Assembly (NCBI RefSeq): GCF_003315205.1
Contig: NZ_QNRR01000012.1
Span: forward strand, 62,001 to 126,000
DNA: 64,000 nt
DNA from: Roseimicrobium gellanilyticum
GTDB taxonomy: Bacteria > Verrucomicrobiota > Verrucomicrobiia > Verrucomicrobiales > Verrucomicrobiaceae
Direction of reading: 5' to 3'
Each line of letters begins with the position of its first letter. The stretch's first letter is position 1. The position numbers and the translations under genes were made by a program. Shown here piece by piece: positions 1-64,000 of the stretch. The notes under the pieces were generated by a model that had not been told where the DNA came from, searched no databases, and saw only the letters and a program-made list of their open reading frames with translations.

Positions 1-2781
1 GCTCACCATCGACAATTCGGGTGACAGCGAGGTGGACACAGTGACATTCCTGCCGACGAGGTCACTGTGAATCAACAGAAGCGAGTGATGGATATCAGCA
101 TTGATATCGCGCAACTCCATCTCTGACTGACCCTTCTTGATCATGGCACGCATGCGCTCGATGATCTCGTTCGCACGGCGATCCGCGTCCGCAATGTCAT
201 TCAGGCTGCTGCGCACCTCCTCCACATCCGGCACAGGATGATTCAGGAACCTCAGCGCAGCCTGCGCATTGCTCAGGATGGTGGTGAGTGGCTGCTTCAG
301 CTCATGGGCGAGCGATGCAGACAGCTCACCCAGCAAGGATACACGGCTGGCGTGAGCCAGCTCCGCATGCTGCTGCCTTGCCCGCTCCAGATCCGCAAGC
401 TGATGGCGATGCTTCGCACGAGCGTGCCACCACGCTGCGAATCCCCCCGCTCCGACGAGCAGCAACATGGCTCCTGCGCGAAACCAAATGGTCTGCCAGA
501 AAAATGGCCGCACCACGAAGGCGAAGCTCGCACCCTGCTCACTCCAATTCCCGCGATCATCGGATGCCACCACGCGGAAGGTGTAGCGACCCGGTGGCAG
601 GCCATCGTAGGACACGCGTCTGCGACTGCTGCCTGCCGCCCAGCTGGTATCAAGCCCTTCCACACGATGGCGGAAGCGCACCCGCTCGCCACCTGCCAAT
701 GCGGGCGCCGTGAACTTCACCTCCAAATGGTGCGGTCCCGGCGGGATCGACACGCGTTTGCCAGACGCCACCTCGTGTCCATTCACCAGAATGCTTTCGA
801 TGTCCGCCTTCGGTGCGGTCATGGCGCCGCGCTGTAGTTGCTGTGGATCGATTTCCACCACGCCAGCCGCCATGGGAAACAGCAGCCTGCCATTCCGGGT
901 GCGGATCACCGTGGGTGAGTGGCCACCCGTGCACTGCTCCTTCACCATGCCTTCATTCCTGCCGAAGACCATGGGATGAAGTTGCGCGATTTCGCCACGG
1001 GACAGCTCGTCAAACTCCCCACGGTCGATGCGCATGATGCCGTGGTTGCACCCCAGCCAGAGATTGCCGGAATCATCCGCAATGATTTGCGAGATGATGT
1101 CATCGATGAGTCCTTCGCGTGTGGTGTAGTTGGTGATACGGCCGTCCTTCATGCGAGCCAGGCCGCCTCCCAGTGTGCCGATCCAGAGAGTGCCATTCGC
1201 CTCGCGGTACAACGCACGCACACTTTGTGTCAGCAGCCCGTCCTTGGTTCCCCACACTCGGGTATTACCATTCTCCCAGCGATGCAATCCACCCGAACTG
1301 CCAATCCACAATACCCCGGGTCGCTCCAGCACCAGACTGGTGATGCCACCAGAAAAGGAACCCGCTGGCGCCACTGTCTCCACCTTCCCTTCGGAATATT
1401 TCAAAAGGGTGGAGTAATAGGTGCCCAGCCAGATGGCATCGCCATCCACACACATGGCGCGGATGGCCTCACCGCGGATGGGTGGCTCCAGAAAGGACTG
1501 CATCGCTTGGCCCGCAGCAAAGCGGTGCAGGAACTGCTCGCCGGCCATCCAGATGCTGCCGTCCGAACCCGTCACTCCGCAGTAAAAATTAGGTGACACA
1601 CGCTTCACGGAAGGGTCGGTGACCTCTCTGAATTCTCCCGCTTCGAATCGATGGACCCACGAGTTGCCTGTACCTGCCCACCATACACCGTCCTTATCCT
1701 CAGCAATCGTCGTCACAGACAGGGGCTTCCCCTCATCCCCAGAGCCCCAATAGTGAAGCAGACGGGGGGACAATCGTATCAGCCCATTCGCCGCAGTACC
1801 GAGCCAGATGGAGCCGCTGCTATCCGTCACGATTGCACGCAACACACGCGTCTGCTTCTCACCCCACTCGACCTTTGCGAAGCGCTCGCCATCACTGCGA
1901 TACAGACCCGAGCCAATCACGGTGGTCCACAAGGCGCCATCCATGCCTTCAGCCAGACCGACGAAGCTGGACTTGGGCAATCCTGCGGCAGGCCCCAATT
2001 CCCGCCACTTGCCATCCTGTCGCTTCCACAGACGACCATTGCCTGCTCCCGCCCACACGGAGCCATCGCGGTGCGTCATGAGACTGTAGCAATCACCTGT
2101 CACGGGTCCGGGCTCAGACTCACGGATGAATTTCCCACCTTTCCCCTGATACACCCCTTCCATGATGACGGAGACCCACAACACGCCTTCAGCATCCAGG
2201 GTGAGTGCGCGGACTTGCTTCTCCGGCAGACCGTGACTGCCTCCCATTTTGGTGAACTTGCCTCCGGCCCAGTGCACCAGCCCCACGGTCGTGCCCAGCC
2301 ATAGGGAGCCATCCCGATCCGGCACCATGCACATCACGTCCGAATTCTCAGGGAAACCCTCAGATTCGCCATACGTGACGAAGCGGCCGCGCTCCCATCG
2401 GCTCACGCCACCACCTGAGGTACCCACCCACAGCTCGCCCTGTGTGGTCTCGCCTAGCGAGGTGACCAGCACTGCACGAAGACCATCCTGAAGTCCAAAG
2501 TTTCGGAAGTGCAGTCCATCGAACCGCGCCAGCCCTCCGTTGGTTCCCACCCAGAGGAATCCATCGTGAGTCTGCAGGAGCGCATTGATGGTGTTCTGCG
2601 GCAGACCGTCGTCCGTCTGCCAGTTGCGCGCCACCCATTCACTGGGAGGCGGAGGCACCGGTGGTGGTGGTGCGGGCGGCGACTCTTGAGCATAAGCGTG
2701 CGCGGACACGCTCACCAGCACCGCTGCGGCACACGCCTGCAGCAGCGCCATTTCCCTCAGGAGGCTGGCGAGCCGTCGCAT
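1..2781 (-). CDS. Two-component regulator propeller sensor histidine kinase (partial)
   Basis: The frame is open for 927 codons from an ATG at 2781 to the window edge, so the C-terminus is missing. Residues 1-33 look like a signal peptide. Residues about 45-640 carry repeated WxG-type propeller units, beginning with a typical GLPQNTINALLQ...GFLWVGT unit. A Y_Y_Y domain lies near 675-750, a membrane helix near 766-785, and a HisKA H-box (LAHELKQPLTTIL) with His826. The visible part ends between HisKA and the expected ATPase domain. The family senses extracellular signals, often glycans, through a periplasmic propeller and phosphorylates a response regulator. The H-box closely resembles that of the PAS-GAF kinase at 16143-17855, so both belong to the FixL/NtrB-like kinase group. 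It is 89 nt downstream of the preceding gene in the same direction. The ligand is unknown. Confidence 0.9.
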   Translation of the reverse strand, partial: MRRLASLLREMALLQACAAAVLVSVSAHAYAQESPPAPPPPVPPPPSEWVARNWQTDDGLPQNTINALLQTHDGFLWVGTNGGLARFDGLHFRNFGLQDGLRAVLVTSLGETTQGELWVGTSGGGVSRWERGRFVTYGESEGFPENSDVMCMVPDRDGSLWLGTTVGLVHWAGGKFTKMGGSHGLPEKQVRALTLDAEGVLWVSVIMEGVYQGKGGKFIRESEPGPVTGDCYSLMTHRDGSVWAGAGNGRLWKRQDGKWRELGPAAGLPKSSFVGLAEGMDGALWTTVIGSGLYRSDGERFAKVEWGEKQTRVLRAIVTDSSGSIWLGTAANGLIRLSPRLLHYWGSGDEGKPLSVTTIAEDKDGVWWAGTGNSWVHRFEAGEFREVTDPSVKRVSPNFYCGVTGSDGSIWMAGEQFLHRFAAGQAMQSFLEPPIRGEAIRAMCVDGDAIWLGTYYSTLLKYSEGKVETVAPAGSFSGGITSLVLERPGVLWIGSSGGLHRWENGNTRVWGTKDGLLTQSVRALYREANGTLWIGTLGGGLARMKDGRITNYTTREGLIDDIISQIIADDSGNLWLGCNHGIMRIDRGEFDELSRGEIAQLHPMVFGRNEGMVKEQCTGGHSPTVIRTRNGRLLFPMAAGVVEIDPQQLQRGAMTAPKADIESILVNGHEVASGKRVSIPPGPHHLEVKFTAPALAGGERVRFRHRVEGLDTSWAAGSSRRRVSYDGLPPGRYTFRVVASDDRGNWSEQGASFAFVVRPFFWQTIWFRAGAMLLLVGAGGFAAWWHARAKHRHQLADLERARQQHAELAHASRVSLLGELSASLAHELKQPLTTILSNAQAALRFLNHPVPDVEEVRSSLNDIADADRRANEIIERMRAMIKKGQSEMELRDINADIHHSLLLIHSDLVGRNVTVSTSLSPELSMVS

Positions 2782-2870
2782 TTCCACACATGGATTAGCG
2801 AAGCAGCCACCAAAAGCCAACTTCAAAAGCAAAAGTTTGTGCACTGCGGAATTACCCGCCAACGCTCCCC

Positions 2871-3251
2871 TCACTCCTCACGTTTCGCATTCTGCATGCG
2901 AGCCCAAAGACCTGAGATGGTCGATTGCGCCGAAGCCTTCAACTGCTCCACCGAGGTGCCTGATGGCAACGTGGCTTCTATGATGGGATCACCTCTCAAC
3001 TCCGCGAGGAGTTGCATAGCCTCAGCAGCGCTCTCAAAGAGGAACTGCTCCTTGTCCTTTTCTGACAAGGGAAACACGGCAAGGTTGATCACCCAGGTGC
3101 CATCCTTTCGCAGCAGAAAGCGTTCGGTTTGGAAGGTCATGCTGCCGGGAGGCGTACCTTCCTGACGCACGATGAAGGGACCTCTGCCTCCGGAGCCGTA
3201 CTTGAGATTGAGGAGTTCGCAGTTCTGGTAGTTGTTGGTGAGCGCAGCCAT
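2871..3251 (-). CDS. Small conserved-looking hypothetical protein
   Basis: This 126-residue protein has no signal peptide or membrane segment. It mixes short beta-like stretches (GPFIVRQEG, FLLRKDGTWVINLAVF) with a helical C-terminal half. I do not recognise the family. It begins 5 nt after the SulP transporter stop and is almost certainly co-transcribed with it, at the distal end of a long leftward operon. Coding status is supported by the tight spacing and normal composition; no function is proposed. Confidence 0.7.
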   Translation of the reverse strand: MAALTNNYQNCELLNLKYGSGGRGPFIVRQEGTPPGSMTFQTERFLLRKDGTWVINLAVFPLSEKDKEQFLFESAAEAMQLLAELRGDPIIEATLPSGTSVEQLKASAQSTISGLWARMQNAKREE

Positions 3252-3256
3252 GGGTT

Positions 3257-4987
3257 CTAGGGGTTGGATTGATGGTTTTGATTTGGATCGGGTGAAACCG
3301 GTGCAGAGAGGAACTGCTCCACGGCGTCCGCCACGGAGGTGAAACGGTTGATTCTTCCCACACGCTCCTCCAGTCCCTCAAGACGCAGAGTCTCGCGGAC
3401 AGACGATCGTGCTTCCACAACCTGGAACTGGCAGCCCATCGCCGTCACCTCGCTGTGCACCGAAATGAGTGTCTGCGCTGCCTGGAGATCCACATACGGC
3501 GCCGCGGAGAGATCCAGGAGCACGAGTTTCGGAATGGGACTCAAGCCGCGCGCCTTGTTCACCATCATGTCGCGAACATGATCGATGTTAAAATAATACA
3601 ATGCAGACTCAGGCCTGCAGATCAAGATTCCGGGAACGATCTCGTTATCGCTATGCCTGGCCAAGTCCGAGTACCGACGGGTGTCGGGAATACGTCCGAG
3701 GAATGCCACGTGCGGACGCGAGGCGCGGCGCAGCAGCTGAATCAGCGAAATCACCGCGCCTATCAACACACCGCGCAACAGGCCCGATCCCAGCACACCC
3801 AGCAGCGCGGCGATGGCCACCACGAACTCAGGACGATAGTATTTCCACAGCCTCTTCAGCGCCTCCACTTTGAAGAGACCGGCGACGGCAAAGAGCACAA
3901 TCGCGGCCAGCACCGGCTGCGGCAGATCGTGGAGCAGGCCCGAAAAGAAGAGTGTGATGACCAGTATGATGAGCGCTGCAATGAGTCCGGAGATCGGAGT
4001 CTTTGCCCCGGCATTCTCATTCACCAGCGACTGTGACATGCCACCGCTGACGGGAAAGGAGCGCCCCAGTCCCGCCGCAAGATTGGAACCCGCGAGTGCA
4101 AGCAATTCCTGATTTCCATCAAAGCGGCCTCCATGCTTCGCACAGAACATCCGGCCGATGGCCGCAGTCTCCACGGAGCCAATCATGAAGCACGCCAGCG
4201 CGAGAGGCAGCAACTGGTTCACCTCCTGCCAGGATACATGAGGCAATCCCGGCATGGGCAGCCCCTGTGGCACGGTGCCCAGCATCTTCACCCCCCGAGC
4301 TTCCAGGCCGAAGAGCCCGGCGGCCATGATGCCGGCGATCACGACGAAGAGCGCCACCGGTTTGTGTTTGAGATAGATCTTCCCCAGCACCATCGCCGCC
4401 AGTGCCAGTAAACCAATCGTGAGTGCGGCCATGTTCGTCTCGCCAAGATGGGAGAAGAAGTGACCCGCACGCTCCCAGAAGTCTCCGTGGCTGCCTTTGA
4501 AACCGAAGAGCTTGGGCAACTGCGTGGATGCGAGGAAGAGGGCGAGGCCCGCCTTGAACCCAATCATGACGGGGTCCGAGATGAAGTGCACAAACGCACC
4601 GGCCTTCAGAAGCCATCCCAGAAAAGCCAGCACAGCCACGATGAGCGCGGTACACGCCGCCAGCGCTGAATAGCGTGCCACATCCCCTCCTGCAATGGTC
4701 CCCAACGATGCTCCCACGAGCAGCGAGATGGCTGAAGTCACCGTGATGGCTGTGTGCCGGGAACTGCAAAACAACCAGAACACAAGCCCCGAAAACAAGC
4801 ACGCGTAGAGCCCTGCCTCCGGTGGCAGATTTGCCAGCGAGGCATCACCGATGCCTGCTGGCAGCAAGTAGGCCGCCAGCGTGACGCCCGCCAGCACATC
4901 CTGTTTGAGCCACTCACGCCTATACTCCCGAATCCAGCGGAGACCGGGCAATATCGACGCGGTCGGTGGGGCATTCATGGAGCGCAC
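3257..4987 (-). CDS. SulP-family anion transporter with C-terminal STAS domain
   Basis: This 576-residue inner-membrane protein has the SulP arrangement. There is a hydrophobic region of about 10-14 helices over residues 25-420, including the early AGVTLAAYLLPAGIGDASLA stretch typical of the first helices. A cytoplasmic STAS domain follows at about 440-560 (LVLLDLSAAPYVDLQAAQTL). SulP proteins carry sulfate, bicarbonate or other anions by proton or sodium coupling; the substrate cannot be read here. Translation may start at the first Met or at Met4 (4978). It lies 34 nt after PPK2 and 5 nt before the small gene at 2871-3251, so it is part of the leftward stress operon. Bicarbonate or sulfate import would both be plausible under starvation, but that is inference. 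Confidence 0.93.
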   Translation of the reverse strand: MRSMNAPPTASILPGLRWIREYRREWLKQDVLAGVTLAAYLLPAGIGDASLANLPPEAGLYACLFSGLVFWLFCSSRHTAITVTSAISLLVGASLGTIAGGDVARYSALAACTALIVAVLAFLGWLLKAGAFVHFISDPVMIGFKAGLALFLASTQLPKLFGFKGSHGDFWERAGHFFSHLGETNMAALTIGLLALAAMVLGKIYLKHKPVALFVVIAGIMAAGLFGLEARGVKMLGTVPQGLPMPGLPHVSWQEVNQLLPLALACFMIGSVETAAIGRMFCAKHGGRFDGNQELLALAGSNLAAGLGRSFPVSGGMSQSLVNENAGAKTPISGLIAALIILVITLFFSGLLHDLPQPVLAAIVLFAVAGLFKVEALKRLWKYYRPEFVVAIAALLGVLGSGLLRGVLIGAVISLIQLLRRASRPHVAFLGRIPDTRRYSDLARHSDNEIVPGILICRPESALYYFNIDHVRDMMVNKARGLSPIPKLVLLDLSAAPYVDLQAAQTLISVHSEVTAMGCQFQVVEARSSVRETLRLEGLEERVGRINRFTSVADAVEQFLSAPVSPDPNQNHQSNP

Positions 4988-5021
4988 AGGTCTGGCCAGG
5001 CTCTACCGGCGTGATGGTCCA

Positions 5022-5927
5022 TCACTTCTCCGCGAGCAGTTCCTTCTTCGTCGCGGCGAGTGCCTTCAGCTTTTCCTTGTCCACCTCAGGATAATGCAGG
5101 TCCAGGGACGCAAGCGCATCGATGAGCGCGGCAGCGACCACCACGCGAGTGTACCACTTGTTGTCCGCCGGCACCACATACCACGGCGACTCCTTGGTCG
5201 CCGTTTCGCGGATGGTCTCCTCATACGCGTGCATGTAGTCCTTCCAGTATTTTCTCTCCGCGGCATCGGAGCTGGAGAACTTCCAGTTCTTGTCAGGATT
5301 GTCGATGCGCTCCAGGAAACGCTTCTTCTGCTCGTCTCGAGAGACGTGGAGGAAGAACTTCCGCACAATGGTGCCATTGTTCGCAAGGTAGCGCTCAAAC
5401 GAGCGAATGTCCTTGAACCGGTTGTCCCACACGTCCTTGCCGAGGAGTTCCTCGGGAACCTTCTGCTTGCCCAGTATCTGCGGATGCACCCGCACAACCA
5501 GGGTCTCCTCATAGTAGCTGCGGTTGAAAATGCCAATGCGCCCGCGCTCCGGCAGATGCTTCTGGCAACGCCACAGGTAGTCATGATCAAGGTCCTCGGA
5601 TGAGGGGGCCTTGAAGGACGCCACCTGGCACCCCTGAGGATTGATGCCACTCATCACGTGTTTGATGGCGCCATCCTTGCCAGCGGCATCCATGGCCTGG
5701 AAAATCAAAAGCACACTCCAGCGGTCCTGCGCATAAAGCATGTCCTGCAACTGGCACAGGGCGGATATCCCTGTCTTCAGCGCCTCCTTGGCCTGGGGCT
5801 TGCTCTCCGAGGTAAGATCTCCGGTATCCCCGGGGTCGACATCCTTCAGACGAAACTTGCCACCATCCGAGATGCGATATGGCTCGGAAATCTTCCGGGC
5901 GCGCTTGATGAGTTCTTTCAGCTTCAT
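5022..5927 (-). CDS. ppk2: PPK2-family polyphosphate:nucleotide phosphotransferase
   Basis: This 301-residue cytoplasmic kinase matches one-domain PPK2 in length and motifs. The Walker A segment is AMDAAGKDG at residues 78-86. The lid/Walker B region follows with GIFNRSYYEETLVVRVHP at 132-149, and further family signatures come from NRFKDIRSFERYL and the C-terminal WYVVPADNKWYTR. PPK2 enzymes move phosphate between polyphosphate and nucleotides (ADP/GDP, or AMP in class II/III), regenerating nucleotide triphosphates from stored polyphosphate. I cannot fix the class from sequence alone. It sits between the microprotein at 5966-6100 (38 nt upstream) and SulP (34 nt downstream). The association with glycogen debranching, LOG and DUF1269 genes fits an energy-reserve role in stress. 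Confidence 0.94.
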   Translation of the reverse strand: MKLKELIKRARKISEPYRISDGGKFRLKDVDPGDTGDLTSESKPQAKEALKTGISALCQLQDMLYAQDRWSVLLIFQAMDAAGKDGAIKHVMSGINPQGCQVASFKAPSSEDLDHDYLWRCQKHLPERGRIGIFNRSYYEETLVVRVHPQILGKQKVPEELLGKDVWDNRFKDIRSFERYLANNGTIVRKFFLHVSRDEQKKRFLERIDNPDKNWKFSSSDAAERKYWKDYMHAYEETIRETATKESPWYVVPADNKWYTRVVVAAALIDALASLDLHYPEVDKEKLKALAATKKELLAEK

Positions 5928-5965
5928 GGTTGGTATGGTGGGTTCAGCTTACAATGACGAAAGAG

Positions 5966-6100
5966 CTAGTACCGGTGGCTGCGCCGACTGCGGCGATGTC
6001 CTCGCCTGGCCGCCACTCGGACATACACCGGATACAAACCGAGAAGCGCGCACCAGAGCAGGAACCACGTTTGCTGTCTTGATTTGGGATTCAGTTTCAT
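5966..6100 (-). CDS. Putative 44-residue membrane microprotein
   Basis: A short frame starts with ATG at 6100, has an AGGA Shine-Dalgarno-like element a few bases upstream, and ends with TAG at 5966. It encodes a hydrophilic start (MKLNPKSRQQ), one hydrophobic helix of about 18 residues (TWFLLWCALLGLYPVYV), and a very basic tail rich in Arg and His. That is the design of a single-span inner-membrane protein with a cytoplasmic basic tail. It occupies the otherwise empty gap between the TolC-like gene and PPK2, in the same direction. I do not know a family for it. The alternative is chance, but the ribosome binding site, helix and position support a real gene. Confidence 0.5.
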   Translation of the reverse strand: MKLNPKSRQQTWFLLWCALLGLYPVYVRVAARRGHRRSRRSHRY

Positions 6101-6179
6101 GACGTCCTGGATTATGGAAGACCGCCCCCTTGAAGGGAGAACCGAAATGTCCTTAATGAAGCAAGGGAAGCTGAAGATC

Positions 6180-7664
6180 TTATTTGCTGGTGGTGCTGAA
6201 TCCCCCGCCCAGCGCGAGGTGCAGATTCACACGCTCGCGCAAGCGCGCCGCACGAATCTTGGTGAGCTCAATCTTGGCGGCAAGATTTTCTCCAACGAGA
6301 CGCAATATGGTAAACATATCCGAGTGCCCCTCATCGAGCTGCTTCCTGCCGAAGGTGATGGAGTCGCCGCTGCTGGAAACCATGTCTTCCAGCGCGGACT
6401 GGCGCCGGCGCAGGTGGTACTCGCTGTCCAGCGTGTCTTCCACGTCCTCAAAGGCACGCAATGCCGTGGCCGTGTAATCATGAGCTGCCGCGCGCTGCTC
6501 TGCGGTGCGCAGGTCTTGTGCGGCCTTCAATTCCCCCCCGAAGAAGATGGGCTGTACCACGCCCGCGGCGAGACTCCAGTTCACCGCATCCAGCACGCCT
6601 ACTCCATCCAGATCCGCGCTGGCCGCACCACCGACGGCACTGACGGCCAGACGTGGCAATCTCGCAGCCTTCGCCTCATGCACACGATGGAAGGCCGCCG
6701 CAAAGTGGCGTTCCGCCGCAATGAGGTCGGGACGCCGCTCCAGCAGTTCCATGGGCATGCCGGTGGGCACTGGGCGTAGTGAGCTCGGGAAGCTGCTGCG
6801 AAGCCTCTTCTTGCCGGCAGGATAGTAGCTCGTCACCACCTCGATGGCGCGGATGGCCTTTGAATGCGCAGCCTCCGCCGCATAGAGAGTGTCTCTTGCG
6901 GCTGCAGTGCGTGACTTCACCTGCGCAAGTTCGTAGTCACTGGAGAAGCCTTGATTCTTGCGCACATCCGTGAGCTTCAGATAGTCCTCGTAGAGCTTGA
7001 GCGTCTCGCGCGCATTTGCGGCTTGCTGGGCAGCCTCGATGGCGGAGAAATACGCGCGGGCCACCTGCGCCGCGAGGGATTGCCGCGCATATTCGTAGGT
7101 GGCTTCCATCGCGAGGCTGTCGGACTTTGCAGCAGCTTTTCTGGCGCGAATGCGGCCCCACACGTCTGCCTCCCACGTGGCTCCGATCCCCAGACCGTAG
7201 GTCCAGCGTTGTGAGGAGGAATCCTCACTCCGTGTATCGGAACTGCCGCCTGTCAGATCGAGACCAAAGGAACCCAGGCTCGCGGGATCAATGCCGCGCC
7301 CCAGATCCCCATCCAGCTCCATACCTTGGCGCTCGCCCAGTCCCTTGAGTCCCACACGAGGATACAGGGCTGCCGCAGCAATGCGTACCGCGGCACGGGA
7401 AGCCTCCACGCGCTCCGCGGCGGCTTTCAGATCCGGATTGCGGATGATCGCATCCTCCACGATGCGCGTGAGTTCCGGATCATTGAAGGAGCGGATCCAG
7501 TCAGGCGCCACACGCCCCTTGGCATGGCTGGCACTGAAGGAGCCCGGCACCTGGGAGCGCGCGTACTCGGTCAAGATATCGCCGCCCACGGGGGGCTGCT
7601 TGAGAGCACAGCCCGTGAATACAAGACACGGCAATGCGCAGGTAAAGACGGCTTTCAGTTGCAT
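6180..7664 (-). CDS. TolC/NodT-family outer-membrane efflux lipoprotein
   Basis: This 494-residue protein has a lipoprotein signal with lipobox LVFTGC (Cys19), followed by the two repeated outer-membrane efflux domains typical of NodT/OprM proteins (about residues 60-260 and 290-485). Matching family segments include DPELTRIVEDAIIRNPDLKAA, ERRPDLIAAERHFAAA and AFEDVEDTLDSEY. Such proteins form trimeric outer-membrane channels that dock to a periplasmic adaptor. It starts 26 nt after the HlyD-like gene, so the adaptor partner is probably the product of 7691-8875. No RND, MFS or ABC pump is encoded beside it, which is unusual for a complete efflux system. Confidence 0.92.
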   Translation of the reverse strand: MQLKAVFTCALPCLVFTGCALKQPPVGGDILTEYARSQVPGSFSASHAKGRVAPDWIRSFNDPELTRIVEDAIIRNPDLKAAAERVEASRAAVRIAAAALYPRVGLKGLGERQGMELDGDLGRGIDPASLGSFGLDLTGGSSDTRSEDSSSQRWTYGLGIGATWEADVWGRIRARKAAAKSDSLAMEATYEYARQSLAAQVARAYFSAIEAAQQAANARETLKLYEDYLKLTDVRKNQGFSSDYELAQVKSRTAAARDTLYAAEAAHSKAIRAIEVVTSYYPAGKKRLRSSFPSSLRPVPTGMPMELLERRPDLIAAERHFAAAFHRVHEAKAARLPRLAVSAVGGAASADLDGVGVLDAVNWSLAAGVVQPIFFGGELKAAQDLRTAEQRAAAHDYTATALRAFEDVEDTLDSEYHLRRRQSALEDMVSSSGDSITFGRKQLDEGHSDMFTILRLVGENLAAKIELTKIRAARLRERVNLHLALGGGFSTTSK

Positions 7665-7690
7665 GTGAAGAGCGTCGGAAGTCTGGGAGA

Positions 7691-8875
7691 TCAGTGCAGT
7701 TTGAAGACGAACCAGTCGAGCTTCGTGGACACGCGGACAAAGACCTTGCGGACAATGTGAATCATCTTGCCTTTCTCTGTGTAGATAGCGCCGGCACCCA
7801 CCGCACCTGCAGCAAGGAAAAGTTCCTTGTCCTTGGGCTCAACCAGAAGCCGGACCGCGATGCGGTCATCAAGATACCTAAGCCCCGATGTGGTTCCCAG
7901 AAAACCGCTGATGGGCATCTGGCCTTGGGCAGTGGCCCACATGATGGAATCCACCTTGCACTTGATGATTCTGTCTGGGTAGGACTGGAGGAAGATTTCC
8001 GCTTCGTCTCCGGGCTGGACATACCGCAGCTCGTTCTGGTGATAGAATGCGAGAACCCAAGGATCGTCTTCCTGGATAAAGCTCATCACGGCATTGGCGG
8101 TGACCGTCGACGCGCGCACGCCCGGTTGAAGCGCCAGGTTTGTGACGCGTCCGTTGGCCGGCGCGAGATGGGTGGTGCCGTCAAGATCGTATCGCGCCGC
8201 AATGAGATCGGCCTCAGCCTTGGCAATCTGGGCCTTGGCTTGGGCGACTTCGTCAATCTCCCCAGCTTCAGTGCGAGCGTCGATTTTCTGTTTGATTTTT
8301 GATTCGATGGCCTTGGAGCCAGATATCTGACTCTGGAGGTTGGCGACGTCGGTTTCCGCCTGTTCCTGTTCGGCGCGCTTCCCGGCTCCGCTAGCAGCAA
8401 GGACAGTGTATTGCTCGACACGTTTCTTGGACAGATCGAGACGCGCATTGAGAGCAGCGGTCGCGGCTTGCGCATTTTTCAATTCATCATCGAGTCCACG
8501 CTGATAAGCCTGGGCGGTGATCAGACCGACCTTGAGCTCCGCAAGTTTGGCTTCGGCCGCCTTGACAGCCTGCTCGAACGGAACGGGATCGATCTTGAAA
8601 AGGACATCGCCCTTCTTGATGGGCCGATTGGGCTCAATGGGCACCTCCGTGACCTGACCGGTCACACGGGGCACGATGGGAATCACATAATTCATGGCGC
8701 GCACGTCATGCGACGAGGGCGCCACGATGTTCATGAACAGAATCAGCACCGTCAGCGCGAAGATGGGAATCGTGACCACGATGACCTGGCTCGTGATGTT
8801 CCACGGAAGTAGCTTGAACTTGAAAAAGATCAGCCAGACAATAATCGAATAAATGATAAGCAGGATGAGTTCCAT
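7691..8875 (-). CDS. HlyD-family membrane-fusion protein, YiaV/YibH-like
   Basis: The 394-residue protein opens with two hydrophobic segments (about residues 1-20 and 28-52). It then has a barrel-sandwich half domain (about 65-105), a long helical hairpin rich in Ala, Glu and Lys (105-225), and the second half with TTHLAPANGRVTNLALQPG (about 235-255). This is the adaptor architecture of the EmrA/AaeA/YiaV branch. Its start overlaps the stop of the DUF3302 gene by one base (TAATG), implying translational coupling. In E. coli, YiaV and the DUF3302 protein YiaW are likewise adjacent, which supports the assignment. It probably bridges the inner membrane to the TolC-like lipoprotein downstream; the cargo is unknown. 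Confidence 0.9.
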   Translation of the reverse strand: MELILLIIYSIIVWLIFFKFKLLPWNITSQVIVVTIPIFALTVLILFMNIVAPSSHDVRAMNYVIPIVPRVTGQVTEVPIEPNRPIKKGDVLFKIDPVPFEQAVKAAEAKLAELKVGLITAQAYQRGLDDELKNAQAATAALNARLDLSKKRVEQYTVLAASGAGKRAEQEQAETDVANLQSQISGSKAIESKIKQKIDARTEAGEIDEVAQAKAQIAKAEADLIAARYDLDGTTHLAPANGRVTNLALQPGVRASTVTANAVMSFIQEDDPWVLAFYHQNELRYVQPGDEAEIFLQSYPDRIIKCKVDSIMWATAQGQMPISGFLGTTSGLRYLDDRIAVRLLVEPKDKELFLAAGAVGAGAIYTEKGKMIHIVRKVFVRVSTKLDWFVFKLH

Positions 8876-9342
8876 TAGGCTTGCCCTCCCTTCTTCTTGT
8901 CTTCTTCCTTCTCTTCCTTTTTGCCGTGTCCGTGTCCCACGGTCTCATCCACGTCGGTGCCGTAGGCAGCCTTGTAGAGCACGGGTTTGGAGTAGGCCCA
9001 AAGCCAGGCGAAGGGCCACAGCAGGCCGCCAAACACGAGCGAAAGCAGGCACATACACTGGATGGCCCTTGTCTGCGGATGCTTTTTCTTTTCTGCGATC
9101 TTCTCTGGCAGGATGTGTACCAACCAGAACGCCACAATGCCGATGATGGGCGCAAGGATGATAGCCACCCATGAGATGCCATTGGCAATGGCGTCCAGAG
9201 TTTCCCCGTGGAAGAGGGAGGCATGCGCCTGCGCGGGTGAAGCCACCCACGCAAGCATCACGAACGGCCACGCGAAGACGCGGGGCCGGAAGGACATGGT
9301 GGATCCGGGTGGGTTCCGGAACGTCTCTCGAAAGGTATTCAT
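8875..9342 (-). CDS. DUF3302 (YiaW-like) inner-membrane protein
   Basis: This 155-residue protein has an N-terminal signal-like hydrophobic stretch (to about residue 40), two further membrane segments (GISWVAIILAPIIGIVAFWL near 55-75 and a second near 95-115), and a charged tail of His, Lys and Glu. The layout and the conserved adjacency to a YiaV-like HlyD gene identify it as DUF3302/YiaW-like. Met16 (9297) is an alternative start; the region before it is weakly hydrophobic. It is the first gene of the long leftward operon, and the shared 19-nt motif lies at 9424-9442, about 82 nt before the start. Confidence 0.8.
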   Translation of the reverse strand: MNTFRETFRNPPGSTMSFRPRVFAWPFVMLAWVASPAQAHASLFHGETLDAIANGISWVAIILAPIIGIVAFWLVHILPEKIAEKKKHPQTRAIQCMCLLSLVFGGLLWPFAWLWAYSKPVLYKAAYGTDVDETVGHGHGKKEEKEEDKKKGGQA

Positions 9343-9423
9343 GAAGTGACGCGGAGATGATGGTCAGGGTTTGAACGCCAGCCGAACGGCTGGCCCATAC
9401 TCATCCATCCGGGGTCTGGAATG

Positions 9424-9442
9424 CTATGGGCCTTTGGTCCTA
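9424..9442 (-). promoter_or_regulatory. Copy 1 of 19-nt regulatory motif
   Basis: On the minus strand it reads TAGGACCAAAGGCCCATAG. It lies about 82 nt upstream of the YiaW-like start and in the same orientation as that gene. It matches the group consensus TASGACCAAGGKCCSATGG with two or three deviations in the right half. Likely an activator binding site for the operon 9342-2871. Confidence 0.6.
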
Positions 9443-9497
9443 TGGAGCTCCCGGTGTTCTGCCCAAATTCGTTCATTTGCTGGAGCTTCCACACCCA

Positions 9498-10349
9498 TCA
9501 ATCCAGGTGATTGGCTCTGCGTCTGCGGACCCAAACAGCCTCCAGTGCGCAAAGCACCAGCCCCACCACCGCACTGGCCACCAGCATGATCATGACCTCG
9601 GAATTTTCAGACACCCCTGCCGCGGGGACCATCGCAGCGCCGAAGTTTCGCGCCGATACGCACAGCGACTGCAGTCCACGAAACTCTGGCCACGCCCCGA
9701 GAACCAGCCACGAGACAATAAACAACCCTGTCGTGTGCAGCATCGCGGCCGCAATGGCTCCTGTGCCAATCACTGCGAGAAGACCAGATACATTCAGCAC
9801 CACCAGCAGGACAAACAGCAGCACCAGACTGATGCTGCCAATCCGGCCGAACACCGGGGCGCAAGCGGCCGCCACACGCGGGAATAGCACCCTGGCAATC
9901 ATCCCCATGCCAAGCGGCAGCAGCAGCAACAGCAGCATGGGCTGTGCAATCATCCACGAATGCGCATGAAAACCGGGAATCATCCACGGCAGCACAACGG
10001 GCATGAAGAGAACCGTTCCCACTGTCAGCATCACCATCAAGGCGGCCGCTGGAATGAGCGGCTGGTGTGCCAATTCGGCCAGCTTTGGCAGGAAAGGGGC
10101 TCCTGCGGCCACTCCCAGCAATAGAAGTCCCGCGGCATGACCGGGGCGCAAAGGGATGACCGCTGCAATCCCCCATGCCAGCAGCGGAGCCAGCATGAAA
10201 TTCAACATCAAGGCCGGGATGACAAGGCTGGGCACTCTCAGCGGCTCGAGCAACGCGCGCAGCTCAAGACGCATGCCGATGCCAGCCATGCTGCAGATGA
10301 GGAATGCCTGAAGCGAAATTTGCTGAATCGTGTGGAGAAGCGTCATCAA
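9498..10349 (-). CDS. BASS-type (bile acid:sodium symporter-like) membrane transporter
   Basis: This 283-residue protein is almost entirely hydrophobic, with about nine membrane helices. It has the SVxxRNFGAAM-like segment (CVSARNFGAAMVPAAG) near residues 230-245 and an MGIGMRLELRALL-like stretch near 20-33, both reminiscent of the BASS/ArsB-like 10-helix fold. These families move organic anions with sodium, but the substrate here is not readable. Met2 (10346) is an equally good start. It is the last gene of the leftward glgX operon, 54 nt after LOG, and ends 155 nt before the next motif-bearing operon. Confidence 0.72.
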   Translation of the reverse strand: MMTLLHTIQQISLQAFLICSMAGIGMRLELRALLEPLRVPSLVIPALMLNFMLAPLLAWGIAAVIPLRPGHAAGLLLLGVAAGAPFLPKLAELAHQPLIPAAALMVMLTVGTVLFMPVVLPWMIPGFHAHSWMIAQPMLLLLLLPLGMGMIARVLFPRVAAACAPVFGRIGSISLVLLFVLLVVLNVSGLLAVIGTGAIAAAMLHTTGLFIVSWLVLGAWPEFRGLQSLCVSARNFGAAMVPAAGVSENSEVMIMLVASAVVGLVLCALEAVWVRRRRANHLD

Positions 10350-10403
10350 ATTTCCCCTCCATGTCAGATTTCCAGTCAGGCTCCGCGCACACGGACGCCT
10401 CGT

Positions 10404-11135
10404 TCACGGCAGTTCTTGTCCTGCCAGCCAGGTGCGTCGGTTTTCTTCAATAATCGCCACCGCTTCCTCGATGCTGCTCACACAACGTGGAATCTCAAAG
10501 TCCACCTCGCTCGCCAGCTCCCTGCCATCCTGCAGCATATTGCGGCGTCCCCAGTCGATGAGTTCGCCCCACATCTTTCCCACCACGATGAGCGGCACAT
10601 TGTACAAACGCCGTACCTGCAGCAGCTGCCAGGCCAGAGAAAGCTCCAGCAAAGACCCAATTCCTCCCGGGGCGACGATGAACGCATCTGACACCAGCAT
10701 GAAGTGATGCAGCCGCGAAAAAAACGTGCCGTGGGCATACGCCTGCCCCACGAAGGAATTGATCTCCTGCTCGAAAGGCAGGTCGACACGAATGCCCACA
10801 GACCGATGTGAGGCATTCGGCGCTGCTGCTCTCGCGCCTTCGTTGGCCGCTTTCATCAGTCCAGGGCCGCCACCGCTGATGATATCGCATCCCAGCCTTG
10901 TGAGTTGGGTTGCGAGTTCCTTCACACCTTCATAGGCTGGCGTGCCCTCTGACAGACGCGCGGAGCCAAAGATGGTGACACGGTAGTTTTGCCGCGAGCT
11001 CCGGCGCAATCGCGTAAGCGAGTTCACCACCTCCCACAGTCCCATCACGGCATCGTGCAGCACCTTTGAGGCGGCATCTTCATCCCGGAGGGATACGGCG
11101 TCAGACTGACCGAAGGAAGGAATGGATTGATTCAT
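10404..11135 (-). CDS. LOG-family protein (TIGR00730-like nucleotide 5'-monophosphate phosphoribohydrolase)
   Basis: The 243-residue protein has the Rossmann-like LOG fold: GGGPGLM at residues 88-94, Arg141 and the PGGIGSLLE segment at 156-164. The canonical motif is PGGxGTxxE; here Ser replaces Thr, a conservative change. LOG proteins release the base from nucleotide 5'-monophosphates (cytokinin activation in plants); many bacterial members act on AMP or have unknown roles. Its ATG overlaps the GlgX stop by four bases (ATGA), so the two are translationally coupled. Coupling to glycogen debranching suggests a nucleotide-salvage or signalling job under starvation, which is inference. Confidence 0.9.
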   Translation of the reverse strand: MNQSIPSFGQSDAVSLRDEDAASKVLHDAVMGLWEVVNSLTRLRRSSRQNYRVTIFGSARLSEGTPAYEGVKELATQLTRLGCDIISGGGPGLMKAANEGARAAAPNASHRSVGIRVDLPFEQEINSFVGQAYAHGTFFSRLHHFMLVSDAFIVAPGGIGSLLELSLAWQLLQVRRLYNVPLIVVGKMWGELIDWGRRNMLQDGRELASEVDFEIPRCVSSIEEAVAIIEENRRTWLAGQELP

Positions 11136-13240
11136 GATTCGGCAGGATTGGAAGGTAAAAGGGCGCGGAGCACCACCAGCGAGCGTGCTCTCAGGGGAAA
11201 CTCATCCATCTGGGCATAGGTCAGTGGCTGCTCCTTGGGCCGCCCTGTGTCGAGTATGGAGGTCCACTTCACATCCCGGCGGCGCGAGCCCAGCCGGAAC
11301 GCGATGTCCTCGTGATGAGCGTTGAAAAGAATCGCGAAGGAGCCGCCCTGAATACGCTCTCCTTGCAGCCCGGTTTCGTGAATCTGATTCCCCGGCAATA
11401 CCACCCCAAGACTGCGTGCATAGCCGCTGTTCCAGTCTGCATCATTCATCTCACCACCATCCGGCTTGAGCCAGTAGATGTCCTTGATGTCCGCACCGTG
11501 GATGGGACGGCCCTGGAAGAATTTTCGGCGACGGAATACAGGCTGCGTTTTGCGGAGTTGGATCAGCTCGCGCGTGAACTCTAGCAACGAGACCTGTGCT
11601 TCCGTATGATTCCAGTCGAGCCACGCGATCGGACCGTCCTGGCAGTAGGCATTGTTGTTGCCATGCTGTGTCTGGCCAAACTCATCCCCGGCCAGCAACA
11701 TGGGAACACCCTGCGAAAGGAACAGCGTCGTGAGCAGGTTCCTCTGTTGTCGCGCACGCAGCTCAATCACTTCCGCATCCCCAGTCGGGCCTTCCGTGCC
11801 GCAGTTCCAGCTGTCGTTGTCATTGGCGCCATCGCGGTTCTCTTCGCCGTTCGCCTCATTGTGCTTGTGGTTGTACGAGACGAGGTCTCGCAGCGTGAAG
11901 CCGTCATGCGCAGTGATGAAGTTGATGCTGGCCCCGGGCCGCCGCCCATTGCTCGCATAGAGATCACTGCTTCCTGAGAGGCGCGAGGCAAACTCCCCCA
12001 CGGTGCCACCATGCCCCTTCCAAAAGCGACGCACGCAATCGCGATACTTCCCGTTCCACTCCGTCCAGAGCACCGGAAAATTCCCCACCTGGTAGCCATT
12101 CGGCCCAAGATCCCACGGCTCTGCGATGAGCTTCACCTGGGACAGCACGGGATCCTGATGGATGATATCAAAGAAAGAACCCAGCCTGTCCACCTCCCAC
12201 ACATCCCGCCCCAGGGCGCTGGCCAGGTCAAAGCGAAAGCCATCCACATGCATCTCGCTTACCCAGTACCGCAGCGAGTCCATGATGAGCTGCAGGGTGA
12301 ATGGATGCGAGACGTTCAGCGAATTCCCACACCCAGTGAAGTCCACGTAGTGCGCGCGATTGCTGGTGAGGCGGTAGTACGCCGCATTGTCGATGCCACG
12401 CAGCGAGAGTGTGGGTCCCTGCTCATTTCCTTCCGCAGTATGGTTGTACACCACATCGAGGATCACCTCGATGCCCGCCGCATGCAGCGCCTGCACCATG
12501 GCCTGGAATTCCCGCACCGCGCCCTCCGGTCCGCTCGCGGCATAGCGCGGATCCGGCGCCAGAAAGCCCAAGGTATTGTATCCCCAGTAGTTCCGCCGCC
12601 CACGCTGCGCGAGGAAGTGCTCATCGATATGGAAATGCACCGGCAGCAATTCCACCGCCGTGATTCCCAGACGCTGCAAATACTCAATGGCCGCAGGCGA
12701 TCCGAGTCCTGCATAGGTGCCCCGCAAGCGCTCCTCCACACCGGGATGACGCATGGTGAAGCCCTTCACATGCACTTCGTAGATCACCGTCTCGTGCCAC
12801 GGAATGCGCGGCGGACGATCGTTTCCCCAAGAGTACTTGGCGTCCACCACCCGTGCGAGCGGTGCATGAGCGGCTGAATCTTGTTCGGGGTCCAACACTG
12901 CCGCATCCCAGCGCAGGTCACGCGCGACGCACCGCGCATATGGGTCCAACAACACCTTGCGAGGGTTGAAGCGATGCCCTCCCTGCGGCGCATCAGGTCC
13001 ATGCACACGGTAGCCATAGATCTGACCTTCACGCACGTCAGGAAGTTGACCGTGCCACACGTGTCCCGTCACTTCCGGCAGTTCGACGCGGGCACTCTCC
13101 ACGCTTACCTCAGGTGAATCGAACAGGCACAGCTCCACCTTGGTCGCATGTTCGGAGAAGAGTGCGAAGTTCACCCCCTCCTCCGCCACGGTCGCCCCCA
13201 GTGGGAACGGTTTGCCAAGCCAGACCCGCGTTTCCTTCAT
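11132..13240 (-). CDS. glgX: Glycogen debranching enzyme GlgX
   Basis: This 702-residue protein has an N-terminal CBM48 domain (about 10-110) and a GH13 catalytic barrel. The catalytic residues are visible: nucleophile Asp338 in [11 protein letters not shown], acid/base Glu374 in LIAEPWD, and Asp446 in [10 protein letters not shown]. Length and spacing agree with GlgX/isoamylase-type enzymes, which hydrolyse alpha-1,6 branches of phosphorylase-limited glycogen. Tail residues 560-702 form the usual beta-sandwich. It lies 41 nt after the small gene at 13282-13614 and overlaps LOG by four bases. The operon promoter region holds the 19-nt motif at 13676-13694, linking glycogen use to the local regulon. 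Confidence 0.97.
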
Positions 13241-13281
13241 GACATTTCCTCCCGGCAGCCTGCTGCCATCGCCTCGCGGAA

Positions 13282-13614
13282 TCAGCGGGGCTTCTGCTGC
13301 TGCAAGATTTCAGAGAGAATCTTCAAACCCGTCTCCTGCAAAATTCCCACGCCGCTGCCGGGAATGAACCAGATGCCGCGATTGTGCTCCTTGCAGTAGA
13401 GAATGCCAATGCCATCATCTGTCGAGGCACGGAAATACTTGCTGTCCGGATGCTCGTCCAGAAACTGGAAGAACTGGTGCCTCCAAGGGTGATCCAGGAA
13501 GGGAAACAACTGTTCCCCCATGGCGCGCAACTCCTCCAGCGTAGCGGGCTGAATGGTGGCCGCGATTGCCTGACGGCGCGACTCGTTTACAGAACTGGGA
13601 TCAAGAAGGGACAT
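13282..13614 (-). CDS. Small hypothetical protein heading the glgX operon
   Basis: The 110-residue reading starts at MSLLDPSSV (ATG at 13614), preferred over an upstream in-frame start because the added N-terminus is a low-complexity Arg/Gln/His run and would approach the regulatory motif. The protein is soluble, with a helical N-terminal half and a beta-like C-terminal segment (GIGILYCKEHNRGIWFIPG). I do not recognise the family. It is first in the operon with glgX, LOG and the BASS transporter. Confidence 0.75.
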   Translation of the reverse strand: MSLLDPSSVNESRRQAIAATIQPATLEELRAMGEQLFPFLDHPWRHQFFQFLDEHPDSKYFRASTDDGIGILYCKEHNRGIWFIPGSGVGILQETGLKILSEILQQQKPR

Positions 13615-13675
13615 GGTGCGATTTCTGTGATGATGTTGCTGTTGCCGCCATCTTGTTCGTCTCACACATCATGTG

Positions 13676-13694
13676 CCATCAGACCTTGGTCCTA
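13676..13694 (-). promoter_or_regulatory. Copy 2 of 19-nt regulatory motif
   Basis: On the minus strand it reads TAGGACCAAGGTCTGATGG, 62 nt upstream of the start at 13614. It matches the consensus at all but one position. It overlaps a short inverted repeat (CCTTGGT/ACCAAGG, 13684-13700), which could also act in ending the porin transcript that stops at 13709. Conservation in the other five copies argues that binding is the primary role. Confidence 0.65.
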
Positions 13695-13708
13695 CCAAGG
13701 GTATATGG

Positions 13709-15127
13709 TCAGAAACTGATTCCATAGTTGAAGATGACGCGGAAGTCCGTGAGATCATCACCCGTGCCACCACGCTCATCCACGAACGCATAGCGCAGGC
13801 GGATGGAGAGCCCCTTCAGCGTGCCCTCCGGCGGTGCCCACTGGAGATTGAAGTCATACTCATCCCGGGCATACTGGTTCGACGGGTCCGGATCGAGCCC
13901 GTGCACCCACAGGGCATAGGCGCTCAGGCCCTTCACCCATGGGAGATCGTATCCCGCGCGGAACATGACTGCACTCTCACCGTCACGATTGAAGTCCTCC
14001 ACCTGCACTGCCGTGTATCCGGGATAGCCGCTCCAGGGAGTCTGTGTTGCCGTGTCTCCACTGACGTTCGTATAGGCCACGGTGAAGAGCGCATCTCCCA
14101 CCGGAAGCTCCGCCTTCACGCCAAACTGCCGTGCCGTCGTTCCGTCATCGAGCAACAGGTCATCCCCCACACTCCGCTGATCCACATACTGCACCGCGAA
14201 TCGCGGCTTCAGCTCCTCACTGATGGTCACCTGCAGCTTCGCCTCCGTGTAGGCAATGTTGATGATGTCCGGACTGAAATAGTCGATGGCACCGAAAGAG
14301 AAGTCCCCCTTCTTATACAATGCACCGGCCGTGTACACTCCCCTCTCCGCCTCTGAGCCGGCATCGACAGACATGGAGACGAATTCATCGGAGTTGCGGT
14401 CCTTGATGGCATCGAAATAGCCCACCCCGTAGTTGAGAGTGGCCCCGTCACCTCCCAGTTCCGTCTTTCCCTGGAGGACAATCGCCTCAAAGGTGTTGGG
14501 CGTCATCCGTGAATCATTCTTGTTGATGAAGGGCGTGTCGTATTCCTTGCGTCCCACATACAAGTTCAGGCTGTCGGTGAATCGGATGTCCGCATAGAGC
14601 TCACCGAGCACTTCATAGCTCGATTGGCCGGGACCCAGGATGAGCGTGCCGTCCTTGTCCTCGTCCCCGTGCAGTTTCTGGGAGGTATAGCCTGTTACTC
14701 CGATGGCGAGGTGCTCAAAGAAGTAACCCGTCTTCATCCCGGCCCATCCACCAAGTGCGAAAGCCTCACTCTCCGAGCCGTCGTACTTGTCCCGGTCAAA
14801 GTACATGGACCGGACATTGATCTTGAACTGGGTTTCCTCGATGGCATGACGCCGCGCCCGGGCTCTCCACTCACTTCCCTTCCACTCGAAGGAGTCTTCC
14901 AGTGTGGTCTGTCCCTGCTCGGTCGAGCTTTCCGCTGCGGCGGGAGCCATGCTGGCTGAGAGGGTCAGTTGCTCTGGAGCAGCCGTGGTAGTGGCAGAAT
15001 CTGCGGCGACTGCCGCAGGCGATGCTTGGTTCTGGCCAATGACTTGCTGTATGCCGGTCCATGACATCATCAGCAGGATGCCTTGCGTCAGGAAACCCAG
15101 TGCTCGTGCGCGACGGGAGAATCTCAC
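13709..15127 (-). CDS. OprD-like outer-membrane porin
   Basis: The 472-residue protein has an N-terminal signal (Arg-rich start, hydrophobic core about 10-25, then an Ala/Thr-rich linker). Alternating beta strands cover residues 70-472, and it ends in Phe (FRVIFNYGISF), the C-terminal signature of outer-membrane beta-barrels. Segments such as LYVGRKEYDTPFINKNDSRMTP and GLSIRLRYAFVDERG resemble OprD-family porins. It would admit small solutes; the substrate is unknown. It is divergent from the FixJ-type regulator, and the 19-nt motif at 15218-15236 lies about 91 nt upstream. Confidence 0.82.
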   Translation of the reverse strand: MRFSRRARALGFLTQGILLMMSWTGIQQVIGQNQASPAAVAADSATTTAAPEQLTLSASMAPAAAESSTEQGQTTLEDSFEWKGSEWRARARRHAIEETQFKINVRSMYFDRDKYDGSESEAFALGGWAGMKTGYFFEHLAIGVTGYTSQKLHGDEDKDGTLILGPGQSSYEVLGELYADIRFTDSLNLYVGRKEYDTPFINKNDSRMTPNTFEAIVLQGKTELGGDGATLNYGVGYFDAIKDRNSDEFVSMSVDAGSEAERGVYTAGALYKKGDFSFGAIDYFSPDIINIAYTEAKLQVTISEELKPRFAVQYVDQRSVGDDLLLDDGTTARQFGVKAELPVGDALFTVAYTNVSGDTATQTPWSGYPGYTAVQVEDFNRDGESAVMFRAGYDLPWVKGLSAYALWVHGLDPDPSNQYARDEYDFNLQWAPPEGTLKGLSIRLRYAFVDERGGTGDDLTDFRVIFNYGISF

Positions 15128-15471
15128 GGTTGAGGTCGAGTGGAATTGAACGTGCCCGCCCGAGGGAGTTCAGGCGGTTCCATGCCACGAAACATTGGAA
15201 GGTTTGGCAAGGGGCCTCCATCGGACCTTGGTCCTATGAAATTAAAACATGGTTGCCATTGGCCCAGCCAGACATTACTCCACGCGAATGCAAATTTTTC
15301 GCAACCTTTTCTTGTTTAAACAGTTTTTCATGACTTCATCAGACTGAGGCACTTTATGAATCGATATTTGAGTGCCAGTTTCAGAAAATTCCCATAGTTA
15401 TAAACGTGGGTGTCAGCCTTGACATTCGACCGTCATTCGGAAAAAATACTCCATCTGATTGGACCCCTCCC
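15128..15471. promoter_or_regulatory. Divergent intergenic region, porin / FixJ-type regulator
   Basis: These 344 bases carry no gene. Copy 3 of the 19-nt motif is at 15218-15236. The right part (about 15285-15400) is clearly AT-richer, with T-runs around CGCAACCTTTTCTTG and a GTTTAAAC palindrome, and probably holds the promoter of the rightward regulator-kinase operon. No hexamer pair is clear enough to mark. Confidence 0.5.
15218..15236 (-). promoter_or_regulatory. Copy 3 of 19-nt regulatory motif
   Basis: On the minus strand it reads TAGGACCAAGGTCCGATGG, the closest copy to consensus, containing the perfect palindrome GGACCNNGGTCC core. It is about 91 nt upstream of the porin start and 235 nt upstream of the divergent FixJ-type regulator. 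Because the core is palindromic, the site could also influence the regulator's own promoter. Confidence 0.7.
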
Positions 15472-16146
15472 ATGTCCAACGAGCCATCAACTCAAAGGTC
15501 ATCCCCCTCACCGTCCAGCGGACTGGTGTGCCTGGTCGATGATGACGGATTGGTACGCCGCGGTCTGGAGCGCCTCCTTCGCTCTCACGCCATGAAGGTG
15601 GAAGGCTTCAGTTCGGCGAAGTCCTATCTCTCGTGGTTGGACAGTTCCACCATTGAGGGGCCATGCTGCCTGGTACTGGATGTATGCATGCCGGGGCTGG
15701 ACGGACTTCATCTCCAAAAGGCACTGGCGGATCATGGCGTGCCCATCATTTTCCTCACCGGGCACGGCGATGTGCCCACCTGTGCCGCCGCTATGAAAGC
15801 AGGCGCGGTGGACTTCCTCACCAAGCCTGTGGAGGAAGAGAAGCTCATGACCGCCATTGGCCTCGCGCTCAAGGCGTCCATCTCCAGCCGGAGGGAAGCC
15901 CACGAGCGAGTAGCTGCACGCTCCCGCTACCAATCCCTCACACCTCGCGAGATTGAGGTCATGTCCTGCGTGATCGCAGGGATGCTGAACAAGCAGATTG
16001 CAGACCACCTCGGTGCCGCGGAAAAGACCATCAAGGTGCACCGTGGCCGTGTGATGGAAAAGATGGGGGTCTACTCCGTGGCCGACCTCGTGCGCGCGGC
16101 CCAGGCAGTCGGCATCACCCCATTCGAAGTCTCCTCGCCTGCATGA
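15472..16146 (+). CDS. FixJ/NarL-type response regulator
   Basis: The 224-residue protein starts at ATG 15472. The receiver domain spans about 17-135 with acidic residues Asp23-25, phosphoacceptor Asp70 in LVLDVCMPG, Thr96 and Lys118. A LuxR-type helix-turn-helix spans about 152-212 (LTPREIEVMSCVIAGMLNKQIA). The order and the KPVEEEKL segment are typical of FixJ. Its stop overlaps the kinase start (ATGA at 16143-16146), so the two form a cognate pair. LuxR/NarL-type domains bind short palindromes, so this protein is the natural candidate to bind the 19-nt motif found in six nearby promoters, including the one before its own operon (inference). Confidence 0.93.
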   Translation: MSNEPSTQRSSPSPSSGLVCLVDDDGLVRRGLERLLRSHAMKVEGFSSAKSYLSWLDSSTIEGPCCLVLDVCMPGLDGLHLQKALADHGVPIIFLTGHGDVPTCAAAMKAGAVDFLTKPVEEEKLMTAIGLALKASISSRREAHERVAARSRYQSLTPREIEVMSCVIAGMLNKQIADHLGAAEKTIKVHRGRVMEKMGVYSVADLVRAAQAVGITPFEVSSPA

Positions 16147-17855
16147 ACCCCGCGGTCACTCCGAAACCGACCGCATCATCCTCCATAGGTGATGCCTTCG
16201 GGAGTTCCATGAATGATCTCCTGCAGGTACGGGCCGCACTCGATGAGCACTCCATGGTGTGCACCACGGACAGCCAGGGATGCGTGACCTATGCCAACAA
16301 CCGATTCTGCGAAGTTACCGGCTACAAACGGGAAGAGTGGCTGGGGCAGGACTACCGCATGATCGACCCCGGGTGCCACACCCCGGAGTTTCTCAGGTCC
16401 GTATGGCAGACGATTTCCCTCGGCTCGGTGTGGCGCGGAGAGATTCAGGGCCGCGCCAGGGATGGCTCCGGCTTCTGGGTGGCCTCCACCATCATTCCCG
16501 TCCTTGGAGCTGACGCCAGCCCGCGGGAATACCTCGCCGTCTGCCAGGACATCACAGAGCACAAGAAGCTACACGCAGAGATGGAGGTGCGGCAGCAGTT
16601 GCAGCATCTCCTAGCGGATCTCTCCACCCAGTTTGTAGCGCTGGCGGATGATGAAGTGGACAACACCATCCTGCGTACGCTGAAGCAGATTGGAGAGTTC
16701 ATGGAGCTGGATCGGGCCACACTCTGGCAGATCGAGGATGACAAAGCCGGACTGCAGCTCACCCACCACTGGCAGCGCGATGGCGTCCCTTTACCGCCGG
16801 AGCGCTTCCAGACTGAAAGCAGCGTTCCCTGGGCTCACGGGAAGCTGCTCGCCGGTGATAGCTTCCACTTTGCGAAGCTGAGCGACCTGCCTTCAGAGGC
16901 GGACAGTGATATGCAGGTGCTCCGCCACCTTGGCTCGAAGTCACTGGTATGCATTCCCCTGCTGGCCACCACACGTCCATTTGGTGCTCTCGTGTTTGCC
17001 ACGGTACGGGCAGAGCGCACCTGGACGCTGGATGAAATCACCGAGCTGAAATTGGTGGCACAGATCATTGCCAACGTGGTGGGCCGCCGCCGTGCTGAGG
17101 AACGGGCGGAGCAATTGCGTGTGGAAATCGCCCACAGCGCGCGCGCTTCGATGCTCGGCGAGCTTGCGGCGGCGCTGGCGCATGAGTTGAACCAACCACT
17201 CACTGCGATCCTGAGCAATGCCCAGGCCGGGCGCAGGTTCCTTTCAGCGGGCGCTGCGGAGCCTGAGGAAGTGGGCGCGATATTGGATGACATCGTGCGC
17301 GACGGCCGGCGTGCCGGAGGTGTGGTGCACAACCTCCGTGCCATGCTGAGCAATGCCTCGCCGCCACGAGAGGATTGCAGCCTGAATGAAATCATCCATG
17401 AAGTCGCCGAGTTCCTGCACAGCGAGCTGGTGGTGCAGGGCATTGAGCTGGAGCAGCACCTGGAGCCTGACCTCCCTCCCGTGCACGCCGTGCGCGTAGA
17501 GATGCAACAGATCCTGGTGAATCTACTGGTGAACGCCGTGCAGTCCATGAGGGAGGCACCCGCCGAGCGGCGTCGCATTGACATCCGTACCCGCAAAGGC
17601 GGCACCAAAGTCACCGTGGAAGTGCGTGATCACGGCTGCGGCATCCCCATCCAGCACTTATCCTCGATCTTCCACCCCTTCGTCACCACCAAGCAGGGCG
17701 GGCTGGGCATGGGTCTCTCCATTTGCCGGCGCATGATTGAAGCCCACTCCGGCTTCATCGCGGCGTGCAATCATGAAGATGGGGGCGCGGTGCTCGCCTT
17801 TTCTCTGCCCATTGCTGACTCGTCCATACCTGTCATGACGGAATCGCGCACTTAG
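16143..17855 (+). CDS. PAS-GAF sensor histidine kinase (FixL-like transmitter)
   Basis: This 570-residue cytoplasmic kinase has no membrane segment. It has a PAS domain at about 25-145 (NRFCEVTGYKREEWLGQDY is the PAS core), a GAF domain at about 155-315, and HisKA with H-box ALAHELNQPLTAIL and His347. The ATPase follows at about 450-560, with an N-box (NLLVNAVQSM), DHGCGIP and GLGMGLSICRRM. It overlaps the FixJ-type regulator by four bases. A soluble PAS-GAF sensor suggests an intracellular signal such as redox, oxygen or a small ligand; no haem-binding His could be assigned with confidence. The transmitter belongs to the same type as the propeller kinase at 1-2781. Confidence 0.94.
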   Translation: MNPAVTPKPTASSSIGDAFGSSMNDLLQVRAALDEHSMVCTTDSQGCVTYANNRFCEVTGYKREEWLGQDYRMIDPGCHTPEFLRSVWQTISLGSVWRGEIQGRARDGSGFWVASTIIPVLGADASPREYLAVCQDITEHKKLHAEMEVRQQLQHLLADLSTQFVALADDEVDNTILRTLKQIGEFMELDRATLWQIEDDKAGLQLTHHWQRDGVPLPPERFQTESSVPWAHGKLLAGDSFHFAKLSDLPSEADSDMQVLRHLGSKSLVCIPLLATTRPFGALVFATVRAERTWTLDEITELKLVAQIIANVVGRRRAEERAEQLRVEIAHSARASMLGELAAALAHELNQPLTAILSNAQAGRRFLSAGAAEPEEVGAILDDIVRDGRRAGGVVHNLRAMLSNASPPREDCSLNEIIHEVAEFLHSELVVQGIELEQHLEPDLPPVHAVRVEMQQILVNLLVNAVQSMREAPAERRRIDIRTRKGGTKVTVEVRDHGCGIPIQHLSSIFHPFVTTKQGGLGMGLSICRRMIEAHSGFIAACNHEDGGAVLAFSLPIADSSIPVMTESRT

Positions 17856-17969
17856 TGTTCCGGCGTGATGACATCGTATCCAAGGATGAAATGAAGCTGT
17901 CGACGGAGGACGGTTTTCTGGCTCCTGCAAAAGGTGCAAAGCAATCACTTGCCTCGCCATACGGCCATG

Positions 17970-17988
17970 TACGACCTAGGTCCGATGG
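17970..17988 (+). promoter_or_regulatory. Copy 4 of 19-nt regulatory motif
   Basis: It reads TACGACCTAGGTCCGATGG on the plus strand, 49 nt before the receiver gene start at 18038. Its presence here supports the start at 18038 over an upstream in-frame ATG at 17855, which would place the motif inside the coding sequence. Confidence 0.65.
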
Positions 17989-18037
17989 TCCCGAGAGCAG
18001 AGTTATCGAAGAGTATGAGGCGTCAGACCGTCAAGCC

Positions 18038-18433
18038 ATGCTGGCCCCGCCCATCCAGATTTATATTGTCGATGATGAACCCTCCGTGCGGGCGGCCTAT
18101 GCGCGCTTGGTCCGCTCGGCGAAGATGGAGCCGCGTACCTTCTGCACCGTCGAGGAGTTTTTGAGCACCAATGTCTCGGACGACCACGCCTGCATTATCT
18201 CCGACATCAAGATGCCGGGCAGCAGCGGCCTAGCCCTTCCGGGCCTCCTGGAAAAGGCGGGACGCCATGTGCCGGTCATCTTCACCACAGCTCATGATAC
18301 ACCAGAGACGCGCGAGACAGCCCAGCGAGCCGGTGCTGCAGGCTTCTTCCGCAAACCCGTGGATGGCCAGGCGCTCCTCGACGCCATTGAATGGGCACTG
18401 AGCAAGCCACCCAATCATTCGGTGGCCCACTGA
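18038..18433 (+). CDS. Single-domain response regulator (receiver only)
   Basis: The 131-residue protein is a bare receiver: acidic residues in IVDDE (11-14 region), phosphoacceptor Asp56 in ISDIKMPG, a conserved Thr in FTTAHD, and Lys in FRKPVDG. There is no output domain. The start at 18038 is chosen because the longer frame (from 17855) would contain the regulatory motif and adds a non-receiver N-terminus. The FixJ-like character suggests it may be phosphorylated by the kinase just upstream, acting as a phosphate sink or a protein-binding switch. The K+ channel gene follows after 16 nt. Confidence 0.88.
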   Translation: MLAPPIQIYIVDDEPSVRAAYARLVRSAKMEPRTFCTVEEFLSTNVSDDHACIISDIKMPGSSGLALPGLLEKAGRHVPVIFTTAHDTPETRETAQRAGAAGFFRKPVDGQALLDAIEWALSKPPNHSVAH

Positions 18434-18449
18434 TCGTGCCAACGTCCGC

Positions 18450-18887
18450 ATGCTCACAAATCTGCTGATCGCCTGGTGCCTCATGGCCTTTTGTGTGGGA
18501 ATACATTCGGTGGGCCTCACATATCTCCTCCGCTGGCTCCGCAAGCAGCCCTCCTTCGCGAAGCAGCACGTCTGGACTGCTGTCTGGATTCTCGTGCGCG
18601 TGGCAGGCTGGACCATCCTGCTGCACCTGATTGAGATCTCCCTCTGGGCGCTCCACTATGCCTGGGCGGGCGCCATGCCGGACCTCACCACCGCGGCCTA
18701 CTTCAGTGTCGTGACCTACACCACCACCGGCTATGGCGATCTGGTACTACCCCAAGACTGGCGGCTGGTGGGCGGCGTGGAATCCCTCACCGGCATCCTG
18801 ATGTGTGGCCTCTCCACCGGCATGTTCTTCGCCGTGTTCTCCGAGATCTTCATCCAAAACCGGGGGAACAATTCTGCTGCCACTTGA
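18450..18887 (+). CDS. Two-helix potassium channel (Ion_trans_2)
   Basis: The 145-residue membrane protein has an N-terminal helix (about 3-27), a second helix near 45-68, a pore loop with the K+ selectivity filter TTGYGD (residues about 93-98), and a last helix near 115-135. It has no C-terminal RCK or nucleotide-binding domain, so gating is probably by voltage, membrane state or a partner. It lies between the receiver gene (16 nt) and the phospholipase D gene (26 nt) in an operon. Controlled potassium flux would fit a stress response. Confidence 0.9.
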   Translation: MLTNLLIAWCLMAFCVGIHSVGLTYLLRWLRKQPSFAKQHVWTAVWILVRVAGWTILLHLIEISLWALHYAWAGAMPDLTTAAYFSVVTYTTTGYGDLVLPQDWRLVGGVESLTGILMCGLSTGMFFAVFSEIFIQNRGNNSAAT

Positions 18888-18913
18888 ACGGTGAACGCAA
18901 CTCCCCAAAACTC

Positions 18914-20488
18914 ATGCAGCCCCGTCGCTCCTTTTGGTCCGCTGAACTGAAAAGGCTGCTCGCGCCCCTCATCGCGGCACTCGCTCTGGTATCATGCGCA
19001 GGTCTGCCTGACACTTCGGGCCGTGAGCAGTCTTTCGCGCGAAAAGACACTGCTGACACCAGGCTGGCTCATCTCGCCCGGCAATTCACCGCGGGTCATC
19101 CGGGCGACACCGGCGTGCATGCCCTGGCTAAAGGACCTGATGCCCTGGCTGCGCGGCTGGCCCTGGCGGACCTCTCGGGAAAAAGCCTGGATGTGCAGTA
19201 CTACATCTGGCACAGCGATGCCTCCGGGGTCCTCCTGGTCACGAAACTGCTGCAAGCAGCTGACCGCGGCGTGAAGGTGCGCATGTTGCTGGACGACCTG
19301 GGCACCATGGCATCTGATGAGGGACTGCAGGTGCTGGAGAGCCATCCCAACATCGAAGTGCGACTCTTCAACCCCGTAACGCTGCGCTCCTCAAGGATGC
19401 TGGGGGCATTGCTCGACTTCCAGCGCGCCAACCGCCGGATGCACAACAAGACCTTCATCGCGGACAACCAGGCGGCAATCGTCGGCGGCAGAAACATCGG
19501 CGACGAATACTTCGGCGCCCACGGGGACATGAATTTCGCCGACCTCGATGTCATCGCGGTGGGACCGGTGGTGCATGAAGTATCTCGACAATTCGATGCC
19601 TACTGGAACAGCACGTCCTCCATCGGCATCGGTGCTATTTCTACCAAACGTGTGACACCGGAGCAACTCGCCGCACGCCGCACTGCATTCGAAGACAAAC
19701 ATGTGCAGGCCCAATCATCACCAGCTCTGGTCGCTGTAGCAAGGAACCCCTTGGTTTCACGGCTCAAGAACGGCAATCTGCCCTTCCTACCAGCACATGC
19801 CTGGGCTGTGTACGATGACCCTGAAAAGGTCACGTCCGCTGCCGGGGATCGCTCCACCCACCTCGCTCCGAAGCTTCGCTCAGTCATCGATGGGACGCAG
19901 AGCACGCTGTTTGTCGTGTCGCCCTACTTTATCCCTGAAAAGCAGGGTGTGGAACTCTTCCGCTCGCTCCGGTCTCGGGGAGTGCGTGTCATCATCCTCA
20001 CGAATTCACTCGCCTCCACCGATGTGGCTGCCGTTCATGCGGGCTACAAGCGTTATCGCAAATCACTGCTGCGCTCCGGAGTCGAAATCTACGAGCTCAA
20101 GCCTGGCGCCGCTCCCCGTGCGGGCGGCACCGGGGGCTCCTCCCCATTTCGCGGCTCGAGCAGGGCCAGCCTGCACGCCAAGACCTTCACCTTTGATGAA
20201 CGCACCACCTTCATCGGCTCCATGAATCTCGATCCGCGTTCGCTTCGATTGAATACCGAGGTCGGGGTTCTCATCGATTGTCCACCACTCGCCTCCGAAC
20301 TCACACGAAAGAGCCTGCAAGGCCTCAGTCGGCAGGCGTACAAGGTGCAACTCGAGGGAGATAAACTCGTCTGGCTCTCCATCGAGGATGGGGATGAAAT
20401 CCGCTACACCACCGAGCCAGAAACCAGCGCCTGGCAACGTATGAAAGTCACCCTGCTCGGTTGCCTGCCGATTGAGGGTCAGCTTTGA
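18914..20488 (+). CDS. Phospholipase D-family lipoprotein, ClsC-like cardiolipin synthase
   Basis: The 524-residue protein starts at ATG 18914, giving a lipoprotein signal with lipobox ALVSCAG. Two HKD motifs are visible: HNKTFIADNQAAIVGG starting at His177 and HAKTFTFDERTTFIGS starting at His421. The NIGDEYFG segment after the first motif is characteristic of the ClsC/YmdC branch. Members make cardiolipin by phosphatidyl transfer; some relatives are nucleases, but the ClsC-like segments favour lipid chemistry. A longer frame from 18803 overlaps the channel gene and adds an Arg/His-rich stretch before the signal, so the short start is better. It is the last gene of the motif-led operon 18038-20488. 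Confidence 0.9.
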   Translation: MQPRRSFWSAELKRLLAPLIAALALVSCAGLPDTSGREQSFARKDTADTRLAHLARQFTAGHPGDTGVHALAKGPDALAARLALADLSGKSLDVQYYIWHSDASGVLLVTKLLQAADRGVKVRMLLDDLGTMASDEGLQVLESHPNIEVRLFNPVTLRSSRMLGALLDFQRANRRMHNKTFIADNQAAIVGGRNIGDEYFGAHGDMNFADLDVIAVGPVVHEVSRQFDAYWNSTSSIGIGAISTKRVTPEQLAARRTAFEDKHVQAQSSPALVAVARNPLVSRLKNGNLPFLPAHAWAVYDDPEKVTSAAGDRSTHLAPKLRSVIDGTQSTLFVVSPYFIPEKQGVELFRSLRSRGVRVIILTNSLASTDVAAVHAGYKRYRKSLLRSGVEIYELKPGAAPRAGGTGGSSPFRGSSRASLHAKTFTFDERTTFIGSMNLDPRSLRLNTEVGVLIDCPPLASELTRKSLQGLSRQAYKVQLEGDKLVWLSIEDGDEIRYTTEPETSAWQRMKVTLLGCLPIEGQL

Positions 20489-20520
20489 CCTGTTCGTATC
20501 TGCAAAAGCGGATCACCGGA

Positions 20521-20539
20521 TACGACTAATGGCCGATGG
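20521..20539 (+). promoter_or_regulatory. Copy 5 of 19-nt regulatory motif
   Basis: It reads TACGACTAATGGCCGATGG on the plus strand, 104 nt before the L,D-transpeptidase start at 20644. The left half and the CCGATGG right end are preserved, but the centre differs (TAATGG), making this one of the weaker copies. Confidence 0.5.
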
Positions 20540-20643
20540 AGAATGCCGCTGCGCCTGGCGAAGATGGCGCGACTCAGAACATGTTTGTTGTGAGGCACCA
20601 TTCCACTTTCCTCGACGTTCCTATTCTCTACCATCATCACACT

Positions 20644-21657
20644 ATGCGATTCTTGATTATCACCACCATGCTCGCGGCGCTTCTGGGCTCCTCCCCGGCG
20701 ATGGACATGCCTTCCTTCCACACCAGAGGCTCGCCCACCGGCAAGCCCACGGGTGACCTCAAGCCCGGAGAATACTGGTGGAATCCCCAGGTATCACCCA
20801 GCGGACCCGTGATGGTGCTGGTGAGCATCCCGCATCAGATGATGCACGTGTATCGCAATGGTATTCTCATCGGTCGCTCCACCGTCAGCACCGGCACCAA
20901 GGGCCACTCCACGCCCGGCGGCGTCTTCACCATTCTGGAAAAGAACAAGACGCACTACTCGAAGACCTATGACAACGCGCCCATGCCCAACATGCAGCGG
21001 CTGACATGGAGCGGCATCGCCATGCATTCCGGAAACCTCCCCGGCTATCCCGCCAGTCATGGATGCATACGCCTGCCCTATGACTTCTCCCAGCAGCTGT
21101 TCCGTATCACTGCCAAAGGAGGCACCGTGGTGGTCGGCGACGGCAAAACGCCAACTCCCTATCTTGCCTCCAATCCCGGCCTGATGCTCGCTCCCAAGGA
21201 CTTCAGTCCGGAAATGCTCCGCACACAGGGAGCAAATGACTACGACTGGAAGCCGGAGCGCAGCACGAGCGGCCCCATCACCATCGTAGTAAGTGGTGCT
21301 GACAAGGCGGTGTATGTCTATCGCAATGGCAATCCCATCGGACGTGCTCCGGTCGAAATCAAAAGCGGTGGTTTTCTGGGCTCCCGCAAAGAGCTTGGCA
21401 ATCACGTCTTCACCATGCTGGAGGGCGCCACCAACAAGCCCAGCTGGTGGGCCCCGGGCCGGACCGCCCGCAAGTGGATGCGTGTGACCAGCAGCGGCGC
21501 CAAGCTTGATGTTGATGACCTGGGCAAACGCCTGCGCGTGAATCCTGAATTCGCCACCAGACTTTATGACACCATTGTCCCGGGCACCACGGTCGTCGTG
21601 ACGGACCAGCCCGTCGTGCGTGGCCTGGTGCGGAGCACCAAGATTCTGGAGCGTTGA
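20644..21657 (+). CDS. L,D-transpeptidase with a second degenerate YkuD-like domain
   Basis: The 337-residue protein starts with a signal peptide at ATG 20644 (hydrophobic core residues 3-15). The first YkuD domain (about 50-175) carries the active-site cluster: His128 in AMHSG and Ser138-His139-Gly140-Cys141 followed by IRLP. Such enzymes make 3-3 peptidoglycan crosslinks or attach lipoproteins. Residues about 205-330 repeat the first half (SGPxxxVVS...VYVYRNGNPIGRAP matches SGPVMVLVS...HVYRNGILIGRST) but lack the His and Cys cluster. The second half is therefore a degenerate copy, perhaps for substrate binding. A longer frame from 20536 adds an unlikely N-terminus. The 19-nt motif lies 104 nt upstream. 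Confidence 0.9.
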   Translation: MRFLIITTMLAALLGSSPAMDMPSFHTRGSPTGKPTGDLKPGEYWWNPQVSPSGPVMVLVSIPHQMMHVYRNGILIGRSTVSTGTKGHSTPGGVFTILEKNKTHYSKTYDNAPMPNMQRLTWSGIAMHSGNLPGYPASHGCIRLPYDFSQQLFRITAKGGTVVVGDGKTPTPYLASNPGLMLAPKDFSPEMLRTQGANDYDWKPERSTSGPITIVVSGADKAVYVYRNGNPIGRAPVEIKSGGFLGSRKELGNHVFTMLEGATNKPSWWAPGRTARKWMRVTSSGAKLDVDDLGKRLRVNPEFATRLYDTIVPGTTVVVTDQPVVRGLVRSTKILER

Positions 21658-21765
21658 GCCTCTCAGTGAGGACTATCATTCAGCAGGCCGAGAGGCAGGG
21701 ATTCAGCACAGTGTCGTAAATGCGCACTGAACTGCTGCATCATGTTTCCCTACCAAAAGAACTAA

Positions 21766-21814
21766 CCGGCTCGTACTGGAGGCATGACATGCTACATGTC
21801 CCCAGTCGAGCCGG
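21766..21814. terminator. Long imperfect hairpin between convergent genes
   Basis: An inverted repeat has outer arms CCGGCTCG-T-ACTGG and CCAGTCGAGCCGG (one bulged base) and an inner stem GACATG/CATGTC around a CTA loop. It lies between the rightward L,D-transpeptidase (stop 21657) and the leftward lipoprotein gene (stop 21864). A role as a bidirectional terminator is likely; there is no clear U-tract, so a protein site or structured RNA cannot be excluded. Confidence 0.55.
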
Positions 21815-21863
21815 CTATGACTGCGAATGAATCCGCTCGATTCATCCACGCATCCCCCCGAAA

Positions 21864-22091
21864 TTACAATCCCCAGCGGCCACGCGCCTTGTCACCCACG
21901 CCTTCCCGACGATCGAGGCGGTTTTCATAGTGGTCGCCGGGACCACTCCAGTGACGGCGGTCATAACGGTTCTCCTGGCGATCGAGACGGTCTTCCGTGC
22001 GATCCACGTGCCCCGCCACACACGAGGCGAGTGTGGAGGTTGCCACGAGGACGCAGGCGAGCTGCACACATTGAATGCATTTCGTTTTCAT
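21864..22091 (-). CDS. Small Arg/Asp-rich lipoprotein
   Basis: The 75-residue protein has a lipoprotein signal (MKTKCIQCVQLACVLVATST) with lipobox TLASC at about residues 20-24. After the Cys it is very polar, with a repeated pattern of R-x-x-R/D-R units (RTEDRLDRQENRYDRR and NRLDRREGVGDKAR). It lies 72 nt downstream of the DUF1269 gene in the same direction and is probably co-transcribed from the motif at 22803-22821. The family is not recognised; a cell-envelope role is inferred from the lipid anchor only. Confidence 0.72.
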   Translation of the reverse strand: MKTKCIQCVQLACVLVATSTLASCVAGHVDRTEDRLDRQENRYDRRHWSGPGDHYENRLDRREGVGDKARGRWGL

Positions 22092-22163
22092 GGTTTGTCT
22101 GGGTTGAATTGAAAAGGTCGAGACGATTGCTTGTCGAAGTCACCTCAACAGGGGCCATGCCAC

Positions 22164-22655
22164 CTATTGCGCCTCGATGAATTTCCGGAGTTCTTGTTCA
22201 TTGTCCTTGGTAAGCGAGGTCTGAATGATCCGTCCCTTCCCCGCAAAAGCCTTCAGTCCTTCCAGGACCTTGTCTGGCGTGGACTTGCGCACGAGCACAA
22301 ACAGCGCAGAGGTGCCTTCTTTCAAGGTCGCTCCCAGTTCCTTCATGAACTCGTCATTGATCCCTAGATCCGTGAGCTTCCCGGAAAGTGCGCCCGAGCC
22401 GGCGCCCACAGCTGCGCCCAGCAGCGGATTGAAGAACAACATCCCAATCAGGGTTCCCCAGAAGGCCCCCCCAATCGCCCCCGTCGCAGTCAGGCTCACT
22501 GCCTGATGCAATTGCACCTTGCCCCTGGCATCACGCGTCACGACGACCGCGTCCTCCATTTCTATCAGATACTGTGCCTGCATCTTTGCGAGTGCCGCAC
22601 GCATTTCAAAAGCGTCCGTTTCGTTGTTGAAGCCGATGACGATAAGGTTGCTCAT
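22164..22655 (-). CDS. DUF1269-type glycine-zipper membrane protein
   Basis: The 164-residue protein starts at MSNLIVIGF (ATG 22655). It has an N-terminal ferredoxin-like half (IVIGFNNETDAFEMRAAL, LIEMEDAVVVTRDARGKVQL) and a Gly/Ala-rich segment at about 65-100 (GAIGGAFWGTLIGMLFF...GAAVGAGSGALSG). A second alpha-beta half (ALFVLVRK) follows. This is the DUF1269 layout, which is common among genes induced in stress or stationary phase in several bacteria; the biochemical role is unknown. A longer frame from 22778 adds an unlikely leader. The 19-nt motif is about 148 nt upstream, the largest such spacing in the set. Confidence 0.88.
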   Translation of the reverse strand: MSNLIVIGFNNETDAFEMRAALAKMQAQYLIEMEDAVVVTRDARGKVQLHQAVSLTATGAIGGAFWGTLIGMLFFNPLLGAAVGAGSGALSGKLTDLGINDEFMKELGATLKEGTSALFVLVRKSTPDKVLEGLKAFAGKGRIIQTSLTKDNEQELRKFIEAQ

Positions 22656-22802
22656 GAATAAGAGAACTGGTGACAGAGGTCCAAGGTGAAAAGCGAGGGC
22701 CGCTGGGGGCGTCGCTTCGCAAAACGGCACTTTCCCAGCAGCACGTATGAGCAAGGAATTTGCCCATGCATCATCCATGTTGGCATGCGTCCACCCCGGC
22801 TT

Positions 22803-22821
22803 CTATGAGCCCTTGGTCGTA
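22803..22821 (-). promoter_or_regulatory. Copy 6 of 19-nt regulatory motif
   Basis: On the minus strand it reads TACGACCAAGGGCTCATAG, upstream of the DUF1269-lipoprotein operon. The left half is exact and the right end resembles copy 1 (CATAG instead of GATGG). Confidence 0.55.
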
Positions 22822-22889
22822 TGAGGGTCATGCACACACCTCAGCCCCCACCATCCCACTGGTCATCTCGCGTTCACGGGCAGGTCTGG

Positions 22890-23902
22890 TTAGTGCCCAG
22901 TACTTTCGGCAGATGAGGCGCTCCCAGCTCTGGGAGCGCCACCGGCTCTGCGAATGAATTTCTGCACCCGTTGTCCCTTGCCTTCCGCGACATAAACAGA
23001 GCCGTCGTGGGCGACCGCGATGTCGTGCCCGAGCTGGAACTGCCCGGGCCCGGTTCCGTAAGATCCGAACGCTCTCACCACCTCGCCCGCCGCATCGAGT
23101 TCCACAGCCTTCGCACGATCGAGCTTTCCCTTGAGCTGGTCGCCTCCATCCACAGCGAAGATGTGTCCGTTCGCGGCGACGCTCACTCCATAAGGCCGCC
23201 CAATCTCGGGACCTTTCCACTCCGTGATGAAACTGCCACGTGAGTCGAAGACTTGCAGACGTGCATTGCTGCGATCACAGACAAAGACCCGCCCCTGACT
23301 GTCTGCCGCGATGCCGTGGGGAAGATTGAACTGTCCCGGTCCACTGCCCTTGGAACCCCACTCAAACTCGTAGCGCCCGGCGGCATTGAATTTCATCACT
23401 CGTGTATTGCGAAGCCGTCGCTCACGTAGAATGAGCCGTCTGGCAACACTGCGACATCTGTCGGATAGTTGAAATGTTCCTTGTCCGCCCCTGGTTTCCC
23501 CCGCTCGCCGAGCGTCAGCAAAAGGCGCCCGTCGTGACTGTACTTGAATACTTGCTGTCGCCCGACATCCGTGAGCCAGACGTTGTCTTCATAGTCCACC
23601 GTGAGCCCATGAGGCATGATAAACTCGCCCGCGCCCCATGATGCGAGCAGTTTCCCGGTACGTCCGTCGATGAAGCTGATGGTCGGCTCTTTGATGGGTT
23701 CTTCAGGAAAGGGATTGGTCCAAGCGCGGCCATTGCGGTGGAAGACAAACACATTGTCATGGGAATCAATCCCCACACCGGCACACAGGCCCAGCGACTT
23801 CCCCTCTGGCAGCGCAGGCCAGTCGCGAACGACTTCATAGCCGGAGTCTGCAGAGGCAAGGACGGCAGGCAAAAGTGCCATCATGAGGAGGAGGCGTATC
23901 AT
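22890..23902 (-). pseudogene. NHL-repeat peptidyl-hydroxyglycine amidating-lyase-like protein, frameshifted
   Basis: Two adjacent frames form one NHL-repeat protein of about 337 residues with a signal peptide (MIRLLLMMALLPAVLASADS). The upstream frame (23902-23396) ends at DGSFYVSDGFAIHE and the downstream frame (to 22890) resumes at VMKFNAAG. Restoring one G near 23410 would give DGFGNTRVMKFNAAG, the expected family sequence, so a single-base deletion splits the gene. The NHL units include GQFNLPHGIAADSQGRVFV and GQFQLGHDIAVAHDGSVYV. The family forms a six-bladed propeller, secreted here. Either a recent mutation or a sequence error is possible. No promoter-like motif of the island is present. 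Confidence 0.8.
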
Positions 23903-23988
23903 GGGAAGCGAGGGAGATGGTGGAAACGCTTCTCAAGCGACTCCCTTTTCACCTCGGACGAAGTCCCGCCTATCCCATACAGCGACAT

Positions 23989-24612
23989 TCACACCTTGAT
24001 GATCCCGCGCCGAATGGCTTCGGCAGTCGCTTGGGCGCGGTCATTCACGTTGAGCTTTTCCAGAATGTGGCTCACGTGCCGCTTCACCGTGTCCTCGGAA
24101 ATCTCGAACAACGCCGCGATTTGTTTGTTGGCGTGACCGTTGGCGATGAGCGCGAGGATTTCTCGCTCACGTGAAGTGATCGTGGCACTCTGTCGCAGAT
24201 TTGCGAGGCGTTGAGCGAGCTCCGCCGGCAGATATTCTCCGCCTGCGGCAACGCGCCGTAGAGCGGAGAGCAATTCATCGCGCAGGGCGGATTTTTGCAC
24301 GTAGCCCGCAGCACCGGCGTCCAGCGCTGCCTGCACTTCATCGTCGCGTGCGAAGGTGGAGTACACGAGGATGCGCGCCTGCGGATCGTGGGCACGGAGC
24401 GCAGCCGTAGCCTGCACGCCGCTCAGCCCGGGAAGCTGCAAGTCCATCAAGACTACATCCGGTCGCCTGCGCTGATATGCCTGCAGCACTTCGTCACCGC
24501 GCTTTGCCTCACCGATGACCACGATGTCACTCTCGACTTCGAGTGAGGCTGACAGGCCGCTGCGCACCACAAAGTGGTCATCCACGATGAGAATGGTCAG
24601 TGGAGTACTCAT
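23989..24612 (-). CDS. NarL-family response regulator
   Basis: The 207-residue protein starts at MSTPLTILIVDDH (ATG 24612). The receiver holds Asp11/Asp12, phosphoacceptor Asp57 in VVLMDLQLPG and a Lys near 107. The LuxR helix-turn-helix is at about 143-205 (ITSREREILALIANGHANKQIA). Its start overlaps the stop of the sensor kinase by four bases, so the two are a cognate pair. The target genes are not apparent; the neighbouring NHL gene is 86 nt downstream. Confidence 0.94.
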   Translation of the reverse strand: MSTPLTILIVDDHFVVRSGLSASLEVESDIVVIGEAKRGDEVLQAYQRRRPDVVLMDLQLPGLSGVQATAALRAHDPQARILVYSTFARDDEVQAALDAGAAGYVQKSALRDELLSALRRVAAGGEYLPAELAQRLANLRQSATITSREREILALIANGHANKQIAALFEISEDTVKRHVSHILEKLNVNDRAQATAEAIRRGIIKV

Positions 24613-26672
24613 GCAGAGAGAGATGCGAGGGAGATTTCCAAAGGTAATGCAATCTCCACGGTGGTCCCCTGGCCTGGGGTGGAGTGCCAACGCACAGTCG
24701 CATTGAGTTTTTCGCAGCGCTCTTCGATGCCGATGCATCCAAAGTGTCCGGCCTGGGCTCTGCGTGCCGTCGCAGGATCAAATCCGCAGCCATCATCAGC
24801 AACAGCCATCCGCAGATGCCCCTCTTCCATCTCCAGGGTGAGGTAGATATGGCGTGCGTGAGCGTGTTTCAGCGCATTGGTCACGGCCTCGCGAGCAATC
24901 ATCCTCAGATGATGCACGGTAAGCGATGGCAAAGGCGGCAGGGTAGCGGATGCCTTCAAGGTGAGAGCGGGGTCGCAGCCGCAGGGATGCTCCTCCACGA
25001 TGGTGCGCAAGGCCGCGGCGATATCCGCCAGCTCCGGCGCAGGCTCTCTCAACTCCGAGACGAGACTGCGCGTCTCGGCCTGCATTTGCGAGATCAAACG
25101 ACGCGAGGCCCGCAAGAGCTGGCCATTCTTCTCATCAATGCCGCGCGCCTGCACGCCTTCGATCCGGAGCGCGAGACCGGTGAGCCCCTGCTCCAGCGTG
25201 TCATGAAATTCACGGGCGATCCGCTGCCGCTCTTCGAGCGTGGCTTCATGCTCGATCTGACGTCGCAGCACTCGTGTCTGCCGTCGCACTTGCTGGCGCA
25301 ACGCGACAATCCAAAGGCTGGCAAGCATCACTACCAACAGCAGCACCCCCACCGCGAGCACAAGCCGTTGCGTCGTCCACCAGCCAGGCGTGTCGAGCAT
25401 CGTCACATCATCGGCCACGCGGCACCGCAAGCTCACCGAGCGCGGCCGTAGTTCCACCCCTGAAGCGGTATTCGACTCGACCATGCAAATGCCCGTGACT
25501 CGCATACGCGCTCCCGCTGGCAGCTCCTTGTCCAGCGGCGGCACTCTGGCGCGGATGGTCCTGCCATGATCCTGCAACACCAGCACATCCCCCTCTTCCG
25601 CCCGGAAGTGGCCGGACAGAACCGCTGTCACCGCGACGAGATCATTGTCATGGGCGCCACGCAAAAGCTCGTCAGCACTTACTTCGACCGCAGATGGCGA
25701 CTGCCCGGGCTCTTGCCGTGCAACGTTGGCGCTGACCAACGAGGCGCTGAAACGCTCCATCCTCGGGAAACCAATGACCTCGATACGGGCGCCGATGCTC
25801 AGCGACGTTGAAGGGAGGAGTTGCACACGCAATGCCGTCGCTTCATCGCGAATGAAGACCTGACCATCCGGGTAGGAGGCGAGGACCGTACCGGCCACGC
25901 GTACCCGATGCCCATCCGTACCTGACGCGCTGAAGGCAAGAAGACGGCTGCCAGAGATCACAGGCACTGCACTCTCCAAAGGCGCAGGCTCCAGCATCTG
26001 AAGACCACTCCAGTCATGCAACCACGCAATGGGCTGCACCAATTGGCGGCGCTGATTGATGCCACCCGAAGCGAGGCATTCGATACGCACCCGGCTGTCC
26101 ACCAACAGACGCTCATCTGGAGGCGCACAGATGCGAACTTCCAGCACATCGCTCCCCATCGCCAGCAACAGGATGGATCGGGACTCATCCGGTGTGGCCG
26201 TCACAGTCTGCACAATGCCTTCCACGGCGACGCGCTGGAAGAAATACCGCCCCGCTGCGAAGTCCGCATAAGTGGCAGAAACGGCAGGCGGCAACTCTTT
26301 GCTCCCCTTCTTTTCATATTGGATGAGTTCAATACCGGGAAGATACGAACCCGGAATGGTCGTGCCCTTTACCGCCACCTCATCACCGACGCGCAGGCTC
26401 CGCTCATTGCGACCGAGGAAATACGTCCCGGCCGTTTCGTCCTGGATGACCACGGCTCCATTGGGACCTTCGATGAAGACCACCGTCCCCTGCAACTCCA
26501 CCGGCAGTCTTCTGACTGCCGCTTCTGGAGTCAGTGAGCGCACCTCCCGTGCAGTCGTCAGCGTGGTCTCCGCACCAGAGGCTGTCGATATTCCCAGAAT
26601 GGCAACAATGCAAAAACAGAGCCGGTGAACCACATTCCTGCCGGGTGCGTTCATGGAAGGATTGGGAATCAT
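24609..26672 (-). CDS. HisKA_3-type sensor kinase with periplasmic OB-like domains
   Basis: This 687-residue protein has a signal-like N-terminus, an extracytoplasmic region (about 35-425) that appears to contain three repeated OB-fold-like units (GTVVFIEGPNGAVVIQDETA, GTVLASYPDGQVFIRDEATA, AVLSGHFRAEEGDVLVLQD), and a membrane helix near 429-451. A HisKA_3 dimerization domain follows with RIAREFHDTLEQGLTGL (His490). The HATPase C-terminal region has DDGCGFDP and GCIGIEERCEKL. It is the NarX/DesK type, partner of the overlapping NarL regulator. The OB-like sensor part suggests binding of an extracellular oligomer or ligand. Met7 (26654) is an alternative start. Confidence 0.92.
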   Translation of the reverse strand: MIPNPSMNAPGRNVVHRLCFCIVAILGISTASGAETTLTTAREVRSLTPEAAVRRLPVELQGTVVFIEGPNGAVVIQDETAGTYFLGRNERSLRVGDEVAVKGTTIPGSYLPGIELIQYEKKGSKELPPAVSATYADFAAGRYFFQRVAVEGIVQTVTATPDESRSILLLAMGSDVLEVRICAPPDERLLVDSRVRIECLASGGINQRRQLVQPIAWLHDWSGLQMLEPAPLESAVPVISGSRLLAFSASGTDGHRVRVAGTVLASYPDGQVFIRDEATALRVQLLPSTSLSIGARIEVIGFPRMERFSASLVSANVARQEPGQSPSAVEVSADELLRGAHDNDLVAVTAVLSGHFRAEEGDVLVLQDHGRTIRARVPPLDKELPAGARMRVTGICMVESNTASGVELRPRSVSLRCRVADDVTMLDTPGWWTTQRLVLAVGVLLLVVMLASLWIVALRQQVRRQTRVLRRQIEHEATLEERQRIAREFHDTLEQGLTGLALRIEGVQARGIDEKNGQLLRASRRLISQMQAETRSLVSELREPAPELADIAAALRTIVEEHPCGCDPALTLKASATLPPLPSLTVHHLRMIAREAVTNALKHAHARHIYLTLEMEEGHLRMAVADDGCGFDPATARRAQAGHFGCIGIEERCEKLNATVRWHSTPGQGTTVEIALPLEISLASLSA

Positions 26673-26748
26673 GATCGAAGGGCACTATCCCGCCGTTTGG
26701 AGGTTCGTCCAGAAGGCAACTTGAACGCGCATGTATGACCCTTGCCCC

Positions 26749-28401
26749 TTATTCTCTCGACTCGTCGGGGCTCTCGGCGTTGTGTGGCACGCTTCCTTCT
26801 GGGGCAGCAATTTCCGATACGAGCACTGCCGTGTCGGGAGCCTCGCCGGAATAGAACGCGAGGTAATGCGTGTCCCCGATCACGGTGGCGTTCACGTTGC
26901 CTGCATCAAACGAGATCTGACTGCCGGTAGCGATGGCATGGGAGACCGGCCACTTGAGCGGCTGGTCAAATACGCTGTCCGGGTCCACCACCCGGCGTCG
27001 CAGGATGCCGCCCTTGCCACGCTGATAGTAGTAGTTGCTTAGCAACCCGGTTTTGGTGTCAAGGATGAGACTTGGTGTGGACGCCATGACATCGCCGATG
27101 TTCGTTTTTGAGCGTGTCCACGTGGCACCGTAGTCTCTGGAGACCAGTTGAAATTGCGCTCGCTCCGAGGTGGTGCCTCCCAGCTCTGTCCGCGCGATGG
27201 CGAGGATTTTGCCATCGCCGAGGTACACCGCCGCAGGCTCCGTGGGCCACTGGGCCTTGGTCAATTTGGACTCCACGGTCGTTTGAGTCCAGGTCGCTCC
27301 ATTGTCACTGCTGGTCACCGTGCCCCACGAGCTATTGGGGCCGTCACCATAGTTTCCTTCGAACCACAGTGCCATGAGCCCGACTGTGGGCACTGCGAAG
27401 ACATCGGTGATCTGCATGGGAGACACAGCGAGTTTCGGCGTGGCCACGAGCGTGAAAGTCACCCCGTCCGTGGTGCGGTAGAGATCATGAATCCGCTCCG
27501 GCCCTACCCGACGCACCCAGAGGAGCATCGACCCTGCAGCATCCAGACCCTTCCCCACAGGCACCTCGCCATAGCCCGGCGTGTTGGCGACCACGGTCTC
27601 CGGTGTCCAGGTTTTTCCTCCATCCGTGGAAGTCCGCGCATAAACGGCGCGTGCGTCTTCACCAATCGTGTGTGCCTTGCCCCGGCTGTACACGCAGACC
27701 AGTTTTTCTCCGATGGCCTGCATCATCGGCCATGAGTTGTAGCCACTTACATTCTGCACCACATGTGGCTTCGCAGGAGCTTCCACTGGCGTCACCTTCA
27801 CCACGGCCAAGCCCGTTGGGCTGGTGAAAGAGTCGGCGGGATCCGCAGGCTCGCGCTGCACCCGCACCCACAGAGGCGCATCTGGTTCCACCTCATAGTA
27901 GGATTCCAGCAAGATCGTCCGGGTATGAAAAGGAGCGGTGGGCAGCGGGGCACGCACCGGGTAGCCTTGGTAGTGCCGTTTCGTGAATGGCGCATCCTCC
28001 TCCATCTGCGACAGATGGACCCGATAAACGTCCTCATACTTGGGACTCGTCGCCGTGTCCGTCGTGGTCACCACAATCTCCACCTTCACGGCAGCGCAGC
28101 CACTCGGGAGACCGGTAACGAGACCAGCAACAGACTGCCCCGGAGTGCCCCCCGACAAGGACCACACCGGAATCTGTATGGACCCACTCGACATGAGCGT
28201 GAGCGAAGGCTGGCCCGTCGCGATCGACATGTTGTTGGCGGTCAGATAGACAGGTCGATCTTCGCGCCGATCTGGAATTCGGCTTTCGCTTCCTCCGGTC
28301 TTTGCCGGATGTTTGCTGTGGGGTGTGACGACAGGTTCGCTGCCCCCCAAGCAGGTTACGGTGGACACAAGCAGCGCGACATATGGAAGTTCAAGTCTCA
28401 T
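26749..28401 (-). CDS. BNR/Asp-box sialidase-fold secreted protein
   Basis: The 550-residue protein has a signal peptide (about 1-22), a beta-rich N-terminal domain to about residue 200, and a propeller-like C-terminal part with Asp-boxes STDGGKTWT and SSDNGATWT, plus a third weaker one (SRDYGATWT). This is the sialidase/BNR fold. I could not place the arginine triad or the nucleophile Tyr with confidence, so enzymatic activity is not claimed. It is isolated between the sensor kinase (leftward as well) and a non-coding stretch. Confidence 0.78.
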   Translation of the reverse strand: MRLELPYVALLVSTVTCLGGSEPVVTPHSKHPAKTGGSESRIPDRREDRPVYLTANNMSIATGQPSLTLMSSGSIQIPVWSLSGGTPGQSVAGLVTGLPSGCAAVKVEIVVTTTDTATSPKYEDVYRVHLSQMEEDAPFTKRHYQGYPVRAPLPTAPFHTRTILLESYYEVEPDAPLWVRVQREPADPADSFTSPTGLAVVKVTPVEAPAKPHVVQNVSGYNSWPMMQAIGEKLVCVYSRGKAHTIGEDARAVYARTSTDGGKTWTPETVVANTPGYGEVPVGKGLDAAGSMLLWVRRVGPERIHDLYRTTDGVTFTLVATPKLAVSPMQITDVFAVPTVGLMALWFEGNYGDGPNSSWGTVTSSDNGATWTQTTVESKLTKAQWPTEPAAVYLGDGKILAIARTELGGTTSERAQFQLVSRDYGATWTRSKTNIGDVMASTPSLILDTKTGLLSNYYYQRGKGGILRRRVVDPDSVFDQPLKWPVSHAIATGSQISFDAGNVNATVIGDTHYLAFYSGEAPDTAVLVSEIAAPEGSVPHNAESPDESRE

Positions 28402-28630
28402 GGCTCACGCACTCTTCCACTGGCAACTGCCCGCCGCAATTTCCATGGAATCACACGATCGTGCGCAAAAGACGGTCCACAGATCAGATGCGACCTGCGG
28501 CGCCCAATTGACTGGTCGCACAGGGTTTGACTTACGATTCCAGTACCTCTTCTCTGATCACTCGAACGGCAATCACCGCCTGCCACATGGAGATCACGAT
28601 GTTGGCGATGAGCAAAGGCAGAATTTTTGA
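28402..28630. other. Intergenic stretch without a recognised gene
   Basis: Neither strand offers a convincing coding frame here. The sequence lies upstream of the sialidase-fold gene (leftward) and probably holds its promoter, but no hexamers stand out. Confidence 0.4.
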
Positions 28631-29014
28631 GGACAAAAACGACCCCTCCAATGGTTATCATGGATACGCCTCGACGACACCAGCATGCACGAACTCGTCA
28701 TCCGCACCACGCACGGCGGCGTGGGCAGCAATCGGCTCATTCCCTCCATGCTTCATGAGTGGCGCAAACCACGCTGCGAGGCATTTGAGCCCCGGAATAT
28801 CTGGTCGCTCTACAACGCATTCACTGAATCGCTCAAAGTAGGCAATCTCGCAGAGCTCCCCAACCGAACGGAAACGCTCAATGGATTGCTGGACGCCCAC
28901 GTTGAGCTTGGACTCAACAGAGAGTTGTCTCAAGAACGCTTATCTTCAAAAAGGGGCCCTCCTTTAGCTATCGAAACACCAATAAGCGCTGTGAAATCAG
29001 AAAATGCGTGCTGA
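28631..29014 (+). pseudogene. C-terminal remnant of a DUF932-like (phage/plasmid-related) protein
   Basis: The frame is open from 28631 to the TGA at 29014, with the first ATG at 28685. The residues MHELVIR...IPSMLHEWRKP..FEPRNIWSLYNAFTE...LPNRTETLNGLLDAH resemble, from memory, the C-terminal end of DUF932 proteins (helical WSLYNAFTE, then RT...L segment). No upstream frame supplies the rest of the protein, so this is a truncated relic. The tail after about residue 85 looks random. It has no promoter or ribosome site that I can see. Confidence 0.4.
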
Positions 29015-29136
29015 CGCGTGTTTCACAGGTTCCCTCTGAGTAGAGTGCCGAAAAAGAGCATAAAACGCACACTTTGGCTCCTAACCGGATGGAGATGTTG
29101 GCATGGATGGAGCTATGAAGGAAGTCCAAAAAAGCT

Positions 29137-29721
29137 ATGAAATATAATATTTCATCATACCACGGACAACATTCTTCCCAGAAACAATTTATTCCAAACT
29201 TTTCCCAGCACATCCACAAGTCCGACAGTGGTTCCACCTTGGTGGAAGTGATGATCGTGGTGGGCTTGCTCGTTTCCGTCATGCTTCCGCTGCTTGGGCT
29301 TCTCTCGATCGGATTGGAGACCGGGCAGAAGGCCGGAGTCAATGTCATCGGCTCGCGCATCACCAATCAACTCATGAGTGAGGTGCAGCAGAGTGAATGG
29401 AGTGAGCTTGACCAATGGAATGGGCGGACCGTCTATTTCGATGACCAAGGCAGTACACTGAAGGAGGCAGACTCCGCAAATCCTTCCGCCACATTTGTAG
29501 GTCGCGTGTATGTCTCCTCGCCGGGAGTGATACTGGCCACCCAATCCAGCATCGCCAATGCCATGCACCGCAAAGTCACCACCGTGGTGTGTCCAGCGAT
29601 GAGTGATAGCGGCGACCGGGCTTTCAGTGAAGCACTATCCGCCCTCGAAAATGGCAAGCCCGTACCGTCCACCGTCAGGGTAGGACATGGGTTGGTCACG
29701 AACACCGGCAAGGATGCCTGA
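29137..29721 (+). CDS. Prepilin-type protein, Verru_Chthon cassette protein B
   Basis: The 194-residue protein has a long polar leader (32 residues) followed by the prepilin peptidase site G32|STLVE with Glu at position +5, and a hydrophobic helix (VMIVVGLLVSVMLPLLGLL). This fits a minor pseudopilin of the GspI/PilV size class. It is the first gene of a B-C-D-A cassette known mainly from Verrucomicrobia. A purine-rich AAGGAAG lies 12-18 nt upstream. It ends one base before the next gene's start. Confidence 0.85.
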   Translation: MKYNISSYHGQHSSQKQFIPNFSQHIHKSDSGSTLVEVMIVVGLLVSVMLPLLGLLSIGLETGQKAGVNVIGSRITNQLMSEVQQSEWSELDQWNGRTVYFDDQGSTLKEADSANPSATFVGRVYVSSPGVILATQSSIANAMHRKVTTVVCPAMSDSGDRAFSEALSALENGKPVPSTVRVGHGLVTNTGKDA

Positions 29722-29722
29722 G

Positions 29723-30829
29723 ATGAAGCACTCCCCCATAGAGAATCACCCACTCTCGGCGGCCCGCACTCAACTTGGTACAGCAAGGCCCCGCCAGGGA
29801 TTCACGTTGGTGGAAATGCTGCTCAGCATTGCCATCGTTTCCATCGTGATGGTCGCGATGGCAGAAATGCTTGACGCTGTATTGAAGAACCTTTCCGTCG
29901 CCGAGTCGCGCTCCAGTCAGTTCCAAGAGTCCCAGGCCGCATTTGACAGCATCATCCGCCGCCTCTCCGCTTGTGAGATCAATCCGTACTATGATTTCGT
30001 GTACCCTGGGACTCCTCAGGATACCAGCCAGGTACCCATCCGATATGGCCTGGAATCAGATCTGCATTTCATCTGCGGTCCTGCGGCGGGACCTCCGGGA
30101 GCCCTGATTGGAGGGGACAACCACCCTGGTCACGCGATCTTTTTCCATGGTGCCTACGGCTTCACGGACACCTCAGGACTGACCGAGATGGGCACTCTGC
30201 TCAACAGCTGGGGATACCATCTTGAGTTCGGAGATGATGCAGGAACCCGAGCCGATTTCCTGAATGCCGGGAATGCCAGTCCGAGCAAGTACCGATATCG
30301 CCTGAAGGAACTGCAGGTCCCAGCCGAACTGCTCCAGACTTATACGGCAAAGCTGAACGAAAAGACCACTGAGCAGGATATTTACGGATGGTTCCGCTCC
30401 GGGGTTAATGGCGGACATTCACATACGCTCGCAGAGAACATTGTAGCACTGGTCATCACTCCCCTGGTCACCTCGCAGGAGGGAGCGCCGGAGAAGGCGA
30501 CAGAACTTGCTCCGGACTACTTCTACGACACTCGCGCCTATCAGCACAACCGCGGCAGCCAGGAGCTGATGGAGCGCACACGTCACAAGCTTCCCCCGCT
30601 TGTCCGCATCACCCTGGTGGCGCTTTCAGAGACTTCCGCCCAGACATTGGCAGAAACGCACGGCGACAACATGCCCCCCCTGTATCCGGCAAGCCTCTTC
30701 ACGGATGTCACGAAGTACGAATCGGATCTTGCCGCTCTTGAAGCCAATCTGGTCGAGCAAAAGCTGAGGTACCGCGTCTTCACTTCAACCGTACGCCTGC
30801 GCAACTCAAAGTGGACATCCAACCCCTGA
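29723..30829 (+). CDS. Prepilin-type protein, Verru_Chthon cassette protein C
   Basis: The 368-residue protein starts at ATG 29723, preferred because AAGGA sits at a proper distance; a start at 29714 would overlap the upstream gene. Leader cleavage is G26|FTLVE, followed by the helix MLLSIAIVSIVMVAMAEML. The mature part is large and soluble, as in GspJ-like minor pseudopilins. It lies 13 nt before the D gene. By order and size it is the probable J-like partner of the cassette. Confidence 0.85.
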   Translation: MKHSPIENHPLSAARTQLGTARPRQGFTLVEMLLSIAIVSIVMVAMAEMLDAVLKNLSVAESRSSQFQESQAAFDSIIRRLSACEINPYYDFVYPGTPQDTSQVPIRYGLESDLHFICGPAAGPPGALIGGDNHPGHAIFFHGAYGFTDTSGLTEMGTLLNSWGYHLEFGDDAGTRADFLNAGNASPSKYRYRLKELQVPAELLQTYTAKLNEKTTEQDIYGWFRSGVNGGHSHTLAENIVALVITPLVTSQEGAPEKATELAPDYFYDTRAYQHNRGSQELMERTRHKLPPLVRITLVALSETSAQTLAETHGDNMPPLYPASLFTDVTKYESDLAALEANLVEQKLRYRVFTSTVRLRNSKWTSNP

Positions 30830-30842
30830 CCCCCCAACAAGC

Positions 30843-31514
30843 ATGCAGATGACAAACTACACGCGCACGATCCCCATCCCCAGACCACACGCATTCACCC
30901 TCATCGAAATCCTCCTCGTGGTCACCATCATGGGCATCATGCTGACCGCGGCCGGCGGCCTCTCCAGCAATGTCGCTGACTCCATGAATTTCCGGGAGGC
31001 CATCCAGCAGGTCAAAGGACAGATGGAAAGCGCGAGACAAACTGCGATCACGACCAATCGCAGCGTCACGGTGCGCATCGTTCAAGGAGAAAACGAGTTC
31101 GGTGAAGTGGTGTGGAACGGGGTGCAACTGGGTTTCACCGAAAGCATCAGTGATCCGGATGCCGCTGGTTACAAGACCCCAGTCGCCGGCAGCTATGATC
31201 CGGGCTTCAAAGCGATAGACGCGATTGATCGACTGCCATCTGGATTCGTCTTCCATGACAGCAGCACCTTCTCCACGCTGCTCTCGTGGCGTAGCGGACC
31301 CAATTCGGGAGTGATGCTCGATGCCAGCGGAGTGCAAAGGCAGTACGTCTCCTTTGCGTTCCTTCCGGAAGGACGATGCACCCTTCCCACCGCAGAGAAA
31401 TGGATGCTCACCATGGCCCGGCAAGAGAAACTCAACGCCGAGACACTCCCCCCCGACTACGCCGCCATCCAGATTGACCCCTCTACGGCGCGCTGCCGCA
31501 TCTATCGCCGGTAG
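30843..31514 (+). CDS. Prepilin-type protein, Verru_Chthon cassette protein D
   Basis: The 223-residue protein has the leader site HA17|FTLIE, with Ala at -1 instead of the usual Gly, and Glu at +5, then a helix ILLVVTIMGIMLTAAGGL. The segment ESARQTAITTNRSVTVRI resembles GspH/FimT-type minor pseudopilins. It is 19 nt before the large A gene. The atypical -1 residue is tolerated by some prepilin peptidases. Confidence 0.85.
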   Translation: MQMTNYTRTIPIPRPHAFTLIEILLVVTIMGIMLTAAGGLSSNVADSMNFREAIQQVKGQMESARQTAITTNRSVTVRIVQGENEFGEVVWNGVQLGFTESISDPDAAGYKTPVAGSYDPGFKAIDAIDRLPSGFVFHDSSTFSTLLSWRSGPNSGVMLDASGVQRQYVSFAFLPEGRCTLPTAEKWMLTMARQEKLNAETLPPDYAAIQIDPSTARCRIYRR

Positions 31515-31533
31515 CCTAGACCAGCCCCCATCT

Positions 31534-34500
31534 ATGAATCCCCGTCCCAGTGGAATAGTACTGGTTCCAGTACTGCTGATCATCGCGCTGACCACGATCA
31601 TCGTCGTGATGTTCTTCAGCCTCTCCAACCAACAATACCTCGCTTCAACCTCACAAGCCGCAGCCCAGGACGTCGGCAGTCTGCGAGATGTCGCCGTGAA
31701 CATCGCCATCGGACAGCTCCGACATGGAACTACCGAGCAGAATGCGGTTTGGATCTCTCAGCCTGGCGCTGTCCGGACCTACACCGCAAACGAGGGAACT
31801 CCGTCGAGAATCTACAAACTCTACAGCGCCTCGAATATGATTTCAGGAGCTCAGGGGCTCACGGCGGCAGGGCAGAATCTTGAGGATGACATGCCCACCA
31901 ACTGGAAGTCCATGCCCGAGGTATATGCGGATCTCAACGATCCCGCTATTCGAGATAACGGGGAAGTCTCCTTCCCTATCCTCGACCCCCGCGCCATGGA
32001 TTCCGCGGTGCCAGTCTATCCGGGCAGCAAGACTCCGGAAGGATTTCGCTATTCAAACAGTCTCGCCGTGTCGCAAGCGAACGTCAGCGGTGTGCACCTG
32101 GCAGGCACCGGGTCTCCCCAGGACCAGCGGCTCCCCATGCCCGTCCGGTGGATTTATGTCCTCGCCAATGGCACGTACGGAGTTCTCGATCCAGAAACCA
32201 AAAGGTTCGTACCCTTTCAAAATCAGGGCGTGGCCTCCATGCCAGGCCCTGGGAATCCCATCTCAGGTCGCGTGGCTTTCTGGACGGATGATGAATCCAG
32301 CAAGGTAAATATCAATACCGCCAGTGAAGGAATCTACTGGGACACCCCGCGTGCAGCCACTCCGGAAGATGTGGAGTATGCCCAGAAGTCGCCAGTGCGG
32401 AATGAAGTGCAACGGTTCGGGGGGCACCCTGCATCCACGAGTCTTAGCAGCATATTCCTCCCCGGTCAGCGCCTGGACCCCACCACGCCTGATGGAAGGA
32501 CCAAACTCCAGCAGATCTACGAAATGACGCCTCGTGTGAACATGAGGTCTCAGAATACGCCGGCTGCGCCACTGACCGGTATCCTCGGAGGACAGCCAAA
32601 TCCCGTCGCATATGACAAAGATAGGCTCTATGCCAGCGTCGACGAGTTCCTGATGCAGGCTCCAGGCAACATTCCTGCCGCGGAGCGTACCGTGCAACCC
32701 CTCTTCGCGGATGATCCCGCGCGTCTGGCACGGCTTCGGTTCTTCCTCACGGCGGAGAGCCGAGCTCCGGAGACCACCGCCCGGGGTACTCCCCGCATGT
32801 CGATCTGGCCCACAAGCTGGGATCCTGACACCACATCGAAGCGCTACACTTCCTTCGACAGGCTGAACATCTTCGCCGCCACGCTTGGCGGGAAGGCCTA
32901 TTTTTACCGGCGCTACGCCTCGCCTTATAGCGCCCTGACCGAGTATGGGAGCGATAGCAGTACCGGAACCAATCTCAATATCCTCAAGGGCAACGCCACT
33001 CTGTCCCGCTATCTCTACGCCCTGAGCAAGGAAACTGGGCAGGGCTACGCTGCCTCCATGGATGACAAGTACGGCCGGAGAAACATGGCCGTGGGCATCT
33101 TCTCGATGCTCGAGTACATCCGCCAGACAAACATCCACGACACCACCCGTTCCACGACGGGGGAACAGGTTCTTTCCTATGACGGTTCCCTCTGGGGCAC
33201 GACGAACCTCGGCGGCTCCGAAACGCACGGTCAGATCATCAACGTGGCAACCTCAGCCCTGCCCCAGCCGCTGTCCGGTTACCTGGAAGAAGATCCTCTC
33301 ATCCGGGCCAATGCGCTGAATCGCATTTACACGCTTTCTGAGTTTGGCCTGGTATTCAGCCTTGCTGCGGAACACAAGCAAGATGGCACCAAATACAACG
33401 CCGCTCTCAGCAACCAGCTCAATCTTCCCAAAGGATACAAGGCAATCCAAGTGGGCACGGTCTTCGAGGGCTTCTGCCCCAGCCAGGGCTATGCCATGAT
33501 TGGGCCAAACGGGGGTATGCTGGTGGAGAACTTGACCACCCTGCGCATCACCACCAGCGCCACCACGGGCACCGGAAGACTCCCCGGTGGACAGGTCACA
33601 GGGACGGCCCCTGGCTATGCGCAGGCTGCCTTCAACAAGTGGGGTCGCTGGAATCACACCTACCCGCACATGAGTTACATGACCGCGCTCCCCGCGACCG
33701 GCCAGGCAGCAAAACTCTCCCAAGCAGGATGGTGGGTCGGCTGGGGTGGCTCTGGCGGGCGGCATATGTTTGTTGATGCCACGAGCCCCGCATCCATCAA
33801 CGCGAACGCGGGCTATGCCGACAACGTGGCGAAGATCGGGCTCGACAACTTCTACCAAGCGGACTTCGAGAGCCCGACCAGGGCTTATGGCAACCAATAC
33901 AGCCGCGGCTTCTTCCTCGTACCCAGTGAAGACACACGCATGACACTCGGGCCCAGTGGCACGGTGCTCAGAGTCTACAGTGGGTACACGCGCTACGGTC
34001 CGGCGCACTCACGCATCCGTCATCACGTCGCCATTCCCGCAGGCATGACGGTACCCGTGCCCACCGAGCCGATCAACCGGGCAGCCACCTGGGGGGCGCG
34101 TGTCCAAGCTGCTACTGCAAACCGTGGGCTCAACCCGGAAATCATCGACCCTGCAGATACCGTGCGCACCTGGGTGGTGCGCCACGGAGACAATCGCCTG
34201 GTCTCCCTGCGCGAGTATGAAAAGAGCTACGACGCCACGCAGAGCCTTTTCACCCCCCATCCCGACTGGAATCCCGGTGAACCGAATGCTGCCTCCGCCA
34301 TGAACAAGCGTCAGATCCACTCCTTCACAAAGTCTGGTGGAGAATGGGAGAGGCAGCAACATGGAGATCCCCGCGACACAAGCGGTGGAGCAGCTCCGGT
34401 GGATGCGCGTCCCGCACGTGGACTCGTGGCTGGTGTCGCCTACACGCAGAGCTCCCAGCCGGACTTCAGCCGCTCGCCCGATTCTCCACAGTTCTTCCCC

Positions 34501-35619
34501 GGCAAGCCCGGCGGCTACACCTACAGTGTCGACCCCTCCGAAACTCGCGACTGGGACAACGGCACCGGCATAGCACCCGACGGCGCCTATTGGAACAGGC
34601 CCGACGATGTCGCGCAGCAAGCAGATGGAAACATCCCGCCCTACTTCACTTCCCGCCCCTGGGACGGAGTCACTTCCAAGGAAGTGAACCAGACTTCCGC
34701 GCCGAATCAGATGATTCCATCTGCCGTCATGTTCGGCAGCATCTCCTCCGGAGCGGTCACGGGATTGCCATGGACCACCTACCTCTTCCGACCGAATATG
34801 AGCAACACGAGTCATCTGGGCGAGAAGGGCAAATCCATCAGCGGCGCCATGCCAGGCGCGCCCCCGGATCACGCCATTCTGGATTGGTTCTGGATGCCGG
34901 TATTGCAGCCCTATGCCATCAGCGAACCCTTCTCGACGGCGGGAAAGATCAATATGAACTACCGCATCGTGCCCTTTACCCATATCAAGCGTGCCACCGG
35001 ACTGCACGCGCTCATGAAAAGTGAACGTCTCCTGGCCATCCCCACGACCGCGGGCGCAACGTACAAGGAGTATAACTCGGCCTCTGGAAATGCTGGATGG
35101 CGCAGACGGATCAATGTGGATCAAACCCTCTTCCAATGGGAAGAGCGCTTCAATGCGGGCCAGTTCTTCAAGAGCGCAGGCGAGATCTGCGAGCAATTCC
35201 TCGTGCCAGAAGGCACCAACATCAGCGCCACGAGCATCTCCAGCCTGAACACCCAGATGAGGGCCTTCTGGAATGAGCACCGCCTGAGCGGGGACAACAC
35301 GCTGGAACGGCCCTACGCGAATCTCTATCCCAGGCTCACCACCCGCTCGAACACCTTCCGCGTCCACTACCTCGTCCAGAGCATCCGGAAGGCACGAAGC
35401 GGTGAACCCACCACCTTTGACCCGGAGAAGGATGTGGTTACCGGCGAGTCTCAGGGTGACGCCCTCATCGAGCGCGCCATCGATCCGAATGACCCTGAGC
35501 TGTCCACTCCGGACTATGACTTCCTTGGAAAAGCAGACTCCGGCACGCTCCCGACGGCGAAATCACTCGATACGCTCTATACCTGGCGCATCCGGAATAT
35601 CCGCAACTTCAGGAGATAA
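31534..35619 (+). CDS. Verru_Chthon cassette protein A, large GspK-like pseudopilin
   Basis: The 1361-residue protein starts at ATG 31534 with a short leader (MNPRPSG|IVLVP) and a hydrophobic helix (VPVLLIIALTTIIVVMFFSL). It lacks Glu at +5 (Pro instead), as GspK-type pseudopilins do. Residues near 250-260 read DESSKVNINTAS, close to the signature of the GspK helical domains. The rest is a very long secreted-type region rich in Gly, Thr and Tyr with no recognised repeats. It closes the cassette, followed by a hairpin at 35636. A tip-complex role in a type II-like secretion or pilus machine is inferred. Confidence 0.85.
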   Translation: MNPRPSGIVLVPVLLIIALTTIIVVMFFSLSNQQYLASTSQAAAQDVGSLRDVAVNIAIGQLRHGTTEQNAVWISQPGAVRTYTANEGTPSRIYKLYSASNMISGAQGLTAAGQNLEDDMPTNWKSMPEVYADLNDPAIRDNGEVSFPILDPRAMDSAVPVYPGSKTPEGFRYSNSLAVSQANVSGVHLAGTGSPQDQRLPMPVRWIYVLANGTYGVLDPETKRFVPFQNQGVASMPGPGNPISGRVAFWTDDESSKVNINTASEGIYWDTPRAATPEDVEYAQKSPVRNEVQRFGGHPASTSLSSIFLPGQRLDPTTPDGRTKLQQIYEMTPRVNMRSQNTPAAPLTGILGGQPNPVAYDKDRLYASVDEFLMQAPGNIPAAERTVQPLFADDPARLARLRFFLTAESRAPETTARGTPRMSIWPTSWDPDTTSKRYTSFDRLNIFAATLGGKAYFYRRYASPYSALTEYGSDSSTGTNLNILKGNATLSRYLYALSKETGQGYAASMDDKYGRRNMAVGIFSMLEYIRQTNIHDTTRSTTGEQVLSYDGSLWGTTNLGGSETHGQIINVATSALPQPLSGYLEEDPLIRANALNRIYTLSEFGLVFSLAAEHKQDGTKYNAALSNQLNLPKGYKAIQVGTVFEGFCPSQGYAMIGPNGGMLVENLTTLRITTSATTGTGRLPGGQVTGTAPGYAQAAFNKWGRWNHTYPHMSYMTALPATGQAAKLSQAGWWVGWGGSGGRHMFVDATSPASINANAGYADNVAKIGLDNFYQADFESPTRAYGNQYSRGFFLVPSEDTRMTLGPSGTVLRVYSGYTRYGPAHSRIRHHVAIPAGMTVPVPTEPINRAATWGARVQAATANRGLNPEIIDPADTVRTWVVRHGDNRLVSLREYEKSYDATQSLFTPHPDWNPGEPNAASAMNKRQIHSFTKSGGEWERQQHGDPRDTSGGAAPVDARPARGLVAGVAYTQSSQPDFSRSPDSPQFFPGKPGGYTYSVDPSETRDWDNGTGIAPDGAYWNRPDDVAQQADGNIPPYFTSRPWDGVTSKEVNQTSAPNQMIPSAVMFGSISSGAVTGLPWTTYLFRPNMSNTSHLGEKGKSISGAMPGAPPDHAILDWFWMPVLQPYAISEPFSTAGKINMNYRIVPFTHIKRATGLHALMKSERLLAIPTTAGATYKEYNSASGNAGWRRRINVDQTLFQWEERFNAGQFFKSAGEICEQFLVPEGTNISATSISSLNTQMRAFWNEHRLSGDNTLERPYANLYPRLTTRSNTFRVHYLVQSIRKARSGEPTTFDPEKDVVTGESQGDALIERAIDPNDPELSTPDYDFLGKADSGTLPTAKSLDTLYTWRIRNIRNFRR

Positions 35620-35635
35620 CTGTTCCAGCACCAAT

Positions 35636-35658
35636 GGTGCCTCCCCATGCGAGGCACC
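35636..35658 (+). terminator. Hairpin after the prepilin cassette
   Basis: A perfect 8-bp inverted repeat (GGTGCCTC / GAGGCACC) with a 7-base loop lies 17 nt after the stop of the A gene. No U-run follows, so termination may be partial before the Gfo/Idh gene. Confidence 0.6.
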
Positions 35659-35701
35659 GGCCATCACTACAAAGCATTCGCACGCCGTACCACGCTCTCT
35701 C

Positions 35702-37180
35702 ATGCCCCGCACTACCACTTCAGAATACACCCGTCGTCGTCTCATCAAGCGCACCCTTCTCGCCAGTGCCGGCCTCTCCGCACGCATGTGGGCTGAGACC
35801 CAAAACGCAAACAGTGACGTGCGCATCGCCGTCATTGGATTCAACTCGAAAGGCGCGGGGCACATTCAATCGCTACTAAAAATCAAGGGCGTGCGAATCG
35901 TGGCTCTCTGCGATGTAGACAGTGCGGTCATGGACAAGCAGGTCGCACTGCTCAAAGGACGGAATATCGAGGTCAAAAAATACTCCGACTACCGCAAGTT
36001 GGTGGAGGATCCTGAGATTGACGCCGTCACCATTGCGACACCGAACCACACGCACACAGTCATCGCTCTCGCGGCCCTCGCCGCAGGGAAGCATGTGTAC
36101 GTGGAGAAGCCCGTGTGCCACAACCTTCATGAGGGCGCAATGCTGGTCGAGGCAGGCAAAAAAGTGTCCGGCAAGCTCATCTTGCAGCATGGCATGCAAC
36201 GGCGCTCTGACCCCGGCTGGAATGCGGCCGAGGCGTATCTCAAAACCGGCGCGATCGGCAAGACCGTGCTCTCACGCGCCATGAACTTCCGTGCGCGTCA
36301 ATCCATCGGCACCGTAGCGGGTCCAGTATCCCCGCCCGCGACGGTGGATTACAATCTCTGGTGCGGTCCGCGAGAAATGGCGCCCGTGATGCGTGAGCAG
36401 TTCCACTATGACTGGCACTGGCAGTGGGCCTATGGCAACGGCGACATCGGAAACAACGGACCTCATCAGTTGGACGTGGCCCGTCGCGCCCTTGGGAATC
36501 CCGTGGAGTTGCCCCTGCGGGTCATCAGCTTTGGCCGTCGCTGGGGTTATACCGACAATGGCCAGACACCGAACAACCAGTTCGCGCTATTCGACTACGG
36601 CAAGGATGTGGCTCCCCTTCTGTTTGACAACCGCGGCCTTCCCCGCGCGGATATGAACTGGCAGAAAGGCTGGGAACCGGACTACAAGGGTGTGCGCATC
36701 GGCAACGTCTACCACTGCGAAGGCGGCTACATTGCGGAATCCAAGGCATACGACCTCGATGGCAAGTGGAATGGCGTGAAATTCCCGCTCAACGATGGCA
36801 GCGAACACATGAGCAACTTCATCGCCTCCATTCGAAGCGGGAAGCAGATTCATGACAACCTGGACATCAGTCATGGATTCCAGGCTGCCGCACTGGCCCA
36901 CATGGCCAACATCAGCTACCGAATCGGTCGCGAGGCCTCTGTAGACGTCGTAAGGGAGCGTGTTTCTGGAAATGCTCTGGCTCTTGAGACAGTGGGGAAT
37001 TTTGTGACGAACCTCGCCGCAAACAAGATTGATCTCACGGCTGCGCCTCCCGTGCTTGGGCCTTTCCTGGAGTTCAACCCACGCACACTCAAGTTTGAGG
37101 GTGAGTTCGCTGTGGAAGCCAATGCCATCGCCGAAAGCGACACGTACAGGAAAGGATTTGAGTTGAGCATGGTCAGCTAG
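35702..37180 (+). CDS. Gfo/Idh/MocA-family oxidoreductase, Tat-exported type
   Basis: The 492-residue protein starts at ATG 35702 and has a twin-arginine-like leader (SEYTRRRLIKRTLLASAGL). The Rossmann domain begins near residue 40 (RIAVIGFNSKGAGHI). The EKPVCHN segment carrying the family's Lys-Pro signature is near residue 140. Secreted Gfo/Idh proteins of this class are frequent in Planctomycetes and Verrucomicrobia and usually act on sugars or sugar acids; the substrate here is unknown. It is 82 nt after the cassette and convergent with the XylR-type gene. Confidence 0.88.
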   Translation: MPRTTTSEYTRRRLIKRTLLASAGLSARMWAETQNANSDVRIAVIGFNSKGAGHIQSLLKIKGVRIVALCDVDSAVMDKQVALLKGRNIEVKKYSDYRKLVEDPEIDAVTIATPNHTHTVIALAALAAGKHVYVEKPVCHNLHEGAMLVEAGKKVSGKLILQHGMQRRSDPGWNAAEAYLKTGAIGKTVLSRAMNFRARQSIGTVAGPVSPPATVDYNLWCGPREMAPVMREQFHYDWHWQWAYGNGDIGNNGPHQLDVARRALGNPVELPLRVISFGRRWGYTDNGQTPNNQFALFDYGKDVAPLLFDNRGLPRADMNWQKGWEPDYKGVRIGNVYHCEGGYIAESKAYDLDGKWNGVKFPLNDGSEHMSNFIASIRSGKQIHDNLDISHGFQAAALAHMANISYRIGREASVDVVRERVSGNALALETVGNFVTNLAANKIDLTAAPPVLGPFLEFNPRTLKFEGEFAVEANAIAESDTYRKGFELSMVS

Positions 37181-37200
37181 CTGACTTCGAGATTCGACGT

Positions 37201-37224
37201 GGAGCCCCGCATCGCCAGGGCTCC
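37201..37224. terminator. Hairpin between convergent genes
   Basis: A perfect 7-bp stem (GGAGCCC / GGGCTCC) with a 10-base loop is followed on the plus strand by ACTCATTTTC. It sits between the Gfo/Idh stop (37180) and the XylR-type stop (37268), so it may serve both directions. Confidence 0.65.
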
Positions 37225-37267
37225 AGACTCATTTTCATTGGACTGTCGCGCGCCCACCGGACGGCGG

Positions 37268-38428
37268 TTACGAGCCTCGAGCCGCTCCGAGCTTGCGGAA
37301 GGTGAGAGGAGTCATGCCTGTCTCCCGGGCAAACACCTCGATGAAGTACTTGGACTCTGCATAGCCGGTGCGCGAAGCGACCTGGGCGATGCTGAGCTTG
37401 GTACGCTTGAGCAAATCTTTCGCCCTCTCCAACCTGACCCGGGTGATCTCTTCCTTGGGCGAACGCCCAAGCTGCTCTTTGAAGCGGCGGTACAAGGCCG
37501 TGCGGGAAGTGGATGCGTGCCGTAGGATCTGCTCCACCTGCAGTCCACTGCAGGCACGATCGCGGATGAAGCGCACCGCGCGGGCCACCACCGGATCACT
37601 CACCGATACGATGTCAGTTGATTGCCTGACGGTCACACCGCGAGGCGGGAAGAGCGTCCAAAGGCGCGAAACCTTTTCACCGTGCATCATGCGATCCAGA
37701 AGAACTGCGGATTCATATCCGACGTGCTCCGAGCCCATGTCCACGCTGGAAAGCGGAGGGCTGGACAGGCTGCAGAGGAATTCATCGTTATTGACGCCGA
37801 GAACCGCAATCTCGTCTGGAACGCTCACTCCCGCGTCGTGGCAGGCTTCGAGCAGTTGCAGGCCCACATCATCATGGCAGGCCATGATGGCTGTGGGTCG
37901 AGGCAGGCTGGAAACCCAACTGGCGAGATGAGCGCGCGCCAACTCCCAATCCATGGACACGCTGCCTTCGGGGTACGTGTACAAGGCGCAGTCATCAAAT
38001 CCGTGTCTCCTCAAGACCCTGAGATAATCGTCGCAGCGCAAATCATAATAATAGTGCTCACCCCGCGGAGGACCGTAGTAGGCAAAATGGCGATAGCCGC
38101 GCTCCATCAAATGGGTGAACGCCATCTCTGAAAGCGCCTCGTTGTCGATTCCAACCGTGGGAAGGGGCAAACCTTCAATGCCAGCCCACAAGTCAATCGC
38201 CGCCGATTTTGATTCCTGGATCGCCCGGGCCAACTCCATGGTCGTCACGCGAGCGATGATCCCGTCCCCACCCCAAGAGGCCAGCCACTCGGGAGCCGGC
38301 TCGCTCAGTCCCCCTGGACGGAAGTAGATTCGCCACGGCCCATGCTCGCGTTCATACCGGATAATGCCTCGCAGCAACCCCCGGCCGTACTCTCTGGAGG
38401 TCTCTATGAAAAGAGCTACACGACGCAT
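37268..38428 (-). CDS. XylR-type AraC-family transcriptional regulator
   Basis: The 386-residue protein has an N-terminal periplasmic-binding-like sugar domain (about 1-270; RRVALFIETSREYGRGLLRGI and AVLGVNNDEF near 200) and a C-terminal AraC helix-turn-helix pair (about 285-380; SIAQVASRTGYAESKYFIEVF). This is the XylR arrangement, in which binding of a pentose or similar sugar to the N-terminal domain changes DNA binding. It is divergent from the AraC gene at 38726. The likely targets are the shared intergenic region and the neighbouring Gfo/Idh gene. Confidence 0.92.
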   Translation of the reverse strand: MRRVALFIETSREYGRGLLRGIIRYEREHGPWRIYFRPGGLSEPAPEWLASWGGDGIIARVTTMELARAIQESKSAAIDLWAGIEGLPLPTVGIDNEALSEMAFTHLMERGYRHFAYYGPPRGEHYYYDLRCDDYLRVLRRHGFDDCALYTYPEGSVSMDWELARAHLASWVSSLPRPTAIMACHDDVGLQLLEACHDAGVSVPDEIAVLGVNNDEFLCSLSSPPLSSVDMGSEHVGYESAVLLDRMMHGEKVSRLWTLFPPRGVTVRQSTDIVSVSDPVVARAVRFIRDRACSGLQVEQILRHASTSRTALYRRFKEQLGRSPKEEITRVRLERAKDLLKRTKLSIAQVASRTGYAESKYFIEVFARETGMTPLTFRKLGAARGS

Positions 38429-38725
38429 GAATAAAAGTGGTAATTAAGCGCTACCAACAAGGACTCTTCAAACTCGATTCCTAGTACATAAAGAACTGTT
38501 TCTACACGAAAAGTATCGCGAGGGAACGTTTCGCGAGGGCATTGGGACACTGGATAAAAAGTGGCACTTTAATATACGAACTCGGACCGTAGGCGGCCCA
38601 AAAATCGCTACTTGGAGGGGCGGACACCCCAAAAACCCATCACCCTGCTGCCATTCCGCATCTGGGTGGTACTACCCAAAAACGGAGGCTGCCAGCTGCA
38701 CAGCTCGCGGAATCCAGTTCCCCCC
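38429..38725. promoter_or_regulatory. Divergent regulator promoter region with direct repeat
   Basis: These 297 bases separate the XylR-type and AraC-type genes. A 9-base direct repeat, TCGCGAGGG, occurs at 38516-38524 and 38531-38539, a 15-base period. A TAATATA-like hexamer near 38570-38577 could be a -10 for the rightward gene. The repeat spacing fits an AraC-type regulator only loosely. Confidence 0.45.
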
Positions 38726-39592
38726 ATGAAAGTAACAGGCCCAAGACTTGTCGATTCCCACCCCTCGCCTGAAGCAGTCATATGCACCCGGATTAGCGGA
38801 GGGGGAGATTGCCCCTGGCACCGGCACCAAGAAATCGAAATCCTGCTCTTCATCTCGGGAGCGACCTATCGCTGTATTGGTGAGAACATTTCGCCAATCA
38901 CACCAGGCACCGTCGTCTTGCTCGGGCCCAATGTCCGCCACGGGTACAGCAACCGGACGCGCCAAGGCACGCCGCGGAGGCCCGTGGAAGCCATCTCGAT
39001 AAAGTTCAATGCCAATACCCTGGGAGACTGGCTGAAGACATCGGACGCGCGGATGGAGGACCTCTTCGCCATGGCGTCCCATGGGATTCACGTGACCGGC
39101 GAAACACGCAACCAGGTGGCCAGCCTGATCCTTTCGCTTCCGGAGAAGCAAGGGCTGCAGCGTGCGATTCAGGTGTTCCAAATCCTCATTCTGCTAAGCA
39201 CAAGCAATGAGCTGTCACGGATCTCCGCGGTGGGATGCCGGGCATCCACGACGGCGGTGCACAGCCGCATGGAGCGCGTCGATGAGTACCTCAGGAAGCG
39301 CATCGGGAGGCAGATCTATTTGAGGGACGTCGCCACTCACGTGGAGATGAGCCCGGCACGGCTCAGCCGCTATTTCAGACTCCACATTGGCAAGACGTTT
39401 CCCGCCTATTTGAACAGCTTCCGCATCTCTCGCGTTTGCCGCCTGCTCAGGGAAACGGATGCCACGGTGAGTGAAATCGCGGCGGAGTGCGGCTTCGAGT
39501 CCATGGCCAACTTTGAGAGGCAGTTCCGAAAGCTGACAGGCACTTCACCAAGGATGTACCGCCGACGAGCCCTGAACGCGGCTGGCGCGTGA
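38726..39592 (+). CDS. AraC-family regulator with cupin-like sensor domain
   Basis: The 288-residue protein starts at ATG 38726, since the longer frame (38612) adds a non-domain N-terminus. The N-terminal half is a cupin-like domain (CPWHRHQEIEILLFISGATY near 32-52). The C-terminal half has two helix-turn-helix motifs (IYLRDVATHVEMSPARLSRYF and TVSEIAAECGFESMANFERQF). It probably senses a sugar or related ligand. It lies 235 nt upstream of the PEP-CTERM repeat protein, its most likely target. Confidence 0.92.
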   Translation: MKVTGPRLVDSHPSPEAVICTRISGGGDCPWHRHQEIEILLFISGATYRCIGENISPITPGTVVLLGPNVRHGYSNRTRQGTPRRPVEAISIKFNANTLGDWLKTSDARMEDLFAMASHGIHVTGETRNQVASLILSLPEKQGLQRAIQVFQILILLSTSNELSRISAVGCRASTTAVHSRMERVDEYLRKRIGRQIYLRDVATHVEMSPARLSRYFRLHIGKTFPAYLNSFRISRVCRLLRETDATVSEIAAECGFESMANFERQFRKLTGTSPRMYRRRALNAAGA

Positions 39593-39827
39593 ATGTGTGA
39601 TGACGCACCGATATGGGCGATACAGACATCGTCATTTCACATGGAATGAGACGTCGTGCGCCGGGCCATCGTTCGTCGTCAGCATCAGTGCGAAGGCTTC
39701 GATGGCAGCCTTATCACTCCGGCAACAGTCTGTGTTTTGCATAAGACCCCGCCCAACCACCGAAAAAGAGTCACAATAGATCGGATAATCGCAGGCCTGT
39801 TTCAAAGGCGGGCATGGTTCGCGCTAA

Positions 39828-42800
39828 GTGACAAGTACCCCGACTTCAATCACCGTGCTGACATCTCCCACTACCCTCCCCCTCCCTCGCGCGCATCACG
39901 TGCTCCGTTTCTGCACAAGCCTTGTCGCGAGTGCCCTGTGCACCCTTTCCGCCCAAGCGCAAACCACATGGACAGGCGCCGTGGACAAGTCCTGGTCCAA
40001 ATCCGGGAACTGGACGTCCGGCATTCCCACCACGGACTCCAGCGCCGCTCCCAGCAGTGTCGTCTTCGGAACTGGCGGCATGAATACCACGCCCACCACG
40101 CTGGACGGTATCTACTATCTCAACAGCCTGACTGTGAATCAGGCTGACAACTCGATCACCAATCACTCCCTGGTGGCACCCGGTACTGCAGGCTCGAAGC
40201 TGGTATTCAGCGGAGCAGGGGCAGTGATGACGTTCAACATGCTCAACGCTGGCTCCCTCGGCCAGAGGAACATCACTCTCACTACCGACATCGAGCTGGC
40301 GTCGAACCTGACCATCAATCGCACTGGCACAGGCTCCAGCACGGAGACTCGCCGTGTATTTCTCAATGGTGTCATCAGTGGCGGAGGCACGCTGACCCTC
40401 CATCCGGGCACAACGGGTTCCCTTGGCACCAGCATCATCCTCGGCGGTCACAATACCTTTACTGGAGACGTGTACTGGCAGACTGGCTATATCGCTCTGA
40501 CCTATGCGGACAGCTTCGGCACGTTTGGCAAGAACATCCATCTGAGTGACAGCAACTTCACTTGGGACCTGACCTCTGCCACGGCCCACCAACTGACCGG
40601 CGGGGTGGCGAGCGCACTGGATTACAACCTGAACTTCAACTCGACAGGGACTGTCGCAAGATCATTCCTGCTCCACGCCGGCACCACGCAGAGACAGCTG
40701 GTTATCGCTGGTGATCTTCTTGGAGGTATCGCTGGCAACAGATTGGACATCATTGCACAGGCCAACCAGCAACTCATCTTCACAGGGGCACAGATGGATT
40801 TCAAAGGCACTGCCCGTGCCCGCTTCGGTTCCGAAATCGTGCTCGCGAACGCCAATAGCTCGACTGGCGTGGCGTGGGAGAATATCACCTCTTTCACATT
40901 GGGAGACACAACTGCCGGCACAGGCACCCAGCAGTCGGTATTTGTACTGCGAGGCGACTATATCTACAATGGAGGGATCGTGGTGAGTGACACCACCACC
41001 GCGTCTGACACCCTCTCGGTCGGACAGATCAACTACCAAGGCACGTCCTATGATGCCACCTTCAATGGCGCCGTGGACATCAAAGAAAAGGACTTCCGCA
41101 GCCTCAACCTCGTCTCTGAAAGCGGTGGCAGTGCCACCTTCAATGGCAGCATCGCTGTGGTAAATGGGCAGGGTATCGACATCAACAAGGTGATCAATAC
41201 CGCGACCAGCGGAGGCACGCTCAACTACTATGAAACCAAGCCCACCGGCACCGTGGTAGTCTCCGCCTCCTCCCGCGTGGCCAGCACGAGCACCGGCACT
41301 GGTGCTGTTGGCATGACTGAAATCCACAACGGCACACTGGTGGTCAATACCCGGGATTTTTACAGTGACGTCTCTGTGCGCAGCGGTGCCCGCCTTGCGG
41401 GTTCAGGGATCATCACGGGGAATGTCTCTGTGCTCAGTGGCGGTGTCCTCGAGCCCGGCGCCGGAACTACCAGCCCCACCTTTGCCAGCAACAATGGCGC
41501 CCTGTACATCAGCGGTGGAGTCACACTCTCTCCAAATGCCTCCATCCTTTTGCAGGTCTCTGGAGCCTCCTTCCACGTGATCGACCTCGCTGGCATTCCC
41601 CTGCTTGATGAAGTGACCCTGGCTCAACTGGGCGACCATGATTACCTGTCCATTGGATCCGATCTGAGTGTGGCACAGGCAGATTCCCTCCGGCTCCAGT
41701 TTACAGGAGGCTATGTCCCGGTGCTGGGAGATGTCTTTCACTTGATGGACATCGGCGGGAGCATCACCTACTCGGGATCGCCTCTGAGCCTCGGTGAGCT
41801 CTGGGATCTGCCCGACCTTTCCAGCATGTCCCTGTACTGGGACCTCAGCTACTTCGACAGTCACGGTCTCCTCGTCGTCATGGCACCCAACACGTGGACT
41901 GGCGCAGCTTCGGAGAATGACAACTCGTGGGCAACGGCTGCCAACTGGTCCCAAGGTGTGCCGAGTACCGTCTCTGGCAACGCTTCCCGCGTGGTGTTCT
42001 CGACGAATGATCTCAACGGCGACTCACTCACCCTGGCGGGCAACACCTACTATCTCAATAGTCTGACCGTCGACACTGCCGACTATGGTATCAACGTGAA
42101 GGAACTGGGTGGCAACGGCACCCTGGTGTTTCAAGCGAAGGATGGCGTCAATCCCACGCTTACGTTCAACATGTTGCCCGTTGAGGCGAACACCACGCGC
42201 AACCTGTCCGTTTCCGCAAATATCGTACTGGATGATGACACCACCATCACCCGCAACAACGGCGCCACCATGACGACCTCCCAACGAAGAATTCTCTTCA
42301 ACGGAATCGTCAGTGGAGATGGCGATCTCTACATCGATACCACGAGCAATTCCAGTGCAGGGATGATCTCCTTCACCAACCACAACACCTTCATTGGAGA
42401 CATCTACTGGAAATCTGGATACATCACACAAACATACGCCGACGGACTTGGCGCGTTTGACAAGACCATCCATTTCCAGAACACCGCAGCCGCCCTCTAC
42501 ACCTGGGATATCACGGCCGCGACTGCCAATCAACTGGCCGGTGGGGTGGTATCCGACATTGGCTACAACCTTCACATCAACGTCCCCGCCGCCACCACCA
42601 TCCTCATCCAGGCCGGCGGTGCGCAAAGGCAGCTCGTTCTTTCCGGCGACATCACCGGGGGCACCGCAAGCACCAATCTGCAATTGATTGCTCAGAACAA
42701 CCAGCAGATGATCTTTACAGGAGAGACGATGAACTTCACTGGCCGGGTGCGCCCGCGCTACGGCTCGGAGATCGTAGTGGCAGCAGCCAATGCGAGCGGG

Positions 42801-43901
42801 GTCGCGTGGCAGAATGTTTCCGAGATCCTCGTGGCTGAAGTCCCTATCGGGAGCAACCACACCACGGCCTTTCTGCTTCGCGGTGACTTCACCTTCAACG
42901 GTGCTATCACCATGAACGACACGGCCAACACCACGCTCACGGAGAAGCTCAGCGTGGGTCAAATCAATCATCAAGGCGAGGCCTACGACGCCGTCTTCAC
43001 CGGGCGAATCCAGGCGCTGGAAAAGGACTCTGGAACGTTGAACCTTGTTTCGGAGGGCAACGGGAGCGCCACCTTTGCCAACAGCATTGTCGTTACCGGG
43101 TCACGAGGATTGAGCGTCAACGATTTCATCAATCCCAACACCAGTGGCGGAACCTTGAACTACTACGAATCGTCTCCGACAGGCACGGTGGTCCTCAGCG
43201 CGAACTCCCGGGTAGCCAGCACCGCGACCGGGACCGACAGCATTGGCACGACCACCATTCACAATGGTACGCTCCGCGTCGACACCCAGCATTTCTACAG
43301 CGACATCCATGTCAAAGCCGATGCGCGCCTTCAGGGATCCGGGGTGGTCACGGGGAATGTGTTGGTGAGCAACCAGGGCACGCTCTCCCCCACCGGAGCA
43401 AGCGGTTCCCAGATCGGCAGCCTGACCATCGCAGGTAATCTCGACCTGGCGGGTCCCGCGGCTGTCGTGCTGGATGTCGCCGGAGCCACCTTCAACCTCG
43501 GCAGCTATTCAGTAGCAGACATCCCCACCGTATTCGCAGATGAGTTGGAAACCGCCGGAAATCACGACCAACTCATCATCACCGGGGAACTCAACATCGC
43601 CAGCACCGACGCCATTGAAGTAAACTTTGTGAACGGCTACCTGCCGGCCGTGGGAGATGTCTTTTTCCTGCTGGACTTTGCCTCCCTGAACCTGACCGGA
43701 GCAACGTCCCACACCATGTGGAGCCTACCCGATCTCACCTCCATCAATCCCACCATGTACTGGAACTACGATCTTATTGATTCTTCTGGCTTGGGAGTGG
43801 TCGTGGTCATGGGTGTCGTGCCTGAGCCCCAGCGCGCCGTACTCGTCCTCTTTGGTGCATTGATCGCCCTCACTCGCAGACGCCAATCGAGGCAGTACTG
43901 A
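39828..43901 (+). CDS. Secreted PEP-CTERM protein of two autotransporter-like repeat modules
   Basis: The 1357-residue protein begins at a GTG (39828; a second GTG at 39900 would give a tighter signal peptide). A signal peptide ends near residue 44 (ALCTLSAQAQ). It contains two modules of about 640 residues each (near 45-690 and 690-1325) that are recognisably duplicated. For example, TWTGAVDKSWSKSGNW pairs with TWTGAASENDNSWATAANW, and NTFTGDVYWQTGYI pairs with NTFIGDIYWKSGYI. The C-terminus is VPEPQRAVLVLFGALIALTRRR, a PEP-CTERM sorting signal: VPEP, hydrophobic helix, Arg cluster. This predicts export and sorting by an exosortase, which is not encoded in the window. It is probably an extracellular matrix or adhesion protein. 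Confidence 0.88.
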   Translation: MTSTPTSITVLTSPTTLPLPRAHHVLRFCTSLVASALCTLSAQAQTTWTGAVDKSWSKSGNWTSGIPTTDSSAAPSSVVFGTGGMNTTPTTLDGIYYLNSLTVNQADNSITNHSLVAPGTAGSKLVFSGAGAVMTFNMLNAGSLGQRNITLTTDIELASNLTINRTGTGSSTETRRVFLNGVISGGGTLTLHPGTTGSLGTSIILGGHNTFTGDVYWQTGYIALTYADSFGTFGKNIHLSDSNFTWDLTSATAHQLTGGVASALDYNLNFNSTGTVARSFLLHAGTTQRQLVIAGDLLGGIAGNRLDIIAQANQQLIFTGAQMDFKGTARARFGSEIVLANANSSTGVAWENITSFTLGDTTAGTGTQQSVFVLRGDYIYNGGIVVSDTTTASDTLSVGQINYQGTSYDATFNGAVDIKEKDFRSLNLVSESGGSATFNGSIAVVNGQGIDINKVINTATSGGTLNYYETKPTGTVVVSASSRVASTSTGTGAVGMTEIHNGTLVVNTRDFYSDVSVRSGARLAGSGIITGNVSVLSGGVLEPGAGTTSPTFASNNGALYISGGVTLSPNASILLQVSGASFHVIDLAGIPLLDEVTLAQLGDHDYLSIGSDLSVAQADSLRLQFTGGYVPVLGDVFHLMDIGGSITYSGSPLSLGELWDLPDLSSMSLYWDLSYFDSHGLLVVMAPNTWTGAASENDNSWATAANWSQGVPSTVSGNASRVVFSTNDLNGDSLTLAGNTYYLNSLTVDTADYGINVKELGGNGTLVFQAKDGVNPTLTFNMLPVEANTTRNLSVSANIVLDDDTTITRNNGATMTTSQRRILFNGIVSGDGDLYIDTTSNSSAGMISFTNHNTFIGDIYWKSGYITQTYADGLGAFDKTIHFQNTAAALYTWDITAATANQLAGGVVSDIGYNLHINVPAATTILIQAGGAQRQLVLSGDITGGTASTNLQLIAQNNQQMIFTGETMNFTGRVRPRYGSEIVVAAANASGVAWQNVSEILVAEVPIGSNHTTAFLLRGDFTFNGAITMNDTANTTLTEKLSVGQINHQGEAYDAVFTGRIQALEKDSGTLNLVSEGNGSATFANSIVVTGSRGLSVNDFINPNTSGGTLNYYESSPTGTVVLSANSRVASTATGTDSIGTTTIHNGTLRVDTQHFYSDIHVKADARLQGSGVVTGNVLVSNQGTLSPTGASGSQIGSLTIAGNLDLAGPAAVVLDVAGATFNLGSYSVADIPTVFADELETAGNHDQLIITGELNIASTDAIEVNFVNGYLPAVGDVFFLLDFASLNLTGATSHTMWSLPDLTSINPTMYWNYDLIDSSGLGVVVVMGVVPEPQRAVLVLFGALIALTRRRQSRQY

Positions 43902-43999
43902 AGATAGCCACATGATCCTGACACCCATGTGCGGGGCAAGACGGCAGCCTGGGCATCCACAAGCACGCTCGAGGCGAGGGAAAACCATGCCTACATGGC

Positions 44000-45439
44000 T
44001 CACTTCAACCGTTCGAGCAATTCCAGAATCTTCGTCGCGATTTTGACCGAGGCCTCGCGCTCAACCCGGTTCGTACCGAGCCAGGTCTCGTAACCACCGA
44101 GCTCGTGCTGCGCGGGCGTGGGCAGGTAGCCGTTGCTGCCATTCGCCAGTTCGATGGTAAAGGTCTGCTTGAAGGGACTGCGGGATTTAATCTCCAAGCC
44201 GATCTCCGTGAAGACCTCGAACGGAATGGCGGCGATGGCGAGATTGCCGATGCTAAAGGCCTGCATCACACAACTGACGCTTTCGGGCTTTGCATTGTAG
44301 GCGGCCATCGTGCGCTCGGCATAAGGCTGCTCCAGGCGATGGACCGGTGTGGCGTCCTTGGGCTTCGCCAGCACTTCCTTCGCCCACTTGACCATCTCCG
44401 GCGTGGGACGACGGGATGCCAGTTCGAGATTTTCCACGGTCGCCTTCAACGGCACCCAATCCTGATGTTCCAGCGTCCCGCGGACGCGCAATACTTCCGT
44501 GGCGAGATCACCGGCGACGAGCTTGATCTTCTCATACGGCTCACGTTTCACCGCTTTTGTCTTGCCGCTGTAGTCGTTGTTGTTCACGTCGCCACAGGGG
44601 CCGTTGGCGAGCATGCCAACCACAGGCGCATGCTCACCCGAAACGGCGAGCTTCGACTCCACCTGCCGGGAGAACTCGCCAAAGTAGTCCGCGGACAAAT
44701 GTTCGCGAGGCACGCCGCCGACGTAGTGCAGCCAGTAGTTCGCCATCAGTGCGATCTGGCGTCCGTCCGTGGCCTGCACGGAAAGGCAGTACACCTCGGG
44801 ATTGGCCGGACCGGCAGGCCCGGCGAGACGTGGAATCAACAGGCTGCTGGGATTCATCACCGCCCGATCCTGCCCGCCGAAGGGGTTCGGATTCGTGACA
44901 CCCTCCTTGAGCTTCCAACGGCGGTTGAAGACATGCTGGGGCAGTTGACCCGAACCCCACGCGATGCGCGCGGGTTCCAGGTTATTCACTGCGCGACGTA
45001 CGCCGTCCACGACGCGCGAGATGATGAACTGACGGTAGTTCAGCGACGGATCGCTATTGGTGAGCGCGGAGACACTGGAATGCGTGTGGGTGCCGGAGAA
45101 CATCATGTTCGCGGCCGGGATGCCCGTGGTGGCCTCGATCTTCTGCTTGGCTTCGTCCCATACATCACGTGACAACGAAATGGTGTCGGCCACCACAAAA
45201 GCGAGCTTCGTGGTGCTATCATCAAGCACGAGGCAGCGAGCATGCAACTCGTCGTGCACATGCGCCGCGATGGGCCTCGGCGCAAAGTTCCCCACGATCT
45301 CCATGCCCAGTGGGGGCGTGATGTTACTCGTGGCCGCGCCGGCTTTGAAGACACGCTTCGGATTCTCCTGCGCATGGATGGGCAAGAACGACAGACTGAG
45401 GACGCCGAGGACAATGTAGAAGGAAGCGGCCAGTTTCAT
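44000..45439 (-). CDS. Neutral/alkaline ceramidase-like secreted amidohydrolase
   Basis: The 479-residue protein starts at ATG 45439 with a signal peptide (MKLAASFYIVLGVLSLSFLP) and matches neutral ceramidase N-terminal domain proteins: FKAGAATSNITPP, HARCLVLDD, FSGTHTHSS and ANGPCGDVNNNDYSG. The GTHTHSS His pair and later histidines (NYWLHYVGG) fit zinc coordination. It is shorter than full ceramidases, so it may act on another N-acyl substrate. It converges with the PEP-CTERM gene and is upstream of, and leftward from, the GntR island. Confidence 0.82.
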   Translation of the reverse strand: MKLAASFYIVLGVLSLSFLPIHAQENPKRVFKAGAATSNITPPLGMEIVGNFAPRPIAAHVHDELHARCLVLDDSTTKLAFVVADTISLSRDVWDEAKQKIEATTGIPAANMMFSGTHTHSSVSALTNSDPSLNYRQFIISRVVDGVRRAVNNLEPARIAWGSGQLPQHVFNRRWKLKEGVTNPNPFGGQDRAVMNPSSLLIPRLAGPAGPANPEVYCLSVQATDGRQIALMANYWLHYVGGVPREHLSADYFGEFSRQVESKLAVSGEHAPVVGMLANGPCGDVNNNDYSGKTKAVKREPYEKIKLVAGDLATEVLRVRGTLEHQDWVPLKATVENLELASRRPTPEMVKWAKEVLAKPKDATPVHRLEQPYAERTMAAYNAKPESVSCVMQAFSIGNLAIAAIPFEVFTEIGLEIKSRSPFKQTFTIELANGSNGYLPTPAQHELGGYETWLGTNRVEREASVKIATKILELLERLK

Positions 45440-45688
45440 GGGTACCAGATCATATGAGCTCAAACACAATCCTTTGCGTTGGATACGCAATGGGATGTTC
45501 AAAGACTCCTACGCGAGCGACGTGCCTCGTATTATGCGCGAACATCATCAAAAAGTTATGAGCTCGGATAAGCACGCATTGATGCCGTGTTGGAAGTTCT
45601 CCGACTTTTCCCTTCCCCATGGCTCGCGATTCCCTTCCCACTTCCCGCAATCGGCGTTCCTTCATCAAAAGTTCAGGAGCAGCTCTGG
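45440..45688. other. Intergenic stretch before the ceramidase-like gene
   Basis: Without a convincing gene on either strand. It contains the upstream region of the leftward ceramidase-like gene and the degraded end of the phospholipase C-like remnant. Confidence 0.4.
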
Positions 45689-46003
45689 TTACTGGCCTGA
45701 AGCGGCCGCTCCAAAGATCTCGTTCCTGGCTTCGAGCTTGACCACGAACTACTCGCGTGCGGAATCCAAAGCGCCGTCCGCATACAACTGGTAGGGCAGC
45801 GAACAGGAGGGCCGCACTCCCGGTTCCTGTCTTGGCAGCCACGGAGATTCGTCCGGCCGGTTTTTGCATTGCTCATTCTCCTCAGGAGTCAAAACCTTGA
45901 AGTTGGCAGGAGCTTCTTTGAACCTGGCGCGATGGGCAACCAGGAATGCCAAACCTCCCCGCATGTTCCCGAGGCGGCTTACAACCATGTTGGCTGTGCG
46001 CAC
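45689..46003 (-). pseudogene. Remnant of a phosphocholine-type phospholipase C C-terminus
   Basis: The minus-strand frame reads AHRARFKEAPANFKVLTPEE, then PWLPRQEPGVRPSCSLPYQLYADG, a TAG stop, then FVVKLEARNEIFGAAASGQ and TAA. The QEPGxRPSxxLPYxL and VKLEA..IFGAxAxG pieces resemble, from memory, the C-terminal region of bacterial phospholipase C. The internal stop, the missing upstream body and the abrupt ending mark it as decayed. It stops exactly where the GntR operator/leader segment begins (46010). Confidence 0.45.
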
Positions 46004-46009
46004 CGAAAA

Positions 46010-46050
46010 GTGTCGACACTATTAGTAACATTGGACAATAGTGTTGACAC
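46010..46050 (+). promoter_or_regulatory. Paired GntR-type operator before the first DUF1549 gene
   Basis: A perfect palindrome GTGTCGACAC (46010-46019) and a near copy GTGTTGACAC (46041-46050) are 31 bases apart centre to centre. The same pair with the same spacing occurs before the GntR gene (51190-51230). A TTGACA hexamer overlaps the second site, so binding would block a promoter. Confidence 0.75.
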
Positions 46051-46134
46051 TTTGCGCGTCTTACTCCACCGCTGTCACAACCCTTTTGCTCCACGATGCC
46101 TCAGAGGTCCTCCCCAACCCGCCGCAATCCAGCC
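46041..46134 (+). repeat. Leader repeat, copy A
   Basis: By hand count this segment differs from 51221-51314 at 18 of 94 positions with no indel, and spans the second operator half, leader and first 13 codons of the downstream gene. Confidence 0.8.
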
Positions 46135-49100
46135 AACGTTCTGCGTTGGCTCGGCCTGGCTGTGTTAGCGTTCGCTTCGGTGCGAACTGCTTGTTCCGCA
46201 GAAGCGGAGTTGGTGGGGACTCGGTGGAATTTCGATGGGCAGGAGGTTTCCGGGACGTGGCAGGGAAAAGGAGTTTGCGTAGTTCCGGGACCGCACGGGC
46301 CAAGTTATCCAAAATTTCCGACGACCAATCAGGCTATGGAATTGGCGGGGAAGGATGCGGCGCTGCTGGTGCCGGATGCGCCAGGGCTGAGGTTCAAGAA
46401 GGGAGACGCGATCACCCTTGAGGCATGGGTGAAGGTGCGGTCGATTCGTGAAGGTCAGATGATCTATCTCGTAGGCAAGGGGCGCAATGGATCGAAGGAA
46501 TTTGGCGACAACAACCAAAACTACGCACTGCGGCTGAAGGGGGTGAACGGTCGGGGGGCAATCGGTTTTCTATTCACGGCGGGAGCGACGGATGGACAGC
46601 CACTGAGCTGGCACCGCTGGTGGAGTACGGATGGCTTCCAGATCGACACAGGCTGGCACCATGTCGCACTGACCTATGTCTTTGGCCAAAGGGATAGCCT
46701 GCGCGGTTACATCGATGGCGCATTGGTGAAGGGCACGTGGGATCTCGGCGGCGCGACGGATCGCGGGCCAGTGAGCGATGGTGATCTGACTGTTATCGGC
46801 ACCGGCTACTCACGGGGTCCGGCGGAAACTTTGGATGGCTGGCTCGACGAAGTCGCCATTCATCGCACGGCGCTATCAGCCGCAACGCTGAAAACGCATT
46901 TCGCAGTGGCGCCGGCTCCAGCGCCGGAGATCGACCGCAGCAAGCTGCCTGCAGAGCGCGTGCGTGTGGAACTGTGTGAAAAGGGAGTGCCGGAAAATGC
47001 CATGTGGCCTGTGGAAACTCCGACAGCGACGGAGTCGTATCTCGAGGAGGTCTTCGGCTTTTCCGAATTACCGCAGCGTTATGTCGCGACTGGTGTGCGC
47101 GGTGATCGCTCCGTGGCCTTCCTGCTGAGGGCTTCAGCACTGGTGCGGCTGCCAAAGGGAACCAATCGCCTGCTACTACGCGGGCGCGGCGCTTCGAGGT
47201 TGTTCATCGATGGGCAGCCAGTGTTGCAGACACCTTTCCCGACACGGGGAAAAGGTGGTTTCGCGCTGCTCACGGAGCAGAGTCAGTATTTGGATCTCGG
47301 CCCCGATTTTCGCTTCGCGCCTCCGGGCAATCGGGAAGCGACGGGGACTTTCGTCGGAGATGGTGAGGAGCATCTGGTGGTCCTGGAGACAGTCGTTGGA
47401 GGAGGCACCCAGGCGCGCCGCTATCGGCCCGAGTTAGGTGAGACCGTGGTTGCGATTTCTCCTGAAGGTTCTACCGCCTGGTCGCTGCTCTCGCCCGGCA
47501 ATCGCCAGGTGCCATACACGGACGCTGGCTGGACGACTTACGCTGCGGAACGGAGCGCGCACTTTGCGCAGGTGAATGCGGAAGCCCGTGCCGCGTGCCG
47601 TCAAGAGGGCTCAGCCTACTGGAGCACCCGGCGCAAGGCAGCTGCGCAGTGGCTGGCCTCAACACCCGAAGTGCCCATACCGGAGCTGCCCTCTGGTTTT
47701 CCTGCCAATAACGCCATCGACCACTTCCTCGCGGCACGCATCGCCGACATCGCGCAGGATCACTCGGCGACGCCGAAGGATGGTGTGGATTTTTACCGCG
47801 ACGTGCAGCCCATCCTCGAAGCGAAATGCTACGGCTGTCATCAAGGCGGCAAGGTGAAGAGCGGGCTGCGGCTCGATACTCGCGAGGCAGCGCTCCAGGG
47901 CGGAGAATCCGACGGGGCCGCAATTGTCCCTGGCAAGCCGGCAGAGAGTTCGCTCTTCCTCCGCACGACCGCAGACCCGGATGAAATCATGCCGCCCAAG
48001 GGCAAAGGCGAACCGCTCAATCGCGCAGAGCTGTCCACCCTCGAACGCTGGATCGCTGAGGGCGCGCATTGGCCGGACCTGCGCGTCTCGACGTTGAAGA
48101 TGACACCTCTCACAGACGACCTCACCTTTCTCAGGCGCGTGACGCTCGACACGGTGGGCGTGGTGCCGGGTGAGGAGGAGATTCGCGCATTCCTTGCAGA
48201 CTCGTCGACAGACCGGCGCGCCAAAGTGATCGAACGCCTGCTCGCGGACCCGCGCTGGGCGGATCGCTGGATGGGTTACTGGCAGGATGTGCTCGCGGAG
48301 AATCCGAACATTCTCAATCCCACGCTGAACAACACGGGCCCGTTCCGCTGGTGGATCTATGAGTCGCTACGCGACGACAAGCCGATGGATCTTTTCGTGA
48401 CCGAGCTGATCCGCATGCAAGGCAGCGTGCTCTTTGGCGGACCCGCAGGCTTCGGTATCGCCGCGCAAAATGATGTGCCGATGGCGCAAAAGGCGATGAT
48501 CGTCAGCAGTGCCTTTCTCGGTGTGGAGATGAAGTGCGCGCGTTGCCACGATTCACCAGCGAACCTCAGCCGGCAGCAGGACCTTTTCGAGATGGCAGCG
48601 ATGCTGGCGAAGAAGCCGATCAAGCTGCCCGCGACGAGCAGTGTGCCGCTGGATCGCATTCACCAGGGCGGGCGAAAGCCGCTCATCGAGATCACGCTCG
48701 CTCCCGGCAGCATCGTGGAGCCGAAGTGGCCGCTTGGACAGTTCAGCTCCGAAGCCACGGTGGCCACACTGACGCCTCCATCCGGAGATTCGCGTGAGCG
48801 GCTCGCCACACTGATCACGGCACCTCAGAATACGCGCTTCGCGCAGGTGATCGTGAATCGTTTCTGGCAGCAGCTCATGGGACGCGGGCTGGTAGAACCC
48901 GTGGAGGATTGGGAGAAAGGGCAGCCTTCGCATCCCGAGCTGCTCGCGTGGCTGGGCCGGGAGTTTGTGCGTTCCGGCTATAGCGCCCGGGCCATTCAGC
49001 GGCTCATCCTCAATTCGCATGCCTACCAGCGCCAGGTGGATGCCGCGCTTCCTGCGCAGGAGCCGCTCTTCGTCTCGCCTGCGCCACGTCGACTGGCTGC

Positions 49101-49815
49101 GGAACAGATTGTCGATGCGCTCTTCGCCGCCTCAGGCAAACCCTTTGCGCTGGAGGAAATGAGCCTCGACCTCGATGGCGACCGCAGCTCTGCGGAATCA
49201 ATTGTGCTCGGCCAGCCACGCCGGGCCTGGATGCTCGCATCCACTTCCAACGAACGCGACCGCCCAAGTCTCATGCTGCCGCGCATCCAGGCTGTGGCAG
49301 ATGTCATGGAAGCCTTTGGCTGGCGCGGTACACGGGTGGACCCTGTGAGCCGCCGAGAGACATCGCCGAATGTGCTTCAGCCCGCTATCCTCTCGAATGG
49401 GATCGTCGGTGGTTGGCTTACCCGGCTCAGTGATGATCATGCACTGGTGCAGGTGGTCCTGGAAGATCAGCCTGTCGAAGCACTCGTGGACCGGCTATTT
49501 CTTCGGTTGCTCACCCGCGCTCCCTCGGCGGCAGAGCGCGAGCTCTACGTCTCGCTGCTCAGCCAGGGGTACAATGAGCGCGCAATCCCCGTGGAGAAGC
49601 TTCCTGCGCTCAAGGCTGCTCCCCGCGAGCGACCGAGATATATCAGTTGGTCCAATCACGTGGATCCTGCGGCCAATGTCCTGCGCGAGGAGCAAGCTGA
49701 ACGGGCGCGGCATGGCGACACACCTACGGCCCGGCTGGATGCCGACTGGCGTGAACGTTTCGAGGATGTGCTGTGGGCGCTGATCAATGCGCCCACCTGG
49801 GTCACCGCTCCCTAG
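46096..49815 (+). CDS. DUF1549/DUF1553 cytochrome-type protein with LamG domain
   Basis: This 1239-residue secreted protein has a signal peptide after an unusual basic start (MPQRSSPTRRN), a LamG-like domain near 60-275 and a planctomycete-type cytochrome segment with CYGCHQGG near residue 577. DUF1549 follows at about 680-840, including a second CARCHD near 814, and DUF1553 to about 1200. Such proteins have haem c-binding motifs and are linked to polysaccharide or sulfated-sugar use in Planctomycetes and Verrucomicrobia; the reaction is unknown. The first 11 residues match those of the GntR regulator, because the leader region is duplicated. The DUF1501 gene follows after 35 nt. Confidence 0.9.
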   Translation: MPQRSSPTRRNPANVLRWLGLAVLAFASVRTACSAEAELVGTRWNFDGQEVSGTWQGKGVCVVPGPHGPSYPKFPTTNQAMELAGKDAALLVPDAPGLRFKKGDAITLEAWVKVRSIREGQMIYLVGKGRNGSKEFGDNNQNYALRLKGVNGRGAIGFLFTAGATDGQPLSWHRWWSTDGFQIDTGWHHVALTYVFGQRDSLRGYIDGALVKGTWDLGGATDRGPVSDGDLTVIGTGYSRGPAETLDGWLDEVAIHRTALSAATLKTHFAVAPAPAPEIDRSKLPAERVRVELCEKGVPENAMWPVETPTATESYLEEVFGFSELPQRYVATGVRGDRSVAFLLRASALVRLPKGTNRLLLRGRGASRLFIDGQPVLQTPFPTRGKGGFALLTEQSQYLDLGPDFRFAPPGNREATGTFVGDGEEHLVVLETVVGGGTQARRYRPELGETVVAISPEGSTAWSLLSPGNRQVPYTDAGWTTYAAERSAHFAQVNAEARAACRQEGSAYWSTRRKAAAQWLASTPEVPIPELPSGFPANNAIDHFLAARIADIAQDHSATPKDGVDFYRDVQPILEAKCYGCHQGGKVKSGLRLDTREAALQGGESDGAAIVPGKPAESSLFLRTTADPDEIMPPKGKGEPLNRAELSTLERWIAEGAHWPDLRVSTLKMTPLTDDLTFLRRVTLDTVGVVPGEEEIRAFLADSSTDRRAKVIERLLADPRWADRWMGYWQDVLAENPNILNPTLNNTGPFRWWIYESLRDDKPMDLFVTELIRMQGSVLFGGPAGFGIAAQNDVPMAQKAMIVSSAFLGVEMKCARCHDSPANLSRQQDLFEMAAMLAKKPIKLPATSSVPLDRIHQGGRKPLIEITLAPGSIVEPKWPLGQFSSEATVATLTPPSGDSRERLATLITAPQNTRFAQVIVNRFWQQLMGRGLVEPVEDWEKGQPSHPELLAWLGREFVRSGYSARAIQRLILNSHAYQRQVDAALPAQEPLFVSPAPRRLAAEQIVDALFAASGKPFALEEMSLDLDGDRSSAESIVLGQPRRAWMLASTSNERDRPSLMLPRIQAVADVMEAFGWRGTRVDPVSRRETSPNVLQPAILSNGIVGGWLTRLSDDHALVQVVLEDQPVEALVDRLFLRLLTRAPSAAERELYVSLLSQGYNERAIPVEKLPALKAAPRERPRYISWSNHVDPAANVLREEQAERARHGDTPTARLDADWRERFEDVLWALINAPTWVTAP

Positions 49816-49850
49816 CGCCACTTACACCTCCGCCACTGCCGAATTCGCCC

Positions 49851-51152
49851 ATGCGCACTTCCTCCGCTCTTCAGCACACTCGCCGCTCTTTCCTTCGGCG
49901 TACCGCCGCTCTCGCTGCCGCGCCGCTCTTCCCGCACGTGACGAGCGCTGCTGAGCCTGCACCGCTGCCCTTGGGCAAGGCTGAGCATTGCATCTTCATC
50001 TGGCTCGGGGGCGGCATGTCGCAGATCGACACCTTCGACCCCAAGCGTCGCGGCAATCCCAAGGCCTCTCCACGAATCGCAGGCTCGGACTATGCGGCCA
50101 TCGACACCGCGGTGCCAGGTGCGCAATTTACCGAGCATCTGCCCAAGCTCGCACGACTCGCCGAGCGGATGACCGTATTGCGCTCGGTGCATCATCATGT
50201 TGTGGACGAGCACGCGTTTGCCACCAATCTCGTCCACACTGGACGCATGATCAGCGGCAGCACCCTCTATCCAGCCATCGGCTCCGTGGTCGCGCAGCAG
50301 CGTGGCGCCATTGATCCCAGCGTACCTGCCTACATGCTCATGGGCCTGCCGAATCCCAGCCGCGGGCCGGGATTCCTCGGTGCGCGCCACGGCTATGTCT
50401 ATCTCCTCGATACGGAATCCGGGCCATCGGGATTTGCGCGCCCTGAGTGGGTGAACCTGGATCGCGCAGCTCGGCGTCAGGCCTTGCTGAAACCGCTGCT
50501 GGAGCAGGCGCCCGCAGGCACCATGGCGGGAGAGTACGAGCAGGCCCAACGCGAAGCCTTGCGGCTCGCCGGGCCGGGCTTCATGCGGCACTTCAAGCTC
50601 GCCGAGGAGCCTTCGGCACTGCGAGAGCAATACGGTGGAGAGTTCGGTCAGCGCTGCCTGCTCGCCCGGCGGCTCGTTCAGGCCGGGGTGCGCTTCATCG
50701 AGGTCTCGCATAATTTGAACTTCATCAACGGCACCGGCTGGGACACCCACAATGAGGGCCAGATCAACCAGCACACGCTCATCCGTGATCTGGACACAGC
50801 GGTCTCGGCACTGCTTGTCGATCTGGAGGAGAAAAAGCTGCTCGATCGTACGCTCGTCGTCATCGCCACCGAGTTCGGACGTCCGGCCGAGTTCGATGGG
50901 CGCGGGGGGCGTGGCCACCAGGGCACGGCCTTCAGCATGGTGCTTGCTGGCGGAGGCCTGCGGCACCGCGGCGTGTATGGCGTGACCGATGAACTTGCGA
51001 AGCAGATTGTGGAAAACCCGGTGTCGATTCCGGATTTTCACGCCACCATTCACGTCGCGCTGGGCATCGATCCGCGGCGCTCGCTGATGGATGGCTCACG
51101 CCCGATCCCAATCACCGAGGAAGGTCGGCCAATTGCGGCACTCTTTGCCTGA
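49851..51152 (+). CDS. DUF1501 Tat-exported protein (first copy)
   Basis: The 433-residue protein starts at ATG 49851, so that a twin-arginine leader (HTRRSFLRRTAALAAAPLF) begins the protein. It belongs to DUF1501 (HCIFIWLGGGMSQIDTFDP and FGQRCLLARRLVQAGVRF are typical), an alkaline phosphatase-like fold. It lies 35 nt after its DUF1549/1553 partner, the standard pair. Export through Tat suggests a folded or metal-containing protein in the periplasm. Confidence 0.88.
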   Translation: MRTSSALQHTRRSFLRRTAALAAAPLFPHVTSAAEPAPLPLGKAEHCIFIWLGGGMSQIDTFDPKRRGNPKASPRIAGSDYAAIDTAVPGAQFTEHLPKLARLAERMTVLRSVHHHVVDEHAFATNLVHTGRMISGSTLYPAIGSVVAQQRGAIDPSVPAYMLMGLPNPSRGPGFLGARHGYVYLLDTESGPSGFARPEWVNLDRAARRQALLKPLLEQAPAGTMAGEYEQAQREALRLAGPGFMRHFKLAEEPSALREQYGGEFGQRCLLARRLVQAGVRFIEVSHNLNFINGTGWDTHNEGQINQHTLIRDLDTAVSALLVDLEEKKLLDRTLVVIATEFGRPAEFDGRGGRGHQGTAFSMVLAGGGLRHRGVYGVTDELAKQIVENPVSIPDFHATIHVALGIDPRRSLMDGSRPIPITEEGRPIAALFA

Positions 51153-51189
51153 TGGGCTGAATTTCAGCGTGCCTCCAGCGCACAAAATT

Positions 51190-51230
51190 GTGTCGACACT
51201 ATGGGCTCACTTACACTAAAGTGTTGACAC
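51190..51230 (+). promoter_or_regulatory. Paired GntR-type operator before the GntR gene
   Basis: GTGTCGACAC at 51190-51199 and GTGTTGACAC at 51221-51230 have the same 31-base geometry as 46010-46050. The position implies autoregulation by the GntR protein encoded from 51276. Confidence 0.75.
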
Positions 51231-51314
51231 TTTTCACCCACTACTCCACCACTGCAGCAACCCTTTTGATCGACCATGCCTCAAAGGTCTTCCCCACCCC
51301 GCCGTAATCTAGCC
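51221..51314 (+). repeat. Leader repeat, copy B
   Basis: Counterpart of 46041-46134. It covers the operator half, leader and codons 1-13 of the GntR gene. The GntR gene's residues LAAEILSRLR that follow are native to the family. Confidence 0.8.
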
Positions 51315-52058
51315 GCTGAGATCCTCTCCCGCCTCCGAGCCGACATCATCTCCGGTGCTTGCAAGCCTGGAGAGGCACTCGCCGAGCCGGTGCTGGCGCG
51401 ACGTTTCGGCGTGAGCCGCGGGCCGGTGCGTGAGGCAATGATCGAATTGGAGCGCGCGGGTTTGGTGCAGTTTGAACCCACGGGCCGGACGCGCGTCCGC
51501 ACAATGGAGGAAAAGGACATCGCAGAGATCATCGAAGCGCGTGTGGCGCTGGAGTCGATGGGTGCGCGGCTGGCAGCGATCCGCTGGAGCGGCGAACACT
51601 CACGCTGGATTGAGAAAAACCTCATTGCGCAGGAGAAGGCAGCGGGCATCACGGAATTCCGAAAACTGGATGTGGCGATGCATGAGTACATCATGCAGTG
51701 CAGCGGCAATGAACGGCTGGCGGCGCTCTGGCAGAACATCCGCTGGCAATTCGAGATGGCGCTGGCCTCAGTCGACCGCTTGCAAGGGAAGCAGGCGTCA
51801 GAACTGCACCGCTTCGCCATCGAAGGGCATCGCAAGGTACTGGCCGCACTGGCCGCGCGTGAGCCCGGGATCGCGGCGAGCGCCATGGCCTGGCACATCA
51901 CGAGCACACTGGAGTGGACCGTACCCGGCACGGTGGACAACCTCTACCAGTTCCCGGCCTTCACCGGCGCGACGGAGCCGCGAGACTGGCGCAAGTCCAG
52001 TGAGGGAGCGTCCGGGGTACGCACTCGCGCGGGCTCGAAGGGGAAAAATCTGCGCTGA
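51276..52058 (+). CDS. GntR-family regulator with FCD domain (FadR-type)
   Basis: The 260-residue protein has an N-terminal winged helix (about 12-75; LARRFGVSRGPVREAMIELERAG) and a C-terminal all-helical FCD domain (about 90-220). Regulators of this type respond to small organic acids such as sugar acids. The paired operator lies 46-86 nt before its start. It lies in the middle of the island, 25 nt before the second DUF1549 gene, and probably represses both transcription units until its ligand appears. Confidence 0.93.
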   Translation: MPQRSSPPRRNLAAEILSRLRADIISGACKPGEALAEPVLARRFGVSRGPVREAMIELERAGLVQFEPTGRTRVRTMEEKDIAEIIEARVALESMGARLAAIRWSGEHSRWIEKNLIAQEKAAGITEFRKLDVAMHEYIMQCSGNERLAALWQNIRWQFEMALASVDRLQGKQASELHRFAIEGHRKVLAALAAREPGIAASAMAWHITSTLEWTVPGTVDNLYQFPAFTGATEPRDWRKSSEGASGVRTRAGSKGKNLR

Positions 52059-52083
52059 AACGGGAGCAGCATCCTCGCAAAAA

Positions 52084-55000
52084 ATGAACAGGTTGCGTCT
52101 CCCCGCTCTCCTTCTCCCGCTGGCTTGCGCGGCCCTGCCGGCGTTGGCGGCCGATGATGCATCGCGAGCTGCAGTGGCCTTCTTTGAAAAGGAAGTGCGG
52201 CCTATTCTGGTGAACCGGTGCTTCGACTGCCATAGCGAGAAGAAGCAAAAAGGTGGCCTGCGTGTGGATCACCTCGACTACCTCAAGGTGGGTGGTGACA
52301 CCGGTCCGGCGCTGGTGCCAGGTGCCCCGGAAAAATCTGCGCTGATCGAGGCAATACGCTATACGAGCGAAGACTTCCAGATGCCGCCAAAGAACAAAGG
52401 CGGAAAGATGCCCGAGGCGGAAGTCGCCATCCTCGAAAAGTGGATCCTGATGGGCGCGCCGTGGCCCAATGACGGCGCGAAGCAGATCGCGGCGCCTGTG
52501 GGCGGATTCACTGAGGAGCAACGCGGCTACTGGGCCTTCCAGCCGCTGGCCGTGGTTTCACCACCATCGGTGGACGGGAGCTGGGCGCGCAATGACATTG
52601 ACCGGTTCATTGCGGAAAAGCTGGCCGCGCAGGGACTCACGCCAGCTCCGGAAGCGGACCGGCGCGAATTGGTGCGCCGTGTGTATTTCGATCTCCACGG
52701 CCTGCCGCCAACGCAAAGGCAGATCACCGATTTTGTGAATGACCAACAGCCGCGGGCGTACGAAAAGCTCATCGACGAAATGCTCGCCAGCCCGCGCTAT
52801 GGCGAACGCTGGGGTCAGCACTGGCTCGACCTCGTGCGCTACGCGGAGAGCGATGGCTACAATCAGGATGCTTATCGTCCCGCCGCCTGGCCATATCGCG
52901 ATTACGTCATCCGTTCGCTGAACGAGGACAAGCCTTATGATCAGTTTGTCCGTGAGCAGCTCGCAGGCGATGAGATGGCGCCGGACGATCCAGACGTGCT
53001 CATCGCCACCGCCTTCCTCCGGCACCCGGTGTATGAATACAACCTGCGCGATATACGCGGCCAGTGGGATCTCATTCTCACTGACCTCACGGATACTACA
53101 GGTGAGCTCTTCCTTGGACTGAGCATGGGCTGCGCGCGCTGCCACAACCACAAGTTCGATCCCATCCTGCAAAAGGACTACTACCGCCTGCGCGCCTTCT
53201 TCGAGCCGGTGCATTGGCGCGATGACCTGAAGCTGGCAACGCCGACGGAGAAGCATGAGTTTGCGAAAAGGCAAGCCGCCTGGGAAGAGGCCACAACGGC
53301 GATCCGCACGCGGATCGAAGCGCTGACGAAAACCGCCATCGATATACGAGTGGAGCGCTGGCGCGCCAGTTTCTCCGAGGATCTGCAGGCGATGACCCGC
53401 AAACCTGCCGGACAGCGTGACGCGCTGGAGAAGCAACTCGCCGGGCTTTGCGAGCGCCAGTTGACCTACGCACGCGGCGAATTCAATCCGGCAAAGGACC
53501 TCACGTCCGACGAGGCCAAATCGGAATACAAGGTGCTGCAGGAGGAACTGAAGAAACTCGATCACCTCCGACCAAAAGCATTGCCGGAGGCATTCGTGGC
53601 CACGGATGCCGATGCTGTCGCACCAGTCACACGACTGCAGACACGCCAGGGAGAACAGATAATCGAACCGGGATTCGTCAACATCGTGGATCCAAAAGCG
53701 CCCCAGATCATCCCGACGGCGACCTCCACCGGACGTCGCAAAGCGCTCGCAGATTGGATCACGCGCCCGGACAATCCGCTCTCAACGCGCGTGATTGTGA
53801 ATCGTGTGTGGCAGTATCATTTCGGACGCGGCATCGTCGCCACAGCGAGCGATTTTGGCAAGCTGGGCGAGCTGCCGACGCATCCGGAACTGCTCGATGC
53901 ACTCACGCGACAGTTCATCGCGGGCGGCTGGCGCTTCAAGGCACTGCACCGTGAAATTCTGCTTTCGGCCACCTATCGCCAGACAGCGCGGCGCGAGCCT
54001 GACGAGGCGGCTGTGAAGGTCGATCCTTTGAATCGTTTTCTCTGGCGCTTCCCACCACGTCGCCTCGATGCGGAAGAGGTGCGTGACGCACTGCTGGCGG
54101 TGAGCGGCGAAATCGATCTGACTGCCGGTGGTCCTGCCGCAGATGGGAATGGCACGCGACGCTCGATTTACACCCGCAAAAAACGCAACAGCCCGAATGA
54201 GCTGCTCCGTGCACTCGACATGCCGGCGGGGTTTGCCAGTGCCTCCGAACGTCAAAGCACCACCACACCGACACAGGCCCTGCAATTGCTCAATGGCGAG
54301 TGGGTGCTCGGCCGCGCGCGCAAGCTCGCCTCCCAAGTGCGAACTCCAGACGAAGCGTGGCTCGCGGTGCTGGGTCGCCCACCGACGGAGCGGGAACGCA
54401 CACAGGCGGAGGATTTTCTCAAAAAGCGGGCGGGCGCAACTCCCCTGGCGGACCTTGACCCCACCGCGAATGGACCAGCTGGAGGAGAATTCAGAATCAA
54501 CAGCGCGCGCGAACGATTGGTGGTGACAACCAGCGAAAAGGAAGGCGATGAATTCACCGTCGAGGCCATCACGCGTCTCGACACGATCGACTCAAACGCC
54601 GAGCCACGCACGCTGGTCGCCCATTGGAATGGTGGCAAGGACAGCCAGGAATCCTTTGGCTGGAGCATCAACGTCACCGGCACCAAATCGCGCTACCAGC
54701 CACGCAACATCCTGGTGCAAGTAGTCGGCGAGGATGACAATGCAAACCTCGGCTATCAGGTGCTGGTTTCGAACCTGCGGCTTGAACTCGGCCGCCGCTA
54801 TTACCTCGCCGTCCGGTTTGCCCCCGCGCGTCGCACGCTTGAGTTTACGCTGCGTGATCTCGACACGCCCGGCGCCACTCTGCAATCTGCCACTGTGTCG
54901 ATGGAGAGCCTCGCGAAGCTCAGCGAGGGAGCTGCACCGGTGGTGCTCGGCGGCATGAGCAAGCGCCTGCCACCTCGGCAATGGGATGGCCAGATCGAGG

Positions 55001-55227
55001 CCCTCCGTATTGTCCCTGGCCGCCTCTCCGACGACCACCTCCAAGCCGACCCCGCCCAGTGGAAAACGGGCATCGTCCTCTGGCGCTCCACCGATCCACC
55101 GGGCGCGGCCTTCGCCTGGAGCGGTTCAGATGCGCCTTCTTCCGACGCCAACGACCCCGCCCGGCAAGCGATGAATGATCTCTGCCAAATGCTGCTGACC
55201 TCGAACGAGTTTTTCTACCTCCACTGA
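52084..55227 (+). CDS. DUF1549/DUF1553 cytochrome-type protein with LamG-like insert
   Basis: The 1047-residue protein starts at ATG 52084 with a signal peptide (MNRLRLPALLLPLACAALPA). A planctomycete-type cytochrome segment has CFDCHSEKK near residue 45. DUF1549 follows (about 170-370, with CARCHN near 349) and then DUF1553 (about 590-1045). Residues about 850-1010 contain a LamG-like stretch (LGRRYYLAVRFAP, QWDGQIEALRIVPG) inserted before the last DUF1553 segment (DLCQMLLTSNEFFY). The DUF1501 gene follows after 11 nt. Confidence 0.9.
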   Translation: MNRLRLPALLLPLACAALPALAADDASRAAVAFFEKEVRPILVNRCFDCHSEKKQKGGLRVDHLDYLKVGGDTGPALVPGAPEKSALIEAIRYTSEDFQMPPKNKGGKMPEAEVAILEKWILMGAPWPNDGAKQIAAPVGGFTEEQRGYWAFQPLAVVSPPSVDGSWARNDIDRFIAEKLAAQGLTPAPEADRRELVRRVYFDLHGLPPTQRQITDFVNDQQPRAYEKLIDEMLASPRYGERWGQHWLDLVRYAESDGYNQDAYRPAAWPYRDYVIRSLNEDKPYDQFVREQLAGDEMAPDDPDVLIATAFLRHPVYEYNLRDIRGQWDLILTDLTDTTGELFLGLSMGCARCHNHKFDPILQKDYYRLRAFFEPVHWRDDLKLATPTEKHEFAKRQAAWEEATTAIRTRIEALTKTAIDIRVERWRASFSEDLQAMTRKPAGQRDALEKQLAGLCERQLTYARGEFNPAKDLTSDEAKSEYKVLQEELKKLDHLRPKALPEAFVATDADAVAPVTRLQTRQGEQIIEPGFVNIVDPKAPQIIPTATSTGRRKALADWITRPDNPLSTRVIVNRVWQYHFGRGIVATASDFGKLGELPTHPELLDALTRQFIAGGWRFKALHREILLSATYRQTARREPDEAAVKVDPLNRFLWRFPPRRLDAEEVRDALLAVSGEIDLTAGGPAADGNGTRRSIYTRKKRNSPNELLRALDMPAGFASASERQSTTTPTQALQLLNGEWVLGRARKLASQVRTPDEAWLAVLGRPPTERERTQAEDFLKKRAGATPLADLDPTANGPAGGEFRINSARERLVVTTSEKEGDEFTVEAITRLDTIDSNAEPRTLVAHWNGGKDSQESFGWSINVTGTKSRYQPRNILVQVVGEDDNANLGYQVLVSNLRLELGRRYYLAVRFAPARRTLEFTLRDLDTPGATLQSATVSMESLAKLSEGAAPVVLGGMSKRLPPRQWDGQIEALRIVPGRLSDDHLQADPAQWKTGIVLWRSTDPPGAAFAWSGSDAPSSDANDPARQAMNDLCQMLLTSNEFFYLH

Positions 55228-55238
55228 GCCACCACGCC

Positions 55239-56645
55239 ATGCCCTGCCATCGCTATGATCACCCCCATTCGCGCCGCGACTTTCTACAAAGTGCCGGAGG
55301 CGGCTTCGGGGCAGTCGCCCTGGCCGCACTCCTCGGCAACACAGCGCAGGCCGCACCCCTGAAGCTGCCGCGTCGCGCTGTCAAAGCGAAGAGCGTCATC
55401 TTCCTCTTTATGGAAGGCGGGCCGAGCCATCTCGACACTTTCGACTACAAGCCGCTCCTCAACCAACTCGCTGGGCAATCGCTACCCTCCAGCTTCAAGC
55501 CCCCGCTCACGGCCGCAGGCGAAGGGAAATCGCCGCTGCTGGCGTGCCAGCGCACCTGGAAGCAGTACGGCCAAGGCGGTCTGTGGATCTCCGACTGGTT
55601 CAGCGAAGTCGCACGGCACGCCGACGATCTCGCCGTCATCCGCTCCTGCGCCTCCAGTGGCATCAACCACGCGGGTGGTGTCTGCTCGATGAACACCGGC
55701 GCGCTTTTCGGCGGACGCCCTTCGCTCGGAGCCTGGGCTTCGTACGGACTCGGCACGGAAAATCAAAATCTGCCGGCCTTTGTCGTCATCAAAGACAGCG
55801 AATCCTCCGTGGTGAACGGCGTGCGCAACTGGGGAAGCGGTTTCATGCCCGCGGTGTATCAGGGCGTCGAATTCAGTTCCGAAGGTACGCCGATCAAGTT
55901 CCTCGACAATCCCGAAGGGGTCGATCGCCAGCGCCAGCGCGACAAGCTCGACTTTCTCGGTGCCTTGAACCGTGACTTCAATGCCAGCCGCGCCAGTAAC
56001 ACTGAGCTGGATGCCCGTATCAAGGGCTTCGAACTCGCCTACCAGATGCAGGCTGAGGCACCCGGTGCCGTCGACCTCCGCCAGGAGAGCAAGGCCACCC
56101 GCCAGCTCTATGGCATGGATGACAAGGCCACCGCCACCTTCGGCCGGAATTGCCTGCTCGCCCGCCGGCTCGTCGAAAGCGGTGTGCGCTTTGTACAGCT
56201 CTACAGCGGTGCTGGCAGCAAGTGGGACAGCCACTCCGGCATCGAAACCAATCATTCCAAGCTATGCCACTCCGTGGACAAACCTATCGCCGGTCTCCTC
56301 ACCGATCTCAAATCGCGCGGCATGCTCGAAGAAACCCTCGTCATTTGGGGCGGTGAATTTGGCCGCACTCCGATGAGCGAGAAGGGCGACGGACGCGATC
56401 ACAATCCCACAGGCTTCACCATGTGGATGGCCGGCGGTGGTGTGCAAGGCGGCCGGACCTACGGCTCGACTGACGAACTCGGCCTCTATGCCGAGGAAGA
56501 CCGCCTCCACGTCCACGATCTCCACGCGACGATCCTCTATCTGCTTGGCCTCGACCATACCCAACTCATCTACTCCTACAAAGGCCGCCCCGAGCGCATC
56601 GACCAGAACGAAGGGCACCCCTACACCCGCCTGCTCAGTGCCTGA
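55239..56645 (+). CDS. DUF1501 Tat-exported protein (second copy)
   Basis: The 468-residue protein has a twin-arginine leader (HSRRDFLQSAGGGFGAVALA) and DUF1501 signatures (FLFMEGGPSHLDTFDYKP, WGGEFGRTPMSEKGDGRDH). It is the partner of the preceding DUF1549/1553 gene, paralogous to 49851-51152. The HNPTGFTMWMAGGG region is typical of the family. Confidence 0.9.
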   Translation: MPCHRYDHPHSRRDFLQSAGGGFGAVALAALLGNTAQAAPLKLPRRAVKAKSVIFLFMEGGPSHLDTFDYKPLLNQLAGQSLPSSFKPPLTAAGEGKSPLLACQRTWKQYGQGGLWISDWFSEVARHADDLAVIRSCASSGINHAGGVCSMNTGALFGGRPSLGAWASYGLGTENQNLPAFVVIKDSESSVVNGVRNWGSGFMPAVYQGVEFSSEGTPIKFLDNPEGVDRQRQRDKLDFLGALNRDFNASRASNTELDARIKGFELAYQMQAEAPGAVDLRQESKATRQLYGMDDKATATFGRNCLLARRLVESGVRFVQLYSGAGSKWDSHSGIETNHSKLCHSVDKPIAGLLTDLKSRGMLEETLVIWGGEFGRTPMSEKGDGRDHNPTGFTMWMAGGGVQGGRTYGSTDELGLYAEEDRLHVHDLHATILYLLGLDHTQLIYSYKGRPERIDQNEGHPYTRLLSA

Positions 56646-56652
56646 GTAAGGA

Positions 56653-56673
56653 CCCGCCGGATTCTTCGGCGGG
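56653..56673 (+). terminator. Hairpin between DUF1501 and aldolase
   Basis: A perfect 7-bp stem (CCCGCCG / CGGCGGG) with a 7-base loop lies 8 nt after the DUF1501 stop. The aldolase start is 48 nt further on, so this may tune expression between the two parts of the operon. Confidence 0.55.
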
Positions 56674-56720
56674 AAATGATACACCGCTTCCTCAGTGCAC
56701 AAGTTGCACCGTTTTTTATC

Positions 56721-57446
56721 ATGTCCGACACCACTCCTCCCAGCCAACGTCCCCTTCAGTTTGGCACCTGGCTGCAAACCGGCTCCTCCATCGTTGCTGA
56801 GCTCGCCGACGCCTGCGGCTTCGACTGGTTGCTCATCGACCTCGAACATGGCTGCGGCACTGACATGACCGTGCTGCCGCAACTCCAAGTCATCCGCCGC
56901 GCCGCCGCCATCGTCCGCGTGCCTACAGCGCAGCCCGACCTCATCGCACGTGCCCTCGACTGGGGTGCGGCAGGCATCATGGTGCCGATGGTCTCCACCG
57001 CAGAAAAAGCCGAGGCCTGCGTGCGTGCCATGCACTATCCCCCGCGTGGCGATCGCGGCCTGGCAGGAATGGTGCGCGCCTACCGCTACGGACTCGAGAA
57101 GGAACCCGCCACGCCGCATTTCTTCGCTCAGATTGAAACCATCGAAGCGGTGAAAAACGCCCGCGCCATCGCTGCCGTGGAGGGCGTGGACGTTCTCTTT
57201 GTCGGCCCCATGGATTTGCAATTGAACCTCAAGGCATATCCGGAGCACGCCACCCTCGACTACGTCGCCTGCCTCCGTGAAGTCGCCACCGCCTCAAAGC
57301 TCGCGGGCAAGGCCTGCGGTATCTTGCTGAAGCAAACCGAGGATATCAGCTCCTACCACGAACTGGGCTTCACCCATCCCGCCGTGGAGACCGACATTAC
57401 CTTTTTGCGAGACAGTTACCTCCGGGTCCTGTCGCCTTGGAAGTGA
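56721..57446 (+). CDS. HpcH/HpaI-type aldolase (2-keto-3-deoxy acid family)
   Basis: The 241-residue protein starts at ATG 56721. Motifs of the class II pyruvate aldolases are visible: DLEHG at 40-44 with the general base His43, Arg67 in VRVP, QIET at 137-140 with metal ligand Glu139, and VGPMDL with metal ligand Asp165. These enzymes cleave 2-keto-3-deoxy sugar acids or related 4-hydroxy-2-oxo acids to pyruvate and an aldehyde. Its presence under a GntR regulator suggests that the island handles a sugar acid. Confidence 0.93.
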   Translation: MSDTTPPSQRPLQFGTWLQTGSSIVAELADACGFDWLLIDLEHGCGTDMTVLPQLQVIRRAAAIVRVPTAQPDLIARALDWGAAGIMVPMVSTAEKAEACVRAMHYPPRGDRGLAGMVRAYRYGLEKEPATPHFFAQIETIEAVKNARAIAAVEGVDVLFVGPMDLQLNLKAYPEHATLDYVACLREVATASKLAGKACGILLKQTEDISSYHELGFTHPAVETDITFLRDSYLRVLSPWK

Positions 57447-57465
57447 AGCAGCGTCAGATGAACTC

Positions 57466-59646
57466 ATGAGTCTTTCGATGTCCCCGCGACGTGCTGCAAA
57501 GCTTTTGCTGTTCGCCCTGCTTGCGCATCCAGGAAACGTCCCCGCCGCTGACGGCAAGATCATCATCAACGCCCACCCGCAGCCCGAATATGGCCTGCCT
57601 ATTCCATTCCGCAAAATCCCTGGAACTGCAGGCACCTTGGCCTTGGAAATTGTCGGTGGCAGGCTCTACACCCTGGAAGACAACGGCCTCTCCATCTACA
57701 ACATCGACAACGCCAAACACCCGAAGAAGCTCGGTCACATTGGCGGCATGGGGAACGTCCGCCAGCTGCGCGTCCGTGGCAAAACCGCCTTTCTAACTTC
57801 ACGCCAGTGCGGGCTTTGGGCCGTCGATGTCTCTGACGAATCCCATCCCAGGATCCTCTCCAACTTCGACGCTGCGGAAATGTCCACCGGACTCGACGTG
57901 GCTGGCAACGTCGCCTTCATCGGCAACCGTGTCTATGGCATCCAATGCGTGGACGTTTCCGACCCCGCGAGGATGAAGAACCTCTCCACCCTTCCGACGG
58001 ACGAGTCCCAGTCGGTCTGCTACGCCAACGGGTGGCTCCTCAGCGGCGACTGGGCAGGCGGCGAAGTCACCGTGATCGATGTCGCCGATCCCAGTGCCCC
58101 GATGGCTCGCGCTCGCATCCATCTCGACGGCTACGGCGACGGCCTCGCTGTCCGTGGGAATACCCTCTTCGCCTCCACCGGTCAGCACAAAAAAAGTGGC
58201 CCTGAAGAGGACCGCCACGGAGCCGGACATGGCCTCGACATCTTCGACATTTCCGATCCGCTCAAGCCCGTAAAGCTGTCCCGGGTTTCCTTCCCCCGCT
58301 ACTACTTCGGCCCCTGCGACTACTGGACGCCTCGTCTCTCCGCAAATTACTGCTTCGCCTCGGACACCATCAACGGCCTCTTCCTGCTGGACATCGCCGA
58401 TCTGAAAAATCCAAGAATCCTCGGCAACCTCGTGCTCCCGAAGGCCGACCCGGAGAATCCGAAAATCGGTGTTCCCTATGCACAAATCATGGATCCGGCC
58501 ATCGCCCAAGGCGACCCGGTTTCCTCCATCGCCGTGGGCGATGGCGTGCTCTACATCTCCGGCAACTATACGGGCATCTATCTCGCCGAATTCCCCGGCA
58601 AAGCGAAGCTCGATCCCATCGATAAAGGACCTCCGCCGCAACTGCCCGCCAAACCGTACCTCGGCCAGGAGGAGGGCTTCATCTCCTCCGGGCCCGCGGC
58701 AAGCAACCCCGTCCGAGCCGTCGCCGTGCACGGTGACATCGCCTACACCGCGAATGTCTGGGACGGTGTCAAGATTCATCGACTCAGCGACGACGGCATC
58801 ACTGAAGTCGGCCAAATCGACATCGACTACGCCGCCGATGTGAAACGTTCCGGCAACCGCCTCTACGTCGCCGAAGGCCAGAATGGTATCGGTGTCTACC
58901 AGATCAAGTCACCCACCGAAGTCGTGGAGATAGGCCGGCTCAACGTGCTGGAGAAGGGGCTGAATTTCGCCCAATTTCTCTGGGCCTTTGACAGCACGGA
59001 AATCGTGGCCGCCACCTGTGCCGGCTCCCGGATCAACTTCGTCGATTTCAGCAATCCCAAGGAACCCAAAATCATCCTCAGCGAAGCCGGGAGTCAACTG
59101 CTCTACGGCAGCTACGGTGGACAGGCACTGGTGAAACAACGCTACTTCGCCCTGACCCGCCACGTGGGTGGACTCATGCTCTTCGACCTCGCCGACAACT
59201 CCGCGAAAAAGGTCTGGCACGACGGCTTTCCCCTCTGCTCCCAGACGGGATCCATCGCCGCCATGGGTGATGTGTTTCTCACAATGCGCGGCGGCGGCTA
59301 CGCCTTCTTTGATCCCGAGAAGCCCGTCGCCACCACCAAACTGGAACGCCTCAAATTCCCCGGCCAGGACACGCTGCCGCAGGACGCACCGGACGACTCC
59401 CCCATCAGCAAGGCCATGTTCCCCAAAACCGATTGGGACGGCCTGCCTAACTACGACCCCGGCACCGGCAAGCTGGCCGTACTCAATCGTACTCACAAGA
59501 ATATCCGCATCTACGACTTCTCGGACAAATCCCATCCCAAGCTGCTCAAGCACCACAGGCTTCACAGCAACCCATACGCGCCCGCGTTCTGGAAGGGCCG
59601 TGTGCTGCTGCCCGGTGGTTACTCGGGCTTGTTGCTGGAAAAGTAA
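57466..59646 (+). CDS. LVIVD-repeat secreted propeller protein
   Basis: The 726-residue protein starts with a signal peptide (to about residue 28, LLAHPGNVPAADG) and carries LVIVD-type propeller repeats over the whole length, such as LWAVDVSDESHPRIL, VTVIDVADPSAPM and LDIFDISDPLKPVKL. This type forms an outer-surface propeller, often in cell-surface binding proteins. It is 19 nt after the aldolase and is the last gene of the GntR island. Confidence 0.87.
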   Translation: MSLSMSPRRAAKLLLFALLAHPGNVPAADGKIIINAHPQPEYGLPIPFRKIPGTAGTLALEIVGGRLYTLEDNGLSIYNIDNAKHPKKLGHIGGMGNVRQLRVRGKTAFLTSRQCGLWAVDVSDESHPRILSNFDAAEMSTGLDVAGNVAFIGNRVYGIQCVDVSDPARMKNLSTLPTDESQSVCYANGWLLSGDWAGGEVTVIDVADPSAPMARARIHLDGYGDGLAVRGNTLFASTGQHKKSGPEEDRHGAGHGLDIFDISDPLKPVKLSRVSFPRYYFGPCDYWTPRLSANYCFASDTINGLFLLDIADLKNPRILGNLVLPKADPENPKIGVPYAQIMDPAIAQGDPVSSIAVGDGVLYISGNYTGIYLAEFPGKAKLDPIDKGPPPQLPAKPYLGQEEGFISSGPAASNPVRAVAVHGDIAYTANVWDGVKIHRLSDDGITEVGQIDIDYAADVKRSGNRLYVAEGQNGIGVYQIKSPTEVVEIGRLNVLEKGLNFAQFLWAFDSTEIVAATCAGSRINFVDFSNPKEPKIILSEAGSQLLYGSYGGQALVKQRYFALTRHVGGLMLFDLADNSAKKVWHDGFPLCSQTGSIAAMGDVFLTMRGGGYAFFDPEKPVATTKLERLKFPGQDTLPQDAPDDSPISKAMFPKTDWDGLPNYDPGTGKLAVLNRTHKNIRIYDFSDKSHPKLLKHHRLHSNPYAPAFWKGRVLLPGGYSGLLLEK

Positions 59647-59737
59647 CGGCGGTCGAGCCGAATGCGAAGCAACCGTTTTTGGAGCACCGATAAATGCCAC
59701 AGGCTTGGCCAACGGTATTCAGACTCGACCTAGTCCT

Positions 59738-60271
59738 TCACTTGGAGTCCTCACGCGCCCAATACGAATAGGTCACCTCTCCCCACGGACAGGGATTGAG
59801 CGATCCGGGCCGGCGCCACAAGCTGACAATCATATGCTTCGGCGCTTTCGTTCCGGTTGCGGGTTTATCCATGACGATCATTTCCAGCGTCCTTTCGTCA
59901 AGTTCAAAAGATTGACTCCTATATGTCACCTCCTCAACCTTCGTAAATAGAGCAGGAACCTCGGGACCTTCAAAATCTGCAAACACGAGGCAATACGTTC
60001 CTTTGAATTCAGCATTTCTCTCGAATTTGCCGTCCTGCTTGACAATGTTGTGGCCAATGAAAGTGCCATCAGGATTGTAAGTCACACGGATCTGCGAAGC
60101 ACTAGATGGGCTCTTTCTTTTGTCTGAACGTTCGCAGGTATTGGTCATCGCATCGCTCAACCATGTCCCGACAATCTGCTGCTTAATGGTGTCGATGTCA
60201 GCTGTCTCGTATGCCCAGGCGCAATAGCAATTGAGCACAGCCAGAATCAAAAAGAGTAGAACCGTTTTCAT
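59738..60271 (-). CDS. Secreted lipocalin-like hypothetical protein
   Basis: The 177-residue reading starts at MKTVLLFLILAVLN (ATG 60271), a clear signal peptide. The mature part begins with YETADIDTIKQQIVGTWLSD and contains NPDGTFIGHN, the pattern of small lipocalin-like domains. A longer frame from 60325 adds a polar leader. It is isolated and convergent with the LVIVD gene; nothing else suggests a role. Confidence 0.7.
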   Translation of the reverse strand: MKTVLLFLILAVLNCYCAWAYETADIDTIKQQIVGTWLSDAMTNTCERSDKRKSPSSASQIRVTYNPDGTFIGHNIVKQDGKFERNAEFKGTYCLVFADFEGPEVPALFTKVEEVTYRSQSFELDERTLEMIVMDKPATGTKAPKHMIVSLWRRPGSLNPCPWGEVTYSYWAREDSK

Positions 60272-60350
60272 GCCGCACAGCTGAATTGGGAAATTCTTAG
60301 ACAAGCGCTGATTCGAATGGTCCAACTAACCGCGAGAGTTGGAAATGGAC

Positions 60351-61550
60351 CTATTGAGAAGGCACTCTTGCCGTCCGAGTCGATGACGAGACATACTCCA
60401 GTCTCCTTCCCATCGCCACACTTGCGGGCGCGAGGTTGGAAAATGGCACCATGTACTGCTTGCCGTCCTCTTTCTCGATCACAACGGCTTCGCCCTCCAG
60501 CTTGATGAACTTAGCCTGAATCTTACGGTCATCACTGGCTCTCCAGGTGAGGAGAGGTCGGGCGAGAACTCGAAAAACTTCCTCGGCAGCAGTTTTGGCC
60601 TCGATCATCCTGCTCTTTTGACCCGACTCCTTGAACTTAGAAGCAGCGGCATTGTAGTGTTGAAGGTGTGCCTGGTAAGATTTAAACTGGTCTTGGTAGA
60701 ATGCTTTGGCGTCCTTTGGGTCGAAGGGGGACGAGGCGGGGGGAAGTCTGTAGTAGGGCTTGCTGAGGCTGTAGGAGGTGTAGGAACTTTGGTCTTCAGC
60801 AGCCATTCTTAGCGCTCTCTCCCAGATGTTGAGGCTCTTGGAAATTTTGACAAATGCCACATCGGCCCTTTCCAGTTCCAGATTTTTGAACCCACTTTCA
60901 AGTGCCGCAAGAGCCTTAAGGGCCGTAAGCATCATGATTTCCGGGGGGCGCAGCTCCTGGCCGAAAACTTCAGATGCCTGCGGAGTTAGGTCCACTTCTT
61001 CGCCTGAGCGGAGGGATTGGTCGATCAGAATGATGAAGGCGCCGGCCAAATCGCGTTGCCTCATTTCTCGCAACATACCGTTTGCTCTAGCTTGGCTTGA
61101 GCACTGCTGCCAAGCCTTTTGCGCCTCTATTCCTTTTCCCAACTCATTTTCCCAAGTTCTGAAGAACTCTGTAACTTCAGACACAGAAACCTCGCTATTC
61201 AGCAATTCTTGCCGTTCCCGTTCTTCCAGAGTTGGTCCCAACGCCTTGCGGAAGTCCTCAGCGGCTTTGCTGCCTCCTGGCTTCTTCTCCGAAGGCGTCA
61301 TGCTTGTTCCGAGGCCTAAACTCTCTCGCATCTGGTTTGAGATCCTGGCTTTGTCCATTAGCTTCTGAATCTCGTCTTTTCGGGCATTGCTCTCAGCCTC
61401 TTCCCGCGCCGTCTCCCGACGGCATCCGGGCACCACCAAGACCGCAAGAATCACCAACACGCTCAAAGGCAGGCTAAGAAGGATAGCAAATTGCAGACAG
61501 CCATTCGGCTCTTTCATTTGATGTTTTGCGTTGTACTCAGACGAATTCAT
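60351..61550 (-). CDS. Membrane-anchored protein with C-terminal SHD1-like domain
   Basis: The 399-residue protein has a single hydrophobic helix near residues 20-42 (ILLSLPLSVLVILAVLVVPG), then a charged coiled-coil-like stretch, a helical middle, and a C-terminal domain (about 350-395; IQAKFIKLEGEAVVIEKEDG) of the SHD1 (SLA1 homology) type, common in Planctomycetes and Verrucomicrobia. The function is unknown. The gene lies between the small secreted protein and the FHA gene. Confidence 0.75.
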   Translation of the reverse strand: MNSSEYNAKHQMKEPNGCLQFAILLSLPLSVLVILAVLVVPGCRRETAREEAESNARKDEIQKLMDKARISNQMRESLGLGTSMTPSEKKPGGSKAAEDFRKALGPTLEERERQELLNSEVSVSEVTEFFRTWENELGKGIEAQKAWQQCSSQARANGMLREMRQRDLAGAFIILIDQSLRSGEEVDLTPQASEVFGQELRPPEIMMLTALKALAALESGFKNLELERADVAFVKISKSLNIWERALRMAAEDQSSYTSYSLSKPYYRLPPASSPFDPKDAKAFYQDQFKSYQAHLQHYNAAASKFKESGQKSRMIEAKTAAEEVFRVLARPLLTWRASDDRKIQAKFIKLEGEAVVIEKEDGKQYMVPFSNLAPASVAMGRRLEYVSSSTRTARVPSQ

Positions 61551-61611
61551 GGCTTGTGTCCTCTGCTGATGGTTATCTCAATATCATGGAGATTGCCCTT
61601 CACGACGCTCT

Positions 61612-62163
61612 TCATGGCTCATCCATCCATTCTTCAACGTTTTGGTAAAAGTAGAACTTCCAGCCTCCGATGCTGGCGGTAATGACGTCTGCGACGTGGA
61701 GTTCACGACCGATAGCCGGAGCACCAGGTTCTATTCTTGGTTGAAGCTCTCCGTTCACAAATGTTCCATTGCGCCCGTAGCTGATGATACGACAGCAGTC
61801 TTTGTCACAAGTAACGGAAAAATGGATGGCGCTCATCCCCATGAAGTGCGGGAAAGCAAGGTCCGATTCATTCGTGGGTTGCTCCGAGAGGCCTCGGGCC
61901 ACCCGGCCTACCCGAAGAGAGCTTCCAATCGCAGCTACTCTAGCCTGCCCCGAAACATGGTCGGCGTAGATGAGAGCCGGGCCAGCCGGCCGCGGTTCAA
62001 GCTGATCCAGCAGAGCACCGAACTGGATCACCCTCTCAGAGATCTTGTCCTCAGGCGGTCGTGGCAGGTCCTCGCTTACGCGAGTGTGGGCAATCAATGA
62101 GGCCAGGCTTGCATCGTCCAGGCTGTCCAGCGAAGCAAGAATGAGATCGTTTTCGTCGTGCAT
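61612..62163 (-). CDS. FHA-domain protein
   Basis: The 183-residue protein starts at ATG 62163. The N-terminal third is acidic and helical; residues about 85-175 form an FHA domain with SSLRVGRVARG, a core MSAIHFSVT segment and YGRNGTFVNGE, the phosphothreonine-binding loop signature. FHA proteins bind phosphothreonine peptides from Ser/Thr kinases. The sigma-like gene upstream ends 11 nt away, suggesting co-transcription. Confidence 0.88.
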   Translation of the reverse strand: MHDENDLILASLDSLDDASLASLIAHTRVSEDLPRPPEDKISERVIQFGALLDQLEPRPAGPALIYADHVSGQARVAAIGSSLRVGRVARGLSEQPTNESDLAFPHFMGMSAIHFSVTCDKDCCRIISYGRNGTFVNGELQPRIEPGAPAIGRELHVADVITASIGGWKFYFYQNVEEWMDEP

Positions 62164-62174
62164 CTTGAAAAGGG

Positions 62175-63167
62175 TTAGGGTGTTGCGGGGGCCGAAAAGC
62201 AGCCAAAATCCGGAGAGAGAGCAGCCTCGAAAGGGTGATCCATCCAAGCGGCTTGGATGATGCCCATGGTTTCCTCGATCAGCTGTCGGGCTTTCAGTCG
62301 ACGATCAAGGAACCTCGCGTCGAGGCGATTTCGCAATGCGGTGATGTCAGCTTCAATCAATTGACCCTGGCCAAGCAAATACTGGATGGCACGTCTACAC
62401 AGCCAATTTTTCCAGAGAGGACGAGCCTCCTCTTCAGAGATCTCCCGGAGGTCAGCCTCAAGCCAGCGCCGGGCCTTGGCTCGCTGCACGTCGATGCTGT
62501 TGGGAGTGGATCGCATCTCACTTGCCAGTTCCTCCGAGCTTGTGTTGATGCTTCGGGCATGGAGGAGTCGCATGTCAACGCGCAGGCCATTATGGTTTTG
62601 TTGCGCCTGTTTTTCCTTCCCTCCTTTGAGTGTCCCCGGGGCGCCAGTGGCGCGTCTGATGATGACGGCGCATAACCTCAGGCGCAGCACCTCCTTCCGC
62701 TCGGTGTCTTCCCGAGGATCGTCCCAAGGCGTCACATCAAGCAAAGTAAGTGACTTGTCCGGAGCAAATGGAGCGTCCAGGGGGAGATTCCTGTGGGCAT
62801 CCTCAAGCCGACGCTTCACAAAATCGCGAGCCTTGTTGGAAATGTAGCCGCTCAGGTAAGGAGCAAAGCGACGTCGGTTGCCCTGTTCGTCGCACGGACA
62901 GAAGTCCGTTACCACCTTGCGCATCAGCTCGTCCTGCTTTTTGTCGTGGTAGAGAAGCTGTACCAGCATCCACTGGGCGAAATCTTCCACCCAATCTGGC
63001 TGCATTCCCGTCGTGCCGCTCCCCACCACGACGATCAGGGGCCGGTAGAGGGCGCAGAAAGTCGCCCGAGCGTTCTTGATGCGCTCTTCCTTGGGCAGGT
63101 CAGTACCGTCGTCCGGCACTGCGGTGCCGAGGGCGCGCAACATGGTATAGCTGGTGACAGGCTTCAC
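62175..63167 (-). CDS. ECF sigma-factor-like protein
   Basis: The 330-residue protein starts at a GTG (63167); ATG at 63143 is an alternative. A region-2-like segment (DWVEDFAQWMLVQLL, then RRFAPYLSGYISNKARDFVKRR) and a later helix-turn-helix-like part (SSEELASEMRSTPNSIDVQR) fit an ECF-type sigma factor or a relative. It lacks close match to classical subgroups, so this is a moderate call. It lies directly upstream of the FHA gene and downstream of the WD40 gene. Confidence 0.55.
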   Translation of the reverse strand: MKPVTSYTMLRALGTAVPDDGTDLPKEERIKNARATFCALYRPLIVVVGSGTTGMQPDWVEDFAQWMLVQLLYHDKKQDELMRKVVTDFCPCDEQGNRRRFAPYLSGYISNKARDFVKRRLEDAHRNLPLDAPFAPDKSLTLLDVTPWDDPREDTERKEVLRLRLCAVIIRRATGAPGTLKGGKEKQAQQNHNGLRVDMRLLHARSINTSSEELASEMRSTPNSIDVQRAKARRWLEADLREISEEEARPLWKNWLCRRAIQYLLGQGQLIEADITALRNRLDARFLDRRLKARQLIEETMGIIQAAWMDHPFEAALSPDFGCFSAPATP

Positions 63168-63304
63168 GGGATGACTGGGGTAAGAGACGGGAGGGTTCAG
63201 ATGTAATTGGCACGCCTTCCGGAGACCTTAACGGATTTCTCTGTCATTCTTGAAGATCCTCCGACGTGGTAGCATGAGCGGGGAAACTTTTGAGGGTTCC
63301 ACAC

Positions 63305-64000
63305 CTAGGGTGCGCCAAGAAATGGATTCGATTTTCGCTCAGCAGGAGCCGAGAGCAGCCACTGCGCCACGCGCAGGTAAACATTGGAATCGTCATGTGT
63401 CGCCGTGAGTGCCGCCCGGGCCTGGGCAAGTGTTTCCCCTTGATCATGGAATTCCACGGCAATGTTCCCTTTCATTTTAAGCCCAAGAACTGCGTGCACT
63501 GTAGTGATGAAGGCATCGGGGACTGCCTCGGAGCCTGGCGGAGCCAGGGGCCAGGTATGGATGCTGCCATCCACACCGCCGACTGTTATCCCCTCACGGG
63601 TCACCTGCGGGGGCAGCGCCGCGATGCCGTGTTCCCTCAGCCAGACAAGGGCAAGCGGCAGGCCGGAGGCAAGGTGCGCCAGTTCCAGGTGCGCGCCTGA
63701 GTGCTCCACTGAAGAGACGGCGAGCACGAGCGTGCCATCGGCGGACACCTGAGCCTGATGCAATCCCGCATCCTGACTGGCATAGCTGGAAACCTTGTCG
63801 GGATCCTCCCAAGGCTCCGAGTTCCGCCGATAATACGCAGATTCCACGAGACTTGGAATAGCCCAGGAGCGAATCCTGGTGTCATTGGAACTCACCAGCG
63901 TCCGCTGGTCGTCGCTCACTTGAATCTTGCCCAGGTCTTCGACGGATTCGACCATGCCTCGCACCTGACCTGTCTTCACGTCCAGAAGGAGAAGACGCTG
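63305..64000 (-). CDS. WD40-repeat protein, C-terminal part (partial)
   Basis: The frame is open to the window edge and ends at 63305. It contains WD40-like units (LLLLDVKTGQVRGM, HLELAHLASGLPLALVWLREHG and GITVGGVDGSIHTWPL). The N-terminus lies outside the window; proteins of this kind in Verrucomicrobia often carry a Ser/Thr kinase domain before the WD40 region. With the FHA and sigma-like genes it may form a phosphosignalling cluster. Confidence 0.75.
   Translation of the reverse strand, partial: QRLLLLDVKTGQVRGMVESVEDLGKIQVSDDQRTLVSSNDTRIRSWAIPSLVESAYYRRNSEPWEDPDKVSSYASQDAGLHQAQVSADGTLVLAVSSVEHSGAHLELAHLASGLPLALVWLREHGIAALPPQVTREGITVGGVDGSIHTWPLAPPGSEAVPDAFITTVHAVLGLKMKGNIAVEFHDQGETLAQARAALTATHDDSNVYLRVAQWLLSAPAERKSNPFLGAP

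Follow-up and report, generated by a model that had tools for sequence, protein, structure and literature searches.

Promoter capture is known mostly from laboratory selections or from genome-wide comparisons. Two related phenomena have reportedly been described: regulatory switching, or horizontal regulatory transfer, by Oren et al. in 2014, and promoter propagation in prokaryotes by Matus-Garcia et al. in 2012. According to PMC11111574, promoters are captured by deletion or by tandem duplication, as with the Salmonella his genes and the E. coli citrate transporter; PMC9944727 presents regulatory switching as the swap of an upstream region for a non-homologous one. For FadR-subfamily regulators, PMC4494728 describes operators with GT and AC 2 nt apart in several groups.

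The locus analyzed here lies in a window of 64,000 nt of Roseimicrobium gellanilyticum (contig NZ_QNRR01000012.1, positions 62,001 to 126,000). The unit of interest is a two-gene operon, DUF1549–DUF1501 (46096-51152), hereafter D1549A–D1501A. The best explanation of the data as a whole, which we consider quite probable, is that this operon is now under the promoter and paired boxes of gntR, its older control having been lost. No description of the locus or of the operator was found in the open-licence literature searched.

Table 1. Coordinates of the features discussed, in window numbering.
Feature	Position	Strand	Basis or remark
Response regulator, LuxR-type (GerE) DNA-binding domain	23989..24738	-	possible reader of the older element
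Sensor histidine kinase (HisKA_3/HATPase_c)	24609..26672	-	
BNR-repeat protein, gene 1 of the operon with the older element	26749..28401	-	
CGCACGATCGTGTGAT element	28450..28465	-	begins 64 nt upstream of the BNR gene; precedes D1549A in four relatives
Captured copy: both putative boxes, promoter-like stretch, leader and initial 13 codons of D1549A	45998..46134	+	137-nt repeat, 76%
Putative operator box 1 of the copy, GTGTCGACAC	46010..46019	+	same sequence in both copies
Sigma-70-like promoter of the copy: -35 TCGACA in box 1, 18 nt, -10 AATAGT into box 2	46013..46042	+	
Putative operator box 2 of the copy, GTGTTGACAC	46041..46050	+	same sequence in both copies
gntR-derived codons 1–13 of D1549A (MPQRSSPTRRNPA)	46096..46134	+	34/39 nt identical to gntR
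D1549A: Laminin_G_3-PSCyt1-DUF1549-DUF1553 protein, predicted signal peptide	46096..49815	+	Pfam, orthologues, signal-peptide features
D1501A: DUF1501 protein	49833..51152	+	Pfam; adjoins D1549A in G012, G064, G065 and G067 too
Source copy: putative operator boxes, promoter-like region, leader, 13 codons of gntR	51178..51314	+	137-nt repeat
Putative operator box 1 of gntR, GTGTCGACAC	51190..51199	+	pattern search, orthologue comparison
Sigma-70-like promoter of gntR: TCGACA, 18 nt, TAAAGT; overlaps both boxes	51193..51222	+	
Putative operator box 2 of gntR, GTGTTGACAC	51221..51230	+	pattern search, orthologue comparison
gntR: GntR/FCD (FadR-subfamily) regulator	51276..52058	+	Pfam
D1549B: PSCyt1-DUF1549-DUF1553 gene downstream of gntR	52084..55227	+	Pfam, orthologues
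D1501B: DUF1501 gene downstream of gntR	55239..56645	+	Pfam, orthologues
HpcH/HpaI-type aldolase downstream of gntR	56676..57446	+	Pfam, orthologues

RESULTS

The gntR leader and first codons are duplicated before D1549A

A first-pass annotation had pointed out that 46041-46134 aligns with 51221-51314, that the distance from operator to ATG is the same in both places, and that the DUF1549 protein and GntR share the N-terminus MPQRSSP.RRN. All three statements were borne out: 18 of the 94 aligned positions are mismatched, with no indel, box 1 of either copy begins 86 nt upstream of the ATG (46010/46096 and 51190/51276), and the N-terminus is common to the two proteins. The duplication does reach into the coding sequence, as had been claimed, but its extent had been underestimated: the similarity continues upstream to 45998/51178, giving a full direct repeat of 137 nt with 33 differences (76% identity). 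Beyond it, similarity falls to background: in flanks of 60 nt each, 38 positions differ upstream and 40 downstream. Chance similarity was ruled out by a shuffle control, in which the best of 200 base-shuffled 94-mers matched 12 kb of the window at 47 of 94 positions, compared to the 76 observed.

The repeat is confined to these two places. A genome search with a 125-nt query returned the second copy with an E-value of 1e-21, the next match having an E-value of 0.25; the paired-box pattern occurs at exactly two places in the genome (none with a reversed-pattern control), and the 12-base box AGTGTYGACACT at three places, every one of them within the two copies. A genome-wide family of promoter or leader repeats is thereby ruled out. 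An order-wide DNA search of 386 genomes, with two candidates scored per genome, brought up no third copy: 16 genomes gave any match at an E-value of 0.01, the best one outside the window's own genome being the gntR gene of G065 (2.4e-6). Likewise, a search for the box pair in the other 67 genomes of the family did not recover the captured layout, which was seen in one genome only.

The boxes and the promoter-like sequence are preserved in both copies

Each copy contains two operator-like boxes, 31 nt apart, and the GTGTCGACAC boxes fit by sequence a palindromic operator with a GT-N2/3-AC core. None of the 20 box positions differs between the copies, compared to 33 of 137 overall (P = 0.0025, in a test picked post hoc), and the spacer between the boxes is strongly diverged (11 of 21 positions differ). 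The sigma-70-like promoter of the copy, one found where 0.1 was expected from shuffled sequences, occupies the position that it has in the source copy. The 24% divergence between the copies might suggest that the one before D1549A is a by-product of rearrangement devoid of regulatory effect; however, neither the two boxes nor the distance between them nor the promoter-like hexamers have been disrupted, and no start codon precedes the copied ATG in the D1549A frame, so that we regard a mere by-product as very unlikely.

The leader moved from gntR to the DUF1549 gene

The GntR protein carries the HTH and FCD domains expected of its type (PF00392, E-value 1.3e-16; PF07729, E-value 1.2e-17). A scan of genome contigs with the GntR query gave two loci, and an order-wide search for GntR added one orthologue, G121. 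Paired boxes are found upstream of 13 of 16 GntR orthologues (29–32 nt apart in 12 of the 13), the three others being without an intact second box, and a PRRNL start is found in 14 of the 16.

Such features are missing from the close DUF1549 orthologues: none of the four (G012, G064, G065 and G067) has the boxes or RRN, their proteins start with MPMRSRF... or MTVSSLS..., the 45 nt upstream of their ATGs match the window at 10–14 positions (32 of 45 for the gntR leader), and their sequences match the first 13 codons of D1549A at 12–14 of 39 nt. The box pair is also absent from the 29 other DUF1549-family loci supplied by a profile search, although one of these (L086) begins right at the end of a contig, with hardly any DNA upstream. 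In the profile search, no match outside the window covered residues 1–13 of D1549A, the lowest start being residue 14. As GntR orthologues have boxes and PRRNL, and close DUF1549 orthologues neither, the comparison of related genomes proposed in the first-pass annotation identifies gntR as the ancestral locus of the leader, and the outgroups support a transfer from GntR to the DUF1549 gene. The prediction that orthologous DUF1549 proteins would lack the MPQRSS start likewise held: the shared N-terminus that would have signalled old common ancestry occurs in none of the orthologues compared.

Three cases call for comment. The g11 orthologues (G064, G065 and G067) start with MPMRSR, which has M, P, R and S positions in common with MPQRSS; we read this likeness as coincidence because the DNA of those codons matches at only 13–14 of 39 nt, but it leaves the fusion point blurred by a few codons. 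With a 40% identical paralogue of G043, a tblastn alignment extends to residue 1 of D1549A; it is read as chance, being a PQR..PT likeness upstream of the apparent start MTLRTT, with no boxes. Finally, G061, from the same genus as the window's genome, is uninformative on direction (best GntR match 39%, best DUF1549 match 50%).

Since the layout is seen in one genome, counts alone would allow another history, in which the leader was ancestral to both genes in the lineage and was lost from D1549A in the relatives. This is scarcely credible: the orthologues come from two other genera, where a different conserved element lies upstream and the starts are not those seen here, and the copies are nearer to each other (29 of 125 positions, or 0.232) than either is to the leader of the closest GntR of G067 (0.376 and 0.40).

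An older element is absent before D1549A

Upstream of D1549A, all four close relatives have a conserved palindrome, CGCACGATCGTGTGAT, located 77–79 nt before the ATG, and their loci continue into a kinase and a response regulator. Before D1549A in the window, no match to CGCACGATCGTGTGAT was detected in 45501-46096 with up to five substitutions allowed. In the window's genome the element occurs only at 28450, about 18 kb from the DUF1549 gene, ahead of a BNR–kinase–regulator operon (Table 1). The DNA-binding helices of this response regulator are of the D1549A-linked type, as is the element of its operon; over its full length the protein is 74–75% identical to the second type, 70–72% to the first type of g11 and 79% to that of G012, the nearest. 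The window's kinase is 61–62% identical to the kinase beside D1549A in g11. We considered whether this operon is the old D1549A locus minus D1549A, and dropped the idea, as it is syntenic with the second kinase operon of the relatives (BNR 75–77%, kinase 63–64%).

These observations suggest that control of the operon probably moved from a two-component system to GntR. The regulation lost would probably be that of a LuxR-type response regulator reading the CACGATCGTG palindrome. Note that the CGCACGATCGTGTGAT 16-mer is found once in G033, within a response-regulator coding region, probably by chance.

The first codons of gntR provide the front of a predicted signal peptide

The repeat stops at codon 13 of D1549A, and homology to the orthologues begins again at about residue 15. 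The N-terminus of the protein has the features of a Sec signal peptide: an n-region of net charge +4, the core WLGLAVLAFASV with a best 12-residue mean hydropathy of 2.16, and, as judged by eye, the small residues ACSA after the hydrophobic core. The first codons of GntR, now joined in frame to D1549A, would thus form the front of the predicted signal peptide. An 84-residue upstream remnant matched no Pfam family.

Routes to the present arrangement

The segment that moved would comprise the gntR promoter, the two boxes 31 nt apart, the leader and the first 13 codons, and would occupy the place held in the relatives by the operon's own promoter, start codon and roughly first dozen codons. The simplest route would begin with a tandem duplication. 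Its new junction would have linked codon 13 of gntR to a second DUF1549 copy, after which the first DUF1549 copy and the intervening kinase and regulator genes would have been lost. Such a junction fits the gene order of G012, G064 and G065, where gntR follows D1549A in the same orientation and already has D1549A–D1501A as neighbours. Neither an intermediate nor a remnant of the first D1549A copy was detected in the window (tblastn, E-value 1e-6). The first-pass annotation spoke of the promoter being copied: the segment is indeed duplicated, but probably as a rearrangement junction and not by copy-paste of a promoter.

Two other histories were weighed. In one, gntR was duplicated upstream of D1549A and its coding part, from codon 14 on into the beginning of D1549A, was then deleted, which would leave regulation today unchanged. 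The join is tight and in frame, and G067 has two GntR genes 6.5 kb apart in the cluster, so that more than one regulator gene fits there; yet the second GntR of G067, 63–66% identical to that of the window, sits behind the aldolase, away from D1549A, and a tblastn search with the GntR query (E-value 1e-6) revealed no second GntR piece in the window. We hold this history to be possible, though unlikely. In the other, D1549A–D1501A was inserted into the start of gntR and the repeat is a long target-site duplication. The repeat does bracket the gene pair exactly, copy one ending at codon 13 of D1549A and copy two beginning 25 nt past the D1501A stop. To our knowledge, however, target duplications of transposons are far shorter than 137 bp; moreover, the repeats listed for 45700-56700 include no inverted pair bordering the two genes, Pfam identified no transposase among the eight proteins scanned in that region, and the gene pair already adjoins gntR in three relatives, all of which makes an insertion quite unlikely.

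DISCUSSION

The proposal that a structural gene was captured into the GntR regulon through the regulator's promoter and start region is supported by the outgroups as regards the capture; as regards binding and regulation, it leads to the following model. GntR, putatively autoregulated, would bind both promoters, as suggested by the overlap of the -35-like and -10-like hexamers with the boxes, and would repress them jointly until it takes up a ligand that is probably a carboxylic acid or a sugar acid. The basic N-terminal residues of GntR would in addition supply the n-region of the signal peptide on the secreted protein. In its broadest form the idea seems to us evenly poised: a single rearrangement would have switched the operon from a two-component system, responding to an outside signal, to GntR, responding to an inside metabolite, and given the opening residues of a DNA-binding protein a new role as the working front of a secretion signal, the boxes, promoter and basic arm behaving as a portable package for co-regulation and export.

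Donor, recipient, fusion region, and the older and new elements all lie inside the 64-kb window, and relatives keep another state, which makes regulon growth through a regulator's own promoter directly testable. For two PSCyt/DUF1549/DUF1501 operons of no known function, the locus also points to one candidate regulator in common and to an aldolase as partner.

As for known systems, promoter propagation is said, by its title, to concern similar promoter regions before different genes of a genome, as seen here; the difference is that there are two copies only, one belonging to a regulator and the other to its neighbour. The GntR and FCD domains and a box in which 2 nt separate GT from AC recall the FadR subfamily, as described in PMC4494728; here, by contrast, there are two whole palindromes, mostly 29–32 nt apart, with promoter-like sequence across both, and the candidate target genes, PSCyt/DUF1549/DUF1501, have no known function according to PMC5615132. 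As in regulatory switching, the old upstream region of D1549A was replaced by a non-homologous one; the replacement is, however, not confined to the intergenic region, since 13 codons were exchanged too, the donor comes from the locus itself, and the old and new candidate operators can both be named. A further parallel is promoter capture, in which, according to PMC11111574, rearrangement brings a gene under the promoter of the gene next to it. Indeed, the gntR promoter segment stands before D1549A, the outgroups are without it there, and the junction joins donor to recipient. Three features differ: the donor is the regulator's own promoter; the event is old and natural, with a tandem route that we infer; and the join takes in 13 donor codons, now the predicted n-region of a signal peptide. 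Promoter capture is already known, and this is an unusually well-resolved natural case, in one genome; what is new is a different conserved palindrome, CGCACGATCGTGTGAT, absent before the window's DUF1549 gene and present upstream of its four close orthologues.

The gntR promoter and start codon region is duplicated before D1549A

The first-pass annotation had aligned 46041-46134, before the DUF1549 gene D1549A, with 51221-51314, before the regulator gene gntR, without indels and with 18 differences in 94 positions, and had found the same 86-nt distance between ATG and operator in both copies. Both points were confirmed, the 86 nt being counted from the start of the first of two boxes, GTGTCGACAC and GTGTTGACAC, that each copy carries at a spacing of 31 nt. 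The full repeat exceeds the extent described there: it covers 137 nt (45998-46134 and 51178-51314) with 33 differences, distributed as 4/12 on the 5' side of box 1, 0/10 in box 1, 11/21 in the spacer, 0/10 in box 2, 13/45 in the leader and 5/39 in the first 13 codons. In the flanks beyond it, 38/60 and 40/60 positions differ. As a control for chance, the best of 200 base-shuffled 94-mers matched 12 kb of the window at 47 positions, compared to the 76 observed. The leader and the box pair each occur twice in the 7.93-Mb genome, and all three genomic occurrences of the 12-base box AGTGTYGACACT lie within the two repeat copies.

Genes at the locus and a neighboring coding region
Feature	Position	Content	Basis
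Large protein	39828-43901 (+)	two long similar halves, PEP-type C-terminal sorting signal	by eye
D1549A	46096-49815	Laminin_G_3, PSCyt1, DUF1549 (PSCyt2), DUF1553 (PSD1)	Pfam
D1501A	49833-51152	DUF1501	Pfam
gntR	51276-52058	GntR + FCD	Pfam
D1549B	52084-55227	second PSCyt1-DUF1549-DUF1553 protein	Pfam
D1501B	55239-56645	DUF1501	Pfam
Aldolase	56676-57446	HpcH/HpaI aldolase	Pfam

The passages of PMC5615132 on PSCyt/PSD proteins suggest a role in carbohydrate metabolism, from their carbohydrate-binding modules, the function being unknown.

The duplicated segment originates from gntR

We examined a set of 16 GntR genes (15 with at least 52% identity to the window GntR among 68 family genomes, plus G121 from the wider order). 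Paired boxes of the form TGT(C/T)(G/A)ACA lie at most 130 nt before the start of 13 of them, spaced by 29-32 nt in 12 and by 13 nt in G066, whose true start is unsettled; a single intact box precedes the gene in G027, G050 and G022. Fourteen of the 16 proteins have PRRNL after the start, the exceptions being the closest gene of G067 (PRPNL) and that of G066 (LRNIA). The box-pair pattern matches 11 of the 68 genomes, in each just 5' of its GntR gene, at one place in ten of them and at two only in the window's genome.

Close orthologues of D1549A were identified by profile search in G067, G065 and G064 (72%), which form one genus group, and in G012 (68%), outside that group; the next match is at 54%. 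No box pair was found before these four genes. The first-pass annotation had proposed that the N-termini of DUF1549 orthologues be compared; those of the four read MPMRSRF(V/A)LLFLSVPGWLG or MTVSSLSLCFSAVPGRLG. The 45 nt preceding the ATG of window D1549A are matched at 10-14 positions by these orthologues and at 32 by the gntR leader. The picture is blurred by the MPMRSR starts of three orthologues, which have M, P, R and S in common with MPQRSS; over the first 13 codons, however, window D1549A is matched at 13-14 of 39 positions by the DNA of these orthologues and at 34 of 39 by gntR. The repeat stops at codon 13 (46134) and orthologue homology restarts at about residue 15; a gntR segment was therefore joined in frame to D1549A. 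Outside the window, the earliest match start in the profile search is residue 14, and among 30 of the matched loci the box pair was found at the window's own only (L086, which starts at the end of a contig, is a weak test). Also blurring the picture, the tblastn alignment of a 40% identical paralogue from G043 reaches residue 1, through a PQR..PT likeness that sits 5' of the apparent start of the gene (MTLRTT), and no boxes were found there. Neither GntR (best 39%) nor D1549A (best 50%) has a close match in the other genome of this genus, G061.

The duplication is real, and the original reading, from gntR to the DUF1549 gene, is right in direction: this is a promoter capture with capture of the start codon.

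Two further arrangements were observed at GntR loci. G067 (L044) has two GntR genes of different subtypes (8923-9663 and 15397-16065; about 82% and 64% identical to the window GntR), each with its own box pair, flanking D1549B-D1501B-aldolase. In six genomes of another genus (L050, L051, L052, L054, L055 and L057), the gene immediately after the aldolase gene encodes a DUF1549 paralogue that is more distant (about 40% to D1549A); it appears to have entered the GntR cluster by position, not by promoter capture.

One conserved element has been exchanged for another

Behind D1549A, the genomes G064, G065, G067 and G012 have D1501A, a sensor kinase gene and a response regulator gene, and a conserved palindromic 16-mer, CGCACGATCGTGTGAT, begins 77-79 nt before the ATG of D1549A. 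The 16-mer occurs in six of the 68 genomes, once in each: ahead of D1549A in these four, within a coding region in G033, probably by chance, and, in the genome of the window, at 28450-28465. This last copy stands 64 nt ahead of a BNR-repeat gene, behind which lie genes for a sensor kinase and a LuxR-type response regulator. Between 45501 and 46096, a scan allowing up to five substitutions found no counterpart. The window D1549A-D1501A operon has the GntR boxes and lacks the older element, and this exchange is what is newly seen here. Upstream from D1549A in G064 and G065 (L066, L067), several near-copies of a unit of about 100 nt containing GAACCGAGACGGTTCTTCTAC were noticed by eye.

A second kinase operon in G064, G065 and G067, of the order BNR-kinase-regulator, carries CCCACTATGGTGTGAT, a variant element that departs from the 16-mer by three substitutions. 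The window BNR-kinase-regulator operon is syntenic with it (BNR 75-77%). Over its full length, the window regulator is 74-75% identical to this second type, 70-72% to the first type in those three genomes and 79% to that of G012, the nearest. Its DNA-binding helices, HANKQIAALFEISEDTVKRHVSHILEKL, are the same as those of G012 and one position off the first type, the second type reading QSNKRIAA...EDTVKRHVTHILEKL; the element of the window operon is of the first type, like the helices. That element type and helices go together, an agreement resting on few independent changes among closely related genomes, supports the older element as a candidate operator of the response regulator. Two paralogous kinase-regulator operons of one genus (L174:4764, L175:7544 and L176:6858, against window 28450) have elements, CACGATCGTG and CACTATGGTG, that differ along with the regulator DNA-binding helices.

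Predicted regulation and export

Box 1 of each copy contains a -35-like TCGACA, and box 2 is reached by a -10-like hexamer (AATAGT before D1549A, TAAAGT before gntR); this promoter-like site is the sole one of its region, with 0.1 expected. With 16-19 nt permitted between hexamers, 10 of the 16 orthologues combine a -35 in the first box with a -10 matching at four or more positions, and the -10 extends into the second box in eight of these ten; in G050 that box is not intact, and in G066 the boxes are too close together. GntR bound to both boxes would cover the promoter. With GT and AC 2 nt apart, the box conforms to the pattern of the FadR subfamily described in PMC4494728, according to which the subfamily binds small ligands such as carboxylic acids. 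We would infer that GntR represses its own gene and the D1549B-D1501B-aldolase genes behind it and, via the copied segment, D1549A-D1501A as well. No boxes were found within 130 nt before D1501A, D1549B, D1501B, the aldolase gene or the next gene.

The fused N-terminus of D1549A has the features of a signal peptide, MPQRSSPTRRNPANVLR (net charge +4) followed by WLGLAVLAFASV. Its best 12-residue hydropathy is 2.16, compared to 2.14 and 2.48 in two orthologues and 0.70 in GntR, where no such hydrophobic core follows the N-terminal residues common to both proteins.

Age and proposed route of the capture

From box 1 to codon 13, copy and source differ at 29 of 125 positions (0.232), and the leader of the closest GntR of G067 differs from the two copies by 0.376 and 0.40; in the GntR tree this gene and that of the window form a pair (support 100/100). 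Because of these differences and this pairing, the capture, as dated by sequence divergence, is younger than the split of the two GntR genes, yet not recent.

Just 5' of the copy, a piece at 45752-45937 (-), for which no Pfam family was found, shares 47-52% identity with an internal stretch of a long protein of G061, G064, G065 and G019 (open frames of 867-949 codons), which we take, from its sequence, to be a phosphocholine-type phospholipase C. The short frame of this piece starts at the border of the captured copy, and the remnant suggests that this edge has been rearranged.

In G012, G064 and G065, D1549A and gntR share a strand, D1549A being the 5' gene, and D1501A is separated from gntR by about 4 kb that hold the kinase, the regulator and one more gene. 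If a segment running from D1549A codon 14 to gntR codon 13 were duplicated in tandem, a single step would make the observed join and leave D1549A-D1501A between two gntR leader copies; if the first copy and the kinase-regulator genes were lost later, the present map would follow. A search for a duplication intermediate or remnant found none, and a copying of gntR followed by deletion would give an identical map today. The tandem-duplication route that we propose agrees with promoter capture via tandem duplication, as outlined in PMC11111574. Promoter capture is known as a kind; here the donor is the regulator's own promoter, the coding part is included, and before and after are clear, which makes this a variant worth testing.
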